Assembly (NCBI GenBank): GCA_033584155.1
Contig: CP138355.1
Location: 2,489,826-2,553,825 of the forward strand
Direction of reading: 5' to 3'
DNA from: Candidatus Electrothrix scaldis
GTDB taxonomy: Bacteria; Desulfobacterota; Desulfobulbia; Desulfobulbales; Desulfobulbaceae
DNA: 64,000 nt
A program made the position numbers and the translations under genes. Positions 1 to 64,000 of this stretch are shown piece after piece; position 1 is the stretch's first letter; each line of letters begins with the position of its first letter. The notes beneath the pieces were generated by a model. The model did not search any database, was not told the origin of the DNA, and worked only from the letters and a program-made list of their open reading frames with translations.

Positions 1-319
1 CCAGCCCCTGACGCCGAGCCGTGATAACCTCGGCGAGATATTTCCACGGACAGGCGTTGCGCTTCCTACACGTATCAATCACGCTCGCAAGTATGGCGAA
101 CACATGACTACCTTGACCATTACGGGTACCGTGGCTTAATTTGCGCGCAATAACCCAATGACGTAACGCTTGCTCCGCCTCATTATTGGTCAGGGGCCAC
201 GTCGGATTCGACAACACATGAAAAATCGTGTCCCAGTCGTTGAGAAATTCTCTGGCCAGCTCGCGTGTTTTTTTATGCGTTGAATCCCGATATTTCATGC
301 AGCATTGCTTAAATTCGGC
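1..319 (-). pseudogene. IS66-family transposase (TnpC), C-terminal fragment
   Basis: The minus strand encodes a typical IS66 TnpC C-terminal stretch, with the motif LTNNEAEQALRHWVIARKLS followed by SHGTRNGQGSH and PWKYLAEVITARRQG. The 3' end runs off the window. The reading frame is cut at its 5' side at about position 319 by the terminal inverted repeat of the neighbouring IS, so the catalytic N-terminal part is missing here. The remnant cannot encode an active transposase. The family call is secure; whether the rest of the element survives outside the window is unknown. Confidence 0.8.
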
Positions 320-2178
320 GGCATGCTTCATATACCCCCCAAAGTAGTTGACACTTTTTTTGAATACAGCATGGCGAAGGCGTACCAATGCATTACACCG
401 CTGGAGCTTTCGCAGAGTGGGCTAACGGTTTCTTAGCTGAAAATCAGAAACCGTTGAGGTGTAATTTCAGGCCGCAGCCGAAAAAAAATGAGGATCTTTC
501 TCCTCAAGCAAATCAAACAGCAGCTCCGTCCAGTCCTTATCCTGTTTTTTGCCTGTCAGAATCTCCATCGGGGTTTTATTAGCGCGTTTTCCTGCACGGT
601 ACCGTCTGTTATTATGATAAAAAGCGATCAAGTTGAGCATATTCTGATTGACCTGTCCCCGTGAAGTGTTCAGGTACGGACGAATAATGGAGTTGATACA
701 CTCCACCATAGCCGAACTCTGCACAATCGCATCCAACTCGCTGTATACACGCTCTTTGATAATCTCGAATTTTTCCTGAAGATACCCTTCGGCAAATTCA
801 AGGCACCTTTGCTCTCTGTCCGCGCATTTTTTACGGCGGTCCGTCTTTTTGGATTTGATTACAGCCTTATGATGTTGCCATGCTAAACAGAGCGATGACA
901 GGGCGTTCTGGTCAATCGCCAGCTTATCAAGCCCTTCTCGTATCTCGCGGGCGACATCGAAATAATTGAGCAGGGTCGGCATGATGCGCCTTATTTTGTT
1001 AACGGCATCGTTAATTTTTTCGTGACCAAGGGATGTTATCATCTCAAAAGCCGCCTGAATATTCTCCTCTGCCTGCTGACGATTTCTTAACTCCCCGTTA
1101 TGGTGAAAAGGCTTCATCTCATTAAGAATACAGCCATAGAGATAGGAGAAACTGTCATAAAGCTCCATAGCCTTTTCTGCCTTGTCACACGCTTGTTCAT
1201 ACTTCCCGGTTCGCTTGCTGACAACGTCTTCCGATTTCGCAGAAAGGATTTTTTCTTTACGATCATATTCATAAGCGATTGCTTTGTAAGCTGATTCTTC
1301 AAGACGCTCTAAACGCCCTCCGAGTCGATAGGCAACAGCATGAAATGTATCCGGCTGCCTCATGGCACCTGTAAAAAGATTCTCGTGGGCTGAACAGAGT
1401 CCGGAACCTTCGTCGGTAACATAATAAATTGCTTCAAATCCGTTTTTTTTAAGACATAGCCAATGCCTGCTCCATTCTTCGGCACGCCGTTTATCGACCA
1501 GTTCGATTTTTAAAATTGCGGAACTGATTGGATCGACAGTGATTAAGATAGGGATGTTGCCGGAAAAAATCTCATCGCTCAAAAAGACAAGCCGTACATT
1601 GTCTTCAGTCATGAGTCCAGACGGAACAAGTGAGCCGATATGATTTAAATACTCACTTACAGTGCCTTGTCCGGAAAAACGTTGATTGAGACGCTTCATT
1701 ATTGTTGAGATGGGGCCTACGCCGCATTTCCCCTCAAGTCGTAACAAAAGCATTACTTCAACAGCGTTTTTTTTGTTCTCACTTTTGATATCAGCTGGTT
1801 GCGAAGATTCACCAAACGTGAGTTCGACAATCTCCTCGAAAGTCGCCAGGGTGTCATAAATAAACGTTCTGGAAATATTGTGATATCTGGCCAGCGCGGA
1901 TATTGCACCCCAATTGCCTAATATTTGAGCGCAAAGTGCCTCGTAAGCAATTTGAAGGCGATCAAAAGTCGTTAAATCAGGGCGGCGAAGAAATTTGTTG
2001 CCGAAAATATTGTTCGTGTGATCAAGTGCGGGCACTGCTGGTGTAAGAGGAAACATAAAGCGATCTTGGTTTTAATTAGGCTGAAGATTATCTGCCGTCA
2101 TATAGCTAAACCAAGCAGGTTGTCGCAACGTTATGAGTAACTTTCTGGAAAAGTGTCAACCGGGATATGAAGCATGCC
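320..2178. mobile_element. Insertion sequence, 1.86 kb, unassigned family
   Basis: The terminal inverted repeats begin GGCATGCTTCATAT and are followed, after a short divergent spacer, by GTTGACACTTTT. The left copy is at about 320-358 and the right copy, reverse-complemented, at about 2147-2178. The element holds one minus-strand transposase gene. A solo copy of its right end (about 110 bp) recurs at 36548-36656 and stops at exactly the same base, which fixes the boundary. No target-site duplication is visible. The left end interrupts an IS66 gene and the right end interrupts a small coding fragment. Confidence 0.75.
467..2056 (-). CDS. Transposase of the 1.86-kb IS
   Basis: A 529-residue protein fills the element between its inverted repeats. 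An N-terminal helix-turn-helix-like part (AISALARYHNISRTFIYDTL, residues about 50-70) precedes a DDE-like core. Acidic candidates are in FLSDEIFSG and YVTDEGSGLC, and a late glutamate is in SSAMVECINSIIRPYLNTS, a motif like that seen around the third catalytic acid in several DDE families. I could not assign an IS family. The frame is intact, so it may be active. The gene starts 122 bp inside the right end of the element. Confidence 0.7.
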   Translation of the reverse strand: MFPLTPAVPALDHTNNIFGNKFLRRPDLTTFDRLQIAYEALCAQILGNWGAISALARYHNISRTFIYDTLATFEEIVELTFGESSQPADIKSENKKNAVEVMLLLRLEGKCGVGPISTIMKRLNQRFSGQGTVSEYLNHIGSLVPSGLMTEDNVRLVFLSDEIFSGNIPILITVDPISSAILKIELVDKRRAEEWSRHWLCLKKNGFEAIYYVTDEGSGLCSAHENLFTGAMRQPDTFHAVAYRLGGRLERLEESAYKAIAYEYDRKEKILSAKSEDVVSKRTGKYEQACDKAEKAMELYDSFSYLYGCILNEMKPFHHNGELRNRQQAEENIQAAFEMITSLGHEKINDAVNKIRRIMPTLLNYFDVAREIREGLDKLAIDQNALSSLCLAWQHHKAVIKSKKTDRRKKCADREQRCLEFAEGYLQEKFEIIKERVYSELDAIVQSSAMVECINSIIRPYLNTSRGQVNQNMLNLIAFYHNNRRYRAGKRANKTPMEILTGKKQDKDWTELLFDLLEEKDPHFFSAAA

Positions 2179-2319
2179 TAAAGCAGGTAGCAATTGAACT
2201 GAAAGACGGGCTGAAAAGGCAGCTATCCATTGAGTTGGCAGTCCTTTGAGTTCTTTTTCTATATCTTCTTTTTCCATATAATACTCTTGATAGTCTGGCA
2301 AAAAGTCGAAAAATGCCAA
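2179..2319 (-). pseudogene. N-terminal fragment of an unknown gene cut by the IS
   Basis: An ATG at 2319 opens a frame beginning MAFFDFLPDYQEYYMEKEDI and continuing through a WIAAFSARLSV-like helical stretch. At 2178 the frame runs into the terminal repeat of the IS and reads on into it until a stop at 2131. The first 47 codons are rich in acidic and aromatic residues like a real protein start. The remainder of the gene is not found in the window. Function unknown; the fragment could also be non-coding. Confidence 0.35.
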
Positions 2320-2509
2320 GTCTATAACGGTAACTCAGTGAGTTGCGAAACGATCTTGCCCAAATTTGGACTTTTTGTGAATCCATCACTCTTAGAGTAA
2401 TGATAAAATAAGATCACACCACCCCGTAATCCCACCACAGAATCAGCTCATCATCATCAACCTTGCCCCAACACCCGCCCGCTGCCGATAAGTATATTCT
2501 TTCTTTCTG

Positions 2510-2747
2510 CAATACCTTCGCCATTCTGAATGGCGAACTTTCAGCAGAGGTTACAGTGTTTCAACGAGTTAATAATTGGCCTGTACATTAAAACACGGTC
2601 CGGCATTTGGCGGACAGAGTTTTAATTATTTGCATCTATACTCAGTGAGTTACAGTGACAAAGTACAAACATGTATTACAGGCCAATTAGCAAGCAAGTT
2701 GTGGGAAGAACTACTGTGAATTTGATCGATGAATGGCGAAGGTATTG
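2510..2747. mobile_element. MITE-like element, 238 bp, no coding capacity
   Basis: Perfect terminal inverted repeats CAATACCTTCGCCATT bound a 238-bp block without an open frame. The block is absent from the twin segment at 37.8-38.3 kb, and TTTCTG occurs on both sides, consistent with a target-site duplication of about 6 bp. Internally there is a second inverted pair (AATTGGCCTGTAC versus TACAGGCCAATTA) and the palindrome ACTCAGTGAGT. No transposase with these ends is in the window, so it must be moved by an element elsewhere. Confidence 0.75.
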
Positions 2748-2799
2748 TTTCTGGAGATATATTTTTTATACCTCCAGGTATATTTCTTCTATCTTCTCA

Positions 2800-4449
2800 C
2801 CTGAATCCGTGACGCTATAAGTCACACTTTCCCTTCTGAGGGGCCAAAGCTTTTTTTGCCGGGACGGAGGAGCAAAATAACCACGCAGTAGCTAACTTCA
2901 GTGGATTTCCGCCGTTAGTTCTTTGAAAAAACGATAAATGTTCAGAAAAGAGACGCACCTCTCTTGTTGTGTGCAAGTGAACTGTCTCCCGGCTTGCCGT
3001 CAGAACACGCCTGACAGCCTGTTATACAGTCCGACATAGGACGGATATACGGGACAATGGCAGCTGAAGCGCAATTTGATCCGGTTTCCGGTTTTAATCA
3101 TACGGGCAGCAACATAAATCAGCTCCTGCAGAACCGTTTTTATACGCCGTCTTTTTTGCAGGGTGCCGAATCGGTGCATTTTTACCAAGCAGGCCAAACT
3201 GTCCGATTACCTTAAGGATATTATATGAAAAGACTCCGAGTGTCATAACCAGCGCATTAGTCGCGAATTTACCGCTCGGAAGTCGCTCAAGGTCAAGATT
3301 TGTTTTGAATTCACTGTGAAATTGCTCGCTTAACCCGTGATTTTCGTACAGCGCAATGATTTTCTCCGGAGAAAAATTCAGGTCTGTCCACCACCCTTCA
3401 ATTTTGATATCCGGCTCAAGCAGGAACTGACCGTGTTTGTCAATTGTACGTTCGGTAACACGGATAACCCGGGTAAAATAACGATGTCTTCCCTTATAGT
3501 CCCGACGTTTTCGGGTCTTCAACAAAGCGACTCTTTTACCCTTGCGGGGCTCAGTCACTACGCCTTCTTTGAAAGCCCGCTGACAAAGAGGCTTGGTATC
3601 CTCCCTTCGAGGGTTCCACTTGATAATGGAAGACACATTGGCCCGGTAACGCAGATCAGCAAGATTATCAACAGCATCATGAGCTGAATCAAGACGAACT
3701 AGCAGCTTTTTCCCGGTCAGGATACGTGCCTGCTCAATCACACGCTTCAAAAACGGGAGAAAATTTTCCTGACTATGTTGCGTGCCGGGTCGAAGCTCTG
3801 TTTCAAGGCACCAGCCTTCCATGCCGAGATAAGCGGCAATAGGTGAGTAGCCGTCACACCCTTTATATGTGCGTCCAACATGCTCTTTTTTGTCCCGGAA
3901 TTATCCATGGGAAACACATCTATATCAAGGGGAATGTGACCTGTTCCAAGAGGAGTGACTGGCACTTCGACATTTTTGAGGAATTTTATTGAACATTTTT
4001 GAGCCACACCGCGTAACATATCGGCATTCTGATCAAAGCGCTGCCGAAGAGTTTCAGCAGATGGAACCTGCTTGATGCCGAGTGCTTCCTGAAAATAGCT
4101 GTCTTCCCGCATGGGTGTCACGGCCTCGTAATCACTTTTGCCGGTGCAGAGCAGGCCGAGGTAACTGCGAAGAAGCTCAGTATCGGGAATCAGCTTATTG
4201 TCATTTTCCGATATACGCCTGACTATTCCTGAAAGGTTACTGTAACGGTTGATGCACAATCCGACCAATGCAAGGCCGGAGCAATCAGTGTATATTTCGT
4301 CAGAGGACTGTTCAAGAATAAAACGTTTCATTTTTTACCTGCTGGGTTAGATTTTCAGACAGGTGTTTATTATACATTTTATTCTGAAAAATTAATATAT
4401 TAATTATAAATAGAATGCTTTTTTATTGCATTAGCGTCACGGATTCAGG
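2800..4449. mobile_element. IS1380-family element, defective
   Basis: Inverted repeats CCTGAATCCGTGACGCTA (left, from 2800) and its reverse complement (right, ending 4449) bound a 1650-bp element. TTCTCA is present at both 2794-2799 and 4450-4455, while the twin segment at 38.2 kb has this site uninterrupted. The enclosed minus-strand transposase has two frameshifts, so this copy is non-autonomous. Confidence 0.85.
3000..4331 (-). pseudogene. IS1380-family transposase, two frameshifts
   Basis: The reading starts at 4331 (MKRFILEQSSDEIYTDCSGL). Frame 1 runs to about 3865 and ends after the DVFPMDNSGTKKS region. A single-base change near AAGGGTGTGACGG moves the homology to a second frame (GYSPIAAYLGMEGWCLETEL, then LRPGTQHSQENF, LVRLDSAHD). 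A second change in the A run near 3180 moves it to a third frame whose C-terminus (IKTVLQELIYVAARMIKTG) ends at 3000. All three segments carry IS1380 transposase motifs in order. Two shifts make a functional protein very unlikely; assembly error in the homopolymer could explain only one of them. Confidence 0.8.
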
Positions 4450-4480
4450 TTCTCATCTAAAAAATAGATAAGGAAATAGT

Positions 4481-5919
4481 CAGCAATTATAAATTTGACA
4501 ACGTACTATTTTATTTAACGAATATGTGTTATTGAAAGGCATGATCAATATCACACGAGTCCTCTGCTTATGCCTTCAGCTACCAACGAATTAACATTCG
4601 ATACGTTTGTCAATCAGATCCATAGCATATTTGATGAACTCCCGGATTACCGGAAATTCAGCCCAAACCTCACATATTCAATGAAGGATGCGGCGTTAGG
4701 TGCGTTTTCCATGTTTTTCAACCAATCCCCATCATTCTTATCTCATCAGCGGGCAATGCAGCAGGCTCACGGGCATAATAATGCTCAAAGTTTGTTCGGA
4801 ATAACACAAATCATGTCGGACAATCAGACCCGCAATCTTCTTGACACCCTTACTTCTGATAATTTTTATCCAATTTTTTCAGAAACTTTTGATCGGCTTG
4901 AAAGTGCTGGACACTTGGATCGTTATAGAGTGCTGGATGATTATTTGTTGGTTCCGATAGATGGTACAGAATTTTTTCGTTCCTCCAAAATACATTGTGA
5001 AAACTGTTCCGTTACTCGTAACTCCAACGGAACGGTAAGTTATTCCCATAAGGTTCTTACCCCGGTGGTAGCTGCACCGGACAACAACAAGGTCATCGCT
5101 CTGGAACCAGAATTCGTCACCCCTCAGGATGGTTCTGCAAAACAGGATTGCGAGTTGAATGCTGCTAAACGCTGGATTGAACGGAATTCCTCTTTATCCG
5201 CTCGAAAAGTTATCATCCTGGGAGACGATTTGTTTTCCAGAGGGCCGTTTTGCAACTTATTATTAGCACACGATTTTCGCTTTATCCTGATTTGCAAACC
5301 CTCCTCACATACGACCCTTTACCAATATGTTGCCGAACTTGAAAAGAAAGATGGTATTACAGTAATTTCTCAAAGAAAATGGAACGGAAAATTTCACGAG
5401 CTTCATACTTATCGTTATGCTAATAACTTACCCCTAAAGCGGGGGGATGACGCTCCTTTTGTCAATTGGGTTGAGTTGACCGTCATCAACACCAAAACAC
5501 AAGAGGTTCTGTACAAGAATTCTTTTATCACTGATTTTAAAATAGACAGAACCAATGTTCAATCTATAGTACAAGCCGGAAGAACTCGATGGAAAGTGGA
5601 AAATGAAAACAATAATGTCCTCAAAACAAAAGGCTATCATTTAGATCACAATTTCGGACATGGTGATAAATTTCTCTCGAACACCTTGCTGACTCTCAAC
5701 TTGGTCGCATTTCTGGCCCATACTTTCCTGGAATTTGTTGATAAAAAATACAAAGCCGTCAGATCGGTCTTGTCTGTCCGGAAAACATTTTTTAATGACC
5801 TGAAAGCATTAACCAAATATTTATTTTTCAGTAATTGGTCTCAGCTGATAAGTTTTATGTTTGAACAGCTTGAGATTAAAAGGCTATCGACTTGATAATA
5901 ATAAAATTTAAAATTACTG
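4481..5919. mobile_element. IS4-like element, apparently intact
   Basis: Ends CAGCAATTATAAATTT (4481) and, on the other strand, CAGTAATTTTAAATTT (5919) form imperfect terminal inverted repeats. The 10-bp sequence AGGAAATAGT occurs directly on both sides (4471-4480 and 5920-5929) and once in the uninterrupted twin segment, giving a clear target-site duplication. A 10-bp duplication fits the IS4 superfamily. The single gene inside is complete. Confidence 0.85.
4570..5895 (+). CDS. IS4-superfamily DDE transposase
   Basis: A 441-residue transposase occupies nearly the whole element. Candidate catalytic acids are in VPIDGTEFF (about residue 139), ILGDDLFS (about 220), and the late WKVENENNNVLKTKGYHLDH block (about 340), the arrangement of the DDE_Tnp_1 fold. 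The frame is uninterrupted and the flanking target duplication is still perfect, so insertion looks recent and the enzyme may work. Family placement within the superfamily is uncertain. Confidence 0.8.
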   Translation: MPSATNELTFDTFVNQIHSIFDELPDYRKFSPNLTYSMKDAALGAFSMFFNQSPSFLSHQRAMQQAHGHNNAQSLFGITQIMSDNQTRNLLDTLTSDNFYPIFSETFDRLESAGHLDRYRVLDDYLLVPIDGTEFFRSSKIHCENCSVTRNSNGTVSYSHKVLTPVVAAPDNNKVIALEPEFVTPQDGSAKQDCELNAAKRWIERNSSLSARKVIILGDDLFSRGPFCNLLLAHDFRFILICKPSSHTTLYQYVAELEKKDGITVISQRKWNGKFHELHTYRYANNLPLKRGDDAPFVNWVELTVINTKTQEVLYKNSFITDFKIDRTNVQSIVQAGRTRWKVENENNNVLKTKGYHLDHNFGHGDKFLSNTLLTLNLVAFLAHTFLEFVDKKYKAVRSVLSVRKTFFNDLKALTKYLFFSNWSQLISFMFEQLEIKRLST

Positions 5920-6206
5920 AGGAAATAGTCCGAATATATCTGCTTGTATATTTTTTCTTTGAAAAGATAGATCAAAAGTCCCACAGTATACCAGACCGGG
6001 CTGATATATCCCACTTTTCCAGTGCAAACAAGCTATCGTAAAACCTCCCTTCACTCAACCATAATTCCCCCCTCCATGCTTGCAATTTCCTGATAAGTGC
6101 TCTAATAATTTACTTTCAAGGAGCAATTATTTCCCCCTGGAAAAACATCTCCCCAGAACAGCAAACCGGCATTATTACCCTGCGCACCACGCGACAACAC
6201 ACAGGA

Positions 6207-7700
6207 ATGGTTAACATCAAGACATTACAGGATATCAGCATCCTCTCGGAAAGCGTTGAGCTTGAATGCAAACTGGCTGCTGGCCGCGACGGCAAAGGAC
6301 AGCTACCCAAAGATTTCTGGCCCACCTACAGCAGTTTTGCCAATACCCGAGGTGGGGTCATCCTGCTGGGGGTAAAGGAGAAAAAAAGGAGGTTCTCATT
6401 GCACGGGGTTGCAGAACCGCAACGGCTGGTTACCAGCCTGTTCAATCACCTCAATAATCCGCAAAAGGTCAGCGTTAATCTACTGACAGATGAGGATGTT
6501 CAGGTCATCACCATTGAAGAACGCCAATTGGTTCTGATTCAGGTTCCAGCAGCCTCACGCCAGAACAAACCGGTCTTTCTCAACGGTAATCCTTTGCAAG
6601 GAAACACCTTCCGCCGCCTCCATGAAGGGGATCGCCCCTGTGACGATGCCACTGTCAAAAGAATGTTGGCAGAACAAGTGGAAGACAGTCGGGACAGAAA
6701 AATACTGTCCGGCTTTGACCTGCATGACATAGATATTGAGAGCCTGCACAGGTATCGTCAAATGCTCTCCTCTCTTCGCCCGGACCATCCCTGGAATGCC
6801 CTGCCTGACCAGGAGTTTCTCCGCGTCCAGGGTGGGTTTCGTCAGGACCGGCAATCAGGAGAAAAAGGGCTGACCTTGGCTGGTCTGCTCATGTTCGGGC
6901 AATGGCCCTCCATTCAGGAGGCTGTTCCTGATTATTTTATCGACTATCAGGAACAAGGGGAGGACAAAGGTTCGCATACCCGCTGGCTCGACAGAGTCAT
7001 CCCGGACGGCACTTGGTCCGGTAATATTTTTGATTTTTTCCTGAGGATATCCCGCAAGCTGACAGCGGACCTTAAAGTACCCTTTCTCCTCAAAGGTCAT
7101 GTTCGTCAGGACGACACCCTGCTCCATCGGGCCTTACGGGAGGCCTTGGTCAACACCTTGGTCCATGCAGATTACAGCGACCGGGCATCTATTCTCATCA
7201 AGAAAGACCCTGAAGGCTTTCTCTTCCGCAATCCCGGCCTGATGCGGGTGCCAACAGAGCAGGCCCTGCGAGGCGGAGAAAGCGATTGCCGCAACCAAAC
7301 CCTCCATCAACTTTTTCTCATGATCAATCTCGGAGAACGGGCTGGTTCCGGTCTACCAAAAATTCGCCAAGGATGGGAAAGTAACGGTGGAACCCTTTGT
7401 CTTTTCGATACATTCACCCCCTACGACCAAACCAGACTGGAAATGCTCTGGCGTAAAAGTGAAGAGGAAAAAGGCAAAACGCCGGGGAAACGCTGGGAAA
7501 ACGCCGGGGAAACGCTGGGAAAAACAGCCGAAGAGATCCTCCAGTTTCTCACAGCAACACCTACCATGACCATTCCAGAGTTGGCAGCCCTTTTGAACCG
7601 CTCAGAAAGCGCTATTGAACGAGCCATCCGCAAATTACGTCAGGCGGAAAAACTGAAAAGGATTGGCCCTGCCAAAGGAGGCTTTTGGCAAGTTCCTTAA
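6207..7700 (+). CDS. AlbA_2/Schlafen-type protein with HATPase domain and winged helix
   Basis: This 497-residue protein belongs to the bacterial AlbA_2-ATPase group often annotated as transcriptional regulators. Residues about 12-130 form the AlbA_2 domain (VELECKLAAGRDG, SSFANTRGGVILLGV). About 300-390 carry the GHKL-like ATPase part (LHRALREALVNTLVHADYS, then FRNPGLMRV and NLGERAGSGLPKIRQGW). About 440-495 form a winged helix (MTIPELAALLNRSESAIERAIRKLRQAEKL). The start at 6207 has a weak CAGGA site; the frame is open upstream without another ATG. Its first ~33 codons and leader are duplicated inverted at 37.8-38.2 kb. A 22-bp tandem repeat sits in the linker before the winged helix. Likely a DNA-binding regulator; target unknown. 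Confidence 0.8.
   Translation: MVNIKTLQDISILSESVELECKLAAGRDGKGQLPKDFWPTYSSFANTRGGVILLGVKEKKRRFSLHGVAEPQRLVTSLFNHLNNPQKVSVNLLTDEDVQVITIEERQLVLIQVPAASRQNKPVFLNGNPLQGNTFRRLHEGDRPCDDATVKRMLAEQVEDSRDRKILSGFDLHDIDIESLHRYRQMLSSLRPDHPWNALPDQEFLRVQGGFRQDRQSGEKGLTLAGLLMFGQWPSIQEAVPDYFIDYQEQGEDKGSHTRWLDRVIPDGTWSGNIFDFFLRISRKLTADLKVPFLLKGHVRQDDTLLHRALREALVNTLVHADYSDRASILIKKDPEGFLFRNPGLMRVPTEQALRGGESDCRNQTLHQLFLMINLGERAGSGLPKIRQGWESNGGTLCLFDTFTPYDQTRLEMLWRKSEEEKGKTPGKRWENAGETLGKTAEEILQFLTATPTMTIPELAALLNRSESAIERAIRKLRQAEKLKRIGPAKGGFWQVP
7476..7519 (+). repeat. Two perfect 22-bp tandem repeats inside the AlbA/ATPase gene
   Basis: The unit starts AAAACGCCGGGGAAACGC and occurs twice without a mismatch at 7476-7497 and 7498-7519. 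Because 22 is not a multiple of three, the two copies are read in different frames (KTPGKRW, then NAGETLGK). Gain or loss of one copy would shift the reading frame and remove the winged helix. This makes it a possible slippage switch, though that is inference. Confidence 0.85.
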
Positions 7701-7765
7701 CTTCAGCTCTACATAGCTCAGCGATCCATATCAATTTTTTCCCAATCTTCAACCACAGAAAAACT

Positions 7766-9544
7766 ATGTCAACAGAACGTAATAATGAACTCGGCACCAC
7801 CGAGGTGCTATGGAATCTCACCGACCTCTATGAATGCCTGGACGACGAGATGATCCAGGAAGACCTGGACTTCTGCCACCAGGAGGCAGATCTCCTCCAG
7901 GAAAACCAGGGCAAACTGACAGAGCTGGAACCAGCGACTTTCGCCCGTACGGTCCGGCGGCTGGAACGCATCCAGGCCAATCTGGGCCGGATCGAAACCT
8001 ATGCCTTTCTCAACTTTGCCACCCAGGTAAAAAACGCCGAGGCAGGTTCCTTCCTGCAAAAGATCAAAGAGGAAGGCAGCAAGCTCAACAAAAAATTGGT
8101 CTTCTTTAATCTGGAATGGGCCAAGCTGGACCAGGAAACAGCAGAGAACCTGCTCGCCAACGAGGAGGTCGCGACCTATGGTCATTTTCTCCGTAACCTT
8201 CGCCGCTACGCTGATCATCTGCTTTCTGAGGCCGAAGAAAGCCTGCTGGTGGAATTCGAACCTGTGGGTATAGAAAGCTGGCTCAACCTCTTTGAAAAGG
8301 TGCTGGGCTATCTGGAATTCGGGGAAGACAAACGCGGTGAGGAAGAGGTGCTCTCTGACCTCTATTCCAACGACCGGGAAGTGCGGCGCAAGGCGGCCCA
8401 GGAACTGACTGAGGGTCTGCAAAGCCAGCTCCATATCCTTACCCATATCTTTAACACCATTCTGGCGGAAAAAATGATCAGCGACCGCCTGCGCAACTAT
8501 CCCTCCTGGATCAGGACCCGCAACCTGTCCAACGAGCTGGAAGATGTCACCGTGGAGGCCTTGGTCACCGCTTCAGTGGACCGCTACGATCTGGTGCAAC
8601 GCTATTACCGCCTGAAAAAGGAACTTCTGGGCCTGGATGAGTTGCAGGATTATGACCGCTACGCCCCCTTGCCCTCGCTGCCGGATCAGCAGATCTCCTG
8701 GCAGGAATGTCAGGACATGGTCCTGGAGGGATTTCGTGGTTTCTCACCCGAGCTGGCCGATATTGCCGAACTCTTTTTCACGAAAAACTGGATCCATGCC
8801 CCCCTGCTGGACGGCAAACGAGGCGGGGCCTTTGCTCATCCTGCGGTGCCGGACGCTCATCCCTATGTGTTGGTCAATTACACCGGTAATCTGCGCGATG
8901 TCTCCACCGTGGCCCATGAGCTGGGACATGGGGTCCACCAGTACCTTGCCAAAGAACAGGGCTATTATAACAGCAACACCACCTTGGTCCTGGCCGAGAC
9001 CGCCTCGGTCTTTGCCGAGCTACTCATCTTCCATCGTCAACTGGACATCCTTGAAGATCCGGCCCAGCGCCGCGCTTTTACCTGCCAGAAGCTGGAGTCT
9101 ATCTTTGCCACGGTCTTTCGTCAGATCTCCATGAACCAGTTTGAGGAGATGATCCACATTAGTCGCAGAGAACTTGGGGAACTCTCCACTGAGGATCTGT
9201 CTGACCTTTGGATGATAAGTCAGGAAACCATGTTTGATGATTCGGTCAACCTGGGTGAGCAATACCGGATTTGGTGGTCCTATATCCCTCATTTTCTCCA
9301 CACACCGGGCTATGTTTACTCTTATGCCTTTGGCGAGCTGCTGGTCCTGGCCCTCTATCGGATCTACCAGACAGAAGGGGCAGATTCCTTTGTGCCTAAA
9401 TACATCCAGCTGCTCTCCCAGGGGGGTAAGCAGTCCCCCTATGAACTGCTCAAGCCCTTTGACATCGATCTGAACGACCCGGCCTTCTGGCAAGGTGGAC
9501 TGGCCGTGATTGAAGAAATGTTAGTCAGTGTGGAAAAAGGGTAA
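7766..9544 (+). CDS. pepF: M3-family oligoendopeptidase (PepF-like)
   Basis: A cytoplasmic zinc oligopeptidase of about 592 residues. The start is taken at ATG 7766 (MSTERNNELGTTEVLWNLTD); an upstream in-frame ATG at 7685 overlaps the preceding gene and gives an unrelated N-terminus. The M3 N-terminal helical region spans about residues 10-200. The zinc motif HELGH lies in STVAHELGHGVHQYLA at about residue 384, followed by the downstream glutamate in LAETASVFAELL. The C-terminal GYVYSYAFGELLVLALY block is typical of this family. Length and motifs match PepF-type enzymes. It lies 65 bp after the preceding gene on the same strand. Confidence 0.9.
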   Translation: MSTERNNELGTTEVLWNLTDLYECLDDEMIQEDLDFCHQEADLLQENQGKLTELEPATFARTVRRLERIQANLGRIETYAFLNFATQVKNAEAGSFLQKIKEEGSKLNKKLVFFNLEWAKLDQETAENLLANEEVATYGHFLRNLRRYADHLLSEAEESLLVEFEPVGIESWLNLFEKVLGYLEFGEDKRGEEEVLSDLYSNDREVRRKAAQELTEGLQSQLHILTHIFNTILAEKMISDRLRNYPSWIRTRNLSNELEDVTVEALVTASVDRYDLVQRYYRLKKELLGLDELQDYDRYAPLPSLPDQQISWQECQDMVLEGFRGFSPELADIAELFFTKNWIHAPLLDGKRGGAFAHPAVPDAHPYVLVNYTGNLRDVSTVAHELGHGVHQYLAKEQGYYNSNTTLVLAETASVFAELLIFHRQLDILEDPAQRRAFTCQKLESIFATVFRQISMNQFEEMIHISRRELGELSTEDLSDLWMISQETMFDDSVNLGEQYRIWWSYIPHFLHTPGYVYSYAFGELLVLALYRIYQTEGADSFVPKYIQLLSQGGKQSPYELLKPFDIDLNDPAFWQGGLAVIEEMLVSVEKG

Positions 9545-9840
9545 TTTTTCTCTTCAATAGAATCTCTCTATCATAGTATACTTAAAGAATAAGTTTGATT
9601 TTGCCTATTGCAGAGAAAAAATATACTTCTATCAGGGAGGGATGCCCCTTGCCATCCCTCCTGATCCCCCTGTAACATGGCAGTTCCCTGTTGACTTTTC
9701 CCCTGCCATGCTTCTACAAAAAAGAGGGTAAAGGTTTTGACAAAACCTCGTGCCTGTCATCTGTCCTGTGAACAGACAAATCCTCAGGGCGCGAGAAACA
9801 GGTACAAAATACAAAAAACAGCAGGCAGGAAGGAATCGCG

Positions 9841-12228
9841 ATGAAAAAATACGAAGTGCTCCGCCGTATTCAAGAAGCCGCTGCAACCGGGAAAAAAAAC
9901 CTTGATCTTCGAGGATGCTGGCTGCGGGAATTACCACCGGAAATTGGCCAGCTCACCAATCTGGTCCACCTGGACCTCAGCTTCAACAGTCTAACCCAAC
10001 TCCCTAAGGAATTCTGCCGCCTGAGCAAACTGGCTGAGCTTGATCTCAGCGATAATCGTTTGGTTGACCCCTTCCCTATTATCCGCTATCTGCGCAACCT
10101 GACCAGTCTTGACCTCAGCAGCAACCAGCTTCACAAGCTGCCCCCAGAAACCGGACAACTTACCGGACTCACTCATCTGGACCTACGCGATAATCGCCTT
10201 GGTGAACTCCCGGCAGAGATCAGCAAACTGAAACGCATCACCATCCTGGGGCTCAGCGGCAACCAACTCACTGAGCTGCCCCTGGAGATCGGTAATCTCC
10301 GTGCGCTGACCATCATGGATCTCAGCTTTAATCGTCTCCAGCGCCTGCCCTCAACGTTCAGCAATCTACACACCCTCATTCACCTGGATCTCAGTGATAA
10401 CCGTTTTACCGAACTGCCTGAAGAGCTGCTCCGCCTCACCGGCCTCAGCAATCTGGACCTACGCGGTAATCGGCTAGTCAAGCTACCCCAGGAGATGACC
10501 CAGCTCAGCAAATTAAGCACCCTGGACCTCAGCGATAACCAACTCAACAGCCTGCCACCCCGCATTGTTGAACTGACTTCGCTGGATAGCGTTTACTTGG
10601 AAGATAACCCCCTCACCTCACCGCCCCTGGAAATAGCCAGACTGGGCTTCCCGGCAATACAGCAATACTTTGCCTCCTTGGAAAAGGAGAGTCAGATTCT
10701 GGAAGAGGTGCGGGTTATCCTGCTCGGCGAGGGAGGGTCTGGCAAAACCTCCCTCACCCGTTATCTCCTTGATGAGGCTTTTCAGCAGGACGAAGCGCCT
10801 ACCAACGGAATCAGCATTAAAGAGCAGCTGATTCAGGGAGAGGAAAAACAGGTCAAGATCAATATCTGGGATTTCGGTGGTCAGGAAATCATGAACACGG
10901 CCCACCAGCTCTTTCTCTCTCCCCGCAGTCTCTATATCCTGGTGCTGGACGGGGAACGGGATGAGAACCTGGAGTACTGGCTCCGTCATATCGAGAGTTT
11001 TAGTGGGGACTCGCCGGTCCTGATTGTCCTCAATAAGCAGGACATCAATCCTGGATTTATGGTCAACAAACGCTTTCTGCAAAAGAAATACCCGCATATT
11101 TGCGGATTTTTTCAGACCTCATGCGCTAACGGACATGGCATAGAGCAATTTAAATCTGCCCTGATTCAGGAGCTCTTTAGCGAGCATTTTACCGGGACCC
11201 GCTGGAGCTGGAATTGGTTTGCAGTAAAGCAGGCCTTAGAAAACCTCAAAGAACCCTATATCAGCTATACCCAGTTTGAAAGACTCTGCGTTGAGGCCGG
11301 GATTACGGAAAAAACCAGCCAGGACATCCTTCTCGACTTTCTCAATGATCTTGGCTCGATAGTCTATTCAAGAAAATTCAAGGCAAAGGACGGCCAGGTT
11401 TTGGACCCTAAATGGGTCACTGCCGCGATCTATCAAATTATCAATGCAGAAGACGTGGCAGTCCGCAGCGGCATTCTTTCCCTCAGCAACCTAAGGGTTA
11501 TTCTGAATCAAAAAGAGCAGAAGCAGGGTGATCATGAGTACCAAAATCTTATTGAGCTGATGCAGAGTGCTGAACTCTGTTGCCCTCTGGATGAGGAGCA
11601 TGTGCTCATTCCTCAACTCCTGGATTCAGTTGAGCCGGAATTCGCCTTTGATTATGAGGAGTCTCTCCGCTTCGTTCTTGATTATGATACCTTTCTGCCC
11701 TTATCCATTATGTCTCGCTTTATCGTGAAACGGCATAGGGACCTGAAAAACGGGCTGTGCTGGCGTACTGGCATTGTCCTGGAAAACAAGGCCTTTCAGG
11801 CCACGGCCGTTGTCCTGGCAGATAATGCGGCCAATCGTATCGACATCTATGTCACCGGAGCCCAACGCAAGGTCTATCTGGCCCTTATCCGCCTTTCTTT
11901 TCAGGAAATCAATGAGAGCTTTGAAAAAATCCGGGTAACAGAACGGGTTTCCATGCCGGATAATCCAGACTGCTCTGTTGCCTATACCACCCTAATCGCC
12001 TGTACAGAAAAAGGGATTGAAAATCATCTTCCTGATGGGGCAAGTAAAGTCTACCGGGTCAGTGACTTACTAAAATCCATTCAGCCGGATGACGGGGATG
12101 TGGAGCAGGTGATGCCAAACCTGGAGGATATTAAGAGCAGGTTGGCTGCGGCGAACGTCTTTGCGGAAGAGAGGAATAAATTGGCGGCCTTACGGCCTGA
12201 TTTCTTTCGTGGAGGTGGGAAGGACTAA
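9841..12228 (+). CDS. ROCO protein: leucine-rich repeats, Roc GTPase, COR
   Basis: A 795-residue multidomain protein. Residues about 18-270 hold roughly ten leucine-rich repeats of the L-x-x-LDLS-x-N-x-L type with a 23-residue period. A Roc GTPase follows: P-loop LLGEGGSGKTSLTRY at about 296, the G3 motif WDFGGQE at about 343 and the G4 motif NKQD at about 398. A COR dimerisation domain follows (about 430-600, with SYTQFERLC and WVTAAIYQII). The last ~190 residues have no recognised domain. ROCO proteins are GTP-switched scaffolds. No signal peptide is seen, so it should be cytoplasmic. An AGGAAGGA site precedes the ATG. No kinase or other catalytic effector is attached. Confidence 0.9.
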   Translation: MKKYEVLRRIQEAAATGKKNLDLRGCWLRELPPEIGQLTNLVHLDLSFNSLTQLPKEFCRLSKLAELDLSDNRLVDPFPIIRYLRNLTSLDLSSNQLHKLPPETGQLTGLTHLDLRDNRLGELPAEISKLKRITILGLSGNQLTELPLEIGNLRALTIMDLSFNRLQRLPSTFSNLHTLIHLDLSDNRFTELPEELLRLTGLSNLDLRGNRLVKLPQEMTQLSKLSTLDLSDNQLNSLPPRIVELTSLDSVYLEDNPLTSPPLEIARLGFPAIQQYFASLEKESQILEEVRVILLGEGGSGKTSLTRYLLDEAFQQDEAPTNGISIKEQLIQGEEKQVKINIWDFGGQEIMNTAHQLFLSPRSLYILVLDGERDENLEYWLRHIESFSGDSPVLIVLNKQDINPGFMVNKRFLQKKYPHICGFFQTSCANGHGIEQFKSALIQELFSEHFTGTRWSWNWFAVKQALENLKEPYISYTQFERLCVEAGITEKTSQDILLDFLNDLGSIVYSRKFKAKDGQVLDPKWVTAAIYQIINAEDVAVRSGILSLSNLRVILNQKEQKQGDHEYQNLIELMQSAELCCPLDEEHVLIPQLLDSVEPEFAFDYEESLRFVLDYDTFLPLSIMSRFIVKRHRDLKNGLCWRTGIVLENKAFQATAVVLADNAANRIDIYVTGAQRKVYLALIRLSFQEINESFEKIRVTERVSMPDNPDCSVAYTTLIACTEKGIENHLPDGASKVYRVSDLLKSIQPDDGDVEQVMPNLEDIKSRLAAANVFAEERNKLAALRPDFFRGGGKD

Positions 12229-12515
12229 AAACAAGGACATTCAGGAATCCTTCAGGATCTGATTAATGACAGCCCCAGGCATGCTCAGCTCTCCAACAGA
12301 TCGCCAGTAGCATTTCCACAAAGATAGATAAACATCAAACTACCACACTGTTATCGCATGGTTTAGCATCAAATCTAGCATATTGGAGCACCATAAATAC
12401 ATCACCATTTCATGTTATTACGGTATATTCTCCGTTCAAATTTTTTCTTTCCACATTTTTTATTATGTGATACCGTTGATGTATATTTTTTATACACATC
12501 TACAAGGGTACGAAC

Positions 12516-13054
12516 ATGAAAAAAAAGATTAACTTTAATTAACCATTCTATCTACCAAACATCATTATATTAATTTCCATTTTCAATATCATAGACACTA
12601 CGCGTTATGCTCAGTCCAAAATGTATCTTTGGAAAGATGAAAATGGCGTGTTTAATGCTTCTGAGGAAATACCAGGTTGGTGGCCTCCAAAAACTAATTG
12701 TATCGCATGGGTACCTGGAAAAGAAAATAAAGTTGCCGATTTTGTTAAGACGACACAAAAATTAGCTTTGTGTCTTTTACCGGATAACACCAAAGAAAAA
12801 GTTAAAAAACAAGGCCAAAAAAAACCAAGGAAGAACAAGTTGTTGAAAAAGAAACCCCCGAACCAACAGACAAAGAAATTCGGATATATTGTACTTACCA
12901 AAAGAGTCTTTTGCAATTTCTAGATAGACAGAACACCGAGGAAGCCGCTGCTGAATATATAAGTAAAAAATTTGAAATATCGAAAGAGGACCTACTTGAG
13001 ATACATTCTAAGGTGGTAGATTACAAGGGAGGAGATTACAAATGTACTTACTAA
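12516..13054 (+). pseudogene. Secreted DUF4124-like protein, nonsense plus frameshift
   Basis: An ATG at 12516 starts MKKKINFN followed by an in-frame TAA at 12540. The same frame continues with a hydrophobic signal-like stretch (LPNIIILISIFNII, then RYAQS) and MYLWKDENGVFNASEEIP, resembling the N-terminus of DUF4124 proteins. In the run of eight A at about 12818 the coherent reading shifts by one base into EEQVVEKETPEPTDKE and later EEAAAEYISKKFEISKEDLL, ending TAA at 13054. Adding one A restores length divisibility by three. The stop plus frameshift point to gene decay. The A-run shift alone could be an assembly error or slippage. Confidence 0.65.
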
Positions 13055-13079
13055 ATTGTGTTAGCTTGCTGACACGTTG

Positions 13080-13108
13080 AAGCTTCTCACAAGGAGAAGT
13101 ATTTTTTC
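13080..13108 (+). terminator. Intrinsic terminator after the DUF4124-like pseudogene
   Basis: GCTTCTC pairs with GAGAAG across a short ACAAG loop and is followed by ATTTTTT on the plus strand, 25 bp after the pseudogene stop. Confidence 0.6.
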
Positions 13109-13216
13109 CAGAAGATCGGAACATTCCCGAAAAAAACATACTCTATTGTCTCACCCCAAGGGGAGGGTGAGATGGATGTTTATCAATTTATCCTGGACAG
13201 GCCATACATGCGCCAG

Positions 13217-14317
13217 TCAATGTTCATACAAATGACAGTCCCTGGTTAAGCGATGTACTATTGCTTTAGTGACTTCTTCCTGATCATCAAAATATATGGT
13301 TTCTGTTTTAAGTACCTGATACGTTTCATGCCCTTTTCCCGCCAGAATTACGACATCGTTACCATTAGCCTCATTAACAATAAACTCAATAGCTTTTCTC
13401 CTATCCTGAATCAAGATATAATCGTGACAAGCAGGATCAATCCCTTTCACGATTTCATCCATAATGCCTTGGCTCTCCTCTAAACGAGGATTATCATCTG
13501 TAACCACAAAAAAATCAGAAATCCCTCCGGCAATCCTTCCCATTTGACTTCTCTTCCCTTTATCCCGGTTTCCGCCGCAGCCAAAAAGAAGCAAAAGACG
13601 GCCTTGCCGCTGTTCTGCAATTTTTTTCACGGTAAGCAATGCATTTTCAAGGGCATCCGGGGTGTGAGCATAATCAATCAGGACCATAAACTTTTGCCCG
13701 GCTTCAACGTTTTCCAGACGGCCTTTCGGCGGTCGACATGAAGACAAGACTTCGCTGATATATTTCTCAGAAATACCTATATGTCTCAGGACGGTCACTG
13801 CTGCCTTGATATTCAGTACATTGAAATCGCCAACAAGTTGCGTCGGGAACGCAACAGAAGTTTCAGCGAAATTTTCAGGATAAATTTTATGCGCTCCGCC
13901 CTCAGCCATGAATCGCTGTTTCACAGCCTCATACTTTTGGAATGTTTTATGATAATCAAGATGATCACGCGTAATATTGGTGAGTACTTTCACATCAAAA
14001 TCAACATGCTTGATTCGTTCCTGATCTATCCCCTCGGAAGTTACTTCCATTACGAAATGCGTGCCACCCTGAGCCAGATGATCTTCCATGAATTTAAGAA
14101 TATCCAATGGTTCGGGGGTAGACAAGTCCTTGTTTCCTGAGTTCAGTGTCCCTAAAACAAAAGGTTTATAACCGGCTGTTTTGAGCACTTCTCCAAGCAA
14201 ATGGGCGACTGTTGTTTTCCCATTTGTCCCGGTGATGCCAATGACATAAAGGTTATGAGAGGGGTGCTCGCTATGATTGAGCAGGTGAGAAATGGCTTCT
14301 TTTTGAGGATTATTCAA
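13217..14317 (-). CDS. Short MurE-like Mur ligase lacking the N-terminal domain
   Basis: A 366-residue Mur ligase-type amide-bond ligase. It has the P-loop GITGTNGKTTV at residue about 27, the MurE-type block VMEVTSEGIDQERIKHVDFD followed by LTNITRDHLDYHKT, the ID-YAHTPD motif at about 217, the GCGGNRDKGKR motif, and DDNPRLE at about 277, close to the DNPR motif of diaminopimelate-adding MurE. It begins directly at the ATPase domain, so the N-terminal UDP-MurNAc-binding domain (~100 residues) is absent. The central domain is also about 50-60 residues short. Start is TTG at 14317 with AAGGGAG just upstream. It stands alone, away from a cell-wall cluster. It may ligate a different acceptor; function is not known. 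Confidence 0.75.
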   Translation of the reverse strand: MNNPQKEAISHLLNHSEHPSHNLYVIGITGTNGKTTVAHLLGEVLKTAGYKPFVLGTLNSGNKDLSTPEPLDILKFMEDHLAQGGTHFVMEVTSEGIDQERIKHVDFDVKVLTNITRDHLDYHKTFQKYEAVKQRFMAEGGAHKIYPENFAETSVAFPTQLVGDFNVLNIKAAVTVLRHIGISEKYISEVLSSCRPPKGRLENVEAGQKFMVLIDYAHTPDALENALLTVKKIAEQRQGRLLLLFGCGGNRDKGKRSQMGRIAGGISDFFVVTDDNPRLEESQGIMDEIVKGIDPACHDYILIQDRRKAIEFIVNEANGNDVVILAGKGHETYQVLKTETIYFDDQEEVTKAIVHRLTRDCHLYEH

Positions 14318-14483
14318 AATAGCTCCCTTGATAGATATTTATTATCCATTTGTATATATTACAAATAGATTTCCTACAGAGAGCTTCTTTACGCTCAATT
14401 ATTATTCAGCAGTAAATGTATCAAAGGCATTGTCGTTGCATTAACCCGCTCCCCATGATAATTTCGTCTGCCTTAAATCGAAC

Positions 14484-14707
14484 GGGTGCGGCTCTTCTAA
14501 ATCAAAGCTAGGGTATTGAAAAAGTGCCAATACTTCATTTCACTTTAAGTGCTATTTGTCTAAACTGCTCCTGTTAATGTGGTGGTAATTATGGGGTCTA
14601 TTTTTACCGGATTAAAAGTAGAGCAGTTCGAGCGAATAACACTCCATTTGAAATTTACAATTGATATATTATGAATATGTTAACATCAAAACAGAAGAGC
14701 CGCACCC
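14484..14707. mobile_element. MITE related to the ISKra4 element at 34.6 kb
   Basis: A 224-bp non-coding block has perfect terminal inverted repeats GGGTGCGGCTCTTCT. It is flanked by the 9-bp direct duplication AAATCGAAC (14475-14483 and 14708-14716). The same outer 11 bases end the defective ISKra4-family element at 34600-35896, and subterminal AATATGTTAAC is shared. It lies only 37 bp downstream of the Rpn-type gene's stop codon. Confidence 0.85.
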
Positions 14708-14918
14708 AAATCGAACTCAACAATATTATTAGAGAATATCTTGTTATAACAATATGTCGCGGATGACCTCGACAGGTCTTTGCAGTTTACGGGCAATCTG
14801 TTCCATGTCCATTCCACTCTCATGTAGCGCTTTTGCTGTTATTGAAAGCATTTTCATTTCTTCAGCCTGAGCCTTTTCTTTCTGCCTGCGTTCCTCTTCC
14901 TTCTGTTTACGTTCTTCT

Positions 14919-16329
14919 GGCTCTTCGTAGATTAGTGGGGAAAGTAGTCTCTCTACATAATTGGAATAGATATTTTAGGTACCTCTGGTAAAATTTACAG
15001 AAAAAATCTAACGAGGTTTTTCTGTGAAATTGCTTTCTCTTGCTTATATTAAGGATGCGGCCCGGTCTGTAAAACGAGTTTGCGAAGAAATGTTTACCGA
15101 GGCAACAGACTCTGTTTTGACAGAACTTCTCGGAGTTGCTGCTTTGAAGGTTAATATGTACTGTTTGCGATTGGAAGGTGTGGAAGATGTGCTTCATCTA
15201 CGATGCTCTCATCGTGATGATATAGCCATCTGCTTCCGTTGCGGTACTCCTTCCGAAGCAATACATGAAGAAAAGGAGCGTTGCGTCCGACATCTTGATA
15301 TCTGGGGAAAGAGGACTTTTTTACATTTTTTCTCCCGTCGTTTCATGTGTGAACAGTGTCAAAAACCGTTCACGGAATCATTGCCTTTTATTGAAAAATT
15401 TAGAAGACATACTAAGGAATTTGAACGACATATTTATGAACGATGTAAGGCGGGCTGCCGAAAAAAAGTCGCCATAAAAGAGAAATTGAGCCAAGCGACT
15501 GTGAAAGAGATTCTCAACCGATTCGCCCGCCGCATACCGGAACGCAATAGCGGCCTATTCACACGGGTACTCGGGATTGATGAAATTTCTCTGAAGAAAC
15601 GGCATAGGCAATTTGTTCTTGTCATTTCAGATATAAGCAGCAGGAGTATTCTCGCAGTCCTACCGGATCGCCGTAAAGATACTCTCGAAAAATGGCTCAA
15701 TGAATTAACGGAGGAACAACGCCGGGCGATTAAATTTGTATCTATTGATATGTGGGCACCTTATGCTCAGGCAATTCGCACGAAACTCCCAAAATCTCGG
15801 CTTACAGTTGATAGATTTCATGTGATGAAACAGCTGAATGAGCGTTTGGGACAGATGCGTCGTAAAATTCAGCGTGCTCTTCCTGATGAGAAAAAGGACA
15901 TATTAAAGGGAATACGTTGGATTCTTGTGAGAAACAGGGAAGAACTTTCCACCGAAGAAGAGTCGCGTTTGACCGAGGTGCTTGCCCTCCATCCTGAACT
16001 AAGAGAACTCTACCTTATCAAAGAAGAATTTAGGTGTATTTTTGAGCGCGTAAGAAGTCGGGATAAAGCATCGAAGTTCCTAAGAGCCTGGATATGGAAA
16101 GCTCGGGTGACAGGAAATGTGTTTCTTTTGAAGTTTGTTGGTACGCTGGAAAATTGGTGGAATGAAGTTTTGAACTATTTTGTCGAGCGGGTTACAAACG
16201 GCTTTGTTGAAGGACTCAATAACAGCATAAGAAACATTATTCGTACAGCGTTTGGCTACAGAAATTTTGAAAATTTTAGGCTCCGGGTATTTGCGGAACA
16301 TGGGGTTCCCCACTAATCTACGAAGAGCC
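14919..16329. mobile_element. ISL3-family insertion sequence, intact
   Basis: Perfect terminal inverted repeats of 24 bp start GGCTCTTCGTAGATTAG at 14919 and mirror it up to 16329. The 8-bp sequence GTTCTTCT is duplicated on both sides (14911-14918 and 16330-16337), the size expected for ISL3. The element is 1411 bp long and holds one transposase gene on the plus strand, opposite to the Rpn gene it interrupts. Confidence 0.95.
15024..16316 (+). CDS. ISL3-family transposase
   Basis: A 430-residue DDE transposase. An N-terminal zinc-binding region (ICFRCG about residue 73, then MCEQC about 108) precedes a helix-turn-helix. The catalytic core includes LGIDEISLKK (about 186), VSIDMWAPYAQA (about 240), VDRFHVMKQLN (about 260) and the late FVEGLNNSIRNIIRTAFGYRNFENF motif typical of ISL3. 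The gene is intact and its stop lies 13 bp from the right end of the element, so mobility is plausible. Confidence 0.93.
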   Translation: MKLLSLAYIKDAARSVKRVCEEMFTEATDSVLTELLGVAALKVNMYCLRLEGVEDVLHLRCSHRDDIAICFRCGTPSEAIHEEKERCVRHLDIWGKRTFLHFFSRRFMCEQCQKPFTESLPFIEKFRRHTKEFERHIYERCKAGCRKKVAIKEKLSQATVKEILNRFARRIPERNSGLFTRVLGIDEISLKKRHRQFVLVISDISSRSILAVLPDRRKDTLEKWLNELTEEQRRAIKFVSIDMWAPYAQAIRTKLPKSRLTVDRFHVMKQLNERLGQMRRKIQRALPDEKKDILKGIRWILVRNREELSTEEESRLTEVLALHPELRELYLIKEEFRCIFERVRSRDKASKFLRAWIWKARVTGNVFLLKFVGTLENWWNEVLNYFVERVTNGFVEGLNNSIRNIIRTAFGYRNFENFRLRVFAEHGVPH

Positions 16330-17353
16330 GTTCTTCTTTCGCCTTGGCTTCTGCTGCTTCTGTTCTTGCGTTAGCCTTTTTTACTTCCCGATCAGCAAGT
16401 TCCCTTCCTTCTGCAAGGGCTGTCTTATACACATTCTGCTCAATTCGCTTAGAATCAAGATATTTCTCGTAGCTCTTCTTCTCATCTTCGGGCAGATTGT
16501 CTACCCGTAGCTTTTCTTTAGCTTCCTTCAGTCCTCTGGCCTTGAATTCGTCTTTGATCTCATTATTTTTCAGAAAATAAATCCATTCATCCAGGCTGTC
16601 TTTGGCTAGATCGTCAAATTTATTGACTTTGAGCAGGTAATAGGTGGTAAAAATATCAGATACTTTGCTGATAGGATAGGCCTTTTTCTGGGCTGCATTC
16701 AGCTCCAGAACGTCGTCGGTGTGCATGCCGACAAAATTTGTTGAACCGATATAGACGTAATCTTTGCCCAATCCTAGATCGAAGTAGACGATGTTGATGG
16801 AGAAAATCTTTTTGATGTTTTCATAATCCTCGCCTTCAGAAATATGCTCGGTGAGCAGCTTGGCCTGCCCGAAGTTCATACGGTGGAAGAAATCTCTTTC
16901 CCGCTCGTTCTGCACTTCGATCAGCATCAGGTCGTCCGCAGTGTTTTTAACGAGGATATCGATCTTGTTAAACTTGCTGTCTTCCCGTTCCTTATTGCTT
17001 TCGCCTTCCAGAATTTCGCTGATTTTTATGTCTTCTTTGAGCAGCTCAGAAAGAAAGCCCTCAAGAATGCCGAAATTTGCTTTCTGGCGCAGGAGCCGTT
17101 TGATGGCCCAGTCGAATCGGATGTGTTTTTTCATAACTTTTCTTTTTTCATTTTATGACCCTAAATCTACATAAATATGCAAACTTAGTCAAGCAACCCA
17201 ATTAAAATGAACAGGATTTGAACCCGCTATCCCGCCTCCGGCCCCATCACTGCACTGTCTGGTGCATGTTGTTTTTTGGTGCGCTTCTTTCGTTATTACA
17301 AAAATTTACTTACTTGACGGTGCGGTAACTTAAATGTTACTATATGTAGTGTT

Positions 17354-17689
17354 ATGAAGATTGAAGAGTATATTCGAGAAGACGGCTCAAATTCGTTTAA
17401 AAAATGGTTTGATAAGCTTGATCGTCAGGCGGCTGCTAAAGTCACTGTGGCCTTGGCTCGACTGGAACTTGGGAATACATCAGGAATAAAATGGTTCAGC
17501 GGAATCGGTGAGTACCGGATCAACTGGGGGCCGGGATACAGAATTTATCTGGCTCAAAGGGGAGATGATCTGATAATCCTTTTTGGAGGAGGGGTGAAAA
17601 AAAACCAACATGCTGATATTAAAAAGGTTAATGATCTCTTCAAAGAGTACAAGAAGCGCATGACGGCGTATCGTCAGAAAAAGAGGTGA
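17354..17689 (+). CDS. higB: HigB/RelE-family toxin
   Basis: A 111-residue RelE/HigB-like addiction-module killer protein, presumably a ribosome-dependent mRNA endonuclease. The family pattern is visible: FKKWFDKLDRQAAAKVTVAL, then GIGEYRINWGPGYRIYLAQRGDDLIILFGGGVKKNQ and the C-terminal DIKKVNDLFKEYKK. Toxin precedes antitoxin, the higBA order, with only 3 bp between stop and next ATG. An isolated operon beside several mobile elements suggests transfer. Assignment to family is firm; the exact target is not shown by sequence. Confidence 0.88.
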   Translation: MKIEEYIREDGSNSFKKWFDKLDRQAAAKVTVALARLELGNTSGIKWFSGIGEYRINWGPGYRIYLAQRGDDLIILFGGGVKKNQHADIKKVNDLFKEYKKRMTAYRQKKR

Positions 17690-17692
17690 ACT

Positions 17693-18013
17693 ATGCCGAT
17701 AGTCAGAGATTATAAAGAAACAATTAATGAACGGGCCGAACGCGAACCTGAATTTGCCGCCGTTTTACTTGACGAGGCTGTTACCTTATTTCTTAACGGA
17801 GAACCGGAGACAGCAAGACTGATCCTGAGAGATTTGGTAAATGCCACAATAGGGTTCGAAGCATTGGCAGACGAAACAACAAAACCCAGCAAAAGTCTTC
17901 ACAGAATGCTGTCAGCCAAAGGCAATCCCACTATGGACAATCTGACGGCGATCCTGAAGGTTCTCCGGCGGAAGTTCAAGATTAACTTTGAAGTTCGTGC
18001 CGTTCCTTCATAA
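17693..18013 (+). CDS. higA: HigA-like antitoxin
   Basis: A 106-residue partner of the toxin just upstream. The N-terminal part (INERAEREPEFAAVLLDEAV) is the typical toxin-proximal region, followed by a helix-turn-helix (KPSKSLHRMLSAKGNPTMDNLTAI, about residues 65-90) expected to bind its own promoter. Such antitoxins neutralise the toxin and autorepress the operon. It is probably translated together with the toxin. Confidence 0.85.
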   Translation: MPIVRDYKETINERAEREPEFAAVLLDEAVTLFLNGEPETARLILRDLVNATIGFEALADETTKPSKSLHRMLSAKGNPTMDNLTAILKVLRRKFKINFEVRAVPS

Positions 18014-18082
18014 AGATACCATAACCCACTTTTCACCGGGCGAGTTCTGCGTGTGACCCCCTAATCGGGGTCTGTCCCTGAT

Positions 18083-19082
18083 TTACTCCCCTCCGTCCTT
18101 GTTTCTCTGACGTAGCGTTTTATGAGGACGAATCAGGTTATAATACATATCTTCTATCACAGCACAGCCATTATGTATCCAGATCTCCTTTGAGAAAGCG
18201 ATACTTTTTCGACTCAGACGACTGCTGAATGTACGCATCGTCAGATGGGTTCGCTCGACATAAGCAGTACTTTTTTCAAGCAGTTCAACGAGTTCTTCCT
18301 GCTCTCCGTATATAGGCTTAAGACGGATTCCGAGTAAATTGCCTTTATCGTCCCGTTCTTTAATCATCTGCAAATACTTCCAGTCTGGCTGAGGTCGCTT
18401 TTTGGTGGGGCGTCTGCCGCACCCTGAATATTCCGGAACTTTTCCGTATACTTCCACCATAGCCTCCCGGATGCCTCCCCATCCGTCCGAAATAGTCGGA
18501 GGCGGTCCGTCTGGATGACCCCGTTCCTTCAGTTTCTGGAAGACCGCAATTGAAGCCTCCTTCTCTGTTTTGCCGGAACCACGCGCCGCGCGCAGGCGGC
18601 TGTCCCTATCGATCATCGTCGAACGAAAAAACTGTCCACTCTCTTCTGTTTCAGCGTATCCTTTTTTTTTCGCCTTTATTACCGACATACGACCAGAGAC
18701 CGTCGATCTGCCCCCGGGTAATCTGGAATCTCGAAAGAAGAATATCTTCAACAGCCTCCGCATGTGCTGCCGCGTCCCGTATCCATGCAGAAATCGTATC
18801 CTCTTTATGTCCTTTCACACGGCTGACGCTGCTGATTCGTGAACCTTCCGCGATCATACCGATGCATTCGAGGATTTCTTTATCATCCGTGCGGCGACGG
18901 TAGAAAATCGTGCCCCGTGTTTCCGTAAAGGTTTTACCGCACGTCCGGCACTTATAACGCTGGCGGCCAGAGCGGGTGTGGCCGAATTTTATAATATTGT
19001 TTCCGCTCCCTTGTACCTGTTCATAATCGGGACAAATAGGGTTCGGACAAAAAGTACCGACTTTTGCAAGTTGAGCCATCAT
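18083..19082 (-). pseudogene. IS1-like InsA/InsB transposase pair, out of frame
   Basis: The first ORF (19082 to 18651) has an InsA-like zinc finger (CPNPICPDYEQ, then YKCRTCGKTF) and helix-turn-helix. The second (to 18083) carries the InsB-like DDE part (STMIDRDSRLRAARG, ISDGWGGIREAMVEV, the late STAYVERTHLTMRTFSSRLSRKS). They join across a run of nine A at 18662-18670. Deleting one A gives a continuous protein (GNKGEKKGYAETEE), whereas canonical IS1 uses a -1 shift. It is therefore either inactivated, mis-assembled at the homopolymer, or uses a different shift. No clear terminal repeats were found around it. Confidence 0.65.
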
Positions 19083-19330
19083 TACCTCCTTTCAGTAGTA
19101 ACTATCTCATATGCTGAAAGATAAGCATTAGGATGGTCAATGGCAACACTCAGCAGGGTGACCATCCGAATTTACAAATAGAAATAATACAAAGGCTAGA
19201 GTTGGATACATTTGTTTATTATGGTCTTGAAAATTAAAAATACTCTATTTCAAATGAGCGAATGGGGAGTTTATGAGCACCAATACTCAATTTTCTGAGT
19301 TGATTAATATACTGGTATCTAATCAGATTG
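19083..19330. other. Intergenic DNA between two transposase loci
   Basis: About 250 bp upstream of the IS1-like genes and left of the next IS. It contains an imperfect inverted pair (GGATGGTCA at about 19131 and TGACCATCC at about 19159) but no convincing gene or promoter. It probably includes the 5' end of the IS1-like element. Confidence 0.4.
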
Positions 19331-20978
19331 TCCTCAAAAATCCTCAATGCGCTGATTTAAAATGAAATTTAAATAAAAATATTGTAAAATATGCATGTTT
19401 TTGACGTTCACCCCCTCATAAGGCATGCACATGATTAGGTACACCAGTGACAGACAGCTTACACTTGAAGGATTCAGCCTTCCGTTTGGAGGTAAACTGA
19501 ACCCTGAAAACAGATGGATCAAATGGCATAAAGTTATTCCGTGGGATGAGTTCGCCATCAGATATTACCGAACATTGGACCCGCGTCAGGGGCGACCTGC
19601 CAAAAATGCCAGATTGGTGATCGGCGCGTTAATCATTAAACATAAGCTGACGCTCAGTGACGAAGAAACCGTACTCCAGATTCAGGAGAACCCCTATCTT
19701 CAGTATTTTGTTGGGTTTTCTTCTTTTCAAGACAAGCAACCTCTAGCTCCCAGCCTGTTTGTTGAGATTCGAAAACGGATGGGAAAGGATGTCTTTTCTG
19801 CGTTTGAAGAAGTGATTTTGGAAAAACTTGCTCTCTCAAAGAAAAGTACGACAAATGAAGATGAAAAAGAGGATAAGGGTGAGGAAGAGCCCGTTGAAAA
19901 TAAGGGAAAAATGCTTGTCGATGCAACGGTTGCTGAGCAAGCGATTCGTTACCCGACTGATCTGAGTTTACTCAACGAAGCCCGTGAGATTTTCGAGCAG
20001 CTGATTGATGATCTGTACAAACAGAGTGACTACCCCAAAAAGCCCAGGACATATCGGAGAGTTGCTCGCAAAAACTACCTGAACCTGGCTAAAAAAAAGA
20101 AACCAGGCAAAAAAAATCTGCGGCGCGGACTTCGGCAGCAATTACAGTACGTCCGAAGAAATATACGATATATTGAAGAGTTGCTTGATAATGTTGGATC
20201 GGCACCTTTTCCACTTCCCCATCAGCAACAACGACAGTATTGGATCATTCAGCATGTGTATAGCCAGCAGGATGAGATGTACAAAAAACGAAAACGACGT
20301 TGCGATGACCGAATTGTTTCCATTGCCCAGCCTCATGTACGACCAATAGTTCGTGGGAAAGCAGGTAAAAATGTGGAGTTCGGTGCCAAACTCAGCGTGA
20401 GCATGGTCGATGGTTTGGCTTTTGTCGATCATATTGGTTGGGATGCCTTCAACGAAGGCACGGATTTGCGTGAGCAAGTGGAGAGTTACAAGCGCCGGAA
20501 TGGTTACTATCCGGCAGTCGTACTGGCTGATCAGATCTACGGAACAAGAGAAAACCGTAAATATCTCAAAGAGAAAGGCATTCGATTTGGTGGTAAACGA
20601 ATGGGCAGGTCCCCGAAAGAGACAGAAGAAAACAAAGAACGTCTTCGGGAACTGAAAGCACAACGAATTCGGGATAGTCGAGAACGGATCCCCATTGAGG
20701 GGAAATTTGGCCAAGGAAAAAACGGCTACCGACTCAACTACATCCGGGCAAAACTTCAGAGGACCTCTGAAGCATGGATTAACTGTATCTTCCTGGTCAT
20801 GAATCTGATGGTTCTGCTCAGGAAGTTGCAGGAACAGCTTGAAAATTTATATCTTTCACGGTTTTTACTTTTACGCAGCCAGCTGAATCATATTAGCGCT
20901 CGATTTTTTGCGTTCTTTGAGCAAATGCCAAGGCAAGTCCTGCAGTATTGCCTGTATGAGAGGTTGGCTTTTTGAGGA
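19331..20978. mobile_element. IS1182/IS5-like insertion sequence
   Basis: Short inverted ends TCCTCAAAAA (19331) and its reverse complement (ending 20978) enclose the transposase gene with about 100 bp of leader. No convincing target duplication is seen. The right end falls inside the reading frame of the large minus-strand HNH/PIN gene, so the element appears to have inserted into the 3' end of that gene. Confidence 0.65.
19431..20975 (+). CDS. IS1182/IS5-like transposase
   Basis: A 514-residue transposase when started at MIRYTSDRQLTLEGF (19431; an in-frame ATG also lies at 19425). It has the N-terminal DUF772-type region (WDEFAIRYYRTLDPRQGRPA, LVIGALIIKHKL, LQYFVGF) and then an acidic linker (NEDEKEDKGEEEPVE). 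The DDE core includes LVDATVAEQAIRYPTDLSLL, FGAKLSVSMVDGLAFVDH, VVLADQIYGTRENR and IEGKFGQGKNGY. The frame is complete. Its last 105 bp overlap the antisense 3' end of the HNH/PIN gene. Confidence 0.85.
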   Translation: MIRYTSDRQLTLEGFSLPFGGKLNPENRWIKWHKVIPWDEFAIRYYRTLDPRQGRPAKNARLVIGALIIKHKLTLSDEETVLQIQENPYLQYFVGFSSFQDKQPLAPSLFVEIRKRMGKDVFSAFEEVILEKLALSKKSTTNEDEKEDKGEEEPVENKGKMLVDATVAEQAIRYPTDLSLLNEAREIFEQLIDDLYKQSDYPKKPRTYRRVARKNYLNLAKKKKPGKKNLRRGLRQQLQYVRRNIRYIEELLDNVGSAPFPLPHQQQRQYWIIQHVYSQQDEMYKKRKRRCDDRIVSIAQPHVRPIVRGKAGKNVEFGAKLSVSMVDGLAFVDHIGWDAFNEGTDLREQVESYKRRNGYYPAVVLADQIYGTRENRKYLKEKGIRFGGKRMGRSPKETEENKERLRELKAQRIRDSRERIPIEGKFGQGKNGYRLNYIRAKLQRTSEAWINCIFLVMNLMVLLRKLQEQLENLYLSRFLLLRSQLNHISARFFAFFEQMPRQVLQYCLYERLAF

Positions 20979-23900
20979 TGCTCTAACTAAGGAATATTGA
21001 GCATCATACCTGTATCTACGGACAATAATTCGCAATTCGTCAGCAAGTTCTCTGCTCCTTGAAACTGCTGCAACAGTAGCAACTCCGTTTAAAACAGAAA
21101 AAAGTTGCTCACTATCTTCTAAATTTGCAATCAGATAGCGTGAACGTTTTAGAGCTTCTGCGGCTAATTGTGCATGATGTGAATCAAGGTGAAAAACCAG
21201 AGCTAAATTGACAAGAGGGAAAAAAGAGGTTGGCTCGACAAGCTCCTCATTGAGCTGCGACTCTATTCGTTCCGATAAGTCAGCAGGCAAAAGGTTAGGG
21301 CTATCTTCATAACCTTCTAAGGGACCTGGAAAGAAAGATTGTGGAATTTTAATATATGACGATATGCTTGTTGGTTCGGAACCAAAAAGAAGATTATGCA
21401 ACTCGCCATTATTGATATTCTCTTTATACTTGTTGGCAGCAATGCTGACTCGACTGATAAATTCGTTTTTTATCTGGGAAGGATCTGCAAAATCAGGATA
21501 CCAGCGTGGCTCCGAACGTACATCAATCAATGATTGCAAATAATATCCTCCTGATAAATCTTTGAGTACATCTGTACAAAATGATTCAATATCAATTCTT
21601 AACTCAATAAATTGACGTTGAACCAATGCAGCCTGCGCCAATGCTGCAAGCCTTCTGTAGAAGGGAGGTTCTTCTGAAAAAAGTCTAATTCTGGATAACT
21701 CCGCATCTACAAATATAAACAATGCTGAAAACAGTTTGAATTCACTTGATGCACCCTCAATATCATCATCTCTCATCTGTTTAATGATCCGAACAAGAAA
21801 CGGTTCAATTCCAGGTCGTATCGCAAGAATGCGTAAACCGATTTCAACTGCACCAAGTTGTGCAAGCCTATCACCATGCTTTTCAAGAAAGCCAAATACG
21901 TTAACAAGCTCCTCATTACTCAGATGATCAGCAGCAATTTTATTTGACAAAGAAGAATGTGATGCCAGCAACAAGCTGAATAGGACTCCCTCATATGACC
22001 GCCATGCAGAAAGTTGCTCAAAATGCCTCTTCCCTGCTCCTACAGCATAATCCTTGATGGATATGCTATCGTCATACTCCCCAATTAATCGCTCAAAATA
22101 TTCTCGTGAGGGCGGAACAAGAGAAGACATCTTGAAACTTTCCTCACTTCTTATTTCATGACGTATCTGTTTGATTACCTCAACAGGGGTGTTGCGAAGG
22201 TCATTCTGAAAAAGCTCATACTCATCATCTTTCAAAGGACGTTTAGAGAGGATATTTCGCCATCTTTCTTTCTCGCTAGAGGGGAAATTGATATTTATTT
22301 CGGCTTCATCAACAACTTGAAGGCGGACTTCTTTTTCTTGAGAGAACACAGCAAAATCAGACAAAACAAGTTCGTGCTCTTCAGAAGCAAGTCTGAGAAC
22401 AGGCAACTTGCTTTGTTCCTTTTTGCTGGTCACCTTCCACTCTTGGTCATCATTATCAGTTATAATGACTTCAGGTGTCCCGGAAAATGCCTTTCGAACA
22501 GCGGAGAAAAGTTCAGAACGTTGCATCGAAATATCAGGTTGGCTAAAAGAGAGAATAGCATCCACCGTGATTCCGTATTGTTCTATAAACGATATATCAT
22601 CAAACAAGGAGCTGCATATTAATGGCGGACACATTTCCAGAGCGCTTTGCGCCAGTGTAGATTTGACATAAAAGGAATTCTCTGCGCCGTTCTCTCCCAG
22701 CTCGGGCAGTTTCATACTCGCCATTTCTACTATCATTCTTTTTTGCCAACTGATAATCCAAGCGTACAAGTCAGGGGATTGTTGTTTGACAGGAGCCAAT
22801 ACTTCACTCTCTGCCCATTTCCAGTACGCCTCTTTAACTGTCTGCTGCCATTCAGGAAGCGGTCTGAGCAGCATTTGGATATACGCTCCTCTTCCAATAT
22901 TAACAAGATTGTCTCCGTTCTCACTCTCAAGACAATGCGCCCAGCCACGAACATCAATTTGGGCCAGAATCCAGTTGGATTGAATTGTAACTACTAAAAA
23001 ATCAGCTTCATCTGTCCATAACCTTTTTAAGACGTTGATAAAAACCTTAATGGTATTATGCAGCCAAGGCACTTCACCAGGAAGCTGAAGCCAACTGCTC
23101 ATCCGAGTACGGAGAATATTTTCCCGAATAGCTTTCAGTTCCGCCGTTTCGACTATTTTATCATTCTTGATAGTAGCATCAGCAAGATACCCTATAAGTT
23201 CATCTTCGGTTACAGGCGTAAAATAATAACCGGCCCGGCGAAGCAGAGTTCGATATTCAAACTGATCTTCGATAGTGATTAAGCCTTCAGACACTAAAAA
23301 ATCTATCAGATCAAATGACGAGAGAATAGGTACCTGGGCAGAAGCATCGTCAACTCTCCCGTACTGATTGAGAGACCTATCATCAGATATAATCGCATCA
23401 CAATTTTTTGCCAAACTCATTACACCCAATGTTGGATGTTCATAGAGCGATTGTTCTTTCGACATATCAACAGGACAACGTCTGCCCAGTTTAATCTTTC
23501 CCGTTTCTATTCTTGAGCTGACAGCTGCTCGTATACGTTCTATCGTTTCGTTGATTTTGCCGGAAATGCTTTCATAAGCAATAAGTTCATTAGCATCAGA
23601 CACTTTTTCTGGCGACACAATTACCCTGAAACCCGCCGGTTGCAGTTTTTCGAGTATCCCAACTTGGAACAAATAAGAAACAGACAGGTTATCCAAATAC
23701 AATACAGCCCCGTCGGAGATCTCCGGCTGATGAGACCAAGGCTTCTCGTGCAAGTATAAATACCTTTGCGCATTTTTTTCTTCTTTGGCTGTAATCTGAC
23801 CTTGTTGTCGCAATTTTTCCACAAGGGCCAGGCAACCGCTTACGACATCTGCATGTTCCGTCAGATCAGCTTGTTCCACCATCAAAGAACCGGCCCGATA

Positions 23901-26801
23901 AATCGGAGCCGAACGAACAACGATACGTTGAGTATCACACTTACTCTCTGATCTTTCAGCCTCTGTGATTAGTGCCGCTAACTCAATTCCGACTTGATCC
24001 GACAGGATGCTGTCCGCTGTCGTACTCGGAATAAATTTTTCCAGAATACCTCTGGCAAGTAAGTCATGTATTTTATGTGCCCTTTCAATTCGACTCGGCT
24101 GATGGAACACGACTTTTTGTTTTTCCTCAAACAGCCATGCAAGCGTTGAATGCGGTATCCAGACCTCTTCAAAGGCATCAAAAGTTTTCTCCAGAAGATC
24201 CAGAAAACTCAAAGTGAGCAATGCAGTTTTCTCAATTGCTATTGATCGTCCTATGTTGCAATGCATCAATTGACGTTTACCGCTGTAGGCTGGCACAATT
24301 CCTCTGCGCCTCGGATCACTTTCTGATAAGTTTGCCAAAGCTGGAAGAAGAATCAAGCCGACCAGAGATTTATTGAGAGCTTGAGCTGCTTGAAATATCG
24401 GAATTTCACCTCGGCTCAATAAGTTCCATATTTCATCCTCTCGACGTTCCCAATCAGGCTTTTGGTCGAGTAAATCTTTAAGAGTTGCTCGCTGAATCGG
24501 TCCGTTATCGTCCGAAAGATTGATTGATTTTTGAAACCATTGAGATACTTCATCGTCATTTTCCCATCCAGCACTTGAAGCCAGAAAATAGGCTGCTGCC
24601 AATATTTCGGCATTTTCGGGACTTTTCTCTACAGCCGCAAAAACCAACTCTTTAGCATTCGGAAAAGCTAAATAAAAAGCCAGTCGAGCAGCTTCTAGCA
24701 ACTCCTGAGCAGTTCTGTTGTCTTTTTCTTGATATTCGTTTGCTACAATCGCGGACAGAGAGTTCCAATCACCCAAAGCAACGCAAAGATTAAAGTGTAA
24801 TGCACGATAATTTGGGTTGTTCAGGCCATCAGCCATTTTTTTCAACTCGGTGCGAGCATCAAGCAATGCGCCTTCATCATAGAGAGACCAACAATAAAAC
24901 AGCTGTAGTTTCTTAGATTGATCAACAAGCTCAGCGTTCTCCTTAAGCAACTCAACAAGTTGTTCATTCTCATCAATTTGGTACAGAATCTCGGCTAATC
25001 GTTCAGCGTCCCGCACAGAATGAGTTTTTTCAAATAAAATCCGGGGATACTTGTAGCAAGTTGTAAGCCCTCCCTTCTTTTCAAGTTCATCTACTAACAA
25101 TATCAGGTCGCTCAATGAATCGGTCTGCCTGAACTGTTCTTTTTTTGCCTCAACAGAATCTATCTTTCCTTCTGCTTCGGCAATTATTCTACGAAGACGG
25201 CTTTCCTCAACTGTGGTAAGCCCCTTATTTAAAAGGTCCTCTAATGACCTCGTTGCTTTTTCAGAAAAACCCGCTTGAGAGAGAAGTTCAACCTGAAGGC
25301 ATTGTATTGATTTCTCGTCAATATATTCAACTAGATCATCATAATGTCGGGAGATGTAATTAGCTGCATCTTCCGGGGTCTTCCGGGTAAAGGTAAGAGC
25401 AAAACGAGCAACAGCCGCTTCATGTGTAATTTTACCATAGAGAGCAACCAACCTACCGATCTCACGTTCAACAGCATTTATGTCTAATGTAATTCCAAAC
25501 TGAAGAGCAAGCGGGACAAGGTGGAGAGCGGATTGTAAATCACGAAGTTTGCTCTTTAGTCGTTCCCTTCCATCGACGAATGTGTCGGGATTCTTTAATT
25601 CAAGCCAAAGAGCGTACTGATCTTCAAATATTGCTGTACGAGAAAGGTTGAGTTGTTGCGCCGCCAAAGATGCCTTTAGAAAACAACCATGTGCTATCCG
25701 GCGGGCGTTAAGTGAGTTGTGGTCTGCGGACAAGGGGAACTCTGCTGCATGAAAGGGCACTTGCTGAAGTACAAGAAAGCGCAATTCATCTGGAACTGCA
25801 AAAACGAGATAAGTAACCGCCATCATGCGATAAAGCACAGGTGCATCGCGCAAGTCATCATCGCTTATTGAATCAATAGTTATCTTGGCATGATCCCATT
25901 GAGCAAGTTGAAGCTGATACGATAAAAGAACAACTTTACCATCGGAACTAAGTTCACCCGACCCGAGTTCAGCAGCACTCAGCCAGTCCAGAGCTCCTTG
26001 CGGTCCATCATGCTGTGCGACGATTATCAATGCGGCAGAACGTGAAGCAGGAGAACCAATATCTGCCAGAATGCTCAACGCACTGCTTTTATCTTTTTTC
26101 TTTGAAAGAACAAACGCTTTAGCAATATCATTCTCTAAGCAATTGCCTATTTGTTGGGCACAACTGAGATAGTATTCCGACTGCTCAAGTTCTTTGAGTG
26201 ATAAAACACGTGAGCACCAAGCTAATGCATGACACCGTACGGTATCATTCCCGCCTGATAATTGTCCGTTGACAAGTTGTTCGCTCAACTTCAAGGAAAA
26301 GTTGATGGTATCAAACTCTTGGAAGAAGCGAGACTTGCGGAGCAAATCAATTTCATCCTTTATCTTTTGATCAATAAGCTCAGTTGGAAGGTGAGAACGG
26401 AGAAGATTAATAAACTGATTTTTTTCCGTATCTGCAGAAAGCAATTTCTGCATCTTCGATTCATGCGATTGCTTCCAGTCTTTCAGCAGGTCTGCCGAGT
26501 AGCTTTCATGCTGTTTATCAACAATGACGTGGTGAGTTGGGCAAAACAAGATTAGGTTTTCATATGCATTCAGTTCCTTCTCCGTTAATCCAACTCTACC
26601 TCGCGGACCATCTTCGTTTAATGCATAGATGTGGCAAATTTCGTTAAGAACAATTTTTTCAGACTTCTCGGTAGCCCCCTGGATAACAGGATTTGTGCAT
26701 TCTGGATATGCACACTGATTCCCACTTAAACCAAACAATATTTTTAGTGTTCTTTGGGAGTATTTGCGTTTTAATTTCGTCAAACTCGCTCGTTTCCCCA
26801 T
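20871..26801 (-). CDS. Giant HNH / helical-repeat / PIN-like protein, 1976 aa
   Basis: One uninterrupted frame. Residues 25-100 form an HNH endonuclease-like zinc domain (C30 and C35, EICHI at 54-58, then ENLILFCPTHHVIVD at 81-95). About 100-850 are helical, TPR-like repeats rich in Ala, Leu and Glu. About 860-1000 contain a VWIPHSTLAWLFEEKQKV segment resembling part of a PIN fold. About 1025-1170 look like a PIN-like nuclease: AVLYLDNLSVSYLF supplies an early Asp and CDAIISDDRSLNQYG a late Asp pair. About 1170-1941 are again mostly helical, without a known motif. From residue 1942 the protein is encoded by the antisense of the neighbouring IS, so the natural C-terminus is lost. Large TPR-PIN proteins are known among prokaryotic conflict systems; a defence role is inference. 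It starts 91 bp downstream of nifS. Confidence 0.8.
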   Translation of the reverse strand: MGKRASLTKLKRKYSQRTLKILFGLSGNQCAYPECTNPVIQGATEKSEKIVLNEICHIYALNEDGPRGRVGLTEKELNAYENLILFCPTHHVIVDKQHESYSADLLKDWKQSHESKMQKLLSADTEKNQFINLLRSHLPTELIDQKIKDEIDLLRKSRFFQEFDTINFSLKLSEQLVNGQLSGGNDTVRCHALAWCSRVLSLKELEQSEYYLSCAQQIGNCLENDIAKAFVLSKKKDKSSALSILADIGSPASRSAALIIVAQHDGPQGALDWLSAAELGSGELSSDGKVVLLSYQLQLAQWDHAKITIDSISDDDLRDAPVLYRMMAVTYLVFAVPDELRFLVLQQVPFHAAEFPLSADHNSLNARRIAHGCFLKASLAAQQLNLSRTAIFEDQYALWLELKNPDTFVDGRERLKSKLRDLQSALHLVPLALQFGITLDINAVEREIGRLVALYGKITHEAAVARFALTFTRKTPEDAANYISRHYDDLVEYIDEKSIQCLQVELLSQAGFSEKATRSLEDLLNKGLTTVEESRLRRIIAEAEGKIDSVEAKKEQFRQTDSLSDLILLVDELEKKGGLTTCYKYPRILFEKTHSVRDAERLAEILYQIDENEQLVELLKENAELVDQSKKLQLFYCWSLYDEGALLDARTELKKMADGLNNPNYRALHFNLCVALGDWNSLSAIVANEYQEKDNRTAQELLEAARLAFYLAFPNAKELVFAAVEKSPENAEILAAAYFLASSAGWENDDEVSQWFQKSINLSDDNGPIQRATLKDLLDQKPDWERREDEIWNLLSRGEIPIFQAAQALNKSLVGLILLPALANLSESDPRRRGIVPAYSGKRQLMHCNIGRSIAIEKTALLTLSFLDLLEKTFDAFEEVWIPHSTLAWLFEEKQKVVFHQPSRIERAHKIHDLLARGILEKFIPSTTADSILSDQVGIELAALITEAERSESKCDTQRIVVRSAPIYRAGSLMVEQADLTEHADVVSGCLALVEKLRQQGQITAKEEKNAQRYLYLHEKPWSHQPEISDGAVLYLDNLSVSYLFQVGILEKLQPAGFRVIVSPEKVSDANELIAYESISGKINETIERIRAAVSSRIETGKIKLGRRCPVDMSKEQSLYEHPTLGVMSLAKNCDAIISDDRSLNQYGRVDDASAQVPILSSFDLIDFLVSEGLITIEDQFEYRTLLRRAGYYFTPVTEDELIGYLADATIKNDKIVETAELKAIRENILRTRMSSWLQLPGEVPWLHNTIKVFINVLKRLWTDEADFLVVTIQSNWILAQIDVRGWAHCLESENGDNLVNIGRGAYIQMLLRPLPEWQQTVKEAYWKWAESEVLAPVKQQSPDLYAWIISWQKRMIVEMASMKLPELGENGAENSFYVKSTLAQSALEMCPPLICSSLFDDISFIEQYGITVDAILSFSQPDISMQRSELFSAVRKAFSGTPEVIITDNDDQEWKVTSKKEQSKLPVLRLASEEHELVLSDFAVFSQEKEVRLQVVDEAEININFPSSEKERWRNILSKRPLKDDEYELFQNDLRNTPVEVIKQIRHEIRSEESFKMSSLVPPSREYFERLIGEYDDSISIKDYAVGAGKRHFEQLSAWRSYEGVLFSLLLASHSSLSNKIAADHLSNEELVNVFGFLEKHGDRLAQLGAVEIGLRILAIRPGIEPFLVRIIKQMRDDDIEGASSEFKLFSALFIFVDAELSRIRLFSEEPPFYRRLAALAQAALVQRQFIELRIDIESFCTDVLKDLSGGYYLQSLIDVRSEPRWYPDFADPSQIKNEFISRVSIAANKYKENINNGELHNLLFGSEPTSISSYIKIPQSFFPGPLEGYEDSPNLLPADLSERIESQLNEELVEPTSFFPLVNLALVFHLDSHHAQLAAEALKRSRYLIANLEDSEQLFSVLNGVATVAAVSRSRELADELRIIVRRYRYDAQYSLVRASSKSQPLIQAILQDLPWHLLKERKKSSANMIQLAA

Positions 26802-26892
26802 TTCTGCACAAAACCTTTTGAACAGAAAATATCAATGTATTCAATATATTGATTCCACTCCAATATTTTCTGTTCTGAATTTCTTCTTCCCC

Positions 26893-28074
26893 TCACCCCT
26901 CCCAAAAAGGCGACATAGCCCGAAGATCAGCAATAATCTTGGGCATCTTCTCCAGCACAAAATCCACTTCTTCCTCAGTATTATAAACAGAAAGACTGAA
27001 ACGAATCGACCCGTGGGCCGCAGTAAAGGGAACCCCCATTGCCCGCAGCACATGGGAGGGCTCCAACGAACCCGAGGTACAGGCAGAGCCGGAAGAAGCG
27101 CAGATACCGTGCTGATTCATATGCAGGAGAATGGCTTCACCTTCCACATACTCAAAGCTGATATTGCTGGTGTTAGGCAAACGATCTTCCGCATGACCGT
27201 TGAGAATGGACTTAGGAATAGAAGCCAGCAGCCCCTTTTCCAGCTTATCGCGTAAGGCCCGAACCCGGGTGTTTTCCTCTTCCATCGTCTCACCAGCTAA
27301 CTGACAGGCCCGGCCCAGTCCGACAATGGAGGCCACGTTTTCCGTACCCCCACGCCGTCCATGCTCCTGATGACCGCCGTGCAGAAAAGGAAAAAAAGGC
27401 GTCCCTTTACGAATATAGAGCACACCGACTCCCTTGGGCGCATGGAGCTTATGCCCGGACAGAGAGAGAAAATCGATCTGACTTTCCTGCATATTAATGG
27501 GAATCTTGCCCACAGCCTGGACCGCATCAGTATGAAAGAGAATGCCCCGCTCTTTGGCCATTGCCGCCATTTCCTCCACCGGAAAAAGCACACCGGTCTC
27601 GTTATTGGCCCACATCACAGAAACAATGGCTGTGTCTTCGGTCAAGGCTTCTTGGTAAGTATCCATATCCAAGGTGCCATCCGCCTCCACCATAAGCCGG
27701 GTGACCCGGTGTTTATGGCCGGTGAGCAGGTCCAGGGTTTCACAAAGGTTCTTGACTGCTGGATGCTCCACACGGGTGGTAACGATATGTCGCTGTTCCG
27801 GCTGGCTTTGCAAGGCTGAAAGAATGGCGGTGGAATCACTTTCTGTGCCGCAACTGGTGAACACAATTTCTTCTGGTTCAGCACCGATCAGCTCGGCAAC
27901 ACGGCCTCTGGCCTGTTCAACAGCCTGTCCCACCTGACCACCAAAGGTATGCATGGAAGAGGGGTTACCATAGCAATCCTGAAGAAAGGGCATCATTGCC
28001 TCCAACACCTCAGGAGCTATCCGGGTGGTGGCATTATTGTCCATATAAATGACCTTATCGCTGCTGCAGTCCAT
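26893..28074 (-). CDS. nifS: Cysteine desulfurase NifS
   Basis: A 393-residue PLP-dependent class V aminotransferase that supplies sulfur from cysteine for Fe-S clusters. Visible are YMDNNATTRIAPEVLEAM at the N-terminus, the PLP-binding FHTDAVQAVGK (about residue 180) and lysine in SLSGHKLHAPKG (about 205). The mobile-loop active cysteine lies in GICASSGSACTSGSLEPSHVL (about 325-340), the SGSACTS context of group I NifS/IscS. Its ATG overlaps the nifU stop as TAATG, implying translational coupling. No nitrogenase genes are in view, so its role may be general cluster assembly. Confidence 0.95.
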   Translation of the reverse strand: MDCSSDKVIYMDNNATTRIAPEVLEAMMPFLQDCYGNPSSMHTFGGQVGQAVEQARGRVAELIGAEPEEIVFTSCGTESDSTAILSALQSQPEQRHIVTTRVEHPAVKNLCETLDLLTGHKHRVTRLMVEADGTLDMDTYQEALTEDTAIVSVMWANNETGVLFPVEEMAAMAKERGILFHTDAVQAVGKIPINMQESQIDFLSLSGHKLHAPKGVGVLYIRKGTPFFPFLHGGHQEHGRRGGTENVASIVGLGRACQLAGETMEEENTRVRALRDKLEKGLLASIPKSILNGHAEDRLPNTSNISFEYVEGEAILLHMNQHGICASSGSACTSGSLEPSHVLRAMGVPFTAAHGSIRFSLSVYNTEEEVDFVLEKMPKIIADLRAMSPFWEG

Positions 28075-28907
28075 TATCTTTCCTCCTCAACAATCAGGCT
28101 GTCCACCACCTGTTCACGCAGTTTCTTTTCCACGTACTCTTTCAGGGTTGTCCGGGAGGAATGACAGCCAGCGCAGGCTCCTCGCAGAGAAACCGTGACA
28201 AAATCACCATCCACATCAACCAGTTCAATATCACCGCCATCCTTTTTCAAAGTAGGCCGAACTTCCCGCTCCAGAACCTGCTCAATTTTTTTAATCTTCT
28301 GCAGGGTGGTCATCCGCTGTTCTTTGACAGGTGCGCTCTTTTTCGCCAGGCCTTCCACGGTCTGCTGAAGGATCTCCCGCAAACGGTCCTCACACTTGCC
28401 GCAACCACCTCCGGCCTTGGTGAAATTGGTAATCTCTTCCACGGAACGGAGCCCGGATTCATTGATCGCCCGGATAACATCCAAATCAGTCACGCCGAAG
28501 CACTCGCAGACCACCTCGCCCTGGGCCATCGGCAGAATCACGCCCCGGTAATCAGCAATAGCGGCCTCCAGGGCCTCGCGCCCCATAACGGAGCAATGCA
28601 TTTTTTCCTTGGGCAGACCACCCAAGGCCTCGGCAATATCCTCATTAGTGACCTTGGCCGCCTCATCTACAGGCATACCCTTGATCAACTCAGTCAGGAC
28701 TGAAGAGGAGGCGATGGCAGAGGCGCAACCAAAGGTCTTAAATTTAGCATCGACAATAATATCATTATCGTCTACCTTAATAGTCAGCTTTAAGGCATCA
28801 CCACAGGCTAAGGAGCCCACATCGCCAGTACCGCTGGGATTCTCTACCTCTCCCACATTCTGCGGATGCATGAAGTGCTGCTGCACTTTATCTGTATATT
28901 CCCACAT
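28074..28907 (-). CDS. nifU: Fe-S cluster scaffold NifU
   Basis: A 277-residue three-domain NifU. The N-terminal IscU-like scaffold has its three cysteines in SLACGDALKL, TFGCASAIASSS and MHCSVMGREAL. The central [2Fe-2S] domain has CECFGVTDLDVIRAIN and GGGCGKCEDRL. The C-terminal Nfu domain has the CxxC in GACAGCHSSRTTLK. It receives sulfur from NifS, encoded next, and passes clusters on. All expected cysteines are present. The start at 28907 (MWEYTDKVQQHFMHPQNVGE) is the standard NifU N-terminus. Confidence 0.95.
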   Translation of the reverse strand: MWEYTDKVQQHFMHPQNVGEVENPSGTGDVGSLACGDALKLTIKVDDNDIIVDAKFKTFGCASAIASSSVLTELIKGMPVDEAAKVTNEDIAEALGGLPKEKMHCSVMGREALEAAIADYRGVILPMAQGEVVCECFGVTDLDVIRAINESGLRSVEEITNFTKAGGGCGKCEDRLREILQQTVEGLAKKSAPVKEQRMTTLQKIKKIEQVLEREVRPTLKKDGGDIELVDVDGDFVTVSLRGACAGCHSSRTTLKEYVEKKLREQVVDSLIVEEER

Positions 28908-29196
28908 AATAGTTTATCTATAAACGAAGAGTTATGGTATTCAGGCCCGACAAAACGCTTCCCGCCTTCAGGCCCGCATTTGCTCTGCAAGGAAGAAATC
29001 CTTGACAAATATTTCCATCAAAGTTACCTCAAAATGACAGGCCCTGCACGGGTTAAGGTTGACAACACGTTTTTTTTTTATAATAGTTTTTCCTTTACAC
29101 TACGGTAGACAATCTTGTACCGTGGAATACATTATTTATACACTGTTTACTTATCAGTTATTTAATACAAAGACCTGTGGTCTGGGAGATGAAAAC

Positions 29197-31641
<2,445 letters not shown>

Positions 31642-31676
31642 ACTGAAGACCTTCAGCTAACTCTTTGAGGAGTTAA

Positions 31677-31710
31677 GAAAGGGCGAATCGCGTAAGCGGT
31701 TCGTCCTTTT
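31677..31710 (+). terminator. Intrinsic terminator after ppsA
   Basis: AAAGGGCGAATCGC and GCGGTTCGTCCTTTT pair around a GTAA loop and run into T residues, 36 bp after the ppsA stop. Confidence 0.8.
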
Positions 31711-31788
31711 GTGTTTGGCATGAAGTTGGAAACGAACTTGGAGGCAAAGAGAAGCAGGTTTTACAGGCGCTTTCCCAGTAAAGCAGAA

Positions 31789-32181
31789 TCAGTCTTTGTC
31801 CTTCCTCTGAATATGTAAGATATTGCCCTGATCAGGAAGCTGCGAAAAGATACGGTTAGCTATCTTCACCTTGCCGGAGAACAGCATCCTGGTCTGGCTC
31901 TCGTCTATGCCACACTTTTTGCCATGCTCCAGTGCTGCCTGCAGTGCCCGACAAAACGCCTCCCAGGCGGCCTGCTCTTTCTTCCTGGCCTGCTTTTCCC
32001 TCTCCTTGGCAAGGTCTCTTCTACGTTTTATCTTGAGAGTCTGATCAAGCATCCCCTGTAACTCTTCCAAAGGAACCGCCAGTTCCACAGAATCCGGGTC
32101 CTCGCTTGCTTTCTTGATAATATTCCTGACCAGCTCAATTACCTCATCTTCGTCCATGGGGAATTCGTCTTCCAGATCCAT
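31789..32181 (-). CDS. Uncharacterised acidic/coiled-coil protein, paralog A
   Basis: A 130-residue protein without a recognised family. An acidic N-terminus (EFPMDEDEVIELVRNIIKKA) is followed by a charged coiled-coil segment (KREKQARKKEQAAWEAF, about 60-80) and a C-terminal block MLFSGKVKIANRIFSQLPDQ ending RKDKD. It shares the order and many residues with the upstream neighbour (EFP-DEDE, NIIK, MLDQ, ADR/ANRIFSQL, KDKD), so the two arose by tandem duplication. No signal peptide or membrane segment. They are 44 bp apart and probably co-transcribed. Confidence 0.65.
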   Translation of the reverse strand: MDLEDEFPMDEDEVIELVRNIIKKASEDPDSVELAVPLEELQGMLDQTLKIKRRRDLAKEREKQARKKEQAAWEAFCRALQAALEHGKKCGIDESQTRMLFSGKVKIANRIFSQLPDQGNILHIQRKDKD

Positions 32182-32225
32182 TGCAGCCTCTTTTTATCCT
32201 GCTGTTCGCTCCAGACAACACGCGA

Positions 32226-32636
32226 TCAATCTTTGTCCTTCTTCTGCACCTGTACTGTATTGCCCTGGCCAGCAAGCTGCGAAAAAACACGATCAGCCAT
32301 CCCTGCCCTGCCTGATGCCACCAAAGGGGTATCGTTGTCGCGTATACCATGCTTCCTGTTGTACTCCCGCATACTTTGTTGCGCCGAACTCAGTTCCGCC
32401 CAGGCAGCCTCGGCTTTTTCCCTGGCCTGCCTCTCCACTTCCCAGGCAGCAGCTTCAGCCTCTCTTGACTTGATAACCTGATCAAGCATCTTCTGCAATT
32501 TTGACATGGGGATCGGCGGATGAGGGAAATCCGGGTTATCGGTCATTCCCTTGATGATGTTCTTGGCTAACTCAATTATCTCATCTTCATCGGTGGGGAA
32601 TTCGTGTTTCAGGGTCATTGTGGCACCTCCTTGCAT
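32226..32636 (-). CDS. Uncharacterised acidic/coiled-coil protein, paralog B
   Basis: A 136-residue paralog of the next gene. MTLKHEFPTDEDEIIELAKN matches the partner's N-terminus. The middle is an Ala/Glu-rich coiled coil (AAAWEVERQAREKAEAAW), and the end (GRAGMADRVFSQLAGQ, then KKDKD) matches again. A good AAGGAGG ribosome site precedes the ATG. Divergence is concentrated in the central linker. Function unknown. Confidence 0.7.
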   Translation of the reverse strand: MQGGATMTLKHEFPTDEDEIIELAKNIIKGMTDNPDFPHPPIPMSKLQKMLDQVIKSREAEAAAWEVERQAREKAEAAWAELSSAQQSMREYNRKHGIRDNDTPLVASGRAGMADRVFSQLAGQGNTVQVQKKDKD

Positions 32637-33036
32637 TGAAGTGATATACTGTCTGCTTTTGGTCTGTATGATTCCCTTCAGAATGCATGATAACGAGAGA
32701 GGATCTTTTTTGCAACTACGGGAGGATGGAAAATGATGATTTTAAAAAAGCCCTGAATCCGGGGGGACTCAGGGCTGATACAGAAAGGGTGTTGAAAAGT
32801 ACCCCAGCATAAAGCAATTTCAGTTGTCCGAGATGCCCAATAAGCATTTTTTTTCGTTTGTCAGTGTTGCTGCTGCTTGATGTCGAGCACTTTCCAGGCG
32901 GAATTTAGCCTTTTTCAAAAAACCACTGCGGGCAAGGCTCTGTTTTTTGGACAAGCCGACTGTCAGGAACAGCAAAAATGAGCAAACGGGTATTGTTGTA
33001 GCTGTAATAATTTACATTGTGACTTTGATCCTTCTG
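32637..33036. other. 400-bp non-coding region with IS border
   Basis: This holds the leader of the paralog pair (32637 to about 32700), a minus-strand terminator (32738-32776) and the presumed left border of the following IS. That border starts GGGTGTTGAAAAGTACC at about 32788, a form common at IS1182-type ends. No gene is seen. Confidence 0.5.
32738..32776 (-). terminator. Intrinsic terminator, minus strand
   Basis: AGCCCTGA and TCAGGGCT pair around a G-rich loop (32749-32776). On the minus strand the stem is followed by TTTTTTAAAA. It would stop transcripts leaving the IS transposase on the right before they enter the paralog pair. Confidence 0.65.
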
Positions 33037-34518
33037 TTATGCTGCCATTTTGAAGAGCGGCAGTTGCGGTGACTTTTTAGCAGGTTCTTTTTTGCGGGTT
33101 CCTGCCATTTTTAACAATAATACAGATATGCTGCTGAATGTACATCGAACTGTGATTGCGGACTGACCGCGAACCCGAACGGTTTCAAGACCGGTTTGAT
33201 GTTTTAACAGATTAAAAGGTCGTTCACAGTTCTTGCGAATATCATGCGCTTCCCGTATCTGCTCGATATGGTAAGGTATTCGCTGGAAAAAGCCTCTGTC
33301 TAATGGTATGCTTCGACATTGAGGGCAGCTTCCTTTGAGAAGACATTCGCTTGTATTTGCTGAACATTTATACTCGTGATGATCTTCCTCAACGCCTGCA
33401 TACTCCATAGGGACAGAACATTCGTCATGGCAGAAAACTGTGCCGTTGACGGTATCAACATTATCCGGTGTAGATACTGTGGAACAGGGTGGAGTTGTCA
33501 CATATACACCTGTTTTATCATATAATGATCCATCATTGTCATGATAAGCAGTATCGGCGGTGATGAGTTTGACCTCAACTCCCATTGCCTGCGCCACATC
33601 GACCAAAAGCGAAAGGAAGTGGCTGTCATGGTGATTTGCCGGTGCAAGCAGGGAGATAATCGGAAAACTATGACCAGTTTCAGCGTCAATTGCAGTTAAC
33701 GTATGCAGACGATAGCCGACTACGTATACAGATTTGTCACGCTTGTTGCGTCGTTTCCCACAGTCGCTGTCGAGATCATTGTAAATGCGTATATTTTGAC
33801 CATTGATATTCAATGAAGCCAAGGGGATTTTACATTCATTGGCCAGTTCGGTAGAGTCCACTCCGTGCAGGATATGGTCACCAAGCATCCCGGACTGCAA
33901 AATATACACCGTAATATTAATTTGTTGGACAAATGTGAGGGAATTACGGAATTTGCTGAGTTGGGTATGGTCAATCATTATTTTTTCACGTAATGACAGT
34001 CCAATAAAGGCTCGGTTCTGTTTCCGGTCAAGGCCGAGATATTCTTCATCACAGAATTTTCGGTAGCTGATTTCCGGATACTTAATCGTCTTGAGCAGCT
34101 CGGCACGGAACAGGTTGTGAGAAAATAAGTCCCGCATAGCAGGACTATAGCCCTCATAAGCTAACAGGCGATTGATAATTTCGTTGTCAAGCAGCTGGTC
34201 AATAAACCGGAGTTCTTCATCTTTGATATATTTGGCGAAACGACTTTCTCCGCAACGCTTTATAATATTGTTATTTTTTGATTCATTGACAATATCAGCC
34301 ATCTGATCAAGGCTGATAATGCCTTTTGTTGGAACCTGCTGTTCCACGCCGAGCAGCTCATCCGACGAGGCTGAAATCTCCTGTTTAAAATCATACTCGC
34401 CTGCGACCTGCGCAAGAACTTTTCGAGAGATTTCTTTTTTGGTTTTTCGATTCAGACGGTTCCAATTGGGATAGTTTCTCTTGAGCTCTTTTTGTACGAT
34501 ACGTTTGATATTTTGTAA
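33037..34518 (-). pseudogene. IS1182-like transposase, probably lacking its start
   Basis: A continuous frame from about 34518 encodes a DDE transposase. It opens with IKRIVQKELKRNYPNWNRLN, a typical N-terminus of this group, but without a start codon. The first usable start is GTG 34347 (436 residues). Core motifs include MIDHTQLSKFRNSL, HGVDSTELANECKIPLASL, GYRLHTLTAIDAETGH, LITADTAYHDNDGSLYDK and a Cys-rich insert (CSANTSECLLKGSCPQC). The C-terminus is complete. Loss of the first codons, together with a missing right inverted repeat, suggests a 5'-truncated copy next to the ISKra4 element. Confidence 0.6.
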
Positions 34519-34599
34519 CTACTCAGACACTAGATGTGGGCTCAGTTAAAAACAAAAAAACTACATGTTGTAGTTTTAAGGCAAAAACGGGTTGTTTTT

Positions 34600-35896
34600 G
34601 GGTGCGGCTCTTTCCCTGCAATCTTCCAGCGATTATATCATTGCCGGAACTGCATCACCGTTCGGCATCCAGATATAGTTCCTGCACCGCTCCTTCCAAA
34701 AATGGAAGTTCAGGTATTTTTTCAGATCTCCGCTGGTTTTCAGCGCCCTTAGCTTCACAGCACAGCATCCGCTGATTTCAGTCGCCAACGAGCACCGGTG
34801 AGATCCATACGATCTTTGACCAAGTGACGATAAGCTCCCTCTATTACACCGGTGGCGATAGGCAGTCCTTTCAAAAGAGCTTCTTCATATCTCAGTCGTT
34901 TCTGATTTTTCTTGATATAATTCGCAGCAGTATCCGCAGGGATACGTTTATTTTCATCTAATTCTCTACGTGTAGCCGCACGACGCAATCCGCTCGCCAC
35001 GCTTTGCGCGTTTCCTTTCAAAATCTCAAGCTTACGCCCCTTTTTCTCTCCGGGCTGAAGTCGGGCTTTTTTCTTATCCTGATCCTTTTCCGCTTGTTTT
35101 TTGGCGGCGGGACGCAGATCCTGATTATGCATTGATACGCCCTTACCGTCCGCCGTAATGACTAAAATACTGCCCTTTACGGACGACAAGTCAAGGGGTT
35201 GCTCGTAAAATTCCTTGAAATCACGAACAATATCTGCGGATACTTCCTGAAGTTGACGTTTAGGCAGTATTCCGCCTCCCTGACGTTCCAGAAACTCCAA
35301 TGTTTCGTCAAAAGAAGCGACTGCCGTCAAATGCGCTATTTCACTTCGTAGGCCGTGTGAATACTTGTCGGGCGGCAAATTCAACTCGGCATCCAGAGGA
35401 AAAACGCTGCCGACAAACTGCCCGTAATAACCGATTCGTGACAGCTCGACCTCTCCGAAACGTGATTCAATTTTTCGAGTACAATCTGTTCTGCGACGAT
35501 TGCGACGAATACCGTCTTCTCCGAGAACAAATTCTTTTTTCTCTTCTTCTGCGGAACGCTGAGACAGATATCCCTGCGCCAGCTGCCGTATAATTTCCTG
35601 TCCTTTCTGTTGAATAACTGCTTCCACGTCTCCGAAAGAGGATGTGGAGAATTCTATACCGGATATATGGGACGCCAGTTTATCAAGTGCTTCAAAAGAC
35701 GGAAGATAATGCTCAATATTGCTTTCCGTAAGGTGACAGGGGCTGTACATATGGAACCTCCAAAACGCCGTGAAAAAAAAATACCCATAATTTCTTACCG
35801 TATCATGAGAAGCAATTCAAGCAAATTGTAAACAATCTGTTATTCGCAATCGAAATTTTATCAATATGTTAACCTTGTATCAAAGGAGCCGCACCC
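34600..35896. mobile_element. ISKra4-family element, internally deleted
   Basis: Terminal inverted repeats GGGTGCGGCTC at 34600 and the reverse complement ending 35896 bound a 1297-bp element. Its transposase lacks the catalytic middle and has a frameshift. The same outer bases and the subterminal AATATGTTAAC occur in the MITE at 14484-14707. No clear target duplication was found. The right end interrupts a surface-protein gene. Confidence 0.8.
34633..35750 (-). pseudogene. ISKra4-family transposase with central deletion
   Basis: The N-terminal part (MYSPCHLTESNIEHYLPSFE; a C/H-poor ISKra4 N-terminus with EVELSRIGYYGQFVGSVFPLD and VITADGKGVSMHNQD) runs to about residue 245. It then joins in frame to the C-terminal part (NAQSVASGLRRAATRR, LPIATGVIEGAYRHLVKDRM). 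The intervening ~150 residues normally holding the DDE core are missing. After DAVL a one-base shift moves the true C-terminus (KLRALKTSGDLKKYLNFHFW, then IWMPNGDAVPAMI) to another frame ending at 34633. It cannot be active. Confidence 0.8.
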
Positions 35897-36547
35897 AGCA
35901 TATTTTGACAATCATCAATGACAAGAGCCACGCTTGAGGATAAATTGCTTCCAGTGACCGTGAAGGTGGTTGATTCATTCAAAGTAGCTTCGCTAGGCAA
36001 TACTGACACGTCAGAATTGCCGCCCGACGACAACCGAGGCTCACAGGTTTTATCTGGCCCGCTTACGGGTTGGTCTGAAGCGGGAACTAATCGGATTGCA
36101 TCAAAGCCTATCTTCTTTGATAGAGAGCTTTCACCTGCTGTCACATCCGTCAAAGAAACATCCAAGCCATCGCTTCCGACATCGTAAATACCTAAACTCA
36201 CTCAATTGTTCGAAATTATACCCTGATTTATCTCGGCACCATATACCGTACCATCTATCGCTATTTCATAGCAGGCATGATTCGTTGTTGCGCAATCTGA
36301 AGGAATGAAAGCCTGCACATCCCATCTCCCAGCAGTTACGCCAGAGAATGAATAGGTGCAGTAATTTTCCACATCACTTGACTCATCACTATTCTTTGTC
36401 CATTTGCTGTTATAGAACGGTGTAGTATCTTTAAAAAGCTCTTCATCATAATGCCCAACAGTTTGGTTGTGCCAATATTCATCAGGGCCGTGGCAGGAGG
36501 CATCATACTCTTCGATGGTAATTGATTTTTGCAAACGATGTTGGCTC
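35897..36547 (-). pseudogene. Fragment of a secreted golvesin/IPT-like surface protein
   Basis: A minus-strand frame runs from about 36547 to the ISKra4 end. The first part (ITIEEYDASCHGPDEYWHNQ, then GRWDVQAFIPSDCATTNHAC) resembles golvesin/xanthan-lyase C-terminal beta domains. An in-frame TGA at 36202-36204 falls in IISNN-stop-VSLGIYDVGSDG, exactly where a Trp is usual before V-x-LG-x-Y, so it is probably a TGG to TGA mutation. The second part is an IPT-like beta stretch (STTFTVTGSNLSSSVALVID). Both ends are cut, by a solo IS end on the right and the ISKra4 element on the left. Confidence 0.65.
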
Positions 36548-36656
36548 AATTGGGCTTGAAGATTATTTGCCGCCATTATAGCTAAACCAAGCGTTTTGTC
36601 GCAACGTTATGAGTAATTTTTTGTGCAAGTGTCAACCGGGATATGAAGCATGCCGC
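36548..36656. mobile_element. Solo terminal fragment of the 1.86-kb IS
   Basis: About 110 bp match the right end of the IS at 320-2178. Shared blocks are GAAGATTAT.TGCCG, TATAGCTAAACCAAGC, TTGTCGCAACGTTATGAGTAA and GTGTCAACCGGGATATGAAG, ending at the same base. The rest of that element is absent, so this is a deletion scar. Confidence 0.75.
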
Positions 36657-37795
36657 TTTTGCAGGTCCAAGTCCAAAGTCAGATGAGAGAGAAAGCCTCC
36701 CTCTTTACCGAACACCTTCCAGCCCCTCAGCTTCAACCCGGTAGTCTTCCCGCTCGGCACAGTTAAATCAGAAGAGATAACGTCAGCAGTAATAATATTG
36801 TTCCCGCCAAGTATCAGGCGAAGCTCCTTGGTATTATCAGGAAGCAACACCTGATTGGCAAAATCCACCGTGCCGTCAGCCAGCTCAAGCAGATCCAGCT
36901 GCATCGGTCCGCTCGCTGTTGTACAGCCCCCTTCATCAGCGCAGGCTTCTATTTTAAGCACATCCAACTGAATTGCTGATATGGACATGAAGTTGTCAGA
37001 GGGATCTGAATTGCCATTATTATTACCGGGATCGCCTGTACCGGAACCATTAGAGTTGCCACTGTTATTACCAGGGTCGCCTGTACCGGAGCCGTTAGAA
37101 TCGCCACTGTTATTACCAGGGTCGCCTGTACCGGAGCCGTTAGAATCGCCACTGTTATTACCGGGGGCGCCTGTACCGGAACCATTGGCATTGTCATCGT
37201 TATTACTGGAATCGTCACTACCGGAGACGTTGGATGAGCTGTCGTTTTTATCGATTTCCTCTTCATGAAAACCGTCCGACTGACTGTCCTTATCACTATT
37301 ATCAGCGGAACTTAACAGAACGTTTTCCTCGCTAGTTCCGCTACTTCCCGCTGAAACACTTCTCTCCTCAGTAACTGCAACAACCGTAGAACCAGGAGTT
37401 ACTGAACCGGAATCCACCGCGCTGACAGCAGAAGAAGAGCTACCGGCAACTTCCTCCACCACCCCGTTATCAGAAGAAGAGGCTGCACTCGCCCGGCTAA
37501 CCCTACGCACCACAACCCGTTGTGCATCCGCTACAACCTCGGCAGGCTCTTCACTGTCTGCAACATCAAACCCAGAATCAGCCGAGACCTCATCAACCGC
37601 CGCAATCAAAGCCTGAACGGTCTCAGGATCGACAGAACTCTCCTGATAATCCGCATACAGATCAATATCATCAGGCACGGCATAGCGGGTACGCACATCG
37701 GCTTCAGCCTCAGCCAGACTACTGCCCTGATACACCCTGCTCTGCACTGCGGTGGAAACCTGAGAGACAAACTCATGCTTTCCTGCCGTTGCCGG
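36657..37795 (-). pseudogene. DUF4382-type surface protein fragment with Gly/Ser/Asn repeats
   Basis: The open frame 37834-36632 is chimeric. Its first codons come from the duplicated AlbA segment read in another frame, and its last from the solo IS end. Between them is genuine protein: an alpha/acidic stretch (SSLAEAEADVRTRYAVPDDI), a Ser-rich low-complexity region, four 15-residue repeats of the GSGTGDPGNNSGDSN type, and a C-terminal DUF4382-like domain (ISAIQLDVLKIEACADEG, then GGNNIITADVISSDLTVPSG and FLSHLTLDLDL). The signal peptide and C-terminus are missing. The intact ancestor was probably a cell-surface lipoprotein. Confidence 0.7.
37020..37193. repeat. 45-bp coding tandem repeat, about four copies
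   Basis: Units beginning TTATTACC.GG on the plus strand start at 37020, 37065, 37110 and 37155. They encode, on the minus strand, a 15-residue Gly/Ser/Asn repeat of the DUF4382-type fragment. Units differ by only a few bases, mostly silent. Confidence 0.9.
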
Positions 37796-38306
37796 AGCTG
37801 CCCTTTGCCGTCGCGGCCAGCAGCCAGTTTGCATTCAAGCTCAACGCTTTCCGAGAGGGTGCTGATGTCCTGTAATGTCTTAATGTTGACCATTCCGGTG
37901 TGTTGTCTCGTGTTGCGCAGGGCAATAATGCCGGTTTGCTGTTCTGGGGTGATGGTTTTCCAGAGGGAAATAATTGCTCCTTGAAAGTAAATTATTAGAG
38001 CACTTATCAGGAAATTGCAAGCATGGAGGGGGGAATTATGGTTGAGTGAAGGGAGGTTTTACGATAGCTTGTTTGCACTGGAAAAGTCGGATATATCAGC
38101 CCGGTCTGGTATACCGTGGGGCTTTTGATCTATCTTTGCAAAGAAAAAATACACAAAAATATATATGCGGACTATTTTCTTATCTATTTTTTAGATGAGA
38201 AGATAGAAGAAATATACCTGGAGGTATAAAAAATATATCTCCAGAAAGAAAAAGTATACTTATCGGCAGCAGGCAAGTGCTTGTGCAAGGTTGCGGTGGA
38301 TGAGCC
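37796..38306 (-). repeat. Uninterrupted inverted twin of the segment split at 2.4-6.3 kb
   Basis: Read on the minus strand, this segment contains in order: GCTCATC...GCTGCCGATAAGTATA, CTTTCTGGAGATATATTTTT, the ATACCTCCAGGTAT palindrome, CTTCTCATCTAAAAAATAG, the AAATAGTCC junction, the long leader, and the first ~33 codons of the AlbA/ATPase gene (MVNIKTLQDISTLSESVELE). It breaks off at 37796. All three insertion sites of the other copy are empty here. Confidence 0.88.
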
Positions 38307-38316
38307 GGTGTTCTCG

Positions 38317-38343
38317 TAAGGGCGTTTCGCGAAACGCCCCTAC
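38317..38343. repeat. Perfect palindrome, REP-like hairpin
   Basis: GGGCGTTTCGCGAAACGCCC (38320-38339) is a perfect 20-bp palindrome, extended by GTA and TAC on either side. It lies 22 bp before the helical-repeat gene. The form resembles repetitive extragenic palindromes; no T run, so not a standard terminator. Confidence 0.6.
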
Positions 38344-38364
38344 AGCCCGGCCCGAAGGGAGTGT

Positions 38365-40116
38365 ATGAACGAAGAAACGAGTTCACTTAAAAAACAATTG
38401 GTTGACGGCCTTTCTTCTGGAACTCTTCTGGAGGCTATCCGGTGCATTCGTCTGAATAACCGTGCAGATAGAGAAGCACTTGGCCAGGAAATCGCCGCCC
38501 TTCATAATGTAGGCAAGATTGATGCAATAGCAGAATTCAGAAAGCTCAATCGTTCTGATCAGCAGCATGATTTTTTCATGGTCCGGCATGTGCTGGAAAA
38601 AGCTCTGCCTCTTATAAACGCCCCTGTTTACGCTGTGATGGACTGCGTCACATATCTTACTGAAGAAGCAGGGGGCAGGATAGGGCATGGCGTATTGAGT
38701 TCTTCTTTCATTAAATTCTGCGAGGCAGATACTGAACGTCCAAAGAAAGTGCTTTTGGCTGCTTTAGACAAGGTAGATGATACTTTTGCGTTCATAACTT
38801 CGGCAATCATTGCTGGCTCCCATTTTCAAGTTGAGGAGTATGCAGGTAAGGCTGTTGAGTTATGTTCGCACGAAAATCTCCAAGTCCAGTGCCAAGCCGT
38901 TCATGCATTGCGATGCATACAATATGGTAATCGCAAGGATCTCACAGGAGAATCTCTTCTGGGTATTCAAAAGGCGGTTGAAAAACGATGCGATGAGAAT
39001 CTATTCTCTGCGGCGTTACGTGCTGTTTTCGCATTGTATAAAGTAGACGAAAGCAAAGAAGAATGTGTTGTCGAAATTATGCAATATATTCTTCAACAGT
39101 TGAGCGATACGGTTCTCTACGCAGCTTCAGAACTCCTCTTTTTAGAAGCAAAGATTCTTCCTGTCAGCATGATTGATCTTCTGTTGCAAGCTTTACTCGA
39201 AACGAATGCTGAACATCATGAAGCGATAAGAGATATTGATTCAGGTCTTTGTTCTTTGTGGCAACGTGGAATGCAGGAGAGTGTCATATCCTTTCTTGAA
39301 GAAATACTCGTTCAGGAGCAGCACGAATTCTCTGTAAAACAATTTAACGAGTTGATCTGGGAAATTGCTGAAAACAAAGAACGTTCTCTGGATATTCTCA
39401 TCACCCGCTGGCTGCTTTCTAAGCAAGTGGCATTAGGTCGTGCTGCTGCGGACCTATTAGAGGCCAGCCCAGACGACGGCATAGCTGTTGCGGCTGATCT
39501 TGACCAATTACAGGAATTACCCGAAGGTATTCGTGTATTTTTAGCAAGAAAAGCCTGCGGGTGGTTTTTTCACAAGCAAATAAGTGCTGCCAGTTTCATC
39601 GTGTCATTGATTGATACTGCTTCGGACGATGAACTTGAAGAGATAAACGAAATTTTGTTTCATCCTCTTCTGATTAGTTATTCCGGAAGTGTAAAGGATT
39701 ATCTTATTAAAGTAGTTGGGGAAGAACCTTCCGAAAAGGTAAAGCTTGTTATTGATACTGTTCTCGAACGACTTAATATCTATCATGAAAGCTTAGAATC
39801 CCCTGTTGACGAGCTGGTGCCAACCCAGGTACAGCGAGAAACCCATCTTCGCTATATGAATAGACTGATGGCAGAATCGTACAAAGAAGCTCGGAAAAAC
39901 TCTATAGTTGAACAAATTGCAACTAAGTTCTGTTTACTGTATGGGTCGCGTTCTATTCATCGCTTTGAGAACGAATTTGTTAGCCAAAATGCCCGACAGG
40001 AAATTCCCATGCAGAAAATGAGGCATTCCTTTGAGATCCCTGCTCTTGAGTATCTAGACCCACATGAACTTAATTATAAGTTGCTAATTTTTCGTGCAGA
40101 AGGATGTGGCTCATGA
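38365..40116 (+). CDS. Helical-repeat (HEAT-like) protein, first gene of a two-gene module
   Basis: A 583-residue soluble protein with no family I recognise. It is almost entirely amphipathic helices in ~35-40-residue units (for example HENLQVQCQAVHALRCIQYG, ENLFSAALRAVFALYKVDES, SDTVLYAASELLFLEAK), suggesting a HEAT/ARM-like solenoid. There is no signal peptide or membrane segment. A GAAGGGAG ribosome site precedes the ATG. Its stop overlaps the next gene's ATG as ATGA, so both are likely made in fixed ratio. It may be a sensor or scaffold for the nuclease-like partner; that is inference from context. Confidence 0.7.
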   Translation: MNEETSSLKKQLVDGLSSGTLLEAIRCIRLNNRADREALGQEIAALHNVGKIDAIAEFRKLNRSDQQHDFFMVRHVLEKALPLINAPVYAVMDCVTYLTEEAGGRIGHGVLSSSFIKFCEADTERPKKVLLAALDKVDDTFAFITSAIIAGSHFQVEEYAGKAVELCSHENLQVQCQAVHALRCIQYGNRKDLTGESLLGIQKAVEKRCDENLFSAALRAVFALYKVDESKEECVVEIMQYILQQLSDTVLYAASELLFLEAKILPVSMIDLLLQALLETNAEHHEAIRDIDSGLCSLWQRGMQESVISFLEEILVQEQHEFSVKQFNELIWEIAENKERSLDILITRWLLSKQVALGRAAADLLEASPDDGIAVAADLDQLQELPEGIRVFLARKACGWFFHKQISAASFIVSLIDTASDDELEEINEILFHPLLISYSGSVKDYLIKVVGEEPSEKVKLVIDTVLERLNIYHESLESPVDELVPTQVQRETHLRYMNRLMAESYKEARKNSIVEQIATKFCLLYGSRSIHRFENEFVSQNARQEIPMQKMRHSFEIPALEYLDPHELNYKLLIFRAEGCGS

Positions 40117-41813
40117 AGCTCATTATTCGGGAATACCTTGCCTCGTTACGGGAAAGAAGGGAGCTGGATGCCCTGCTCCCGGACCTGCTTTCACAGATGG
40201 GTCTGGATGTCTTTGCAAAGCCAGGTATAGGCAATCGGCAGTACGGAGTAGATGTTGCTGCCTTTGGCAGCATTGATGGTGAACCAAAGAAGGTTTATCT
40301 GTTTTCAATCAAGCGGGGCGACTTAGGGAGAAAGGATTGGAACAGTGGCTCAATTCAGGATCTCCAGCCCTCAATGGATGAAATCCGTGATACATACATC
40401 CCAACACACCTGCCTGTCGAATACAAAGATAAGCCTATAGAAATCTGTATCTGCTTTGGCGGCGACCTGAAAGAAGAAGTTCGGCTGAATGTTTCTACCT
40501 ATGAAGAAAAATATAGAACAGAGCAACTCTCATTCAGCGAGTGGGGTGGAGAAAAAATAGCCGGATATATTGAAAAGTTTCTTCTACGGGAAGAACTGTT
40601 GCCTAAAGACTGTCGACGCCTGCTCAGGAAATCACTGGCCATGCTTGACGAACCCGATGTATCGCACAGGCATTTTTGCCAGCTGATCAAGCTGTTGGCA
40701 AACAATGAGGACAAAAAGCCGAAAGAAATACTGACCGCAATGAGGCAGCTCAATTTATGCCTGTGGATTCTCTATACGTGGTGCCGAGAAGCGGATAATC
40801 TCGAAAGTTCCTTTCTTTCTGGAGAACGAGCAGTATTAACGGCTTGGCACATAGGTAAACCATTCCTCAATAAGAAAAAGAAAGGCAAAATTTCAACGGC
40901 CCTGCTTGAAACATCAGCCTTCATTCTGTCACTCTACACGCAGATAGTTCACTATTATCTGGAAAACAAAATCCTTCCTCATACAGGAAAACTGTATGCG
41001 ATTTCCAGAGCAACAGCTCCATCCTGTGCGCTGGATGTCAATCTGAAACTCTTTGATCTCCTCGGCAGACTGGCTTTATCCGGGATCTGGTTATATTGGC
41101 TGTCAAGTCGTTTGTCGCAAGATGATACCCAAGAAACGGAAAAGGTTATTCAGCAAGGAATTGAGCAATACCGACTTGGGATTACACAGCTTATAGCAAA
41201 CAACCCTATCTTGTTTACCCCGTATAAAGATGACCAAGCAATAGACATTGCCCTTGCGGCCTATTTTTTAGCTATTGATCCGAAAAATCACGGCGATCTC
41301 CATGCGTGGTTGAGCAATATGGTTAATCGGATTCACTTTCTTTTTCAAACAAACAGCAACTATCCCTGCACGCTGCGTAATTACCATGAACTGCTGGAAC
41401 ACCCGATACAGGACAGGGAAGACTATCAAAAGAACGTCACAAACGCGAGCGTTCTGTATCCCACGATTGCGGTATTTGCCGCGTTGTTCGGATTTGAAAA
41501 TATTTATTCAGCCGTGCAGAAGATCAAATCCGATTTTTTAGAGCATTGCGATTTTCAGTATTGGTACCCGGATGCCACCTCAGAGGAACATTACTACACA
41601 AACGATAACCTTCACGGTGCGGCCTTCCTCGGCGTATACATCGACAAAGATCACAAGAGTTTCCTGGAAGATCTTTTTAGCGAGTGCGAGGAGTCAGCAC
41701 ATTTTCATGAATTAAGTGCGATCAAGTATGGACACTGGCCACTCCTCCTCCTTGCCTCCAGACATTACCGTTTACCAATACCCCTCCATTTTCTCAAAGG
41801 ATTACAAAAGTAA
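40113..41813 (+). CDS. PD-(D/E)XK nuclease-like protein with helical C-terminus
   Basis: The start is set at ATG 40113 (MKLIIREYLASLRERRELDA), which overlaps the previous stop as ATGA; another ATG lies at 40104. It is 566 residues. The N-terminal ~120 residues look like a restriction-endonuclease-like fold: LLPDLLSQMGLDVFAKPG, then GNRQYGVDVAAFG supplying the Asp and KKVYLFSIKRGDLGRKDW supplying the Lys (V-D-V ... S-I-K), followed by ICICFGGDLKEEV. Residues about 130-566 are helical without a known domain. I infer a DNA- or RNA-targeting nuclease paired with the upstream repeat protein, possibly an antiviral module. The fold assignment needs profile support. Confidence 0.7.
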   Translation: MKLIIREYLASLRERRELDALLPDLLSQMGLDVFAKPGIGNRQYGVDVAAFGSIDGEPKKVYLFSIKRGDLGRKDWNSGSIQDLQPSMDEIRDTYIPTHLPVEYKDKPIEICICFGGDLKEEVRLNVSTYEEKYRTEQLSFSEWGGEKIAGYIEKFLLREELLPKDCRRLLRKSLAMLDEPDVSHRHFCQLIKLLANNEDKKPKEILTAMRQLNLCLWILYTWCREADNLESSFLSGERAVLTAWHIGKPFLNKKKKGKISTALLETSAFILSLYTQIVHYYLENKILPHTGKLYAISRATAPSCALDVNLKLFDLLGRLALSGIWLYWLSSRLSQDDTQETEKVIQQGIEQYRLGITQLIANNPILFTPYKDDQAIDIALAAYFLAIDPKNHGDLHAWLSNMVNRIHFLFQTNSNYPCTLRNYHELLEHPIQDREDYQKNVTNASVLYPTIAVFAALFGFENIYSAVQKIKSDFLEHCDFQYWYPDATSEEHYYTNDNLHGAAFLGVYIDKDHKSFLEDLFSECEESAHFHELSAIKYGHWPLLLLASRHYRLPIPLHFLKGLQK

Positions 41814-41838
41814 AGAAACTATTAAGAAGGATACGAGT

Positions 41839-42627
41839 ATGCTTACATTGAAAAGCCCAAAAAACATATTAGCGCAGTATTTCCTTAGTTGCCTTATCCT
41901 CCTCATCACCTTCACCGCACTGCCTGTTTCCGCCCAGACAAGCGAGCTCCATATGAAACAAGGTGATATCTTTTATCGGCAATTCAACAACCGCAACGCC
42001 TTGGCCTCCTATAAAAAAGCTTTGGAGACACAACCGAAGAACTTTGACTGTCTGAGCAAGGTCGTCAGGGCATACAACGATGTCGGTGAAGACCTGTCTT
42101 CAGATGAGTCAGAACCGTATTACGAACAAGCTGTTCAGTACGCTGAAAAATTACAGCAGATGTTTCCAGATAAGGCGCAAAGTTATTACCAACTCGCTGT
42201 CAGCTATGGCAATCTTGCCCTCCTGCGGGGAAGCAAGGAAAAGGTGAAACTCTCCGGTTCGGTGGAGAAGAATGTCCGCAAGGCCATTGCCATGAACCCA
42301 GACTATGCAGACGCCTATGTGGTTTTGGGGATCTATTATAAAGAAGTGGCCAGCCTGAACGGCTTTTTAAAGACTTTTGCCCGTATCTTTTTCGGAGACC
42401 TGCCCGAGGGAACTTTCGAGGATGCGCTCAAGGCTTTTCACAAGGCCATCACGCTGAAAACAACACGGCTGGTCTACACCTATTTTCTCATCGGTCATAC
42501 CTATGAGTCTATGGACGAGCCGGAAAAGGCAAAACAGGCCTACCTGAAGGCAGTCGGTTTTCCCAACACTGATCATCGGGATCATGCTGTAAAGGAGCGT
42601 GCAAGAAACAGGTTGCAGTCGTTATAA
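41839..42627 (+). CDS. Periplasmic TPR protein
   Basis: The start is ATG 41839 (MLTLKSPKNILAQYFLSCLI) after AAGAAGGA, giving 262 residues. A hydrophobic signal peptide ends near PVSAQ (about residue 33). Three or more TPR units follow: ELHMKQGDIFYRQFNNRNALASYKKALE, the SYYQLAVSYGNLALL block, NPDYADAYVVLGIYYKEV, and VYTYFLIGHTYESMDEPEKA. TPR proteins act as docking scaffolds; its partner is unknown. It lies 25 bp after the nuclease-like gene but its exported nature suggests an unrelated function. Confidence 0.8.
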   Translation: MLTLKSPKNILAQYFLSCLILLITFTALPVSAQTSELHMKQGDIFYRQFNNRNALASYKKALETQPKNFDCLSKVVRAYNDVGEDLSSDESEPYYEQAVQYAEKLQQMFPDKAQSYYQLAVSYGNLALLRGSKEKVKLSGSVEKNVRKAIAMNPDYADAYVVLGIYYKEVASLNGFLKTFARIFFGDLPEGTFEDALKAFHKAITLKTTRLVYTYFLIGHTYESMDEPEKAKQAYLKAVGFPNTDHRDHAVKERARNRLQSL

Positions 42628-42700
42628 GTTCCAAGCCTCTCTTTGGGAGAGACAACGTGAGAACGGTTGTCTTTTATAAAATTATCAGGAATCAATTGCT

Positions 42701-43882
42701 ATGCAGAATTTTGTCTTTCAAAATCCCACCAAGATTATCTTTGGTCGCAAAACCGTCCCCTCTGTTGGTGCAGAGACCGCCTATTTCGGACAAAAGGCCC
42801 TGCTGGTCTACGGACAGAGTAGCATAAAAAAAAGTGGCCTCTATGATCAGGTCATGAGCTCCCTTGCCGATGCCGGTGTCACAGTGATTGAACATGGCGG
42901 CACCCGTTCCAACCCTCTCCTGGATCATGTCCGGGCAGGGATTGCCAAGGCCAAGCAGGAAAAGGTCGAGGTTATTGTCGCGGTGGGTGGCGGCTCGGTC
43001 ATTGATACGGCCAAGGCCATAGCTGCGGGAACTGTGGTAGAACACGATGTCTGGAAGTTCTTCACCGGTAAGAAATCCATCAAGGGGGCCCTGCCCGTGC
43101 TTACCGTGCTTACCTTAGCCGCAGCTGGCTCAGAGATGAACTCCGGCATGGTGATCACCAATCAGGACACCCAGGAAAAGTTCGGCTTCGGCCATCGCCT
43201 GCTCTATCCCAAGGTCTCCATCCTGGACCCGGAAGTCACCTTTACCGTGCCACCGGATTACACGGCCTATGGCGCTGTGGATGCCATCGCCCATGTCCTG
43301 GAATTCTATATGACCACTGAGGATCAGTACACCCCGGTGCAGGCTCGTTTTATCGAGGGGTTGATCCTGGATGCTATGGAGTCCTGTGACCGTTGCCTTG
43401 CCGACCCCAGTGATTATGACGGACGGGCCAATCTGATGTGGACCGCGACTCTGGCTCTGAACGGCCTGACTGCCGCTGGACTTGGACGGGTGGGCTTTCC
43501 CATGCATATGATCGAGCATTCCCTGAGTGCCCTCTATGATGTGCCGCACGGGGCTGGTCTTTCCGTGGTTATACCAGGCTGGTTGCAATGGTACTTAGGG
43601 CAGGATCCTGCCCGTATTGCCCGTTTGGGCCGGGGAATCCTCCCTCCTGCGGAACAACAGGAGCTGGCAGGGCAGGGGGATACTGTCATGGCGGAGCGGA
43701 CCATCACCTTTCTCCGTACCTGGTTCAGCAAGGTGAAGAGCCCGGTCTCCCTGGCTGAGTTAGATATCCCGGCAGAGGATATTCCCCGCATTGCCGAGAA
43801 TGCCCTCGGGCTTGCTAAGGTCTGGCGTTTGAATCAGTACAGCCAGGAGATAATCGAGGATATCCTCCGGCGCTGTGCCTAG
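42701..43882 (+). CDS. Iron-containing alcohol dehydrogenase (YqhD/BdhA type)
   Basis: A 393-residue group III alcohol dehydrogenase reducing aldehydes with NAD(P)H. The NAD-binding half has FGRKTVP, VYGQSSIKKSGLYD and VAVGGGSVIDTAKAIAAG (about residue 96). Metal ligands are expected in the YGAVDAIAHVLEFYMT block (Asp about 190, His about 194), MHMIEHSLSALYDVPHGAGLS (two His, about 265-285). TLAAAGSEMNSGMVI is typical of BdhA/YqhD enzymes. The exact substrate cannot be read from sequence. It is a single gene. Confidence 0.9.
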   Translation: MQNFVFQNPTKIIFGRKTVPSVGAETAYFGQKALLVYGQSSIKKSGLYDQVMSSLADAGVTVIEHGGTRSNPLLDHVRAGIAKAKQEKVEVIVAVGGGSVIDTAKAIAAGTVVEHDVWKFFTGKKSIKGALPVLTVLTLAAAGSEMNSGMVITNQDTQEKFGFGHRLLYPKVSILDPEVTFTVPPDYTAYGAVDAIAHVLEFYMTTEDQYTPVQARFIEGLILDAMESCDRCLADPSDYDGRANLMWTATLALNGLTAAGLGRVGFPMHMIEHSLSALYDVPHGAGLSVVIPGWLQWYLGQDPARIARLGRGILPPAEQQELAGQGDTVMAERTITFLRTWFSKVKSPVSLAELDIPAEDIPRIAENALGLAKVWRLNQYSQEIIEDILRRCA

Positions 43883-43944
43883 GTGAACGGTAGATTGAAC
43901 AAACGGGGATGATGGAGAGTAAACTTACTCTAGCGTCGTCTCCG

Positions 43945-44640
43945 TCAAGTTCTCCCGGTGGAGCGAAACCGCTTCCTGGAATTCTGCGCGCTACTCCTTG
44001 CACTCCTTTCCGGCAGATTTAACGCCCTGCGATAGTTTCCTTCAGAAAAACCAAAGAGCTTTTTACCGTTAATCACGGCAAAGGGGACATGCTGCACCCC
44101 GCCTGCCGCCCGCATCTTCTTTTTGGCCGTGCTGTCTCTCTCGATATTATACTCTGTAAAGGCAATGCGATGGGCGCGGAGAAAGGAGAGGGCCTGCTTG
44201 CAATACGGGCAAGAGCTTGCGGTGAAGATCACCACCTTGTCTTTTGTCGCTACTTGCCTGCTCGTTTTCTTGTGTTTGGGTTGCTTGGTAATTCTTCGAG
44301 GAGCCTGATTGGTGACTGCTGGCGCAGCTTTTCTTTCCTGCCTTTCCTGTCTGTCCTGCAAGGTGATGCTGGGTACCGTGTAGTTTGTTGCAGGTACCGC
44401 CTTGACACCTTCCACCCCAGGCGGCTTACTATTGCTGAAATGGCGGCCGCCTCTTTCATCAACCCACTGATAGATGACCTCGTCAGATTGTCTGTCTGTT
44501 GTGTCTGCGGTCTTGAGTTGCTTGAGGACAACGGCAGTACTTTCCGTAAATTTTTTCGCAAACCATTGGCGGATGTCGGCTCTGGTGAAAGAGAAGAAAA
44601 GAGCTGTTATCACCAGGGAGAGAAATGCTATTTTTTTCAT
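43945..44640 (-). CDS. DUF4124-glutaredoxin fusion, exported
   Basis: A 231-residue protein beginning with a signal peptide (MKKIAFLSLVITALFFSFTR). A DUF4124-like segment follows (EVIYQWVDERGGRHFSNSKP, about residues 54-74), then a basic linker and a glutaredoxin domain (about 134-215) with the active site SSCPYCKQA at C144/C147 and the HVPFAVINGKKLFGFSEGNY substrate loop. It probably acts as a periplasmic thiol-disulfide oxidoreductase. Its ATG overlaps the stop of the DoxX gene as ATGA, placing it third in a CPBP-DoxX-glutaredoxin operon. Confidence 0.85.
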   Translation of the reverse strand: MKKIAFLSLVITALFFSFTRADIRQWFAKKFTESTAVVLKQLKTADTTDRQSDEVIYQWVDERGGRHFSNSKPPGVEGVKAVPATNYTVPSITLQDRQERQERKAAPAVTNQAPRRITKQPKHKKTSRQVATKDKVVIFTASSCPYCKQALSFLRAHRIAFTEYNIERDSTAKKKMRAAGGVQHVPFAVINGKKLFGFSEGNYRRALNLPERSARSSAQNSRKRFRSTGRT

Positions 44641-45071
44641 GATACTTTGGTTGTTTCAATGCCTTGTTTCATATCAAAACTCATCAAGCCGGGACCGTTT
44701 GCAATCACCAAAAGTAGCCCGCCGATAATAGAGATGTTCTTGAGAAAAGTTTTAAAGAACTCCGCCCTGAGTTCCGGGTTGTCAAAGGTCCAGTAATCAT
44801 GGAAGTAATAGGTCCCGGACAGGGTGAAGATGAGCAGGAGGCATGCGCCGAGGCGGGCCTTATAACCTATGATCACGGAAACACTGCCTAAGAGCATAAA
44901 GGCAATTGCCCCGGCAAGGAGAATTTGCGGAGCAGGGACACCTTCCGAGGTCATCCGGGCAACTACTTGACCGTAATGGGGGACTTTATCGGCAAGGGCG
45001 CTGAGGAGAAAGACCAGGGAAAGGAGGGTGCGTCCTGCGATATTGAGGAGGCCTCTGAGTGTGGTGCGCAT
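44637..45071 (-). CDS. DoxX-family inner-membrane protein
   Basis: A 144-residue four-helix membrane protein of the DoxX family: LLNIAGRTLLSLVFLLSALA near the N-terminus, then ILLAGAIAFMLLGSVSVIIG and ISIIGGLLLVIANGPG at the end. DoxX proteins are often linked to thiol or quinone redox chemistry, which fits the downstream glutaredoxin. It overlaps that gene by 4 bp and lies 17 bp after the CPBP gene. Confidence 0.85.
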   Translation of the reverse strand: MRTTLRGLLNIAGRTLLSLVFLLSALADKVPHYGQVVARMTSEGVPAPQILLAGAIAFMLLGSVSVIIGYKARLGACLLLIFTLSGTYYFHDYWTFDNPELRAEFFKTFLKNISIIGGLLLVIANGPGLMSFDMKQGIETTKVS

Positions 45072-45088
45072 AATATATCTGTCTGGTT

Positions 45089-45889
45089 TTAAGAAGTAAG
45101 GAAAGTTGTTCCCATGAGGATAAGATTATAAGAAAAATGGAGTGCTATGGAGGGTCCAATTGATCTTGTTTTGACCCTAAACCAGAGGGCTGCTAATGCC
45201 ATAAAGGCAATAAAGGCAAAGGCGGGCCAGAAATAGATTGCCTCCGTGACATGGGAGCCTGCAAAAAGCACAGTGGTTATAAGGACTGAGCTGGTTGGGC
45301 CAAAGGAACGACAGAATCCGCCAAAGATCAGGCCCCGAAAGAGGAGTTCTTCAATTGGAGGGGCTAAAAGCAGAGCAATAATAAGCACGATAATGCGTTG
45401 GAATCCCGGCGTTGTCGCCATCTTGGCAAATGGGCCAATAGCATCTTTATCCGGTGGTGGACACATGAGCGGGGAGATAAAGAGGCAGGCAAGTGCGATG
45501 AGTATGCCAGCCCCAAAGGCCATGAGGATGGATCTCGGCGGCCCGATGACCCAGGCTGCACCAGTCAGGCTTCTGTCCTTTATTGCTTGGGAGAAGTAGC
45601 GGGCTGAGAGGAAGAGGGTAATGATGCCAGCAAGGAGGGCGGCTGCTATAACGGACAGAGGGGTAGCCTGCTGCGTGATTTGGGCGACGGTCTGCGGGTC
45701 TTTCAGATTTGCGCCCTGTGTGGCTGCAATGAGAGCAGCTACAACCCCAACAACGAAACCGGTCAGGACCTGTATCGTGAAATACAAGGCAAAAACAGCA
45801 AGGACTGGCCCGGCCTTAAGGCGAGGGGAGGGGGGCTGGGCTTGGGGAAGATCCTCAGGTTCTGTGCTTTGATTTTCTTGCGCTTCCAC
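45089..45889 (-). CDS. CPBP-family intramembrane protease
   Basis: A 266-residue polytopic protein of the CAAX/CPBP (Abi) family. After a Pro-rich cytoplasmic N-terminus there are about seven hydrophobic segments. The family motifs are visible: EELLFRGLIFGGFCRSFG (EExxxR, about residue 178), the FAGSHV histidine (about 208) and GPSIALHFSYN (about 250). Substrates are unknown. It is the first gene of the three-gene cluster. Confidence 0.88.
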   Translation of the reverse strand: MEAQENQSTEPEDLPQAQPPSPRLKAGPVLAVFALYFTIQVLTGFVVGVVAALIAATQGANLKDPQTVAQITQQATPLSVIAAALLAGIITLFLSARYFSQAIKDRSLTGAAWVIGPPRSILMAFGAGILIALACLFISPLMCPPPDKDAIGPFAKMATTPGFQRIIVLIIALLLAPPIEELLFRGLIFGGFCRSFGPTSSVLITTVLFAGSHVTEAIYFWPAFAFIAFMALAALWFRVKTRSIGPSIALHFSYNLILMGTTFLTS

Positions 45890-46057
45890 GTATGCGTCTC
45901 CTGGGGTTGGGGTGATAGAGGCTGCTCAGTAATGAAAAAACGAAAAGAACAATGACGCAGAAAAACATACAGCATTCTGGAAGTAAACAGAAAATGCTGC
46001 TGCCTGGATAATAAGGTAGATTATCGGGTAGGAGGAGTGGAGAGGAGGAGGGAAAAA

Positions 46058-46092
46058 GAAACCGGGTCATGCCTTTTGGCATGTACCCGGTG
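46058..46092 (-). terminator. Terminator after the CZB gene
   Basis: ACCGGGTCATGCC and GGCATGTACCCGGT pair around TTTT. On the minus strand the stem is followed by TTTCTTTTTCCC, about 35 bp after the CZB stop. Confidence 0.7.
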
Positions 46093-46125
46093 GGTTATCG
46101 GGGCAAGCCTGACTCTGGCACAGCG

Positions 46126-46587
46126 TCAATCCTGAGGAGAGTACTTTTCAAATTGCTTGTCACTCATAGCTGTAATGATTTTTTCCAGCTGGGCCAGCTG
46201 GTTCGTTATCTGCTTGGATTGCTGTTCCAGGGTGGAATATTTCTTCATAGCTTCTTCACGGTTCGCCGCAATGATTTTATGGGAACGACCGATTAACCTG
46301 CTGAAAAAGGACGGTTCACTTCCCTCGCCAAAGAGAATTGCGAAGATTTCCATATAGGTCTTGTGCAGATTATTGTGCGATTCCTCAATAGCATTAAAAC
46401 CGGGTACTTCACGTAGGTTCTGTCCAAATGAATAATACCATTGTCCGAAGGCACATTCTGTCGGATTAACAGGTACCTTGTCCTTTTCAAGAGGAACACC
46501 CTCGATGAGGGCACGAGCATTGGCAACCCATTTTTTATGACTGAGAACAGCTTTCTGCAGTTTTGCAATAACTTCATTCTTGTTCAT
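46126..46587 (-). CDS. CZB-domain (chemoreceptor zinc-binding) protein
   Basis: A 153-residue soluble protein starting at MNKNEVIAKLQKAVLSHKKW (46587), with GGAG just upstream; a longer frame to 46737 lacks conserved sequence. The CZB pattern is present: the first His in LSHKKWVANAR (residue about 17), the Cys in ECAFGQWYYSFGQNL, and the later His in IEESHNNLHKTYMEIF. A C-terminal coiled coil (MKKYSTLEQQSKQITNQLAQ) follows. Stand-alone CZB proteins bind zinc and regulate signalling proteins. No chemoreceptor is adjacent. Confidence 0.85.
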   Translation of the reverse strand: MNKNEVIAKLQKAVLSHKKWVANARALIEGVPLEKDKVPVNPTECAFGQWYYSFGQNLREVPGFNAIEESHNNLHKTYMEIFAILFGEGSEPSFFSRLIGRSHKIIAANREEAMKKYSTLEQQSKQITNQLAQLEKIITAMSDKQFEKYSPQD

Positions 46588-46914
46588 TTTGACTCCGGGA
46601 AAAACAAAAGGTATGTCAGGTACACCAGACGGAGACACTGCTCGCAAAAGATGCACAGGGCCGCATGTAACTGCGGGTAATTGAGTGTCACCTTTTCCCG
46701 AGCAGTATGTTGTAATTACCTTAATAAAGGTAACCATAATATCCTGATAAAGTAAATGCTAATCCGACATTGTGGTGTAAATATTCATTTTTATATGCGC
46801 CCGAGGGGGCTGTCAGGTAGGTTAGTGGAGACCTTATATCTGATCCGACTGCCTTGGTGTGCAGGTCGGATCAGATGAGGATTGATTGGGAGTAATTGGG
46901 ACTGATGGGCTGAA

Positions 46915-47238
46915 CTAACGGACTTTTAAGGCCTCCATCATTTGCGCCTGCATCAGCTTCCGTACCTTTTCTATCATAGCTGGTTGGACAATAGGCAGAA
47001 TGTCGGTTTGCATAAATTTTTGCGGAACACGCTCGGCCATCATCTTGGTACGCATTTCATTTTGCAGTATCCTGGCTGCGAAATTTTTCTTGATTGTTTC
47101 CTGCTGCATCTTGGTGATTAATTCATCAACCTTTGCCTGAATACTCGCAGTGTTTATCTGCGCTGCTGCTGCGGCAGGGCTGGAGAATATTGCTGTGGCT
47201 GTCAGTACGACACACAGTTTGAGCATTAAGTTTTTCAT
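46915..47238 (-). CDS. Small secreted protein, last gene of an exported operon
   Basis: 107 residues with a signal peptide ending in SPAAAAAQ (about 26). The mature part is helical and Met/Gln-rich (LITKMQQETIKKNFAARILQ, MMAERVPQKFMQ, KLMQAQMMEALKVR). It resembles in style the larger secreted protein upstream (MTQISG..., MVQERMMAQRM, MQPFIMSGLL), suggesting related function. No known family. It lies 40 bp after a 40-residue membrane protein gene in the same orientation. Confidence 0.7.
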   Translation of the reverse strand: MKNLMLKLCVVLTATAIFSSPAAAAAQINTASIQAKVDELITKMQQETIKKNFAARILQNEMRTKMMAERVPQKFMQTDILPIVQPAMIEKVRKLMQAQMMEALKVR

Positions 47239-47278
47239 CTTTCTTCCTCTGTTTAAGGTATAATTTTACGAAACAATA

Positions 47279-47401
47279 TTATTCATCTCGTTGCGGATTA
47301 GGGCTTTTGTCTTGGTTGTCCTTTTTCCGGCAAAGCAGATAAATGTATACTGCAAGTGACAGGATGACGACGGTGTTGACAAGGACGATGAAAAGTTTCA
47401 T
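47279..47401 (-). CDS. 40-residue single-pass membrane protein
   Basis: ATG at 47401 opens a 40-codon frame: MKLFIVLVNTVVILSLAVYI, then YLLCRKKDNQDKSPNPQRDE and TAA. One hydrophobic helix (residues 3-24) is followed by a Cys and a positively charged cytoplasmic tail. In the reconstructed pre-insertion operon its start lies only 7 bp after the upstream gene's restored stop. Context and composition support a real small membrane protein; no family is recognised. Confidence 0.6.
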   Translation of the reverse strand: MKLFIVLVNTVVILSLAVYIYLLCRKKDNQDKSPNPQRDE

Positions 47402-47468
47402 CGTGTTATCAGCAGTTCGGATATCTGCTGTCAGTGGTGGAGCACGTTGCCTTCGTCAATGGATTGTT

Positions 47469-49008
47469 GGGAGCATTCCCTGATTCTTAATTATTGACAT
47501 GCATTTTTTAACAAGAGATAATAAAGTGTTGGCTAATATTTGATCGTTTTTAAATTCTTCCATCGGGAGCATCATGGGACGAGCCTTGGCAATATCAAAT
47601 TTTTTTTTCATCCCCTATTGAAAGGGACTGGCGAAGTGAACTGCTCATTTTTTTGAGTGAACGTTTGACTCGTATAGAAACTGCCGTTGGTGAATTCGCC
47701 ATGCTTGATGAGATCACAAAGTCTATTTTTGAAAATAAATCTGAGATATTGGGGGCGATTGCCCTTGAAATCGCCCGCAAGAAACATCGACATCTTTTTG
47801 AACAGGTATACATCGACTGCCCTAAATGTTCTCACCGCCTGAAAACAAGAGGAGATAAAAGCCGGAAGGTAGAGACAGCCATCGGTAGTTTCGAGCTGTT
47901 ACGTCCTTATTTTTACTGTTCTGATTGTCATTACGGTTTTTATCCGGTTGATCGGGCCTTGGGCCTGTCAACCGATACCAAGCAGTTTGATGTACAGGAT
48001 ATAGAAGCCTGGTTGGCCAGTGAGCTGCCTTTTGAAACCGCCGAAGAAGCTTATAAACGTTGTACCGGCAACATAGCTGGAAAACATCACATACATGAAG
48101 TTACTCAGGCTGTTACCGAAAACCTTGATGTGTTGGATGTATGTCCGAGTCGGGATGAACTGCTGATGCGGCTTGAAAGTTTTGCTGCTGACAAATTCAG
48201 GCGACCGGTTCTCATGCTTGCGCTGGACGGTGCGCATGTTCCCCTCCGGCCCGAGCCTTCTCCACGCTCTGGAAAACGTGGTAAAGGAAACTGGAAAGAA
48301 TCAAAGGGGTTCAGGTTTTATTTTGTTGATTCTGAAAGGATCATTCATTTAATCAGCTGGCACCAAGTGCAGTCTGATAAGGAACTGGCTAACGCACTTC
48401 AGGCAATAAAAGATGCTGATTTCTTTCCTGAAGAACGAGTTCGACTCTGTGTTATCGGTGACGGTGCGCCCTGGATCTGGAACAGAATAAAGGAACTCTA
48501 TCCTGATGCGAAAGAGATCCTGGATTATTATCACTGTGCTGAACACTTACATGAGCTTGCCCATGCTCAATACGGTAAAGGCAGTGTAAAAGCGCGGGAA
48601 TGGGTTGAAGCGACCCTGGTCCGACTTTTTCATAATCAGGTGAAAGCCGTCATGAACGGACTGAAGCGGATGAAGGCCAAAACCGATGATGCCGCCGAAA
48701 AAATCACTTCTTTACGTAACTATCTTTTCGAACATCGAAAAAGGGTCAATTACGGGGCCGCCCGTCGAGGTGGATATCGTATCGGCAGTGGGGCCATTGA
48801 AAGTGCCAATAAATTTATCGGTCATGTTCGCTTGAAACGATCAGGGGCCTGGTGGTATCGCAGCTTCGCCAATAATATCTTAAAACTCAGATGTGCTAAA
48901 TATAACGGCACATATGATCGTATTATTGAAAAATATAAAGAAAGAAAACGGGCTGAAATTTATCCGCCTTTAACATCGTTTTGATTTTAAGAATTAGGGA
49001 ATGCTCCC
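47469..49008. mobile_element. ISKra4-like insertion sequence, intact
   Basis: Inverted repeats of 22 bp with one mismatch start GGGAGCATTCCCT at 47469 and mirror to 49008. The 9-bp TGGATTGTT is directly duplicated (47460-47468 and 49009-49017). The element is 1540 bp, with one complete plus-strand transposase gene, opposite in direction to the operon it splits. Confidence 0.92.
47653..48984 (+). CDS. ISKra4-like transposase
   Basis: About 443 residues from a TTG at 47653; ATG 47701 (MLDEITKS) is an alternative. An N-terminal zinc-finger-like part (DCPKCSHRL, then FYCSDCHYGF) precedes the core: MLALDGAHVPLRPEP, then VIGDGAPWIWNRIKELYPDA, LDYYHCAEHLHELAH and the late GYRIGSGAIESANKFIGHVR with RLKRSGAWW. 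These are the DDE landmarks of the group. The frame is intact and the target duplication perfect, so it may be mobile. Confidence 0.88.
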   Translation: MSERLTRIETAVGEFAMLDEITKSIFENKSEILGAIALEIARKKHRHLFEQVYIDCPKCSHRLKTRGDKSRKVETAIGSFELLRPYFYCSDCHYGFYPVDRALGLSTDTKQFDVQDIEAWLASELPFETAEEAYKRCTGNIAGKHHIHEVTQAVTENLDVLDVCPSRDELLMRLESFAADKFRRPVLMLALDGAHVPLRPEPSPRSGKRGKGNWKESKGFRFYFVDSERIIHLISWHQVQSDKELANALQAIKDADFFPEERVRLCVIGDGAPWIWNRIKELYPDAKEILDYYHCAEHLHELAHAQYGKGSVKAREWVEATLVRLFHNQVKAVMNGLKRMKAKTDDAAEKITSLRNYLFEHRKRVNYGAARRGGYRIGSGAIESANKFIGHVRLKRSGAWWYRSFANNILKLRCAKYNGTYDRIIEKYKERKRAEIYPPLTSF

Positions 49009-49712
49009 TGGATTGTTTGCGTCCTCGGTAGTGTTGTTGGCCACATTGATCGCCCCTGGATCAGAGAGTAAGCCGCTCATGATGAAAGGCTGCATATCCT
49101 GCTGAAGCGGGCTGGTAGCCATCCGCTGTGCCATCATCCTTTCCTGCACCATACTTGCCACTGCAGGGTCGGAAGATATCACCCGAATGGTTTCCTCAAT
49201 CCTCTTCGCCATTGCCTGGTTGATACGCTCCTGGATATCTGCGTCAAGGAAGGGGCTCTCCCCGGAAACAACCACCTTTATGGGCTGCAAGGCCCGACAT
49301 TCCAAACAGGTTGCAACGACAGTTTCCCGCTTTCTTACAGCGGTGTTCTCTTTGATAGCACCACTTATTTGGGTCATCATGCTGTTCTGTATTTCTTGGA
49401 GCACTGGTTGACTGGACACATTCCCTGCTGTCACATTGTTCGCCATATTGTTCGCCATATTGTTCGCCATATTGTTGATGTTTGCTTCAAGCGCTCTGGT
49501 AATGGTCTCTGTCATCAGGTTTTGTGTCTCTGAGCCGAAGTCTGCTGCTCTTGCAGAACCTGTAAGAAAGATAATGGTTAATACTGCTGTTACGAAAAGA
49601 TGTCCTGTGTTGTTCTTCATGTTCTTCATTTTGCTTACTCCTATGTTTAAGGGGTTAATCCTCCTTTTTGTTTTTGTTGCCGCCTACAATAACCTACCTG
49701 GAATTAATGGAG

Positions 49713-49748
49713 GATGAACAGAAGATGACCGGAACATGAAATAAGGCT
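49713..49748 (-). promoter_or_regulatory. Putative response-regulator box, upstream of the secreted operon
   Basis: A 36-bp sequence starting GATGAACAGAAGATGACC recurs at 50407-50442 with three mismatches. It contains two 11-bp direct repeats (GAAGATGACCG, GAACATGAAAT), the spacing typical of OmpR/PhoB-class operators. It lies about 85 bp upstream of the secreted-protein gene's start. Confidence 0.55.
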
Positions 49749-50038
49749 TTTTATTCTGGAAAAATGCTGTGGAAAAAGTACTCACTTCTGGGAAGATAGG
49801 AAAGGGATGGGTCTGTGAGTACTGGGGATAAGAGAGATGGTAAAGGGAGGGCAGAGGGGCTTTACCGGTCTGTTAGAAAAGATGATACTGCCAGGAGGAA
49901 AAAGAGCGGCGGCTGACAGGATAGGGAGGTGCAGCCGCCGCAAAGAACACGCTGAAGATAAAATGGATCTTGCCTGATCCGTTCCATCGGCTATATATAT
50001 CAGAAAGTTTATCAGAAGGGACGAGGCACCCGGTCTAC
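49749..50038. other. Intergenic region, no gene seen
   Basis: About 290 bp between the box upstream of the secreted operon and the 3' end of the Cys-rich gene. I see no convincing gene or hairpin terminator. Confidence 0.4.
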
Positions 50039-50293
50039 TTAATTTTCCCGGCTACAGTCCTGTCCCTTGATGAGCGAATAAAGGCAGCACTTATTCCAAT
50101 CCACAATGTAGCTCATGCCGTAGATAAGCTCGACAACATTGCAGCCGCATTGACCGATGTTTGAGCAGACCACAGGCTCGCGGTGAACAGTATGCCTGTT
50201 CCCATTAAGCTGAACAAATACGTGCTGTTTGGTCAGGGGACAGTCGTATTCCTTGCTGTTTACAGGCCGGAGGTGCTGTTGTTTCCTGCGCAT
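50039..50293 (-). CDS. Small cysteine-rich protein
   Basis: 84 residues from ATG 50293 (MRRKQQHLRPVNSKEYDCPL), preceded by AGGAGCC; a longer frame to 50389 has no better start. Seven cysteines occur in DCPL, VVCSNIGQCGCNVV, KCCLY and QDC. This suggests metal binding or a redox centre. No signal peptide or membrane segment. The family is not recognised. The 36-bp box at 50407 lies about 115 bp upstream. Confidence 0.6.
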   Translation of the reverse strand: MRRKQQHLRPVNSKEYDCPLTKQHVFVQLNGNRHTVHREPVVCSNIGQCGCNVVELIYGMSYIVDWNKCCLYSLIKGQDCSREN

Positions 50294-50406
50294 TGTACTG
50301 GCTCCTATGGATTGAATAGATTGAATAAGGGGAATAAAGGGAGTTGCTTGCCATCCTTTCTTGTGATCTCTTAAATTGTACGGTAACAAGTAACAGGTTA
50401 ATACAA

Positions 50407-50442
50407 GATGAACAGAACATTACCGGAACATTAAATAAGGCT
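50407..50442. promoter_or_regulatory. Putative response-regulator box between divergent genes
   Basis: The near copy of the box at 49713, starting GATGAACAGAACATTACC, with perfect-looking 11-bp direct repeats GAACATTACCG and GAACATTAAAT. It sits between the minus-strand Cys-rich gene and the plus-strand Arg/Glu-rich secreted protein that precedes the two-component genes, so it could control both. Confidence 0.6.
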
Positions 50443-50611
50443 ACTGGCAGAGAATGCCCTTTGTCTCTGTCATCCGGTGGCAATAAAATTTCCCTGCAAA
50501 AAAGATATACCCCTTCATCTTCTGTTCATATTCCCTTTGGTACTGTGAAAGTAAGGATGATAGACAGCAATATTGCTGAACAACACAGACGCAAAGGGAA
50601 GGAGAAATGTC

Positions 50612-50932
50612 ATGAAAAAGGGTATGATCGCATTGTTCGGAGCTCTGTTTTTGGTAGTCACTTTTGCTGGCGCAGGAATGGCAAGTGGTGATAGAGATGA
50701 TGACCGTTACGAGCGGGGAGAACGCTACGAACGGGAAAATGAGCGCTACGAGGAACGCGGTGAACGCTATGAGCGCGATGATGACCGTCATGATGAGCGT
50801 CATGATGAGCGTCGTGAAGAACGCTATGAGCGGAGAGATGATCGGGATGATGATCGCTATGAGCGTGGAGAACGCTACGAACGCGAAGGTGAGCGTGGTG
50901 AGTACCGGGAACGGGGAGAAGACCGGGATTAG
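50612..50932 (+). CDS. Secreted Arg/Glu/Asp-rich repetitive protein
   Basis: 106 residues from ATG 50612 after AAGGGAAGGAG. A signal peptide (MKKGMIALFGALFLVVTFAG) is followed by a mature chain made almost only of R, E, D, Y, G and H in imperfect repeats (DDDRYERGERYERENERYEE). No hydrophobic core exists, so it is probably disordered or a polyelectrolyte helix. It lies 83 bp before the response regulator gene and may be the sensed or regulated envelope component. No known family. Confidence 0.75.
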   Translation: MKKGMIALFGALFLVVTFAGAGMASGDRDDDRYERGERYERENERYEERGERYERDDDRHDERHDERREERYERRDDRDDDRYERGERYEREGERGEYRERGEDRD

Positions 50933-51015
50933 AACCTGTTTACTCTCTTAACTTTCTAACCAATGCGAGGCCGGACATCCTGTCTGATCAGGGCAGGGTG
51001 TCATGAGGGGAGAGC

Positions 51016-51690
51016 ATGAAAGTTCTTATTGTTGAGGATGAAAAGCGACTGGCAACACTGTTGAAAAAAGGGCTTGAAGAGCATGCCTATGCGGTTGACC
51101 TCTGTTTTGACGGCGAAGAGGGATTGTATATGGCTGAGACCTACCCTTATGACGCAGTGCTGCTTGATGTCATGCTGCCGAAAATGGATGGCTTTACAGT
51201 GCTTGAGACCTTGCGCACGCAGGGGATTGATGTGCCTGTGCTCATGCTCACGGCCCGCTCCGAGGTGGAGAGTCGGGTGAAGGGGCTTAATCGGGGGGCG
51301 GATGATTATATCCCTAAACCCTTTGATTTTGCCGAGCTCCTGGCCCGATTAACCGCAGTCATCAGAAGAAATAAGGGCCAGCCCGCTTCCACTGTGCAGG
51401 TGGCGGATCTCTGCCTTGATCTGAATGCCAAAACAGCCTCCAGAGCTGAAAAGGAAATAACGCTTTCTGCCAAGGAATATGCGGTGCTGGAATATCTGGT
51501 GCTGAATAAGGGCCGGGTTATCAGCAGGACCGAGTTTTCCGAGCATGTCTATGACGGGGACTTTGATCTGGACAGCAATATTATCGATGTCTACATCAAT
51601 AAGCTCCGCAACAAGGTGGATAAGGGTTTTGAGCAGAAGTTAATCCTGACCAAGCGGGGCGTAGGGTATTATATTCCAAAGGAGGAGTAG
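51016..51690 (+). CDS. OmpR-family response regulator
   Basis: A 224-residue regulator. The receiver domain has the acidic pocket VEDE (residues 7-9), phospho-acceptor D51 in AVLLDVMLPKMDG, and the conserved Lys in YIPKPFDF (about 101). The C-terminal winged helix (about 130-222) has LSAKEYAVLEYLVLNKGRVIS and the FDLDSNIIDVYINKLRNKVD recognition region. It is followed 2 bp later by its histidine kinase. Relatives (QseB/CusR-like) bind direct repeats; the 36-bp boxes nearby are candidates. Confidence 0.93.
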   Translation: MKVLIVEDEKRLATLLKKGLEEHAYAVDLCFDGEEGLYMAETYPYDAVLLDVMLPKMDGFTVLETLRTQGIDVPVLMLTARSEVESRVKGLNRGADDYIPKPFDFAELLARLTAVIRRNKGQPASTVQVADLCLDLNAKTASRAEKEITLSAKEYAVLEYLVLNKGRVISRTEFSEHVYDGDFDLDSNIIDVYINKLRNKVDKGFEQKLILTKRGVGYYIPKEE

Positions 51691-51692
51691 GA

Positions 51693-53147
51693 GTGAGTCT
51701 GAGTGGTTCAATACGGGGGAGGTTGCTGCTCTGGATTTTTCTTGCAGGTTCATGCATGGTTCTTCTGCTTGATTTTGTCCTGCTGCATAGGGTTCAGGAG
51801 GGTGCTTTTCAGTCGATTGATAATATACTGCACTCCAAGTTGCAGCTCATGAAGGGGCTCATTCATGCGCATGGGGATTATGTTGAGGTCGAACTTGCTG
51901 AAGTTGCCCGAGGAGAATACTCCTTGCCCAATTCAGGTCATTATTATCAGGTTTTTATCCAGGATGAGCTGTACATGAGCTCGCCCTCGCTGCAACCTCG
52001 CCAGTTCAATCTGATATCTGATAGACCGGAATCCCATAATGAGGAAGCTGGGGAGTGGGTGTACCGAACAAGCGGCCCCAATAATGAACCCTTGCTTGTT
52101 CTGAGAAATGATTTTGACATCAAGGGGAAGGTGGTTTCTGTGCGGATTGCGGAGTCCCTGGTTGAAACCCTGAACATGCTTTCCAGCGTGGAACGTTTTT
52201 TTTGCGTGCTTACACCATTTTTCTTTTTTCTGACTGGCGTTGTCGGGTACTTTGTATCATCACATGCCCTGCGTCCCTTAACTACCTTCGGTGATGCCCT
52301 GGAGCAGATAACCCACAAAAACCTGAACGAGCGGATCGGGCCTAACGGATTTGCCAGTGAGCTGCATATTTTTGCTGAACGTTTTAATTCCCTGCTGGAG
52401 CGTCTGCAAACCGCCTTTGAGGCGGAAAAAGAGCTGATCGCCAATGCTGCCCATGAGCTCAAAACGCCGCTGGCCGTTATTCGGGCAGAATGTGATATAA
52501 CCCTGATGAAGGAGCGGTCAGTGGAGGAATATGCCGAGAGTCTGCGAGAGGTTAAGACTGTTTCAGACACCATGCTACGGCAGGTGAATGGCATGCTGAC
52601 CCTGGCCCGGCTTGATGCGGGGATATTGTCCACTAGCTTTCAGCCGATTACGATTAATCATTGCCTTGATAATGCGGTGCGGCTTGTTGCTCCTCTGGCT
52701 AAGGAACACCAGGTAGGGATTCGTCGCGAGGAAAAGGCAGAGGTTACGGTCCTGGGAGATAAGGAGGCCCTGACAGAGGCGTTGTCCAACCTGCTTGAAA
52801 ACGCGGTGTACTATAATCGCCCGGAGGGCTCTATATCTGTGCTTCTACAGCTTCAGGGAGAGGGAAAGCAGGTCATGCTCAGTATTGAGGATACCGGCAT
52901 AGGTATTCCTGAAGAGGAGCTTGAACAGGTTTTTCAGAAATTCTATCGCTCAGAAAACGTACAAACGATTAAAGGGACTGGGCTTGGTTTAAGTATTACC
53001 AGGGCAATCGTTCTGGGGCATCAGGGCGATATCCAGGTTCGCAATGTAAAAACCGGAGGGGTCTGTTTCACCATAAACCTGCCTCTGTACGCATCCGGGC
53101 AGAGACCTGGGCAGAAGAATGACTCCCTGGACGCTGCACCAGTTTGA
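51693..53147 (+). CDS. Sensor histidine kinase
   Basis: 484 residues from GTG 51693 with GGAGGAGTAGGA upstream. One membrane helix near the N-terminus (LLLWIFLAGSCMVLLLDFVL) and a second at about 168-190 (FFCVLTPFFFFLTGVVGYFV) enclose a ~130-residue periplasmic sensor. HAMP follows, then the H-box AAHELKTPLAVIRAE (His about 254), N-box LLENAVYYN, and ATP-lid motifs DTGIGIPEEEL and GTGLGLSITRAI. It pairs with the upstream regulator. The ligand is unknown. Confidence 0.93.
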   Translation: MSLSGSIRGRLLLWIFLAGSCMVLLLDFVLLHRVQEGAFQSIDNILHSKLQLMKGLIHAHGDYVEVELAEVARGEYSLPNSGHYYQVFIQDELYMSSPSLQPRQFNLISDRPESHNEEAGEWVYRTSGPNNEPLLVLRNDFDIKGKVVSVRIAESLVETLNMLSSVERFFCVLTPFFFFLTGVVGYFVSSHALRPLTTFGDALEQITHKNLNERIGPNGFASELHIFAERFNSLLERLQTAFEAEKELIANAAHELKTPLAVIRAECDITLMKERSVEEYAESLREVKTVSDTMLRQVNGMLTLARLDAGILSTSFQPITINHCLDNAVRLVAPLAKEHQVGIRREEKAEVTVLGDKEALTEALSNLLENAVYYNRPEGSISVLLQLQGEGKQVMLSIEDTGIGIPEEELEQVFQKFYRSENVQTIKGTGLGLSITRAIVLGHQGDIQVRNVKTGGVCFTINLPLYASGQRPGQKNDSLDAAPV

Positions 53148-53258
53148 TCATCTGGGTGCAGAAAAACAAAAAACATATTGAAGATAGGGAAATATCGCTA
53201 GTCAACAGGTCGCCTCTCCGGGGGTGATGTTTTACAAAGAATAAAAAAAGGAGATCCA

Positions 53259-53504
53259 ATGAAAATCAGGAAATTGCATCGCTTGACCGCTATCACCTTT
53301 TCCCCGTTCCTTATCCTGTTTGCTCTCTCTGGCAGTACTATGCTGTTTAGAAAGACAGGGATTTACAGCAAGGAGGTAAAGAAGGTTATAGAGTCTATTC
53401 ACACATGGGAAATTATTGCTCCCTATATCGGTATAATCGGAGGGCTGGGTCTGCTCACGGTGACTATAACCGGTATTATTATCTTCTTTAAACGAACCGC
53501 ATAA
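53259..53504 (+). CDS. PepSY-TM-like membrane protein
   Basis: 81 residues with two hydrophobic helices: KLHRLTAITFSPFLILFALS (residues 5-28) and IGIIGGLGLLTVTITGIIIF (about 57-77), joined by a loop with HTW. The RKLHR...FSPFL start resembles PepSY-associated membrane segments, which often act with heme or iron reductases. An AAAAAAGGAG site precedes the ATG. It follows the kinase gene and is probably part of the same regulon. Confidence 0.7.
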   Translation: MKIRKLHRLTAITFSPFLILFALSGSTMLFRKTGIYSKEVKKVIESIHTWEIIAPYIGIIGGLGLLTVTITGIIIFFKRTA

Positions 53505-53533
53505 CCCCTTCCTTCTCTTTCCAGAAGAAAAGA

Positions 53534-53561
53534 AAAGGCGCATGCTTCTGCGTGCGCCTTT
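53534..53561. terminator. Bidirectional terminator
   Basis: AAAGGCGCATGC and GCGTGCGCCTTT pair around TTCT between convergent genes; A and T flanks allow function in both directions. Confidence 0.75.
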
Positions 53562-53593
53562 CCCTCAGCCTTTCTTTTTCTGCCTGATTCTTT

Positions 53594-53950
53594 TTATTCG
53601 TGAAGCGGGCTGATCTTGTCATCATATCGCTCAAGTAATTTGTTTAAACAAGAGTCTTGAGGAAGCGCATCGTGCAGGCTCATAGCACAGACTATGAAAA
53701 GAATCGGAATAAATGCTGTCATTGTTCCGGTTAAAAGCATGTGCCATGAAGCGTGTAAGGAAAACTCCTTCCTGCAGAAACAACTTACCAAGCAGCTACT
53801 GAGGAATCCTCCTGTGAGTGCTGCGATAATAATTGGGGGAAGGCTAAACCTGGAAGAGATAAGGCCGAAATGCATGATAAGGGTAGAGGTGGTGAGGCTG
53901 GTCAGGACGAGTAATCCTATGTCAATAACTTGTTTTGTTAGTACTTTCAT
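53594..53950 (-). CDS. Small three-helix membrane protein
   Basis: 119 residues from ATG 53950 (MKVLTKQVIDIGLLVLTSLT); the frame extends to 54160 but without conserved character. Three hydrophobic segments are seen (about 8-30, 38-58, 72-98: LLTGTMTAFIPILFIVCAMS). Several Cys lie near the second helix (SSCLVSCFCRKEF). No family recognised. Confidence 0.55.
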   Translation of the reverse strand: MKVLTKQVIDIGLLVLTSLTTSTLIMHFGLISSRFSLPPIIIAALTGGFLSSCLVSCFCRKEFSLHASWHMLLTGTMTAFIPILFIVCAMSLHDALPQDSCLNKLLERYDDKISPLHE

Positions 53951-54342
53951 ATCGTTGGCCTCGATTCCTGAGTTTTTGTATGCCGTTGAAGCTCTCCTTT
54001 TCGTAGTTAGAGACACCTGGGGGCAAACAGTATTATCTGGCACCGTACCAAAAGCTGCCTTAACGGAACATGAATATATCGCTGGCTGGCTATGAAAATG
54101 AAAGAAGCAAAGCATAATTCCAGAGGGGCTAAGGATCGTTCTGTGGTACAGTTTTTTCATTGAGAGAGAAGGAAAAAAGTTATTTTTTATTTTTAAAAAA
54201 GACCTCTTTTATTCATATTAACAAAAATTTTTTTGGGGGGTTATGAAAAAAAAGACTTGCTTATCTTTTAGGATCGGGTATTACTATAAAAAGTAATGTT
54301 TGTGTAGTCACTATTTGTAGTTCATGAATTACGAAAAGCATA

Positions 54343-54379
54343 CCGCACAATCTCCTTCGGAGAGGCTGCGGTTTTTTTT
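54343..54379 (+). terminator. Strong terminator upstream of the cold-shock gene
   Basis: CCGCA..TGCGG encloses an inner TCTCC-TTC-GGAGA stem and is followed by eight T. It lies 107 bp before the cold-shock gene and 55-90 bp after promoter-like TTGCTT and TACTAT. It therefore ends a short leader transcript or a small RNA. Confidence 0.75.
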
Positions 54380-54485
54380 ATTTGAACATGGTGACTGCGG
54401 TCGGGAATATTTTCCTGATGTTTTAAATGATTTAAGCGATTCATAAAAGAGATTATGAATTGCGTACAGTAAGGAGTAGCTGGAA

Positions 54486-54686
54486 ATGGCAGAAGGTACA
54501 GTAAAATGGTTTAACGATGCCAAAGGATTCGGGTTCATTGAGCAGGATGGAGGTCCTGATGTCTTTGTTCATCATTCCGCAATTCAGGCTGAAGGGTTCA
54601 AATCCTTGCAGGAAGGAGCTCGGGTGAGTTTTGATGTCGTTGACGGACAAAAAGGACTGGCTGCCGAGAATGTTGTTCAGCAGTAA
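54486..54686 (+). CDS. csp: Cold-shock protein
   Basis: 66-residue OB-fold RNA chaperone. The two RNA-binding motifs are intact: [10 protein letters not shown] (RNP1 type, residues 14-23) and DVFVHHSAI (RNP2, 25-33). It starts [16 protein letters not shown], the standard csp N-terminus, after AAGGAG. The short gene has its own terminator and a leader containing another one. Confidence 0.95.
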
Positions 54687-54710
54687 GGGTTGATTGAATT
54701 TGTTGCAGGA

Positions 54711-54746
54711 AACCCCGCAATGTGTTGCGCATTGCGGGGTTTTTTT
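54711..54746 (+). terminator. Terminator of the cold-shock gene
   Basis: AACCCCGCAATG and CATTGCGGGGTT pair around TGTTGCG, followed by seven T. Confidence 0.9.
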
Positions 54747-55044
54747 ATATTTACGCCACTGGCCTGTTCCTGTTATAGTGCTGTCAATCACGGGGAAAAA
54801 AGAAGTGACAGGTCGCGTAATTAAAAGGAATGATTGAAAAAAGAATAAGAAGCTCCAGGGTCGGAAATGTTCCTCCTGAAGCATTGTTGCATGGATTAAA
54901 TCCCTATACCTGTACATCGTCTGTACATCGCGCCCCTTGCCTCCATTAATCAGGCAGGGTTAATGCAGTTCTCCCACCTCTTTTTCTGTCCTTTTCATCG
55001 TTACCAGAAAATCTCACATTAACTAATCGTTCAGCGAGTACGCT

Positions 55045-56673
55045 ATGATCACAACAAATAATATAGGGCTCTCCTATGGCAAGAGAGTTATTTTTAAAGA
55101 AGTCAATATCAAGTTCACTCCGGGAAATTGTTACGGTCTGATCGGTGCCAATGGTGCGGGTAAATCCACTTTTCTCAAGATCTTGTCTGGAGAAATTGAC
55201 CCGGATCAGGGAGATGTCTCTATTACCCCGGGCCAGCGGATTGCTGTCTTGCGTCAGGACCATTTTGCCTTTGATGAGCATACAGTTATGAATACCGTGA
55301 TCATGGGGCATCAGGAGCTCTATGAGATCATGGCTGAGCGTGATGCCATCTACGCTAAGACAGATTTCACCGAGGAAGACGGTATTCGTTCTGGCGAGTT
55401 AGAGATACAATTCGGGGAGATGAACGGCTATGAGGCTGAGTCTGAGGCAGCAGTCCTGCTTAAAGGCCTTGGTGTTGACGAGGATCTGCTCCAGAAAAAG
55501 ATGAAAGAGCTGGAAGGGACAGAAAAGGTTCGGGTCTTACTGGCTCAGGCACTGTTCGGCTCCCCAGACATCCTCCTCTTGGATGAGCCTACCAACCATC
55601 TGGATATTCGCACTATTACCTGGCTGGAAAACTTTCTTTCACGCTTTCAGAATACCGTTATCATTGTTTCCCATGATCGGCATTTTCTCAATCAGGTCTG
55701 TACCCATATGGCGGATATTGATTTCGGTATGATCAAGGTCTATGTGGGAAATTATGATTTCTGGCAACAGGCCAGTGAGCTGAATTTTCGCCAGAAAGAG
55801 AGCGAGAGTAAAAAGGCCAAGGCCAAAGAACAGGAGCTTAAATCATTTATTCAGCGTTTTAGTTCTAATGCCTCGAAGGCTAAACAGGCCACCTCCCGTA
55901 AGAAGCTTTTGGAAAAGCTTACCGTCGAAGATATGCCGGTTTCTTCCCGAAAATATCCCTATATCGAGTTTAAGCCGGAGCGCCCTTGTGGTGATGTGAT
56001 TCTGGAGATTGAGGGGCTGAGCAAAGAGGTGGACGGGGTCACCATGTTCAAGGACTTTGATTTGACCGTGAACAAGGGTGATAAGATTGCCTTTGTTGGA
56101 CCGAACTCTTTGGCAAAGAGTACCTTGTTTCAGATTCTGGCCGGAGAGCTGGAGCCGGATAGCGGTTCTTTTCGCTGGGGCGTGACCATTACACCTACCT
56201 ATTTCCCCAAAGAGAATGCATCCTATTTTGAAGATGATAGCTTGGATCTGGTTACTTGGCTGCGACAGTTTGCCTCCGCCAAGGAAGACGAGAGTTTTGT
56301 TCGGGGATTTCTTGGCAGGATGCTTTTTTCTGGTGAGGAGGCTTTGAAAAATACCTCTGTTCTTTCTGGTGGTGAGCGGGTACGTTGCATGCTTTCCCGG
56401 ATGATGCTTTCTGGGGCCAATGCGCTGGTACTGGACGAACCAACTAACCATCTGGATCTGGAATCCATTACCTCGCTCAATAATGCCCTGCAATCCTATT
56501 CTGAGGTGGTGCTTTTTGCCTCGCATGATCATCAGCTTGTCTCCACTGTCGCGAACAGGATTATTGAATTTTTCCCTGATCGTATTGTTGATGAGATGAT
56601 GGATTTTGACGATTATCTGGCTGCCCGCGATGGCGATCTGTCAGCTGATTATTCCGAGCAAAAGGCCGCCTGA
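55045..56673 (+). CDS. ABC-F ATPase (YbiT-like)
   Basis: 542 residues with two ATP-binding cassettes and no membrane part, the ABC-F arrangement of ribosome-associated translation factors. Cassette 1: GANGAGKST at residue about 35, atypical signature LEGTEKVRVLLAQ, Walker B ILLLDEPTNHLD (about 173). A charged linker follows (ESESKKAKAKEQELKSFIQ). Cassette 2: unusual P-loop GPNSLAKSTLFQIL (about 351), canonical LSGGERVRCMLSRM, and LVLDEPTNHLDLES (about 462). The LAKST loop is, as I recall, shared by YbiT-like relatives. No antibiotic-resistance role is implied. Confidence 0.9.
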   Translation: MITTNNIGLSYGKRVIFKEVNIKFTPGNCYGLIGANGAGKSTFLKILSGEIDPDQGDVSITPGQRIAVLRQDHFAFDEHTVMNTVIMGHQELYEIMAERDAIYAKTDFTEEDGIRSGELEIQFGEMNGYEAESEAAVLLKGLGVDEDLLQKKMKELEGTEKVRVLLAQALFGSPDILLLDEPTNHLDIRTITWLENFLSRFQNTVIIVSHDRHFLNQVCTHMADIDFGMIKVYVGNYDFWQQASELNFRQKESESKKAKAKEQELKSFIQRFSSNASKAKQATSRKKLLEKLTVEDMPVSSRKYPYIEFKPERPCGDVILEIEGLSKEVDGVTMFKDFDLTVNKGDKIAFVGPNSLAKSTLFQILAGELEPDSGSFRWGVTITPTYFPKENASYFEDDSLDLVTWLRQFASAKEDESFVRGFLGRMLFSGEEALKNTSVLSGGERVRCMLSRMMLSGANALVLDEPTNHLDLESITSLNNALQSYSEVVLFASHDHQLVSTVANRIIEFFPDRIVDEMMDFDDYLAARDGDLSADYSEQKAA

Positions 56674-56711
56674 GTTCGGGATGATACCGAGAGATAGCCA
56701 CAAGAGAACAT

Positions 56712-58241
56712 ATGATAAAACAATTCCTTATAAAGGCTGGTCGCAAACTAAAACGGTTGGCAGGATCAGGCGCGAAGAAAAAACAAGAAAGTTCCCACTC
56801 CGAGCAGGATGCGCTGCAAAAAACAGAGCAGCACGCTCAGTCTCCAGGCAAAGAATCCGGCAAAGGATCTGATAAAGCAGGGGGGCTGCAAGGAGGCAAA
56901 AGGCGAGGCGATCAGACTCGGCCTCCCCGAAAACCTCGACCCAAAAAGCCGCGCTGGAACTTGGAACAGTTTCCTGTGGATCCTGCGGAAGGGAAGATTC
57001 GCTTTCATGATTTCTCTTTGCCTCTTGGCCTGATGCATGCCATTGCAGATCTTGATTTTAAGTATTGTACCCCAATCCAGGAAAAGGCTCTGCCTGATGC
57101 GATGGCAGGCAAGGATATTATCGGCAGGGCAGGGACCGGAACCGGCAAGAGTGCGGTTTTTTTGATTGCTGTTTTTGCCCGGCTGCTCAGTGAAAACAGA
57201 CAGGCTCGCCAGTCAGGAGAGAAAATGCCTCGACGGAAGCCAGGGTGTCCCCGTGCTTTGATTATCGCGCCGACCAGAGAGCTGGTCATGCAGATCGCTA
57301 AGGACGGGAATGCCTTGGGCAAGTACACTCCCTTGCGCATCATGGCGGTGTACGGCGGGACGGATTACCAAAAGCAGGAACAGAAACTGGGCGAGCGTCC
57401 TATTGATGTTATGGTGGCTACGCCGGGTCGTCTGCTGGATTATGCCTCAAAAAGCATTATTGATCTTCGTCAGACCCAAATCATGGTTATTGATGAGGCG
57501 GACAGGATGCTGGACATGGGATTTATCCCGGATGTCCGGAGGATTATCTATAAGACGCCACCCAAAGAGCAACGTCAGACCATGCTCTTTTCTGCAACCC
57601 TGACCGAGGAGGTCAAGCATCTGGCCTCGCAATGGTGCGTGAAACCGATCTCCATTGAGAGTGCCCCTGAACAGGTGGCTGTGGATACGGTGCGCCAGGT
57701 GGTCTATACAGTGACCAGTGATGAGAAGTATTCAGTGCTCTATAACCTGATCAAAAACCAGGATCATGAGCGGATCATGGTTTTTACTAACATGAAAACC
57801 GAGGCAGCCCGCCTGAATGATCGGTTGCGACGGAATGGGATCAATGCTATTCTACTCACCGGAGATGTTCCCCAAAAAAAACGGATGAGCCGGCTGGAGA
57901 ATTTTCGTGGCAGCGAGCATGGGGTAATGATAGCCACTGATGTGGCCGGGCGTGGTATCCATATTGACGGTATCAGTCATGTGGTGAACTATGCCCTACC
58001 CTATGAGCCGGAAGATTACGTGCATCGGATCGGCAGAACCGGCCGGGCCGGGGAAAGCGGTATCGCCATCAGCTTTGCCTGCGAAGAAGGGGCTTTTCAG
58101 CTGCCTGATATAGAAGAATATGTCGGGAAGTCCTTGCCCTGCACTTTGCCGAAAGAAGAGCTGCTGGTGAAACCACCCAAGGGGAGCGAGAAGAGTCCCG
58201 GTCATGGTGATAGGCGTAAGCCTCGGCCAAGAAGGCGGTAA
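56712..58241 (+). CDS. DEAD-box RNA helicase (RhlB/RhlE type)
   Basis: 509 residues. A basic, low-complexity N-terminus (~85 residues) precedes the helicase core: CTPIQEKALPDAM (Q motif), AGTGTGKSAVFLI (motif I, about 140), APTRELVMQIA, TPGRLLDYA, VIDEADRML (motif II, about 263), MLFSATLTEEV (motif III), MVFTNMKTEAARL, ATDVAGRGIHIDG and HRIGRTGRAGESG (motif VI). A basic tail follows. It probably acts in RNA turnover or ribosome assembly. It lies 38 bp after the ABC-F gene. Confidence 0.92.
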   Translation: MIKQFLIKAGRKLKRLAGSGAKKKQESSHSEQDALQKTEQHAQSPGKESGKGSDKAGGLQGGKRRGDQTRPPRKPRPKKPRWNLEQFPVDPAEGKIRFHDFSLPLGLMHAIADLDFKYCTPIQEKALPDAMAGKDIIGRAGTGTGKSAVFLIAVFARLLSENRQARQSGEKMPRRKPGCPRALIIAPTRELVMQIAKDGNALGKYTPLRIMAVYGGTDYQKQEQKLGERPIDVMVATPGRLLDYASKSIIDLRQTQIMVIDEADRMLDMGFIPDVRRIIYKTPPKEQRQTMLFSATLTEEVKHLASQWCVKPISIESAPEQVAVDTVRQVVYTVTSDEKYSVLYNLIKNQDHERIMVFTNMKTEAARLNDRLRRNGINAILLTGDVPQKKRMSRLENFRGSEHGVMIATDVAGRGIHIDGISHVVNYALPYEPEDYVHRIGRTGRAGESGIAISFACEEGAFQLPDIEEYVGKSLPCTLPKEELLVKPPKGSEKSPGHGDRRKPRPRRR

Positions 58242-58274
58242 TATTTACTTGAACAGCAACAGGAGAAAGAAAAG

Positions 58275-58454
58275 ATGAAGTTGATGAAGAGAGTCGTAGG
58301 TGGTGTGGTATTGGCTGGAGTGGCTATCATGCTGTCAGGTTGTCCGGCCCAGGTGGGCAGTGAGCGATGGTGTCAGAACATGCGGGATAAACCTAAGTCT
58401 GACTGGAGTGCGGGTGAGGCTGTTGATTTTGCCAAGCATTGCATCATTAAATAA
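58275..58454 (+). CDS. DUF3012-type small lipoprotein
   Basis: 59 residues, with GAGAAAGAAAAG before the ATG. The signal peptide ends in a lipobox LSGC (residues about 21-24: GVAIMLSGCPAQVGSERWCQ). The mature part GSERWCQNMRDKPKSDWSAG followed by EAVDFAKHC matches the DUF3012 pattern with its two conserved Cys. It would be anchored to a membrane by lipidation. Function unknown. Confidence 0.85.
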   Translation: MKLMKRVVGGVVLAGVAIMLSGCPAQVGSERWCQNMRDKPKSDWSAGEAVDFAKHCIIK

Positions 58455-58466
58455 GGAGGCCACCAG

Positions 58467-58718
58467 ATGGATCTCACACAGTTGTTGATTATGCTCGGCC
58501 TGGGAGCCTTAGCTGGTTGGCTGGCAGGTAAAATCATAAAGGGTGGTGGCTCCGGTCTGATCGTTAATATGATTGTCGGTATCATCGGCTCTGTCATCGG
58601 TGGTTGGACTTTTGGCAAACTGGGGATATCCGTTGGCAATGACCTGGTTGGCGCTTTGGTTACTTCTGTGGTGGGGGCAATCATTCTCCTCTTTGTCGTA
58701 GGCTTGGTGAAAAAATAG
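58467..58718 (+). CDS. GlsB/YeaQ/YmgE family small membrane protein
   Basis: 83 residues of three glycine-rich hydrophobic helices: MLGLGALAGWLAGKIIKGGG, then IVNMIVGIIGSVIGGWTFG and LVGALVTSVVGAIILLFVVG. It fits the transglycosylase-associated (GlsB/YeaQ) family, commonly induced by envelope stress. An AAGGAGG site lies 6 bp upstream, and the gene starts 12 bp after the lipoprotein gene, so they are co-transcribed. Confidence 0.88.
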   Translation: MDLTQLLIMLGLGALAGWLAGKIIKGGGSGLIVNMIVGIIGSVIGGWTFGKLGISVGNDLVGALVTSVVGAIILLFVVGLVKK

Positions 58719-58775
58719 TTTATTTCGCGTACGCCGTACGCCATAGGTCGTCTCTTGTCTGACAGAGGCGCACAG

Positions 58776-58812
58776 GAAAAAGGCTGCTTCCGCTAAAGGG
58801 AGCGGTTTTCCG
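58776..58812. terminator. Bidirectional terminator between convergent genes
   Basis: GGCTGCTTCC and GGGAGCGGTT pair (with wobble) around GCTAAA, flanked by A and T runs, between the YeaQ-like gene and the rhodanese gene. Confidence 0.55.
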
Positions 58813-58890
58813 GTGGATACTTACTTGCCCAACAGCCGAGAGCTGAGGAAGAGCTGAAGGGCAAGTTTTTTCCAATGTTAGCGAGCGCTT

Positions 58891-59436
58891 CTATTGTACG
58901 CTCTCGGTAGGATATTTTGCGCCCTTCCAGGCAAAGATGCCACCGGGATGGCGAAGAACATTGGTGTAACCCAGCTTCTTTGCCCACAGGGCGCCGTTAT
59001 GGCTCCGGGTACATTTAACAAATCCGCAATAAACCACGATAGTTTTGTTTTTATCTGCTCCTAACAGGGCCGCGTAATCATCTTGGTCCTTGCCATCTGT
59101 TTCTTTGCTGTCCCAGGTCTCCATCGTTGGTATAGGGAAAAGGAATTGTTTAGCACCAGGGATGTGGTTCTTTTTGTAGCTGTTCTCATAGGGCATGGTG
59201 TCAATAATCAGGATGTCCTTGCCTGAATCAATGAGCTTTTTCAGCTCTTCCGTAGTGATCAGTCCATAACCACCCTGTACTGTTTCACGAGCCAATTTTA
59301 CCGCGCCCTCCTCCTTTTCCACTTCCTTCTCAAATTTGTTTGTACCAAATCCGAATGCTGAGGCTGAGCTGACAGCGCCCAGAGTGAGTGTCGCGCCAAG
59401 CAATGCACAGGTGAGAATTTTTTTCATGTTAGCCAT
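58891..59436 (-). CDS. Exported rhodanese-like protein
   Basis: 181 residues with a signal peptide (MKKILTCALLGATLTLGAVS, start 59436 or ATG 59427). A single rhodanese domain follows: TTEELKKLIDSGKDILIIDT, the HIPGAKQF block, and the active loop VVYCGFVKCTRSHNG with the catalytic Cys, then WAKKLGYTNVLRHPGG. It probably handles sulfane sulfur in the periplasm. Its start overlaps the preceding MauE/DoxX gene by 8 bp. Confidence 0.88.
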   Translation of the reverse strand: MANMKKILTCALLGATLTLGAVSSASAFGFGTNKFEKEVEKEEGAVKLARETVQGGYGLITTEELKKLIDSGKDILIIDTMPYENSYKKNHIPGAKQFLFPIPTMETWDSKETDGKDQDDYAALLGADKNKTIVVYCGFVKCTRSHNGALWAKKLGYTNVLRHPGGIFAWKGAKYPTESVQ

Positions 59437-59965
59437 TGTGTTCTCCTTTTCTTGAGGAATTTATTGTTTTCCCGGTGTCCTGGGAGCTATATCTTTGCAT
59501 AAAAGGAAAAGTCTTCAGGCTGCGTGGACCTATGCCGATGAAAAATCTATACCAATAGAGAAAGAAGCAGCCGCCCAGCGTCAGGAGATCCCTGTATACG
59601 GCCTGATAGAGTCCCTGGCTGCTCTTATGCCCTGGTTCCCCGGAACCGAAGCAGCCGCAGTCCACATCAATGCCGAGCTGAATACCGTACATGAGCACCG
59701 CGATAAAGAGGAGTAGGAGCAGGGTAATCCCGGTCAGTCCGCCGCGCAGGTCCAGGAGCAGGGCAAGTGCTGCCGCAAGCTCGGCAATGACCAAGAAGAT
59801 CGCTGTCGGTCCAATCATACTTTCTGGTAGCAAACCGTAATCGCTTATAGTCAGGGCAAAGGAGGACAGGTCAAGGAGCTTACCTCCGGCTGCATAAAGA
59901 AAAAGACCACTTATTGCGATACGAACAGCATGATATACCCATCGAAAGAAGATATGGGTTAGCAT
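59429..59965 (-). CDS. MauE/DoxX-like membrane protein
   Basis: 178 residues from ATG 59965 (MLTHIFFRWVYHAVRIAISG). Four hydrophobic helices and the motif DVDCGCFGSGEPGH between helices 3 and 4 (about residue 105) mark the MauE/DoxX methylamine-utilisation type, whose CxC is redox-active. Coupling to a rhodanese suggests a thiol or sulfur relay across the inner membrane. Confidence 0.85.
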   Translation of the reverse strand: MLTHIFFRWVYHAVRIAISGLFLYAAGGKLLDLSSFALTISDYGLLPESMIGPTAIFLVIAELAAALALLLDLRGGLTGITLLLLLFIAVLMYGIQLGIDVDCGCFGSGEPGHKSSQGLYQAVYRDLLTLGGCFFLYWYRFFIGIGPRSLKTFPFMQRYSSQDTGKTINSSRKGEHNG

Positions 59966-60635
59966 GGGCTCCTCCAGGTATGCAACCGGAGTGGGCAAGA
60001 AAGGGCGTATTCCCAGCGCGGGGCAAGGGTATTCAACAGCTTGGACGACTTCATCTTTGCATTATTCGGTCATGTTGTGAGCTACAGCCTGAATCGGCAG
60101 GCCTTCATTTCCGCATCATGAAAGGATAACGCCCAGGTCTTAAAAGAGAGTCTTAAGAAAAAAGGGCAGCTTCAGAAAAGCAGAAAAGAAATGCGCATGC
60201 CGTCAGCACACCCAACCTGGGCGGCCTTGTCAGACAATTTCCTCAGTATCTTGTCGGCAAGTGCATTACGTTTTCCTATTGCTTGGTGAATAAAGGTGGT
60301 TTGTTTTGAAGCCAGTCTATAAAACAGATTACGAGCCTCGTCAATGGTAAATCCGCTTGTTCTGTTCCTGGAACAGGAAGGGGAAAGCATGTTGACAAGG
60401 GGGCACTGGCTGCGTAAACTCCCACTCTGTAAGAGAGCTGCATTTACATGAAAGTTGGTCGGTGAAACTGGCCCAGATAACTTTCATGTTTTGTTGTCTC
60501 GGCCCGAAGGATCGAGATGGAAGGTTAGGTTGGAAAGGGAAAGGTTGATGACGAACCGCTTCCCTGAGTGTTGTTTGTGGGCAGCTTTCGTGAAAGGAAC
60601 GTTACTCTATACTATATAAGATAAGATTGTAGAAC
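59966..60635. other. Mostly non-coding region with a doubtful small frame
   Basis: 670 bp between divergent genes. A minus-strand frame at 60390-60172 (72 codons; FTIDEARNLFYRLASKQTTF, then GKRNALADKILRKLSD) reads like a helical protein but has no clear ribosome site and no recognised family. The rest, including the carbonic anhydrase promoter region (ACTATATAAG near 60609), shows no gene. Confidence 0.35.
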
Positions 60636-61301
60636 ATGCGTACGTTAAAAGAAATTTTCGAGCAAAATAAACGATGGGCAGATGGGGTCCGGGAGTCTGA
60701 TCCGAGCTTTTTTAAAAAGCTCTCACAACAGCAGAGCCCTGAATATCTCTGGATTGGCTGTGCAGACAGCCGGGTTCCGGCAAATCAGATTATTGATGCC
60801 CTGCCAGGAGAGGTCTTTGTCCATCGGAATATTGCCAATGTCGTGGTCCATTCTGATTTGAATTGCCTGTCCGTGATTCAATACGCTATTGAGGTATTGG
60901 AAATAAAAAATATTATCGTTTGTGGGCATTATGGCTGTGGAGGGATTAAGGCTGCCTGGGAGGACAAAGAGCACGGGCTTATTGATAATTGGCTGAGAAA
61001 TATCAAGGATGTGCAGCGTTTTCACCAGAAAGAGCTGGATAGCTTGGGCAGCGAAAAAGAAAAATTGGATCGCCTCTGTGAGTTGAACGTTATTGAGCAG
61101 GTGGTGAATGTCTGCCAGACAACTATTGTGCAGGGAGCCTGGAAGTCAGGACAGCAGCTGGCTGTGCATGGCTGGATTTACAGCATTGAAGATGGTATAT
61201 TGCGAGACCTGAATATCTGCATCACGAATACCGAAGAGATTCCCAATACTCTGGAGGATGGTCTGTGCTTTTCCCGGTACGCTGCGACAAAGATTGTGTA
61301 G
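60636..61301 (+). CDS. Beta-class carbonic anhydrase
   Basis: 221 residues catalysing CO2 hydration. Zinc ligands and the Asp-Arg dyad are visible: WIGCADSRVPANQI (Cys about 42, Asp 44, Arg 46) and VCGHYGCGGIKAAW (His about 98, Cys about 101). VFVHRNIANVV and the C-terminal VHGWIYSIEDGIL also fit the family. A single gene with its own terminator; cytoplasmic. Confidence 0.95.
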   Translation: MRTLKEIFEQNKRWADGVRESDPSFFKKLSQQQSPEYLWIGCADSRVPANQIIDALPGEVFVHRNIANVVVHSDLNCLSVIQYAIEVLEIKNIIVCGHYGCGGIKAAWEDKEHGLIDNWLRNIKDVQRFHQKELDSLGSEKEKLDRLCELNVIEQVVNVCQTTIVQGAWKSGQQLAVHGWIYSIEDGILRDLNICITNTEEIPNTLEDGLCFSRYAATKIV

Positions 61302-61340
61302 TGGCCTGATACGTTTTTGCCTACTCATCTGTTTCTTAAA

Positions 61341-61363
61341 GCTCAGGGGATCTTCCCCTGAGC
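61341..61363 (+). terminator. Terminator after carbonic anhydrase
   Basis: GCTCAGGGGA and TCCCCTGAGC form a perfect stem around TCT, followed by GTGCTTTCTT; the T run is weak. Confidence 0.65.
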
Positions 61364-61504
61364 GTGCTTTCTTGGCTTGTCCTTTCCTTTTTGTCAAAGA
61401 TTGACACGCTCGTGTTTTTTCTGATAATCTGTCCATGACAGCCGCAGAGTATATTAATACCTGCTTTCTCTCTATCTCATCATTCTACTTCCCGTAATTT
61501 CATT

Positions 61505-62800
61505 ATGCTCCGTAAGAAGTTTATCGCCTCCGAAATGGAAAGATTACACAAGGAATGGGAGGCGCTTTCTGAAAGAATTTCCTCTTTATCCGAGCAGAAA
61601 ATCAACGAGACCCGGGTTGAGGAGCGCTTGCGCCTGGATCCCCTCATTGATCTAGCCAAAGAGGAGCGCCAAAAACTGGAGCGGGAGATGCTGCGCCTGG
61701 AAAAGGAGGCCCAGGCCGAGGGCACAGAGGTTGTGGACTGTGCTGAGCGGATCCAACAGGCGATGGGGCAGCTTTCCACCCGTGCCTTTGAGATTTCCGA
61801 GGTCTTTCCGGCAATCGGGGCGGAGTTCGAGCGGCTAAAAAAGGAAGGCATTCGCCCGGAAGATGAGAGAATCTTTGAGGCCATTACCGCTTTTATTGAA
61901 AACACCTTGGCTCCAGAAGTCTTTATTCGTTTTTTCAAAGAGCTGGATGGCGCGACAGACACCGGAGCAGCCGGGCCGGACTATGCAAAGCTTGCCAGTC
62001 GCCTCCAGGAAGGCAAGGTAATCCTCTGTCTGGGGCAGGATGTGGGTATCCCCGTTCCTTCCACAGAGCAGATCATGGAATGCCTGGTTGGGCAGGAGGG
62101 TTTTCAGGGCTCCTTGTCTGAGCTTTGCGAACGACAGGAGATCGCCCCGGACAGCGGTCGGAATGATTTGGTGGAGAAAATTCGTGCGGTACTCAGCCCA
62201 CAGGTGACTCATCAGATTGAAATCTACGAAGTCCTGGCGCAGCTTGATACGCCCCTGCTTATTATCTCTGCTGCCTATGATGATCTGCTGGAGCAGGCCC
62301 TCAAGGAACGACGAAAATATGTCGTGATTTACCCCAACCTTCAGGAAAAGAAATGCCTGCTCCGTTATTCTGATCAACAGGGGGTGACCTCTTGTCTGCC
62401 CCTGGAGCTTTCGGATAAAAAGCCGCTGGAAGAGGGCTATACAGTTATCTATAAGCTGCGCGGTGGCTTTATTGATGAGGAACGGGAAACCCTGCTCCTG
62501 TCTGAGCGAGATTATTTTACCTTTACCAAGTTTATGGAAAAGAAACAGTTTCCTGCCTATCTGGGCAATAAGCTGAATAAGTATGCACTCTGGTTCATCG
62601 GCCATAATTTGCAGAGCTGGGAAGAACGGTTGGTGGTGAAAGCCCTGCAAAGTTTGCGGGACAGCAGGGCCTCGGCCCTCGCTGTACAGGAGGGCGTGTC
62701 TGATTTTTCCCGTGATTTCTGGAAGGATAACAAGGTGGATGCCTATGATCTGAAGGTGGAGGATTTTGTCCTTGGTCTGAAAAAGGAGGCTGTTTCATGA
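61505..62800 (+). CDS. SIR2-like protein with N-terminal coiled-coil/effector-associated part
   Basis: 431 residues. The N-terminal ~130 are charged helices (MERLHKEWEALSERISSLSE, then LAKEERQKLEREMLRLEKEA), like effector-associated adaptor regions. Residues about 165-400 resemble the SIR2-like fold of conflict systems: KVILCLGQDVGIPVPS (nucleotide loop), TPLLIISAAYDDLLEQAL (in place of TTNYDxLLE), VIYKLRGGFIDEE, and LLLSERDYFTF. In active SIR2-like NADases the VIYKLRG position is normally KLHG, so the catalytic His appears to be Arg. The GAG loop is also altered. It may be a non-catalytic or divergent module. The stop overlaps the STAND gene start (ATGA). Confidence 0.75.
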   Translation: MLRKKFIASEMERLHKEWEALSERISSLSEQKINETRVEERLRLDPLIDLAKEERQKLEREMLRLEKEAQAEGTEVVDCAERIQQAMGQLSTRAFEISEVFPAIGAEFERLKKEGIRPEDERIFEAITAFIENTLAPEVFIRFFKELDGATDTGAAGPDYAKLASRLQEGKVILCLGQDVGIPVPSTEQIMECLVGQEGFQGSLSELCERQEIAPDSGRNDLVEKIRAVLSPQVTHQIEIYEVLAQLDTPLLIISAAYDDLLEQALKERRKYVVIYPNLQEKKCLLRYSDQQGVTSCLPLELSDKKPLEEGYTVIYKLRGGFIDEERETLLLSERDYFTFTKFMEKKQFPAYLGNKLNKYALWFIGHNLQSWEERLVVKALQSLRDSRASALAVQEGVSDFSRDFWKDNKVDAYDLKVEDFVLGLKKEAVS

Positions 62801-64000
62801 GTTCATCTGATGCACTTACTCGCAACGACGCAGCCTACGAACCCTATATCGGCCTGCGACCCTTTGAGGAAAGCGAACGGGACCGGTTCTTTGGTCGTGA
62901 CCGCGAGATCAATATCCTCCTCGATAATATCCGTTTTAATCGCCTGACCCTGCTCTTGGCCGGGAGTGGAGTGGGCAAGAGTTCCCTGCTGCGAGCCGGA
63001 GTTATGCCGGTCTTGAGGGGAGATTCCGATACCGAACTTCTCTATCATAATGTCTGGAGTGGCGAGCCTGCCAAAGAACTGAAACAGGCAATCGCGGAGC
63101 ATTTCAGGAAAAAATATCGGCTTGCTCCTTTTGATGAACAGTTTGTCCGGCTTCCACTTAAGGATATGCTGCGGACCTGTACCATGTTTAGTACTGGGCA
63201 GCAAATTTTGCTCCTGGATCAGTTTGAGGAGTTTTTTAATTACCAGCGGTTTCGAGAGGGCTTTGGAGATTTTGTTGAGGAGCTGAGTGCAGCCGTGCGT
63301 GATCGCGGTCTTCCGGCCTCCTTTGTTTTTTCCATGCGCGAAGATTTTGCCCTGGAATTGAATGCCTTCAAGGAGTTCCTACCTGGGGTGTTTGACAATT
63401 ACTTCCGGTTGGAAAAGTTGACCAGGGAGCAGGCCCGACTGGCCATAGAAAAACCCTTGGAAAGGACCGGGTATAGTTTTGCGCCGCAGCAGGGAGAACG
63501 CAAGGCCCTGCTTGATCAGGTTTTGGATGACCTTGCCAAGCGAGAGCAGGAGCGGCAGCTTGGGGTGCAGGAATTGCTCAAGCTCAAGGAATTGCCCCTG
63601 TTGGTGGAACCCCCGCACTTGCAGATTGTTTGTCGGGAGCTGTGGTTGCATCATCGGGATGAGCAGGTGAAGCAGATTACCCATGTCGACTATGAGAAGG
63701 CGGGGAGGGCAGGGGGAATACTGGAAAATTATTTTATAAAAATAGTCAAAAAACTTGATGAAAATCAGCAATACATCGCTTCTATGGCCTTTGATTATCT
63801 TATCGGCTCACGCGGTGTAAAAATTGCCCAACCACTTGATCAACTGGCCGACCTGACATTTCTTGATAAGAACGATTTGCAGTCAGTGTTGGATATATTA
63901 CAGGACAATGCAATTCTCCGCCGTAAGAACAGAAACGGTGTTTTTGAATATGAACTCTATCATGATATTTTTTCAAAATATATCCAAAAATGGAATGCAG
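62797..64000 (+). CDS. STAND-type NTPase (nSTAND1-like), cut by the window end
   Basis: An open frame of 401 codons reaches the window end without a stop. ATG 62797 follows AAAAAGGAGG and overlaps the SIR2-like stop. The start has the nSTAND1 signature YIGLRPFEESERDRFFGRDR (about residues 17-36). Walker A GSGVGKSSLLRAG lies at about 56-68, Walker B ILLLDQFEEFFNY at about 139, and a sensor-like FVFSMREDFALEL at about 176. A winged-helix-like part ends the visible region (YELYHDIFSKYIQKW). STAND NTPases act as switches that activate linked effectors. C-terminal sensor repeats would lie outside. Confidence 0.85.
   Translation, partial: MSSSDALTRNDAAYEPYIGLRPFEESERDRFFGRDREINILLDNIRFNRLTLLLAGSGVGKSSLLRAGVMPVLRGDSDTELLYHNVWSGEPAKELKQAIAEHFRKKYRLAPFDEQFVRLPLKDMLRTCTMFSTGQQILLLDQFEEFFNYQRFREGFGDFVEELSAAVRDRGLPASFVFSMREDFALELNAFKEFLPGVFDNYFRLEKLTREQARLAIEKPLERTGYSFAPQQGERKALLDQVLDDLAKREQERQLGVQELLKLKELPLLVEPPHLQIVCRELWLHHRDEQVKQITHVDYEKAGRAGGILENYFIKIVKKLDENQQYIASMAFDYLIGSRGVKIAQPLDQLADLTFLDKNDLQSVLDILQDNAILRRKNRNGVFEYELYHDIFSKYIQKWNA

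Follow-up and report, generated by a model that had tools for sequence, protein, structure and literature searches.

Two genes on the plus strand occupy positions 38365–41813 of the window (the whole stretch of DNA that was analysed, 64,000 nucleotides), behind a leader that ends at the start codon of the first gene:

38171–38364, plus strand: leader of 194 nt, running up to the oloA start codon and containing a hairpin at 38316–38343
38365–40116, plus strand: oloA, ATG start, 583 aa; predicted HEAT-solenoid partner of Olokun
40113–40116, plus strand: ATGA in which the oloB start codon overlaps the stop codon of oloA, from the ORF coordinates
40113–41813, plus strand: oloB, ATG start, 566 aa; the Olokun partner predicted to be a nuclease
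40113–40598, plus strand: OloB residues 1–162, predicted restriction-endonuclease-like domain, from model elements and the VIA match to FokI

The ATGA overlap of the two ORFs was present as described in the initial annotation, and both peptides quoted there, GNRQYGVDVAAFG and VYLFSIKRGDL, were found in the second protein. Counted from the overlapping ATG, OloB has 566 residues; the mechanical ORF list gives 569 aa, from a start three codons earlier. A 4-nt overlap is the commonest oloA/oloB geometry among relatives (59/84).

When the two proteins were compared with PADLOC profiles, the first matched OloA (E = 3.8e-97, 325 bits, profile positions 7–594 of 596) and the second OloB (E = 8.7e-199, 660 bits, profile positions 1–553 of 556), with no other family for either protein at E ≤ 5. 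Neither protein scored above cut-off in Pfam or NCBIfam; below cut-off, OloA matched PDS5, UL128 and a HAD family, and OloB nothing. Judged by these profile matches, the overlapping pair is another copy of Olokun, an anti-phage system that already has a name. The initial annotation had assigned the 583-residue protein to no recognised family, had known of no named system with this pair and had proposed a candidate new defence system. PADLOC names both partners, as OloA and OloB, which rules out a new system. In the available excerpts, Olokun is credited to Millman et al. 2022 (PMC10121019), is listed among defence systems (PMC10121019, PMC12629846) and is filed under nuclease activity, validated or predicted, without detail (PMC10855318). 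Its mechanism is given as unknown in an excerpt of PMC12926258 and as not thoroughly characterised in one of PMC12592470. A passage of PMC12390725 describes one phage that lyses at least two Olokun-carrying strains, an observation that speaks neither for nor against the mechanism.

The pair is more than a chance association, because both proteins match their profiles over nearly the full length and the pair recurs at loci of other phyla. An OloA match lay upstream of OloB at all 85 of the 85 loci fetched by OloB similarity, which bears out the two-gene module first proposed; the gene-neighbourhood survey suggested at that time found the genes adjacent in relatives, and an arrangement in which they are never adjacent was not seen. 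OloA and OloB identities were correlated (r = 0.881, 57 pairs), a value reached in none of 2000 permutations. An E. coli pair adjoining tail-fibre genes and pinE scored 370 and 688 bits with PADLOC, comparable to the window pair. In 14 control genomes the PADLOC OloB profile gave no match; the OloA profile on its own is not fully specific, matching in two of the 14. Among eight genomes of the same genus that were searched, two had an OloA match, one of them with a broken oloB.

A single-protein query of the genome contigs returned no relative. With an alignment (A1) as the query, 80 loci were recovered, picked up via two motifs, one running from E14 to P23 and the other spanning D47. There was no match at E = 1e-5 among 50,697 phage records. 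When a Citrobacter DNA query was run against 5426 E. coli genomes, 14 matched over 19% of the query length and none over 80%; one of the 14 was opened, and the DNA search is no firm measure of how frequent Olokun is there. A weak OloB match in the same-genus genome G005 (E = 2.6e-4) was not recovered by our own OloB profile, and a G165 protein called OloB by PADLOC (133 bits) was missed by the 76-sequence OloB profile and has no clear D47. By label only, and with no control count, genes next to relatives include NACHT (L011 and L019), TIR and SIR2 (L016), and CD-NTase-like and ThiF genes (L017).

The model of OloA (pLDDT 91.0) is helical up to residue 518, followed by a beta hairpin and a C-terminal helix, and predicts a solenoid of antiparallel helix pairs. 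It aligned with PP2A scaffold subunits with Z up to 16.0, although high structural Z scores are common for helical repeats in general. HEAT_2 was found at E ≤ 0.01 in 11 of the 66 OloA members, the window protein not among them. The early description of the first protein as HEAT-like is upheld by the predicted fold and in some relatives, but no Pfam family reaches its cut-off with the window protein.

The AlphaFold2 model of OloB has a pLDDT of 91.3 and is least sure over residues 1–20 (block pLDDT 63 and 71). Its first ≈160 residues have a restriction-endonuclease-like topology, with strands at 32–35, 48–52, 60–67 and 109–115 set between helices, so that the alpha-beta-beta-beta-alpha-beta core of the PD-(D/E)XK superfamily is present by prediction. 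The best structural match of this part was FokI 401–564 (Z = 11.4, rmsd 4.0, 146 aligned residues), followed by AF1548 (Z = 9.5), a member of the PD-(D/E)XK-type nuclease fold, and MspJI (Z = 8.5), all by VIA. The structure prediction that had been recommended for the pair yielded a nuclease-like fold for OloB, and the opposite outcome, a model with no nuclease fold, was not seen. Foldseek of OloB against the PDB returned nothing at E ≤ 0.001, no nuclease family matched any of 63 OloB members by sequence, and the OloB sequence profile found one PDB chain, a designed protein, at E = 0.15.

Residue conservation in OloB was scored on two alignments, of 63 and 14 rows, and pointed to the following positions:

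40161–40163, plus strand: E17 codon, candidate metal ligand in the first long helix; E in 63/63 and 14/14 rows
40251–40253, plus strand: D47 codon, candidate catalytic aspartate; D in 63/63 and 14/14 rows
40305–40307, plus strand: S65 codon, at the D/E position of the canonical motif
40311–40313, plus strand: K67 codon, candidate catalytic lysine; K in 63/63 and 14/14 rows
40356–40358, plus strand: Q82 codon, candidate relocated active-site residue; Q in 62/63 (one H) and 14/14 rows

In the model, D47 directly precedes strand 48–52 and K67 ends strand 60–67. The invariance of E14, E17, D19 and D47 in the 63 rows is partly selected, because the loci were fetched via motifs that contain these residues; K67 and Q82 lie outside the search motifs, and the 14-row set is free of motif selection. 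Two residues ahead of K67, none of the 63 and 14 rows has D, E or Q. Position 65 is S in 56, T in five and V in two of the 63 rows, and S in seven, I in three, T in two, L in one and V in one of the 14. The motif is therefore non-canonical, and a canonical PD-(D/E)XK enzyme is ruled out by S, T, V, I or L at the second-acid position. Since that acid is absent, we describe OloB as nuclease-like with a non-canonical site. Of the PD-(D/E)XK-like N-terminus proposed in the initial annotation, the fold and the D47/K67 pair hold, whereas the (D/E)XK part does not. The model suggests that OloB cuts DNA and that its active site is unusual. No account of the OloB active site came up in our literature search on Olokun, although one may still exist in print.

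The surroundings agree with what had been reported for them. A REP-like palindrome lies at 38316–38343, its 20-base core occurring once in the whole window; a transposase ORF (DDE_Tnp_1) lies about 4 kb upstream at 33037–34347; and a rearrangement junction is marked by segments at ≈37796–38180 and 5921–6305 that match one stretch of the same-genus genome G003 in opposite orientations. G003 and G005 together contain three leaders that are 86%, 79% and 74% identical to that of oloA, and such leaders precede unrelated genes in same-genus genomes, with conservation reaching the start codon. No Rfam family reached gathering score over 36500–43000, and terminator-like sites were at shuffle level (3 vs 4.1, sd 1.9).

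We consider it probable that the pair is Olokun and that OloA, as a scaffold or sensor, restrains OloB until an infection cue leads OloB to cut DNA. OloA would bind OloB and keep it in check, the cue would release or assemble OloB, and OloB would then cleave either phage DNA alone or host DNA as well, and infection would stop. With the usual acid two before the lysine missing, metal binding would need D47 and another residue elsewhere, either E17 or Q82 past the lysine, as in relocated-acid enzymes. More tentatively, OloB may be a FokI-like nuclease with a rearranged site (E17, D47, K67 and Q82) held by a HEAT scaffold, and Olokun a sensor-gated two-protein cutter; we regard this more specific version as possible rather than probable. 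If true, Olokun would be a DNA cutter made without a methylase, guide or helicase.

It is unlikely, in our judgement, that OloB has kept the fold but is no nuclease, its first domain binding DNA or a phage product and its C-terminal helical region acting as the effector. The missing acid ahead of K67 in every aligned row would fit such a protein, as would a C-terminal region rich in invariant residues (such as N229, E238, W245, N310, R319, N364 and P370); however, D47 and K67 are retained in every row of both alignments, and relocated acids have precedents among restriction enzymes (excerpts of PMC4652773 and PMC551604). Quite unlikely is a silent window copy, in which a resident gene was replaced behind a foreign leader and the pair is perhaps unexpressed. 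In same-genus genomes a ROCO gene sits between the flanks that bracket oloAB in the window, promoter-like sites do not exceed shuffles (8 vs 6.6, sd 2.9), and the same-genus copy in G007 is interrupted by a transposase gene; against this, both window frames are intact and leader conservation runs to the oloA start codon. Work outside phage defence, for example in plasmid competition or DNA repair, seems highly improbable: relatives do occur on 34 of 72,556 plasmid records, but published work, in the excerpts of PMC10121019 and PMC12629846, treats Olokun as anti-phage, and the defence-type labels of neighbouring genes (NACHT, TIR, SIR2, CD-NTase-like and ThiF, with no control count) point the same way.

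The locus itself is ordinary, one more Olokun copy, with the candidate nuclease residues as a useful by-product: E17, D47, K67 and Q82 of OloB make the nuclease reading testable.

Among known proteins, the PP2A A subunit, a HEAT scaffold, aligns with the OloA model at about 10% identity, but OloA carries an extra conserved C-terminal domain; the conserved C-terminal part spans residues 481–583. The FokI cleavage domain is the nearest structural likeness of OloB 1–162, at 11% identity. D467 and K469 of FokI are the acid and lysine of its motif; OloB lacks the acid two ahead of the lysine, and it lacks a FokI-type recognition domain in front. From the aligned ranges, we infer that D47 would fall near FokI D450, which is catalytic according to an excerpt of PMC4081073. 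By analogy, judged from residue spacing, OloB may be likened to the CCGG-family relocated-acid enzymes (NgoMIV, Cfr10I, BsaWI), for which an excerpt of PMC4652773 gives the motif PDX21-53KX12-13E and a further upstream acid. The BsaWI site residues listed there are E92, D145, K165 and D175, with 19 residues between D and K, the same spacing as in OloB. The OloB set would be E17, D47, K67 and Q82, with Q82 14 residues past K67; where the family has E or D at this later position, OloB has Q. To Olokun itself (OloA–OloB; PADLOC PDLC03925 and PDLC03926), the window pair is alike in both proteins over nearly their full length, with the same gene order and adjacency as its relatives, the E. coli pair included, and the window copy differs in nothing essential.

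The pair consists of two overlapping genes on the forward strand:

38365-40116, +, oloA ORF, 583 aa, first of the pair
40113-41813, +, oloB ORF, 566 aa, second of the pair, its start overlapping the oloA end by ATGA

The two ORFs, their overlap and the peptides quoted in the initial annotation were all present in the sequence. The proposal made there of a new, unnamed defence system was not borne out, as PADLOC names both proteins, as OloA and OloB of Olokun. When PADLOC-DB was scanned, the 583-aa protein was assigned to OloA (E 3.8e-97, 325 bits, profile positions 7-594 of 596) and the 566-aa protein to OloB (E 8.7e-199, 660 bits, positions 1-553 of 556), with no second family for either at E 5. 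Pfam and NCBIfam scans of the two proteins gave nothing above cut-off, which may be why the pair seemed unnamed. An E. coli pair adjoining tail-fibre genes and pinE had similar PADLOC scores (370 bits for OloA, 688 bits for OloB). A passage in PMC10121019 credits Olokun to Millman et al. 2022. The window pair is one more occurrence of an already known type of defence system.

The pairing was analyzed in 85 loci gathered by OloB similarity alone, comprising the best 80 of at least 176 genome-contig matches and five viral-contig loci, two of which share length and match position. An OloA profile match was found upstream on the same strand in all 85. About 1.3 kb separates the genes in L044, the OloA frame is broken in L027, L042 and L101, and in L022, L026, L054 and L063 OloA was matched in its later part only, close to the contig end. 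With start codons picked by script and L044 left out, the genes of the other 84 loci overlap by 4 nt (n = 59), 17 nt (n = 15) or 1 nt (n = 8), or are separated by gaps of 2 nt (n = 1) or 6 nt (n = 1). In a Mantel test over the 57 pairs shared by the two alignments, OloA and OloB identities were correlated (r 0.881), a value that none of 2000 permutations reached.

Named records with OloB relatives included, among the matches listed, Pseudomonadota, a Desulfosporosinus, Nitrospirae, Anaerolineales and a Cyanobium. Such relatives occurred on 34 of 72,556 plasmid records, and in the 13 of these whose neighborhoods were inspected, OloA directly preceded OloB in 12, while two ISAs1 ORFs lay between them in the other (L019). 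On plasmid L013, OloA is reduced to a 141-aa C-terminal piece and an IS3 lies within oloB. Three of 395 genomes of the phylum had an OloB match, the window's own genome counted, as did three of 96 relatives, own included; one of the latter three was weak and was missed by the OloB profile built in this analysis. None of 14 control genomes had a match.

Some members diverge. In G165, one of the phylum genomes with an OloB match, a 439-aa frame beside an OloA match (L007 923-3674; L133) was scored as OloB by PADLOC (133 bits), was not recognized by the profile built here from 76 OloB sequences, and has T at position 47 in a forced alignment. This protein counts against a simple picture of the OloB family, and the OloB model of PADLOC may combine two distinct types of protein. 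A possible short-OloA subtype of Olokun was seen on two plasmids:

3596-4498 in L020 and 3596-4498 in L021, Klebsiella group, short oloA, 300 aa, second half of the profile only

These proteins aligned to profile positions 313-589 and 360-589, respectively, and the accompanying OloB proteins are 24-25% identical. Because the short OloA covers the C-terminal half, that half may be the part OloB requires.

Within the genus, OloA was matched in two of eight genomes searched, the window's own and G007, where the protein is 69% identical and the pair lies at a different place, immediately following a nucleotidyltransferase-HepT pair (Polbeta E 1e-15, HepT-like E 5.8e-28). The window genes follow a leader (about 194 nt, ending at the start codon) copies of which precede unrelated genes in this one genus:

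38171-38364, leader; also L116 7772-7965
L115 6367-6610 and 8447-8640; L161 5201-5443, 6544-6694 and 7390-7528, further leader copies
2446-2509, 2745-2805, 4450-4496 and 5920-5966, second leader copy in scattered pieces between transposase-like ORFs
L107 3805-10199, oloAB region of G007, with a DDE transposase gene inside oloB

In the same-genus genomes G003 and G005, a ROCO GTPase gene stands instead of oloAB between the same flanks, the 194-nt leader on the left and a TPR gene on the right, so oloAB occupies the place of their ROCO gene behind the same leader. Leader identity to G003 and G005 was 166/194 and 153/194 up to the start codon and 24/43 and 22/43 past it. The ROCO products have 858 aa (Roc and COR by Pfam) and 886 aa (alike by eye). 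The leader also precedes an SGNH hydrolase gene in G005, where its hairpin stem differs on both sides. In G001, whose ORFs were labelled by eye, it precedes SGNH-like and ROCO-like ORFs, and PIN-like toxin-antitoxin ORFs appear to interrupt one of its copies. The scattered pieces adjoin an intact SLFN_AlbA_2 gene (6207-7700). Other window genes include:

20871-26801, -, 1976-aa protein; domains HTH_upst_double_PIN, PIN-TPR-GreABC, Permuted_GreAB-C
9841-12228, +, LRR-Roc-COR protein
61505-62800, +, SIR2_2-domain protein

The N-terminus of the 1976-aa protein matches PADLOC HNH-type effector models (best PDC-M68A, E 1.5e-36). LRR-Roc-COR and SIR2_2 proteins are kinds common among conflict or signalling genes.

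The OloA model (pLDDT 91.0, pTM 0.85) is predicted to be helical up to residue 518 and to end in a C-terminal helix that follows a beta hairpin at 529-548. Scaffold subunits of PP2A were its top structural matches, with Z reaching 16.0, in a comparison where helical repeats generally score high. HEAT_2 was matched at E <= 0.01 by 11 of 66 OloA members, the window protein not among them, and the OloA profile matched HEAT and ARM chains in the PDB (best E 1.3e-12) at positions ~118-312 among the 60 of 117 matches listed. Mean conservation was 0.45 to 0.52 in residues 481-583 versus 0.29 to 0.50 elsewhere.

Published statements on mechanism disagree in the passages that treat Olokun: PMC12926258 groups it with systems of unknown mechanism, PMC12592470 describes it as not characterised in depth, and PMC10855318, citing Millman 2022, places it under nuclease activity in a table whose mechanisms are either validated or predicted. 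Most likely, OloA would be a scaffold or sensor that binds OloB, and OloB, given its predicted fold and conserved residues, a nuclease effector. Infection, the presumed trigger, would release or assemble a gated OloB, which would then cut DNA as its probable target and outcome.

The AlphaFold2 model of OloB, built from 63 sequences (mean pLDDT 91.3, pTM 0.86), is less certain in residues 1-20 (pLDDT 63 and 71). It predicts helix 15-28, strands 32-35, 48-52 and 60-67, helix 84-99, strand 109-115, helix 121-134 and strand 139-144, followed by a long helical region. Foldseek gave no PDB match at E <= 0.001. When its own match list was re-aligned by VIA-align, OloB 1-162 matched FokI (2fok_B, residues 401-564; Z 11.4, rmsd 4.0, 146 aligned), and the N-terminal part matched AF1548 (1y88; Z 9.5, rmsd 3.0, 112 aligned) and MspJI (4f0p_B; Z 8.5, rmsd 4.1, 137 aligned). 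The remaining high rows were mostly helical proteins on the C-terminal region, headed by a designed protein (Z 12.2). No Pfam nuclease family was matched by the 63 members at E <= 0.1.

E14, E17, D19, D47 and K67 are invariant in a 63-row and a 14-row alignment, the window OloB being row 1 of each. Loci of the larger alignment were found via two motifs, one spanning E14-P23 and the other D47, so conservation of motif residues is partly selected there; K67 and Q82 lie outside both, and the smaller alignment was gathered from tblastn and profile matches, with no use of motifs. Position 82 is Q in 62/63 and 14/14 rows. At position 65 a D or E would be expected; the larger alignment has S in 56 rows, T in 5 and V in 2 there, and the smaller has S in 7, I in 3, T in 2, and L and V in 1 each. 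This unusual site is the sole point of the locus meriting a bench test. As excerpted from PMC4652773, CCGG-family restriction enzymes have the motif PDX21-53KX12-13E, and BsaWI uses E92, D145, K165 and D175, with 19 residues between D and K; a passage in PMC551604 describes the arrangement as a relocated carboxylate. By analogy, the OloB arrangement of E17 and D47-X19-K67-X14-Q82 appears to resemble these relocated-acid sites, with the same D-to-K spacing as BsaWI and with Q82 in place of the acid.
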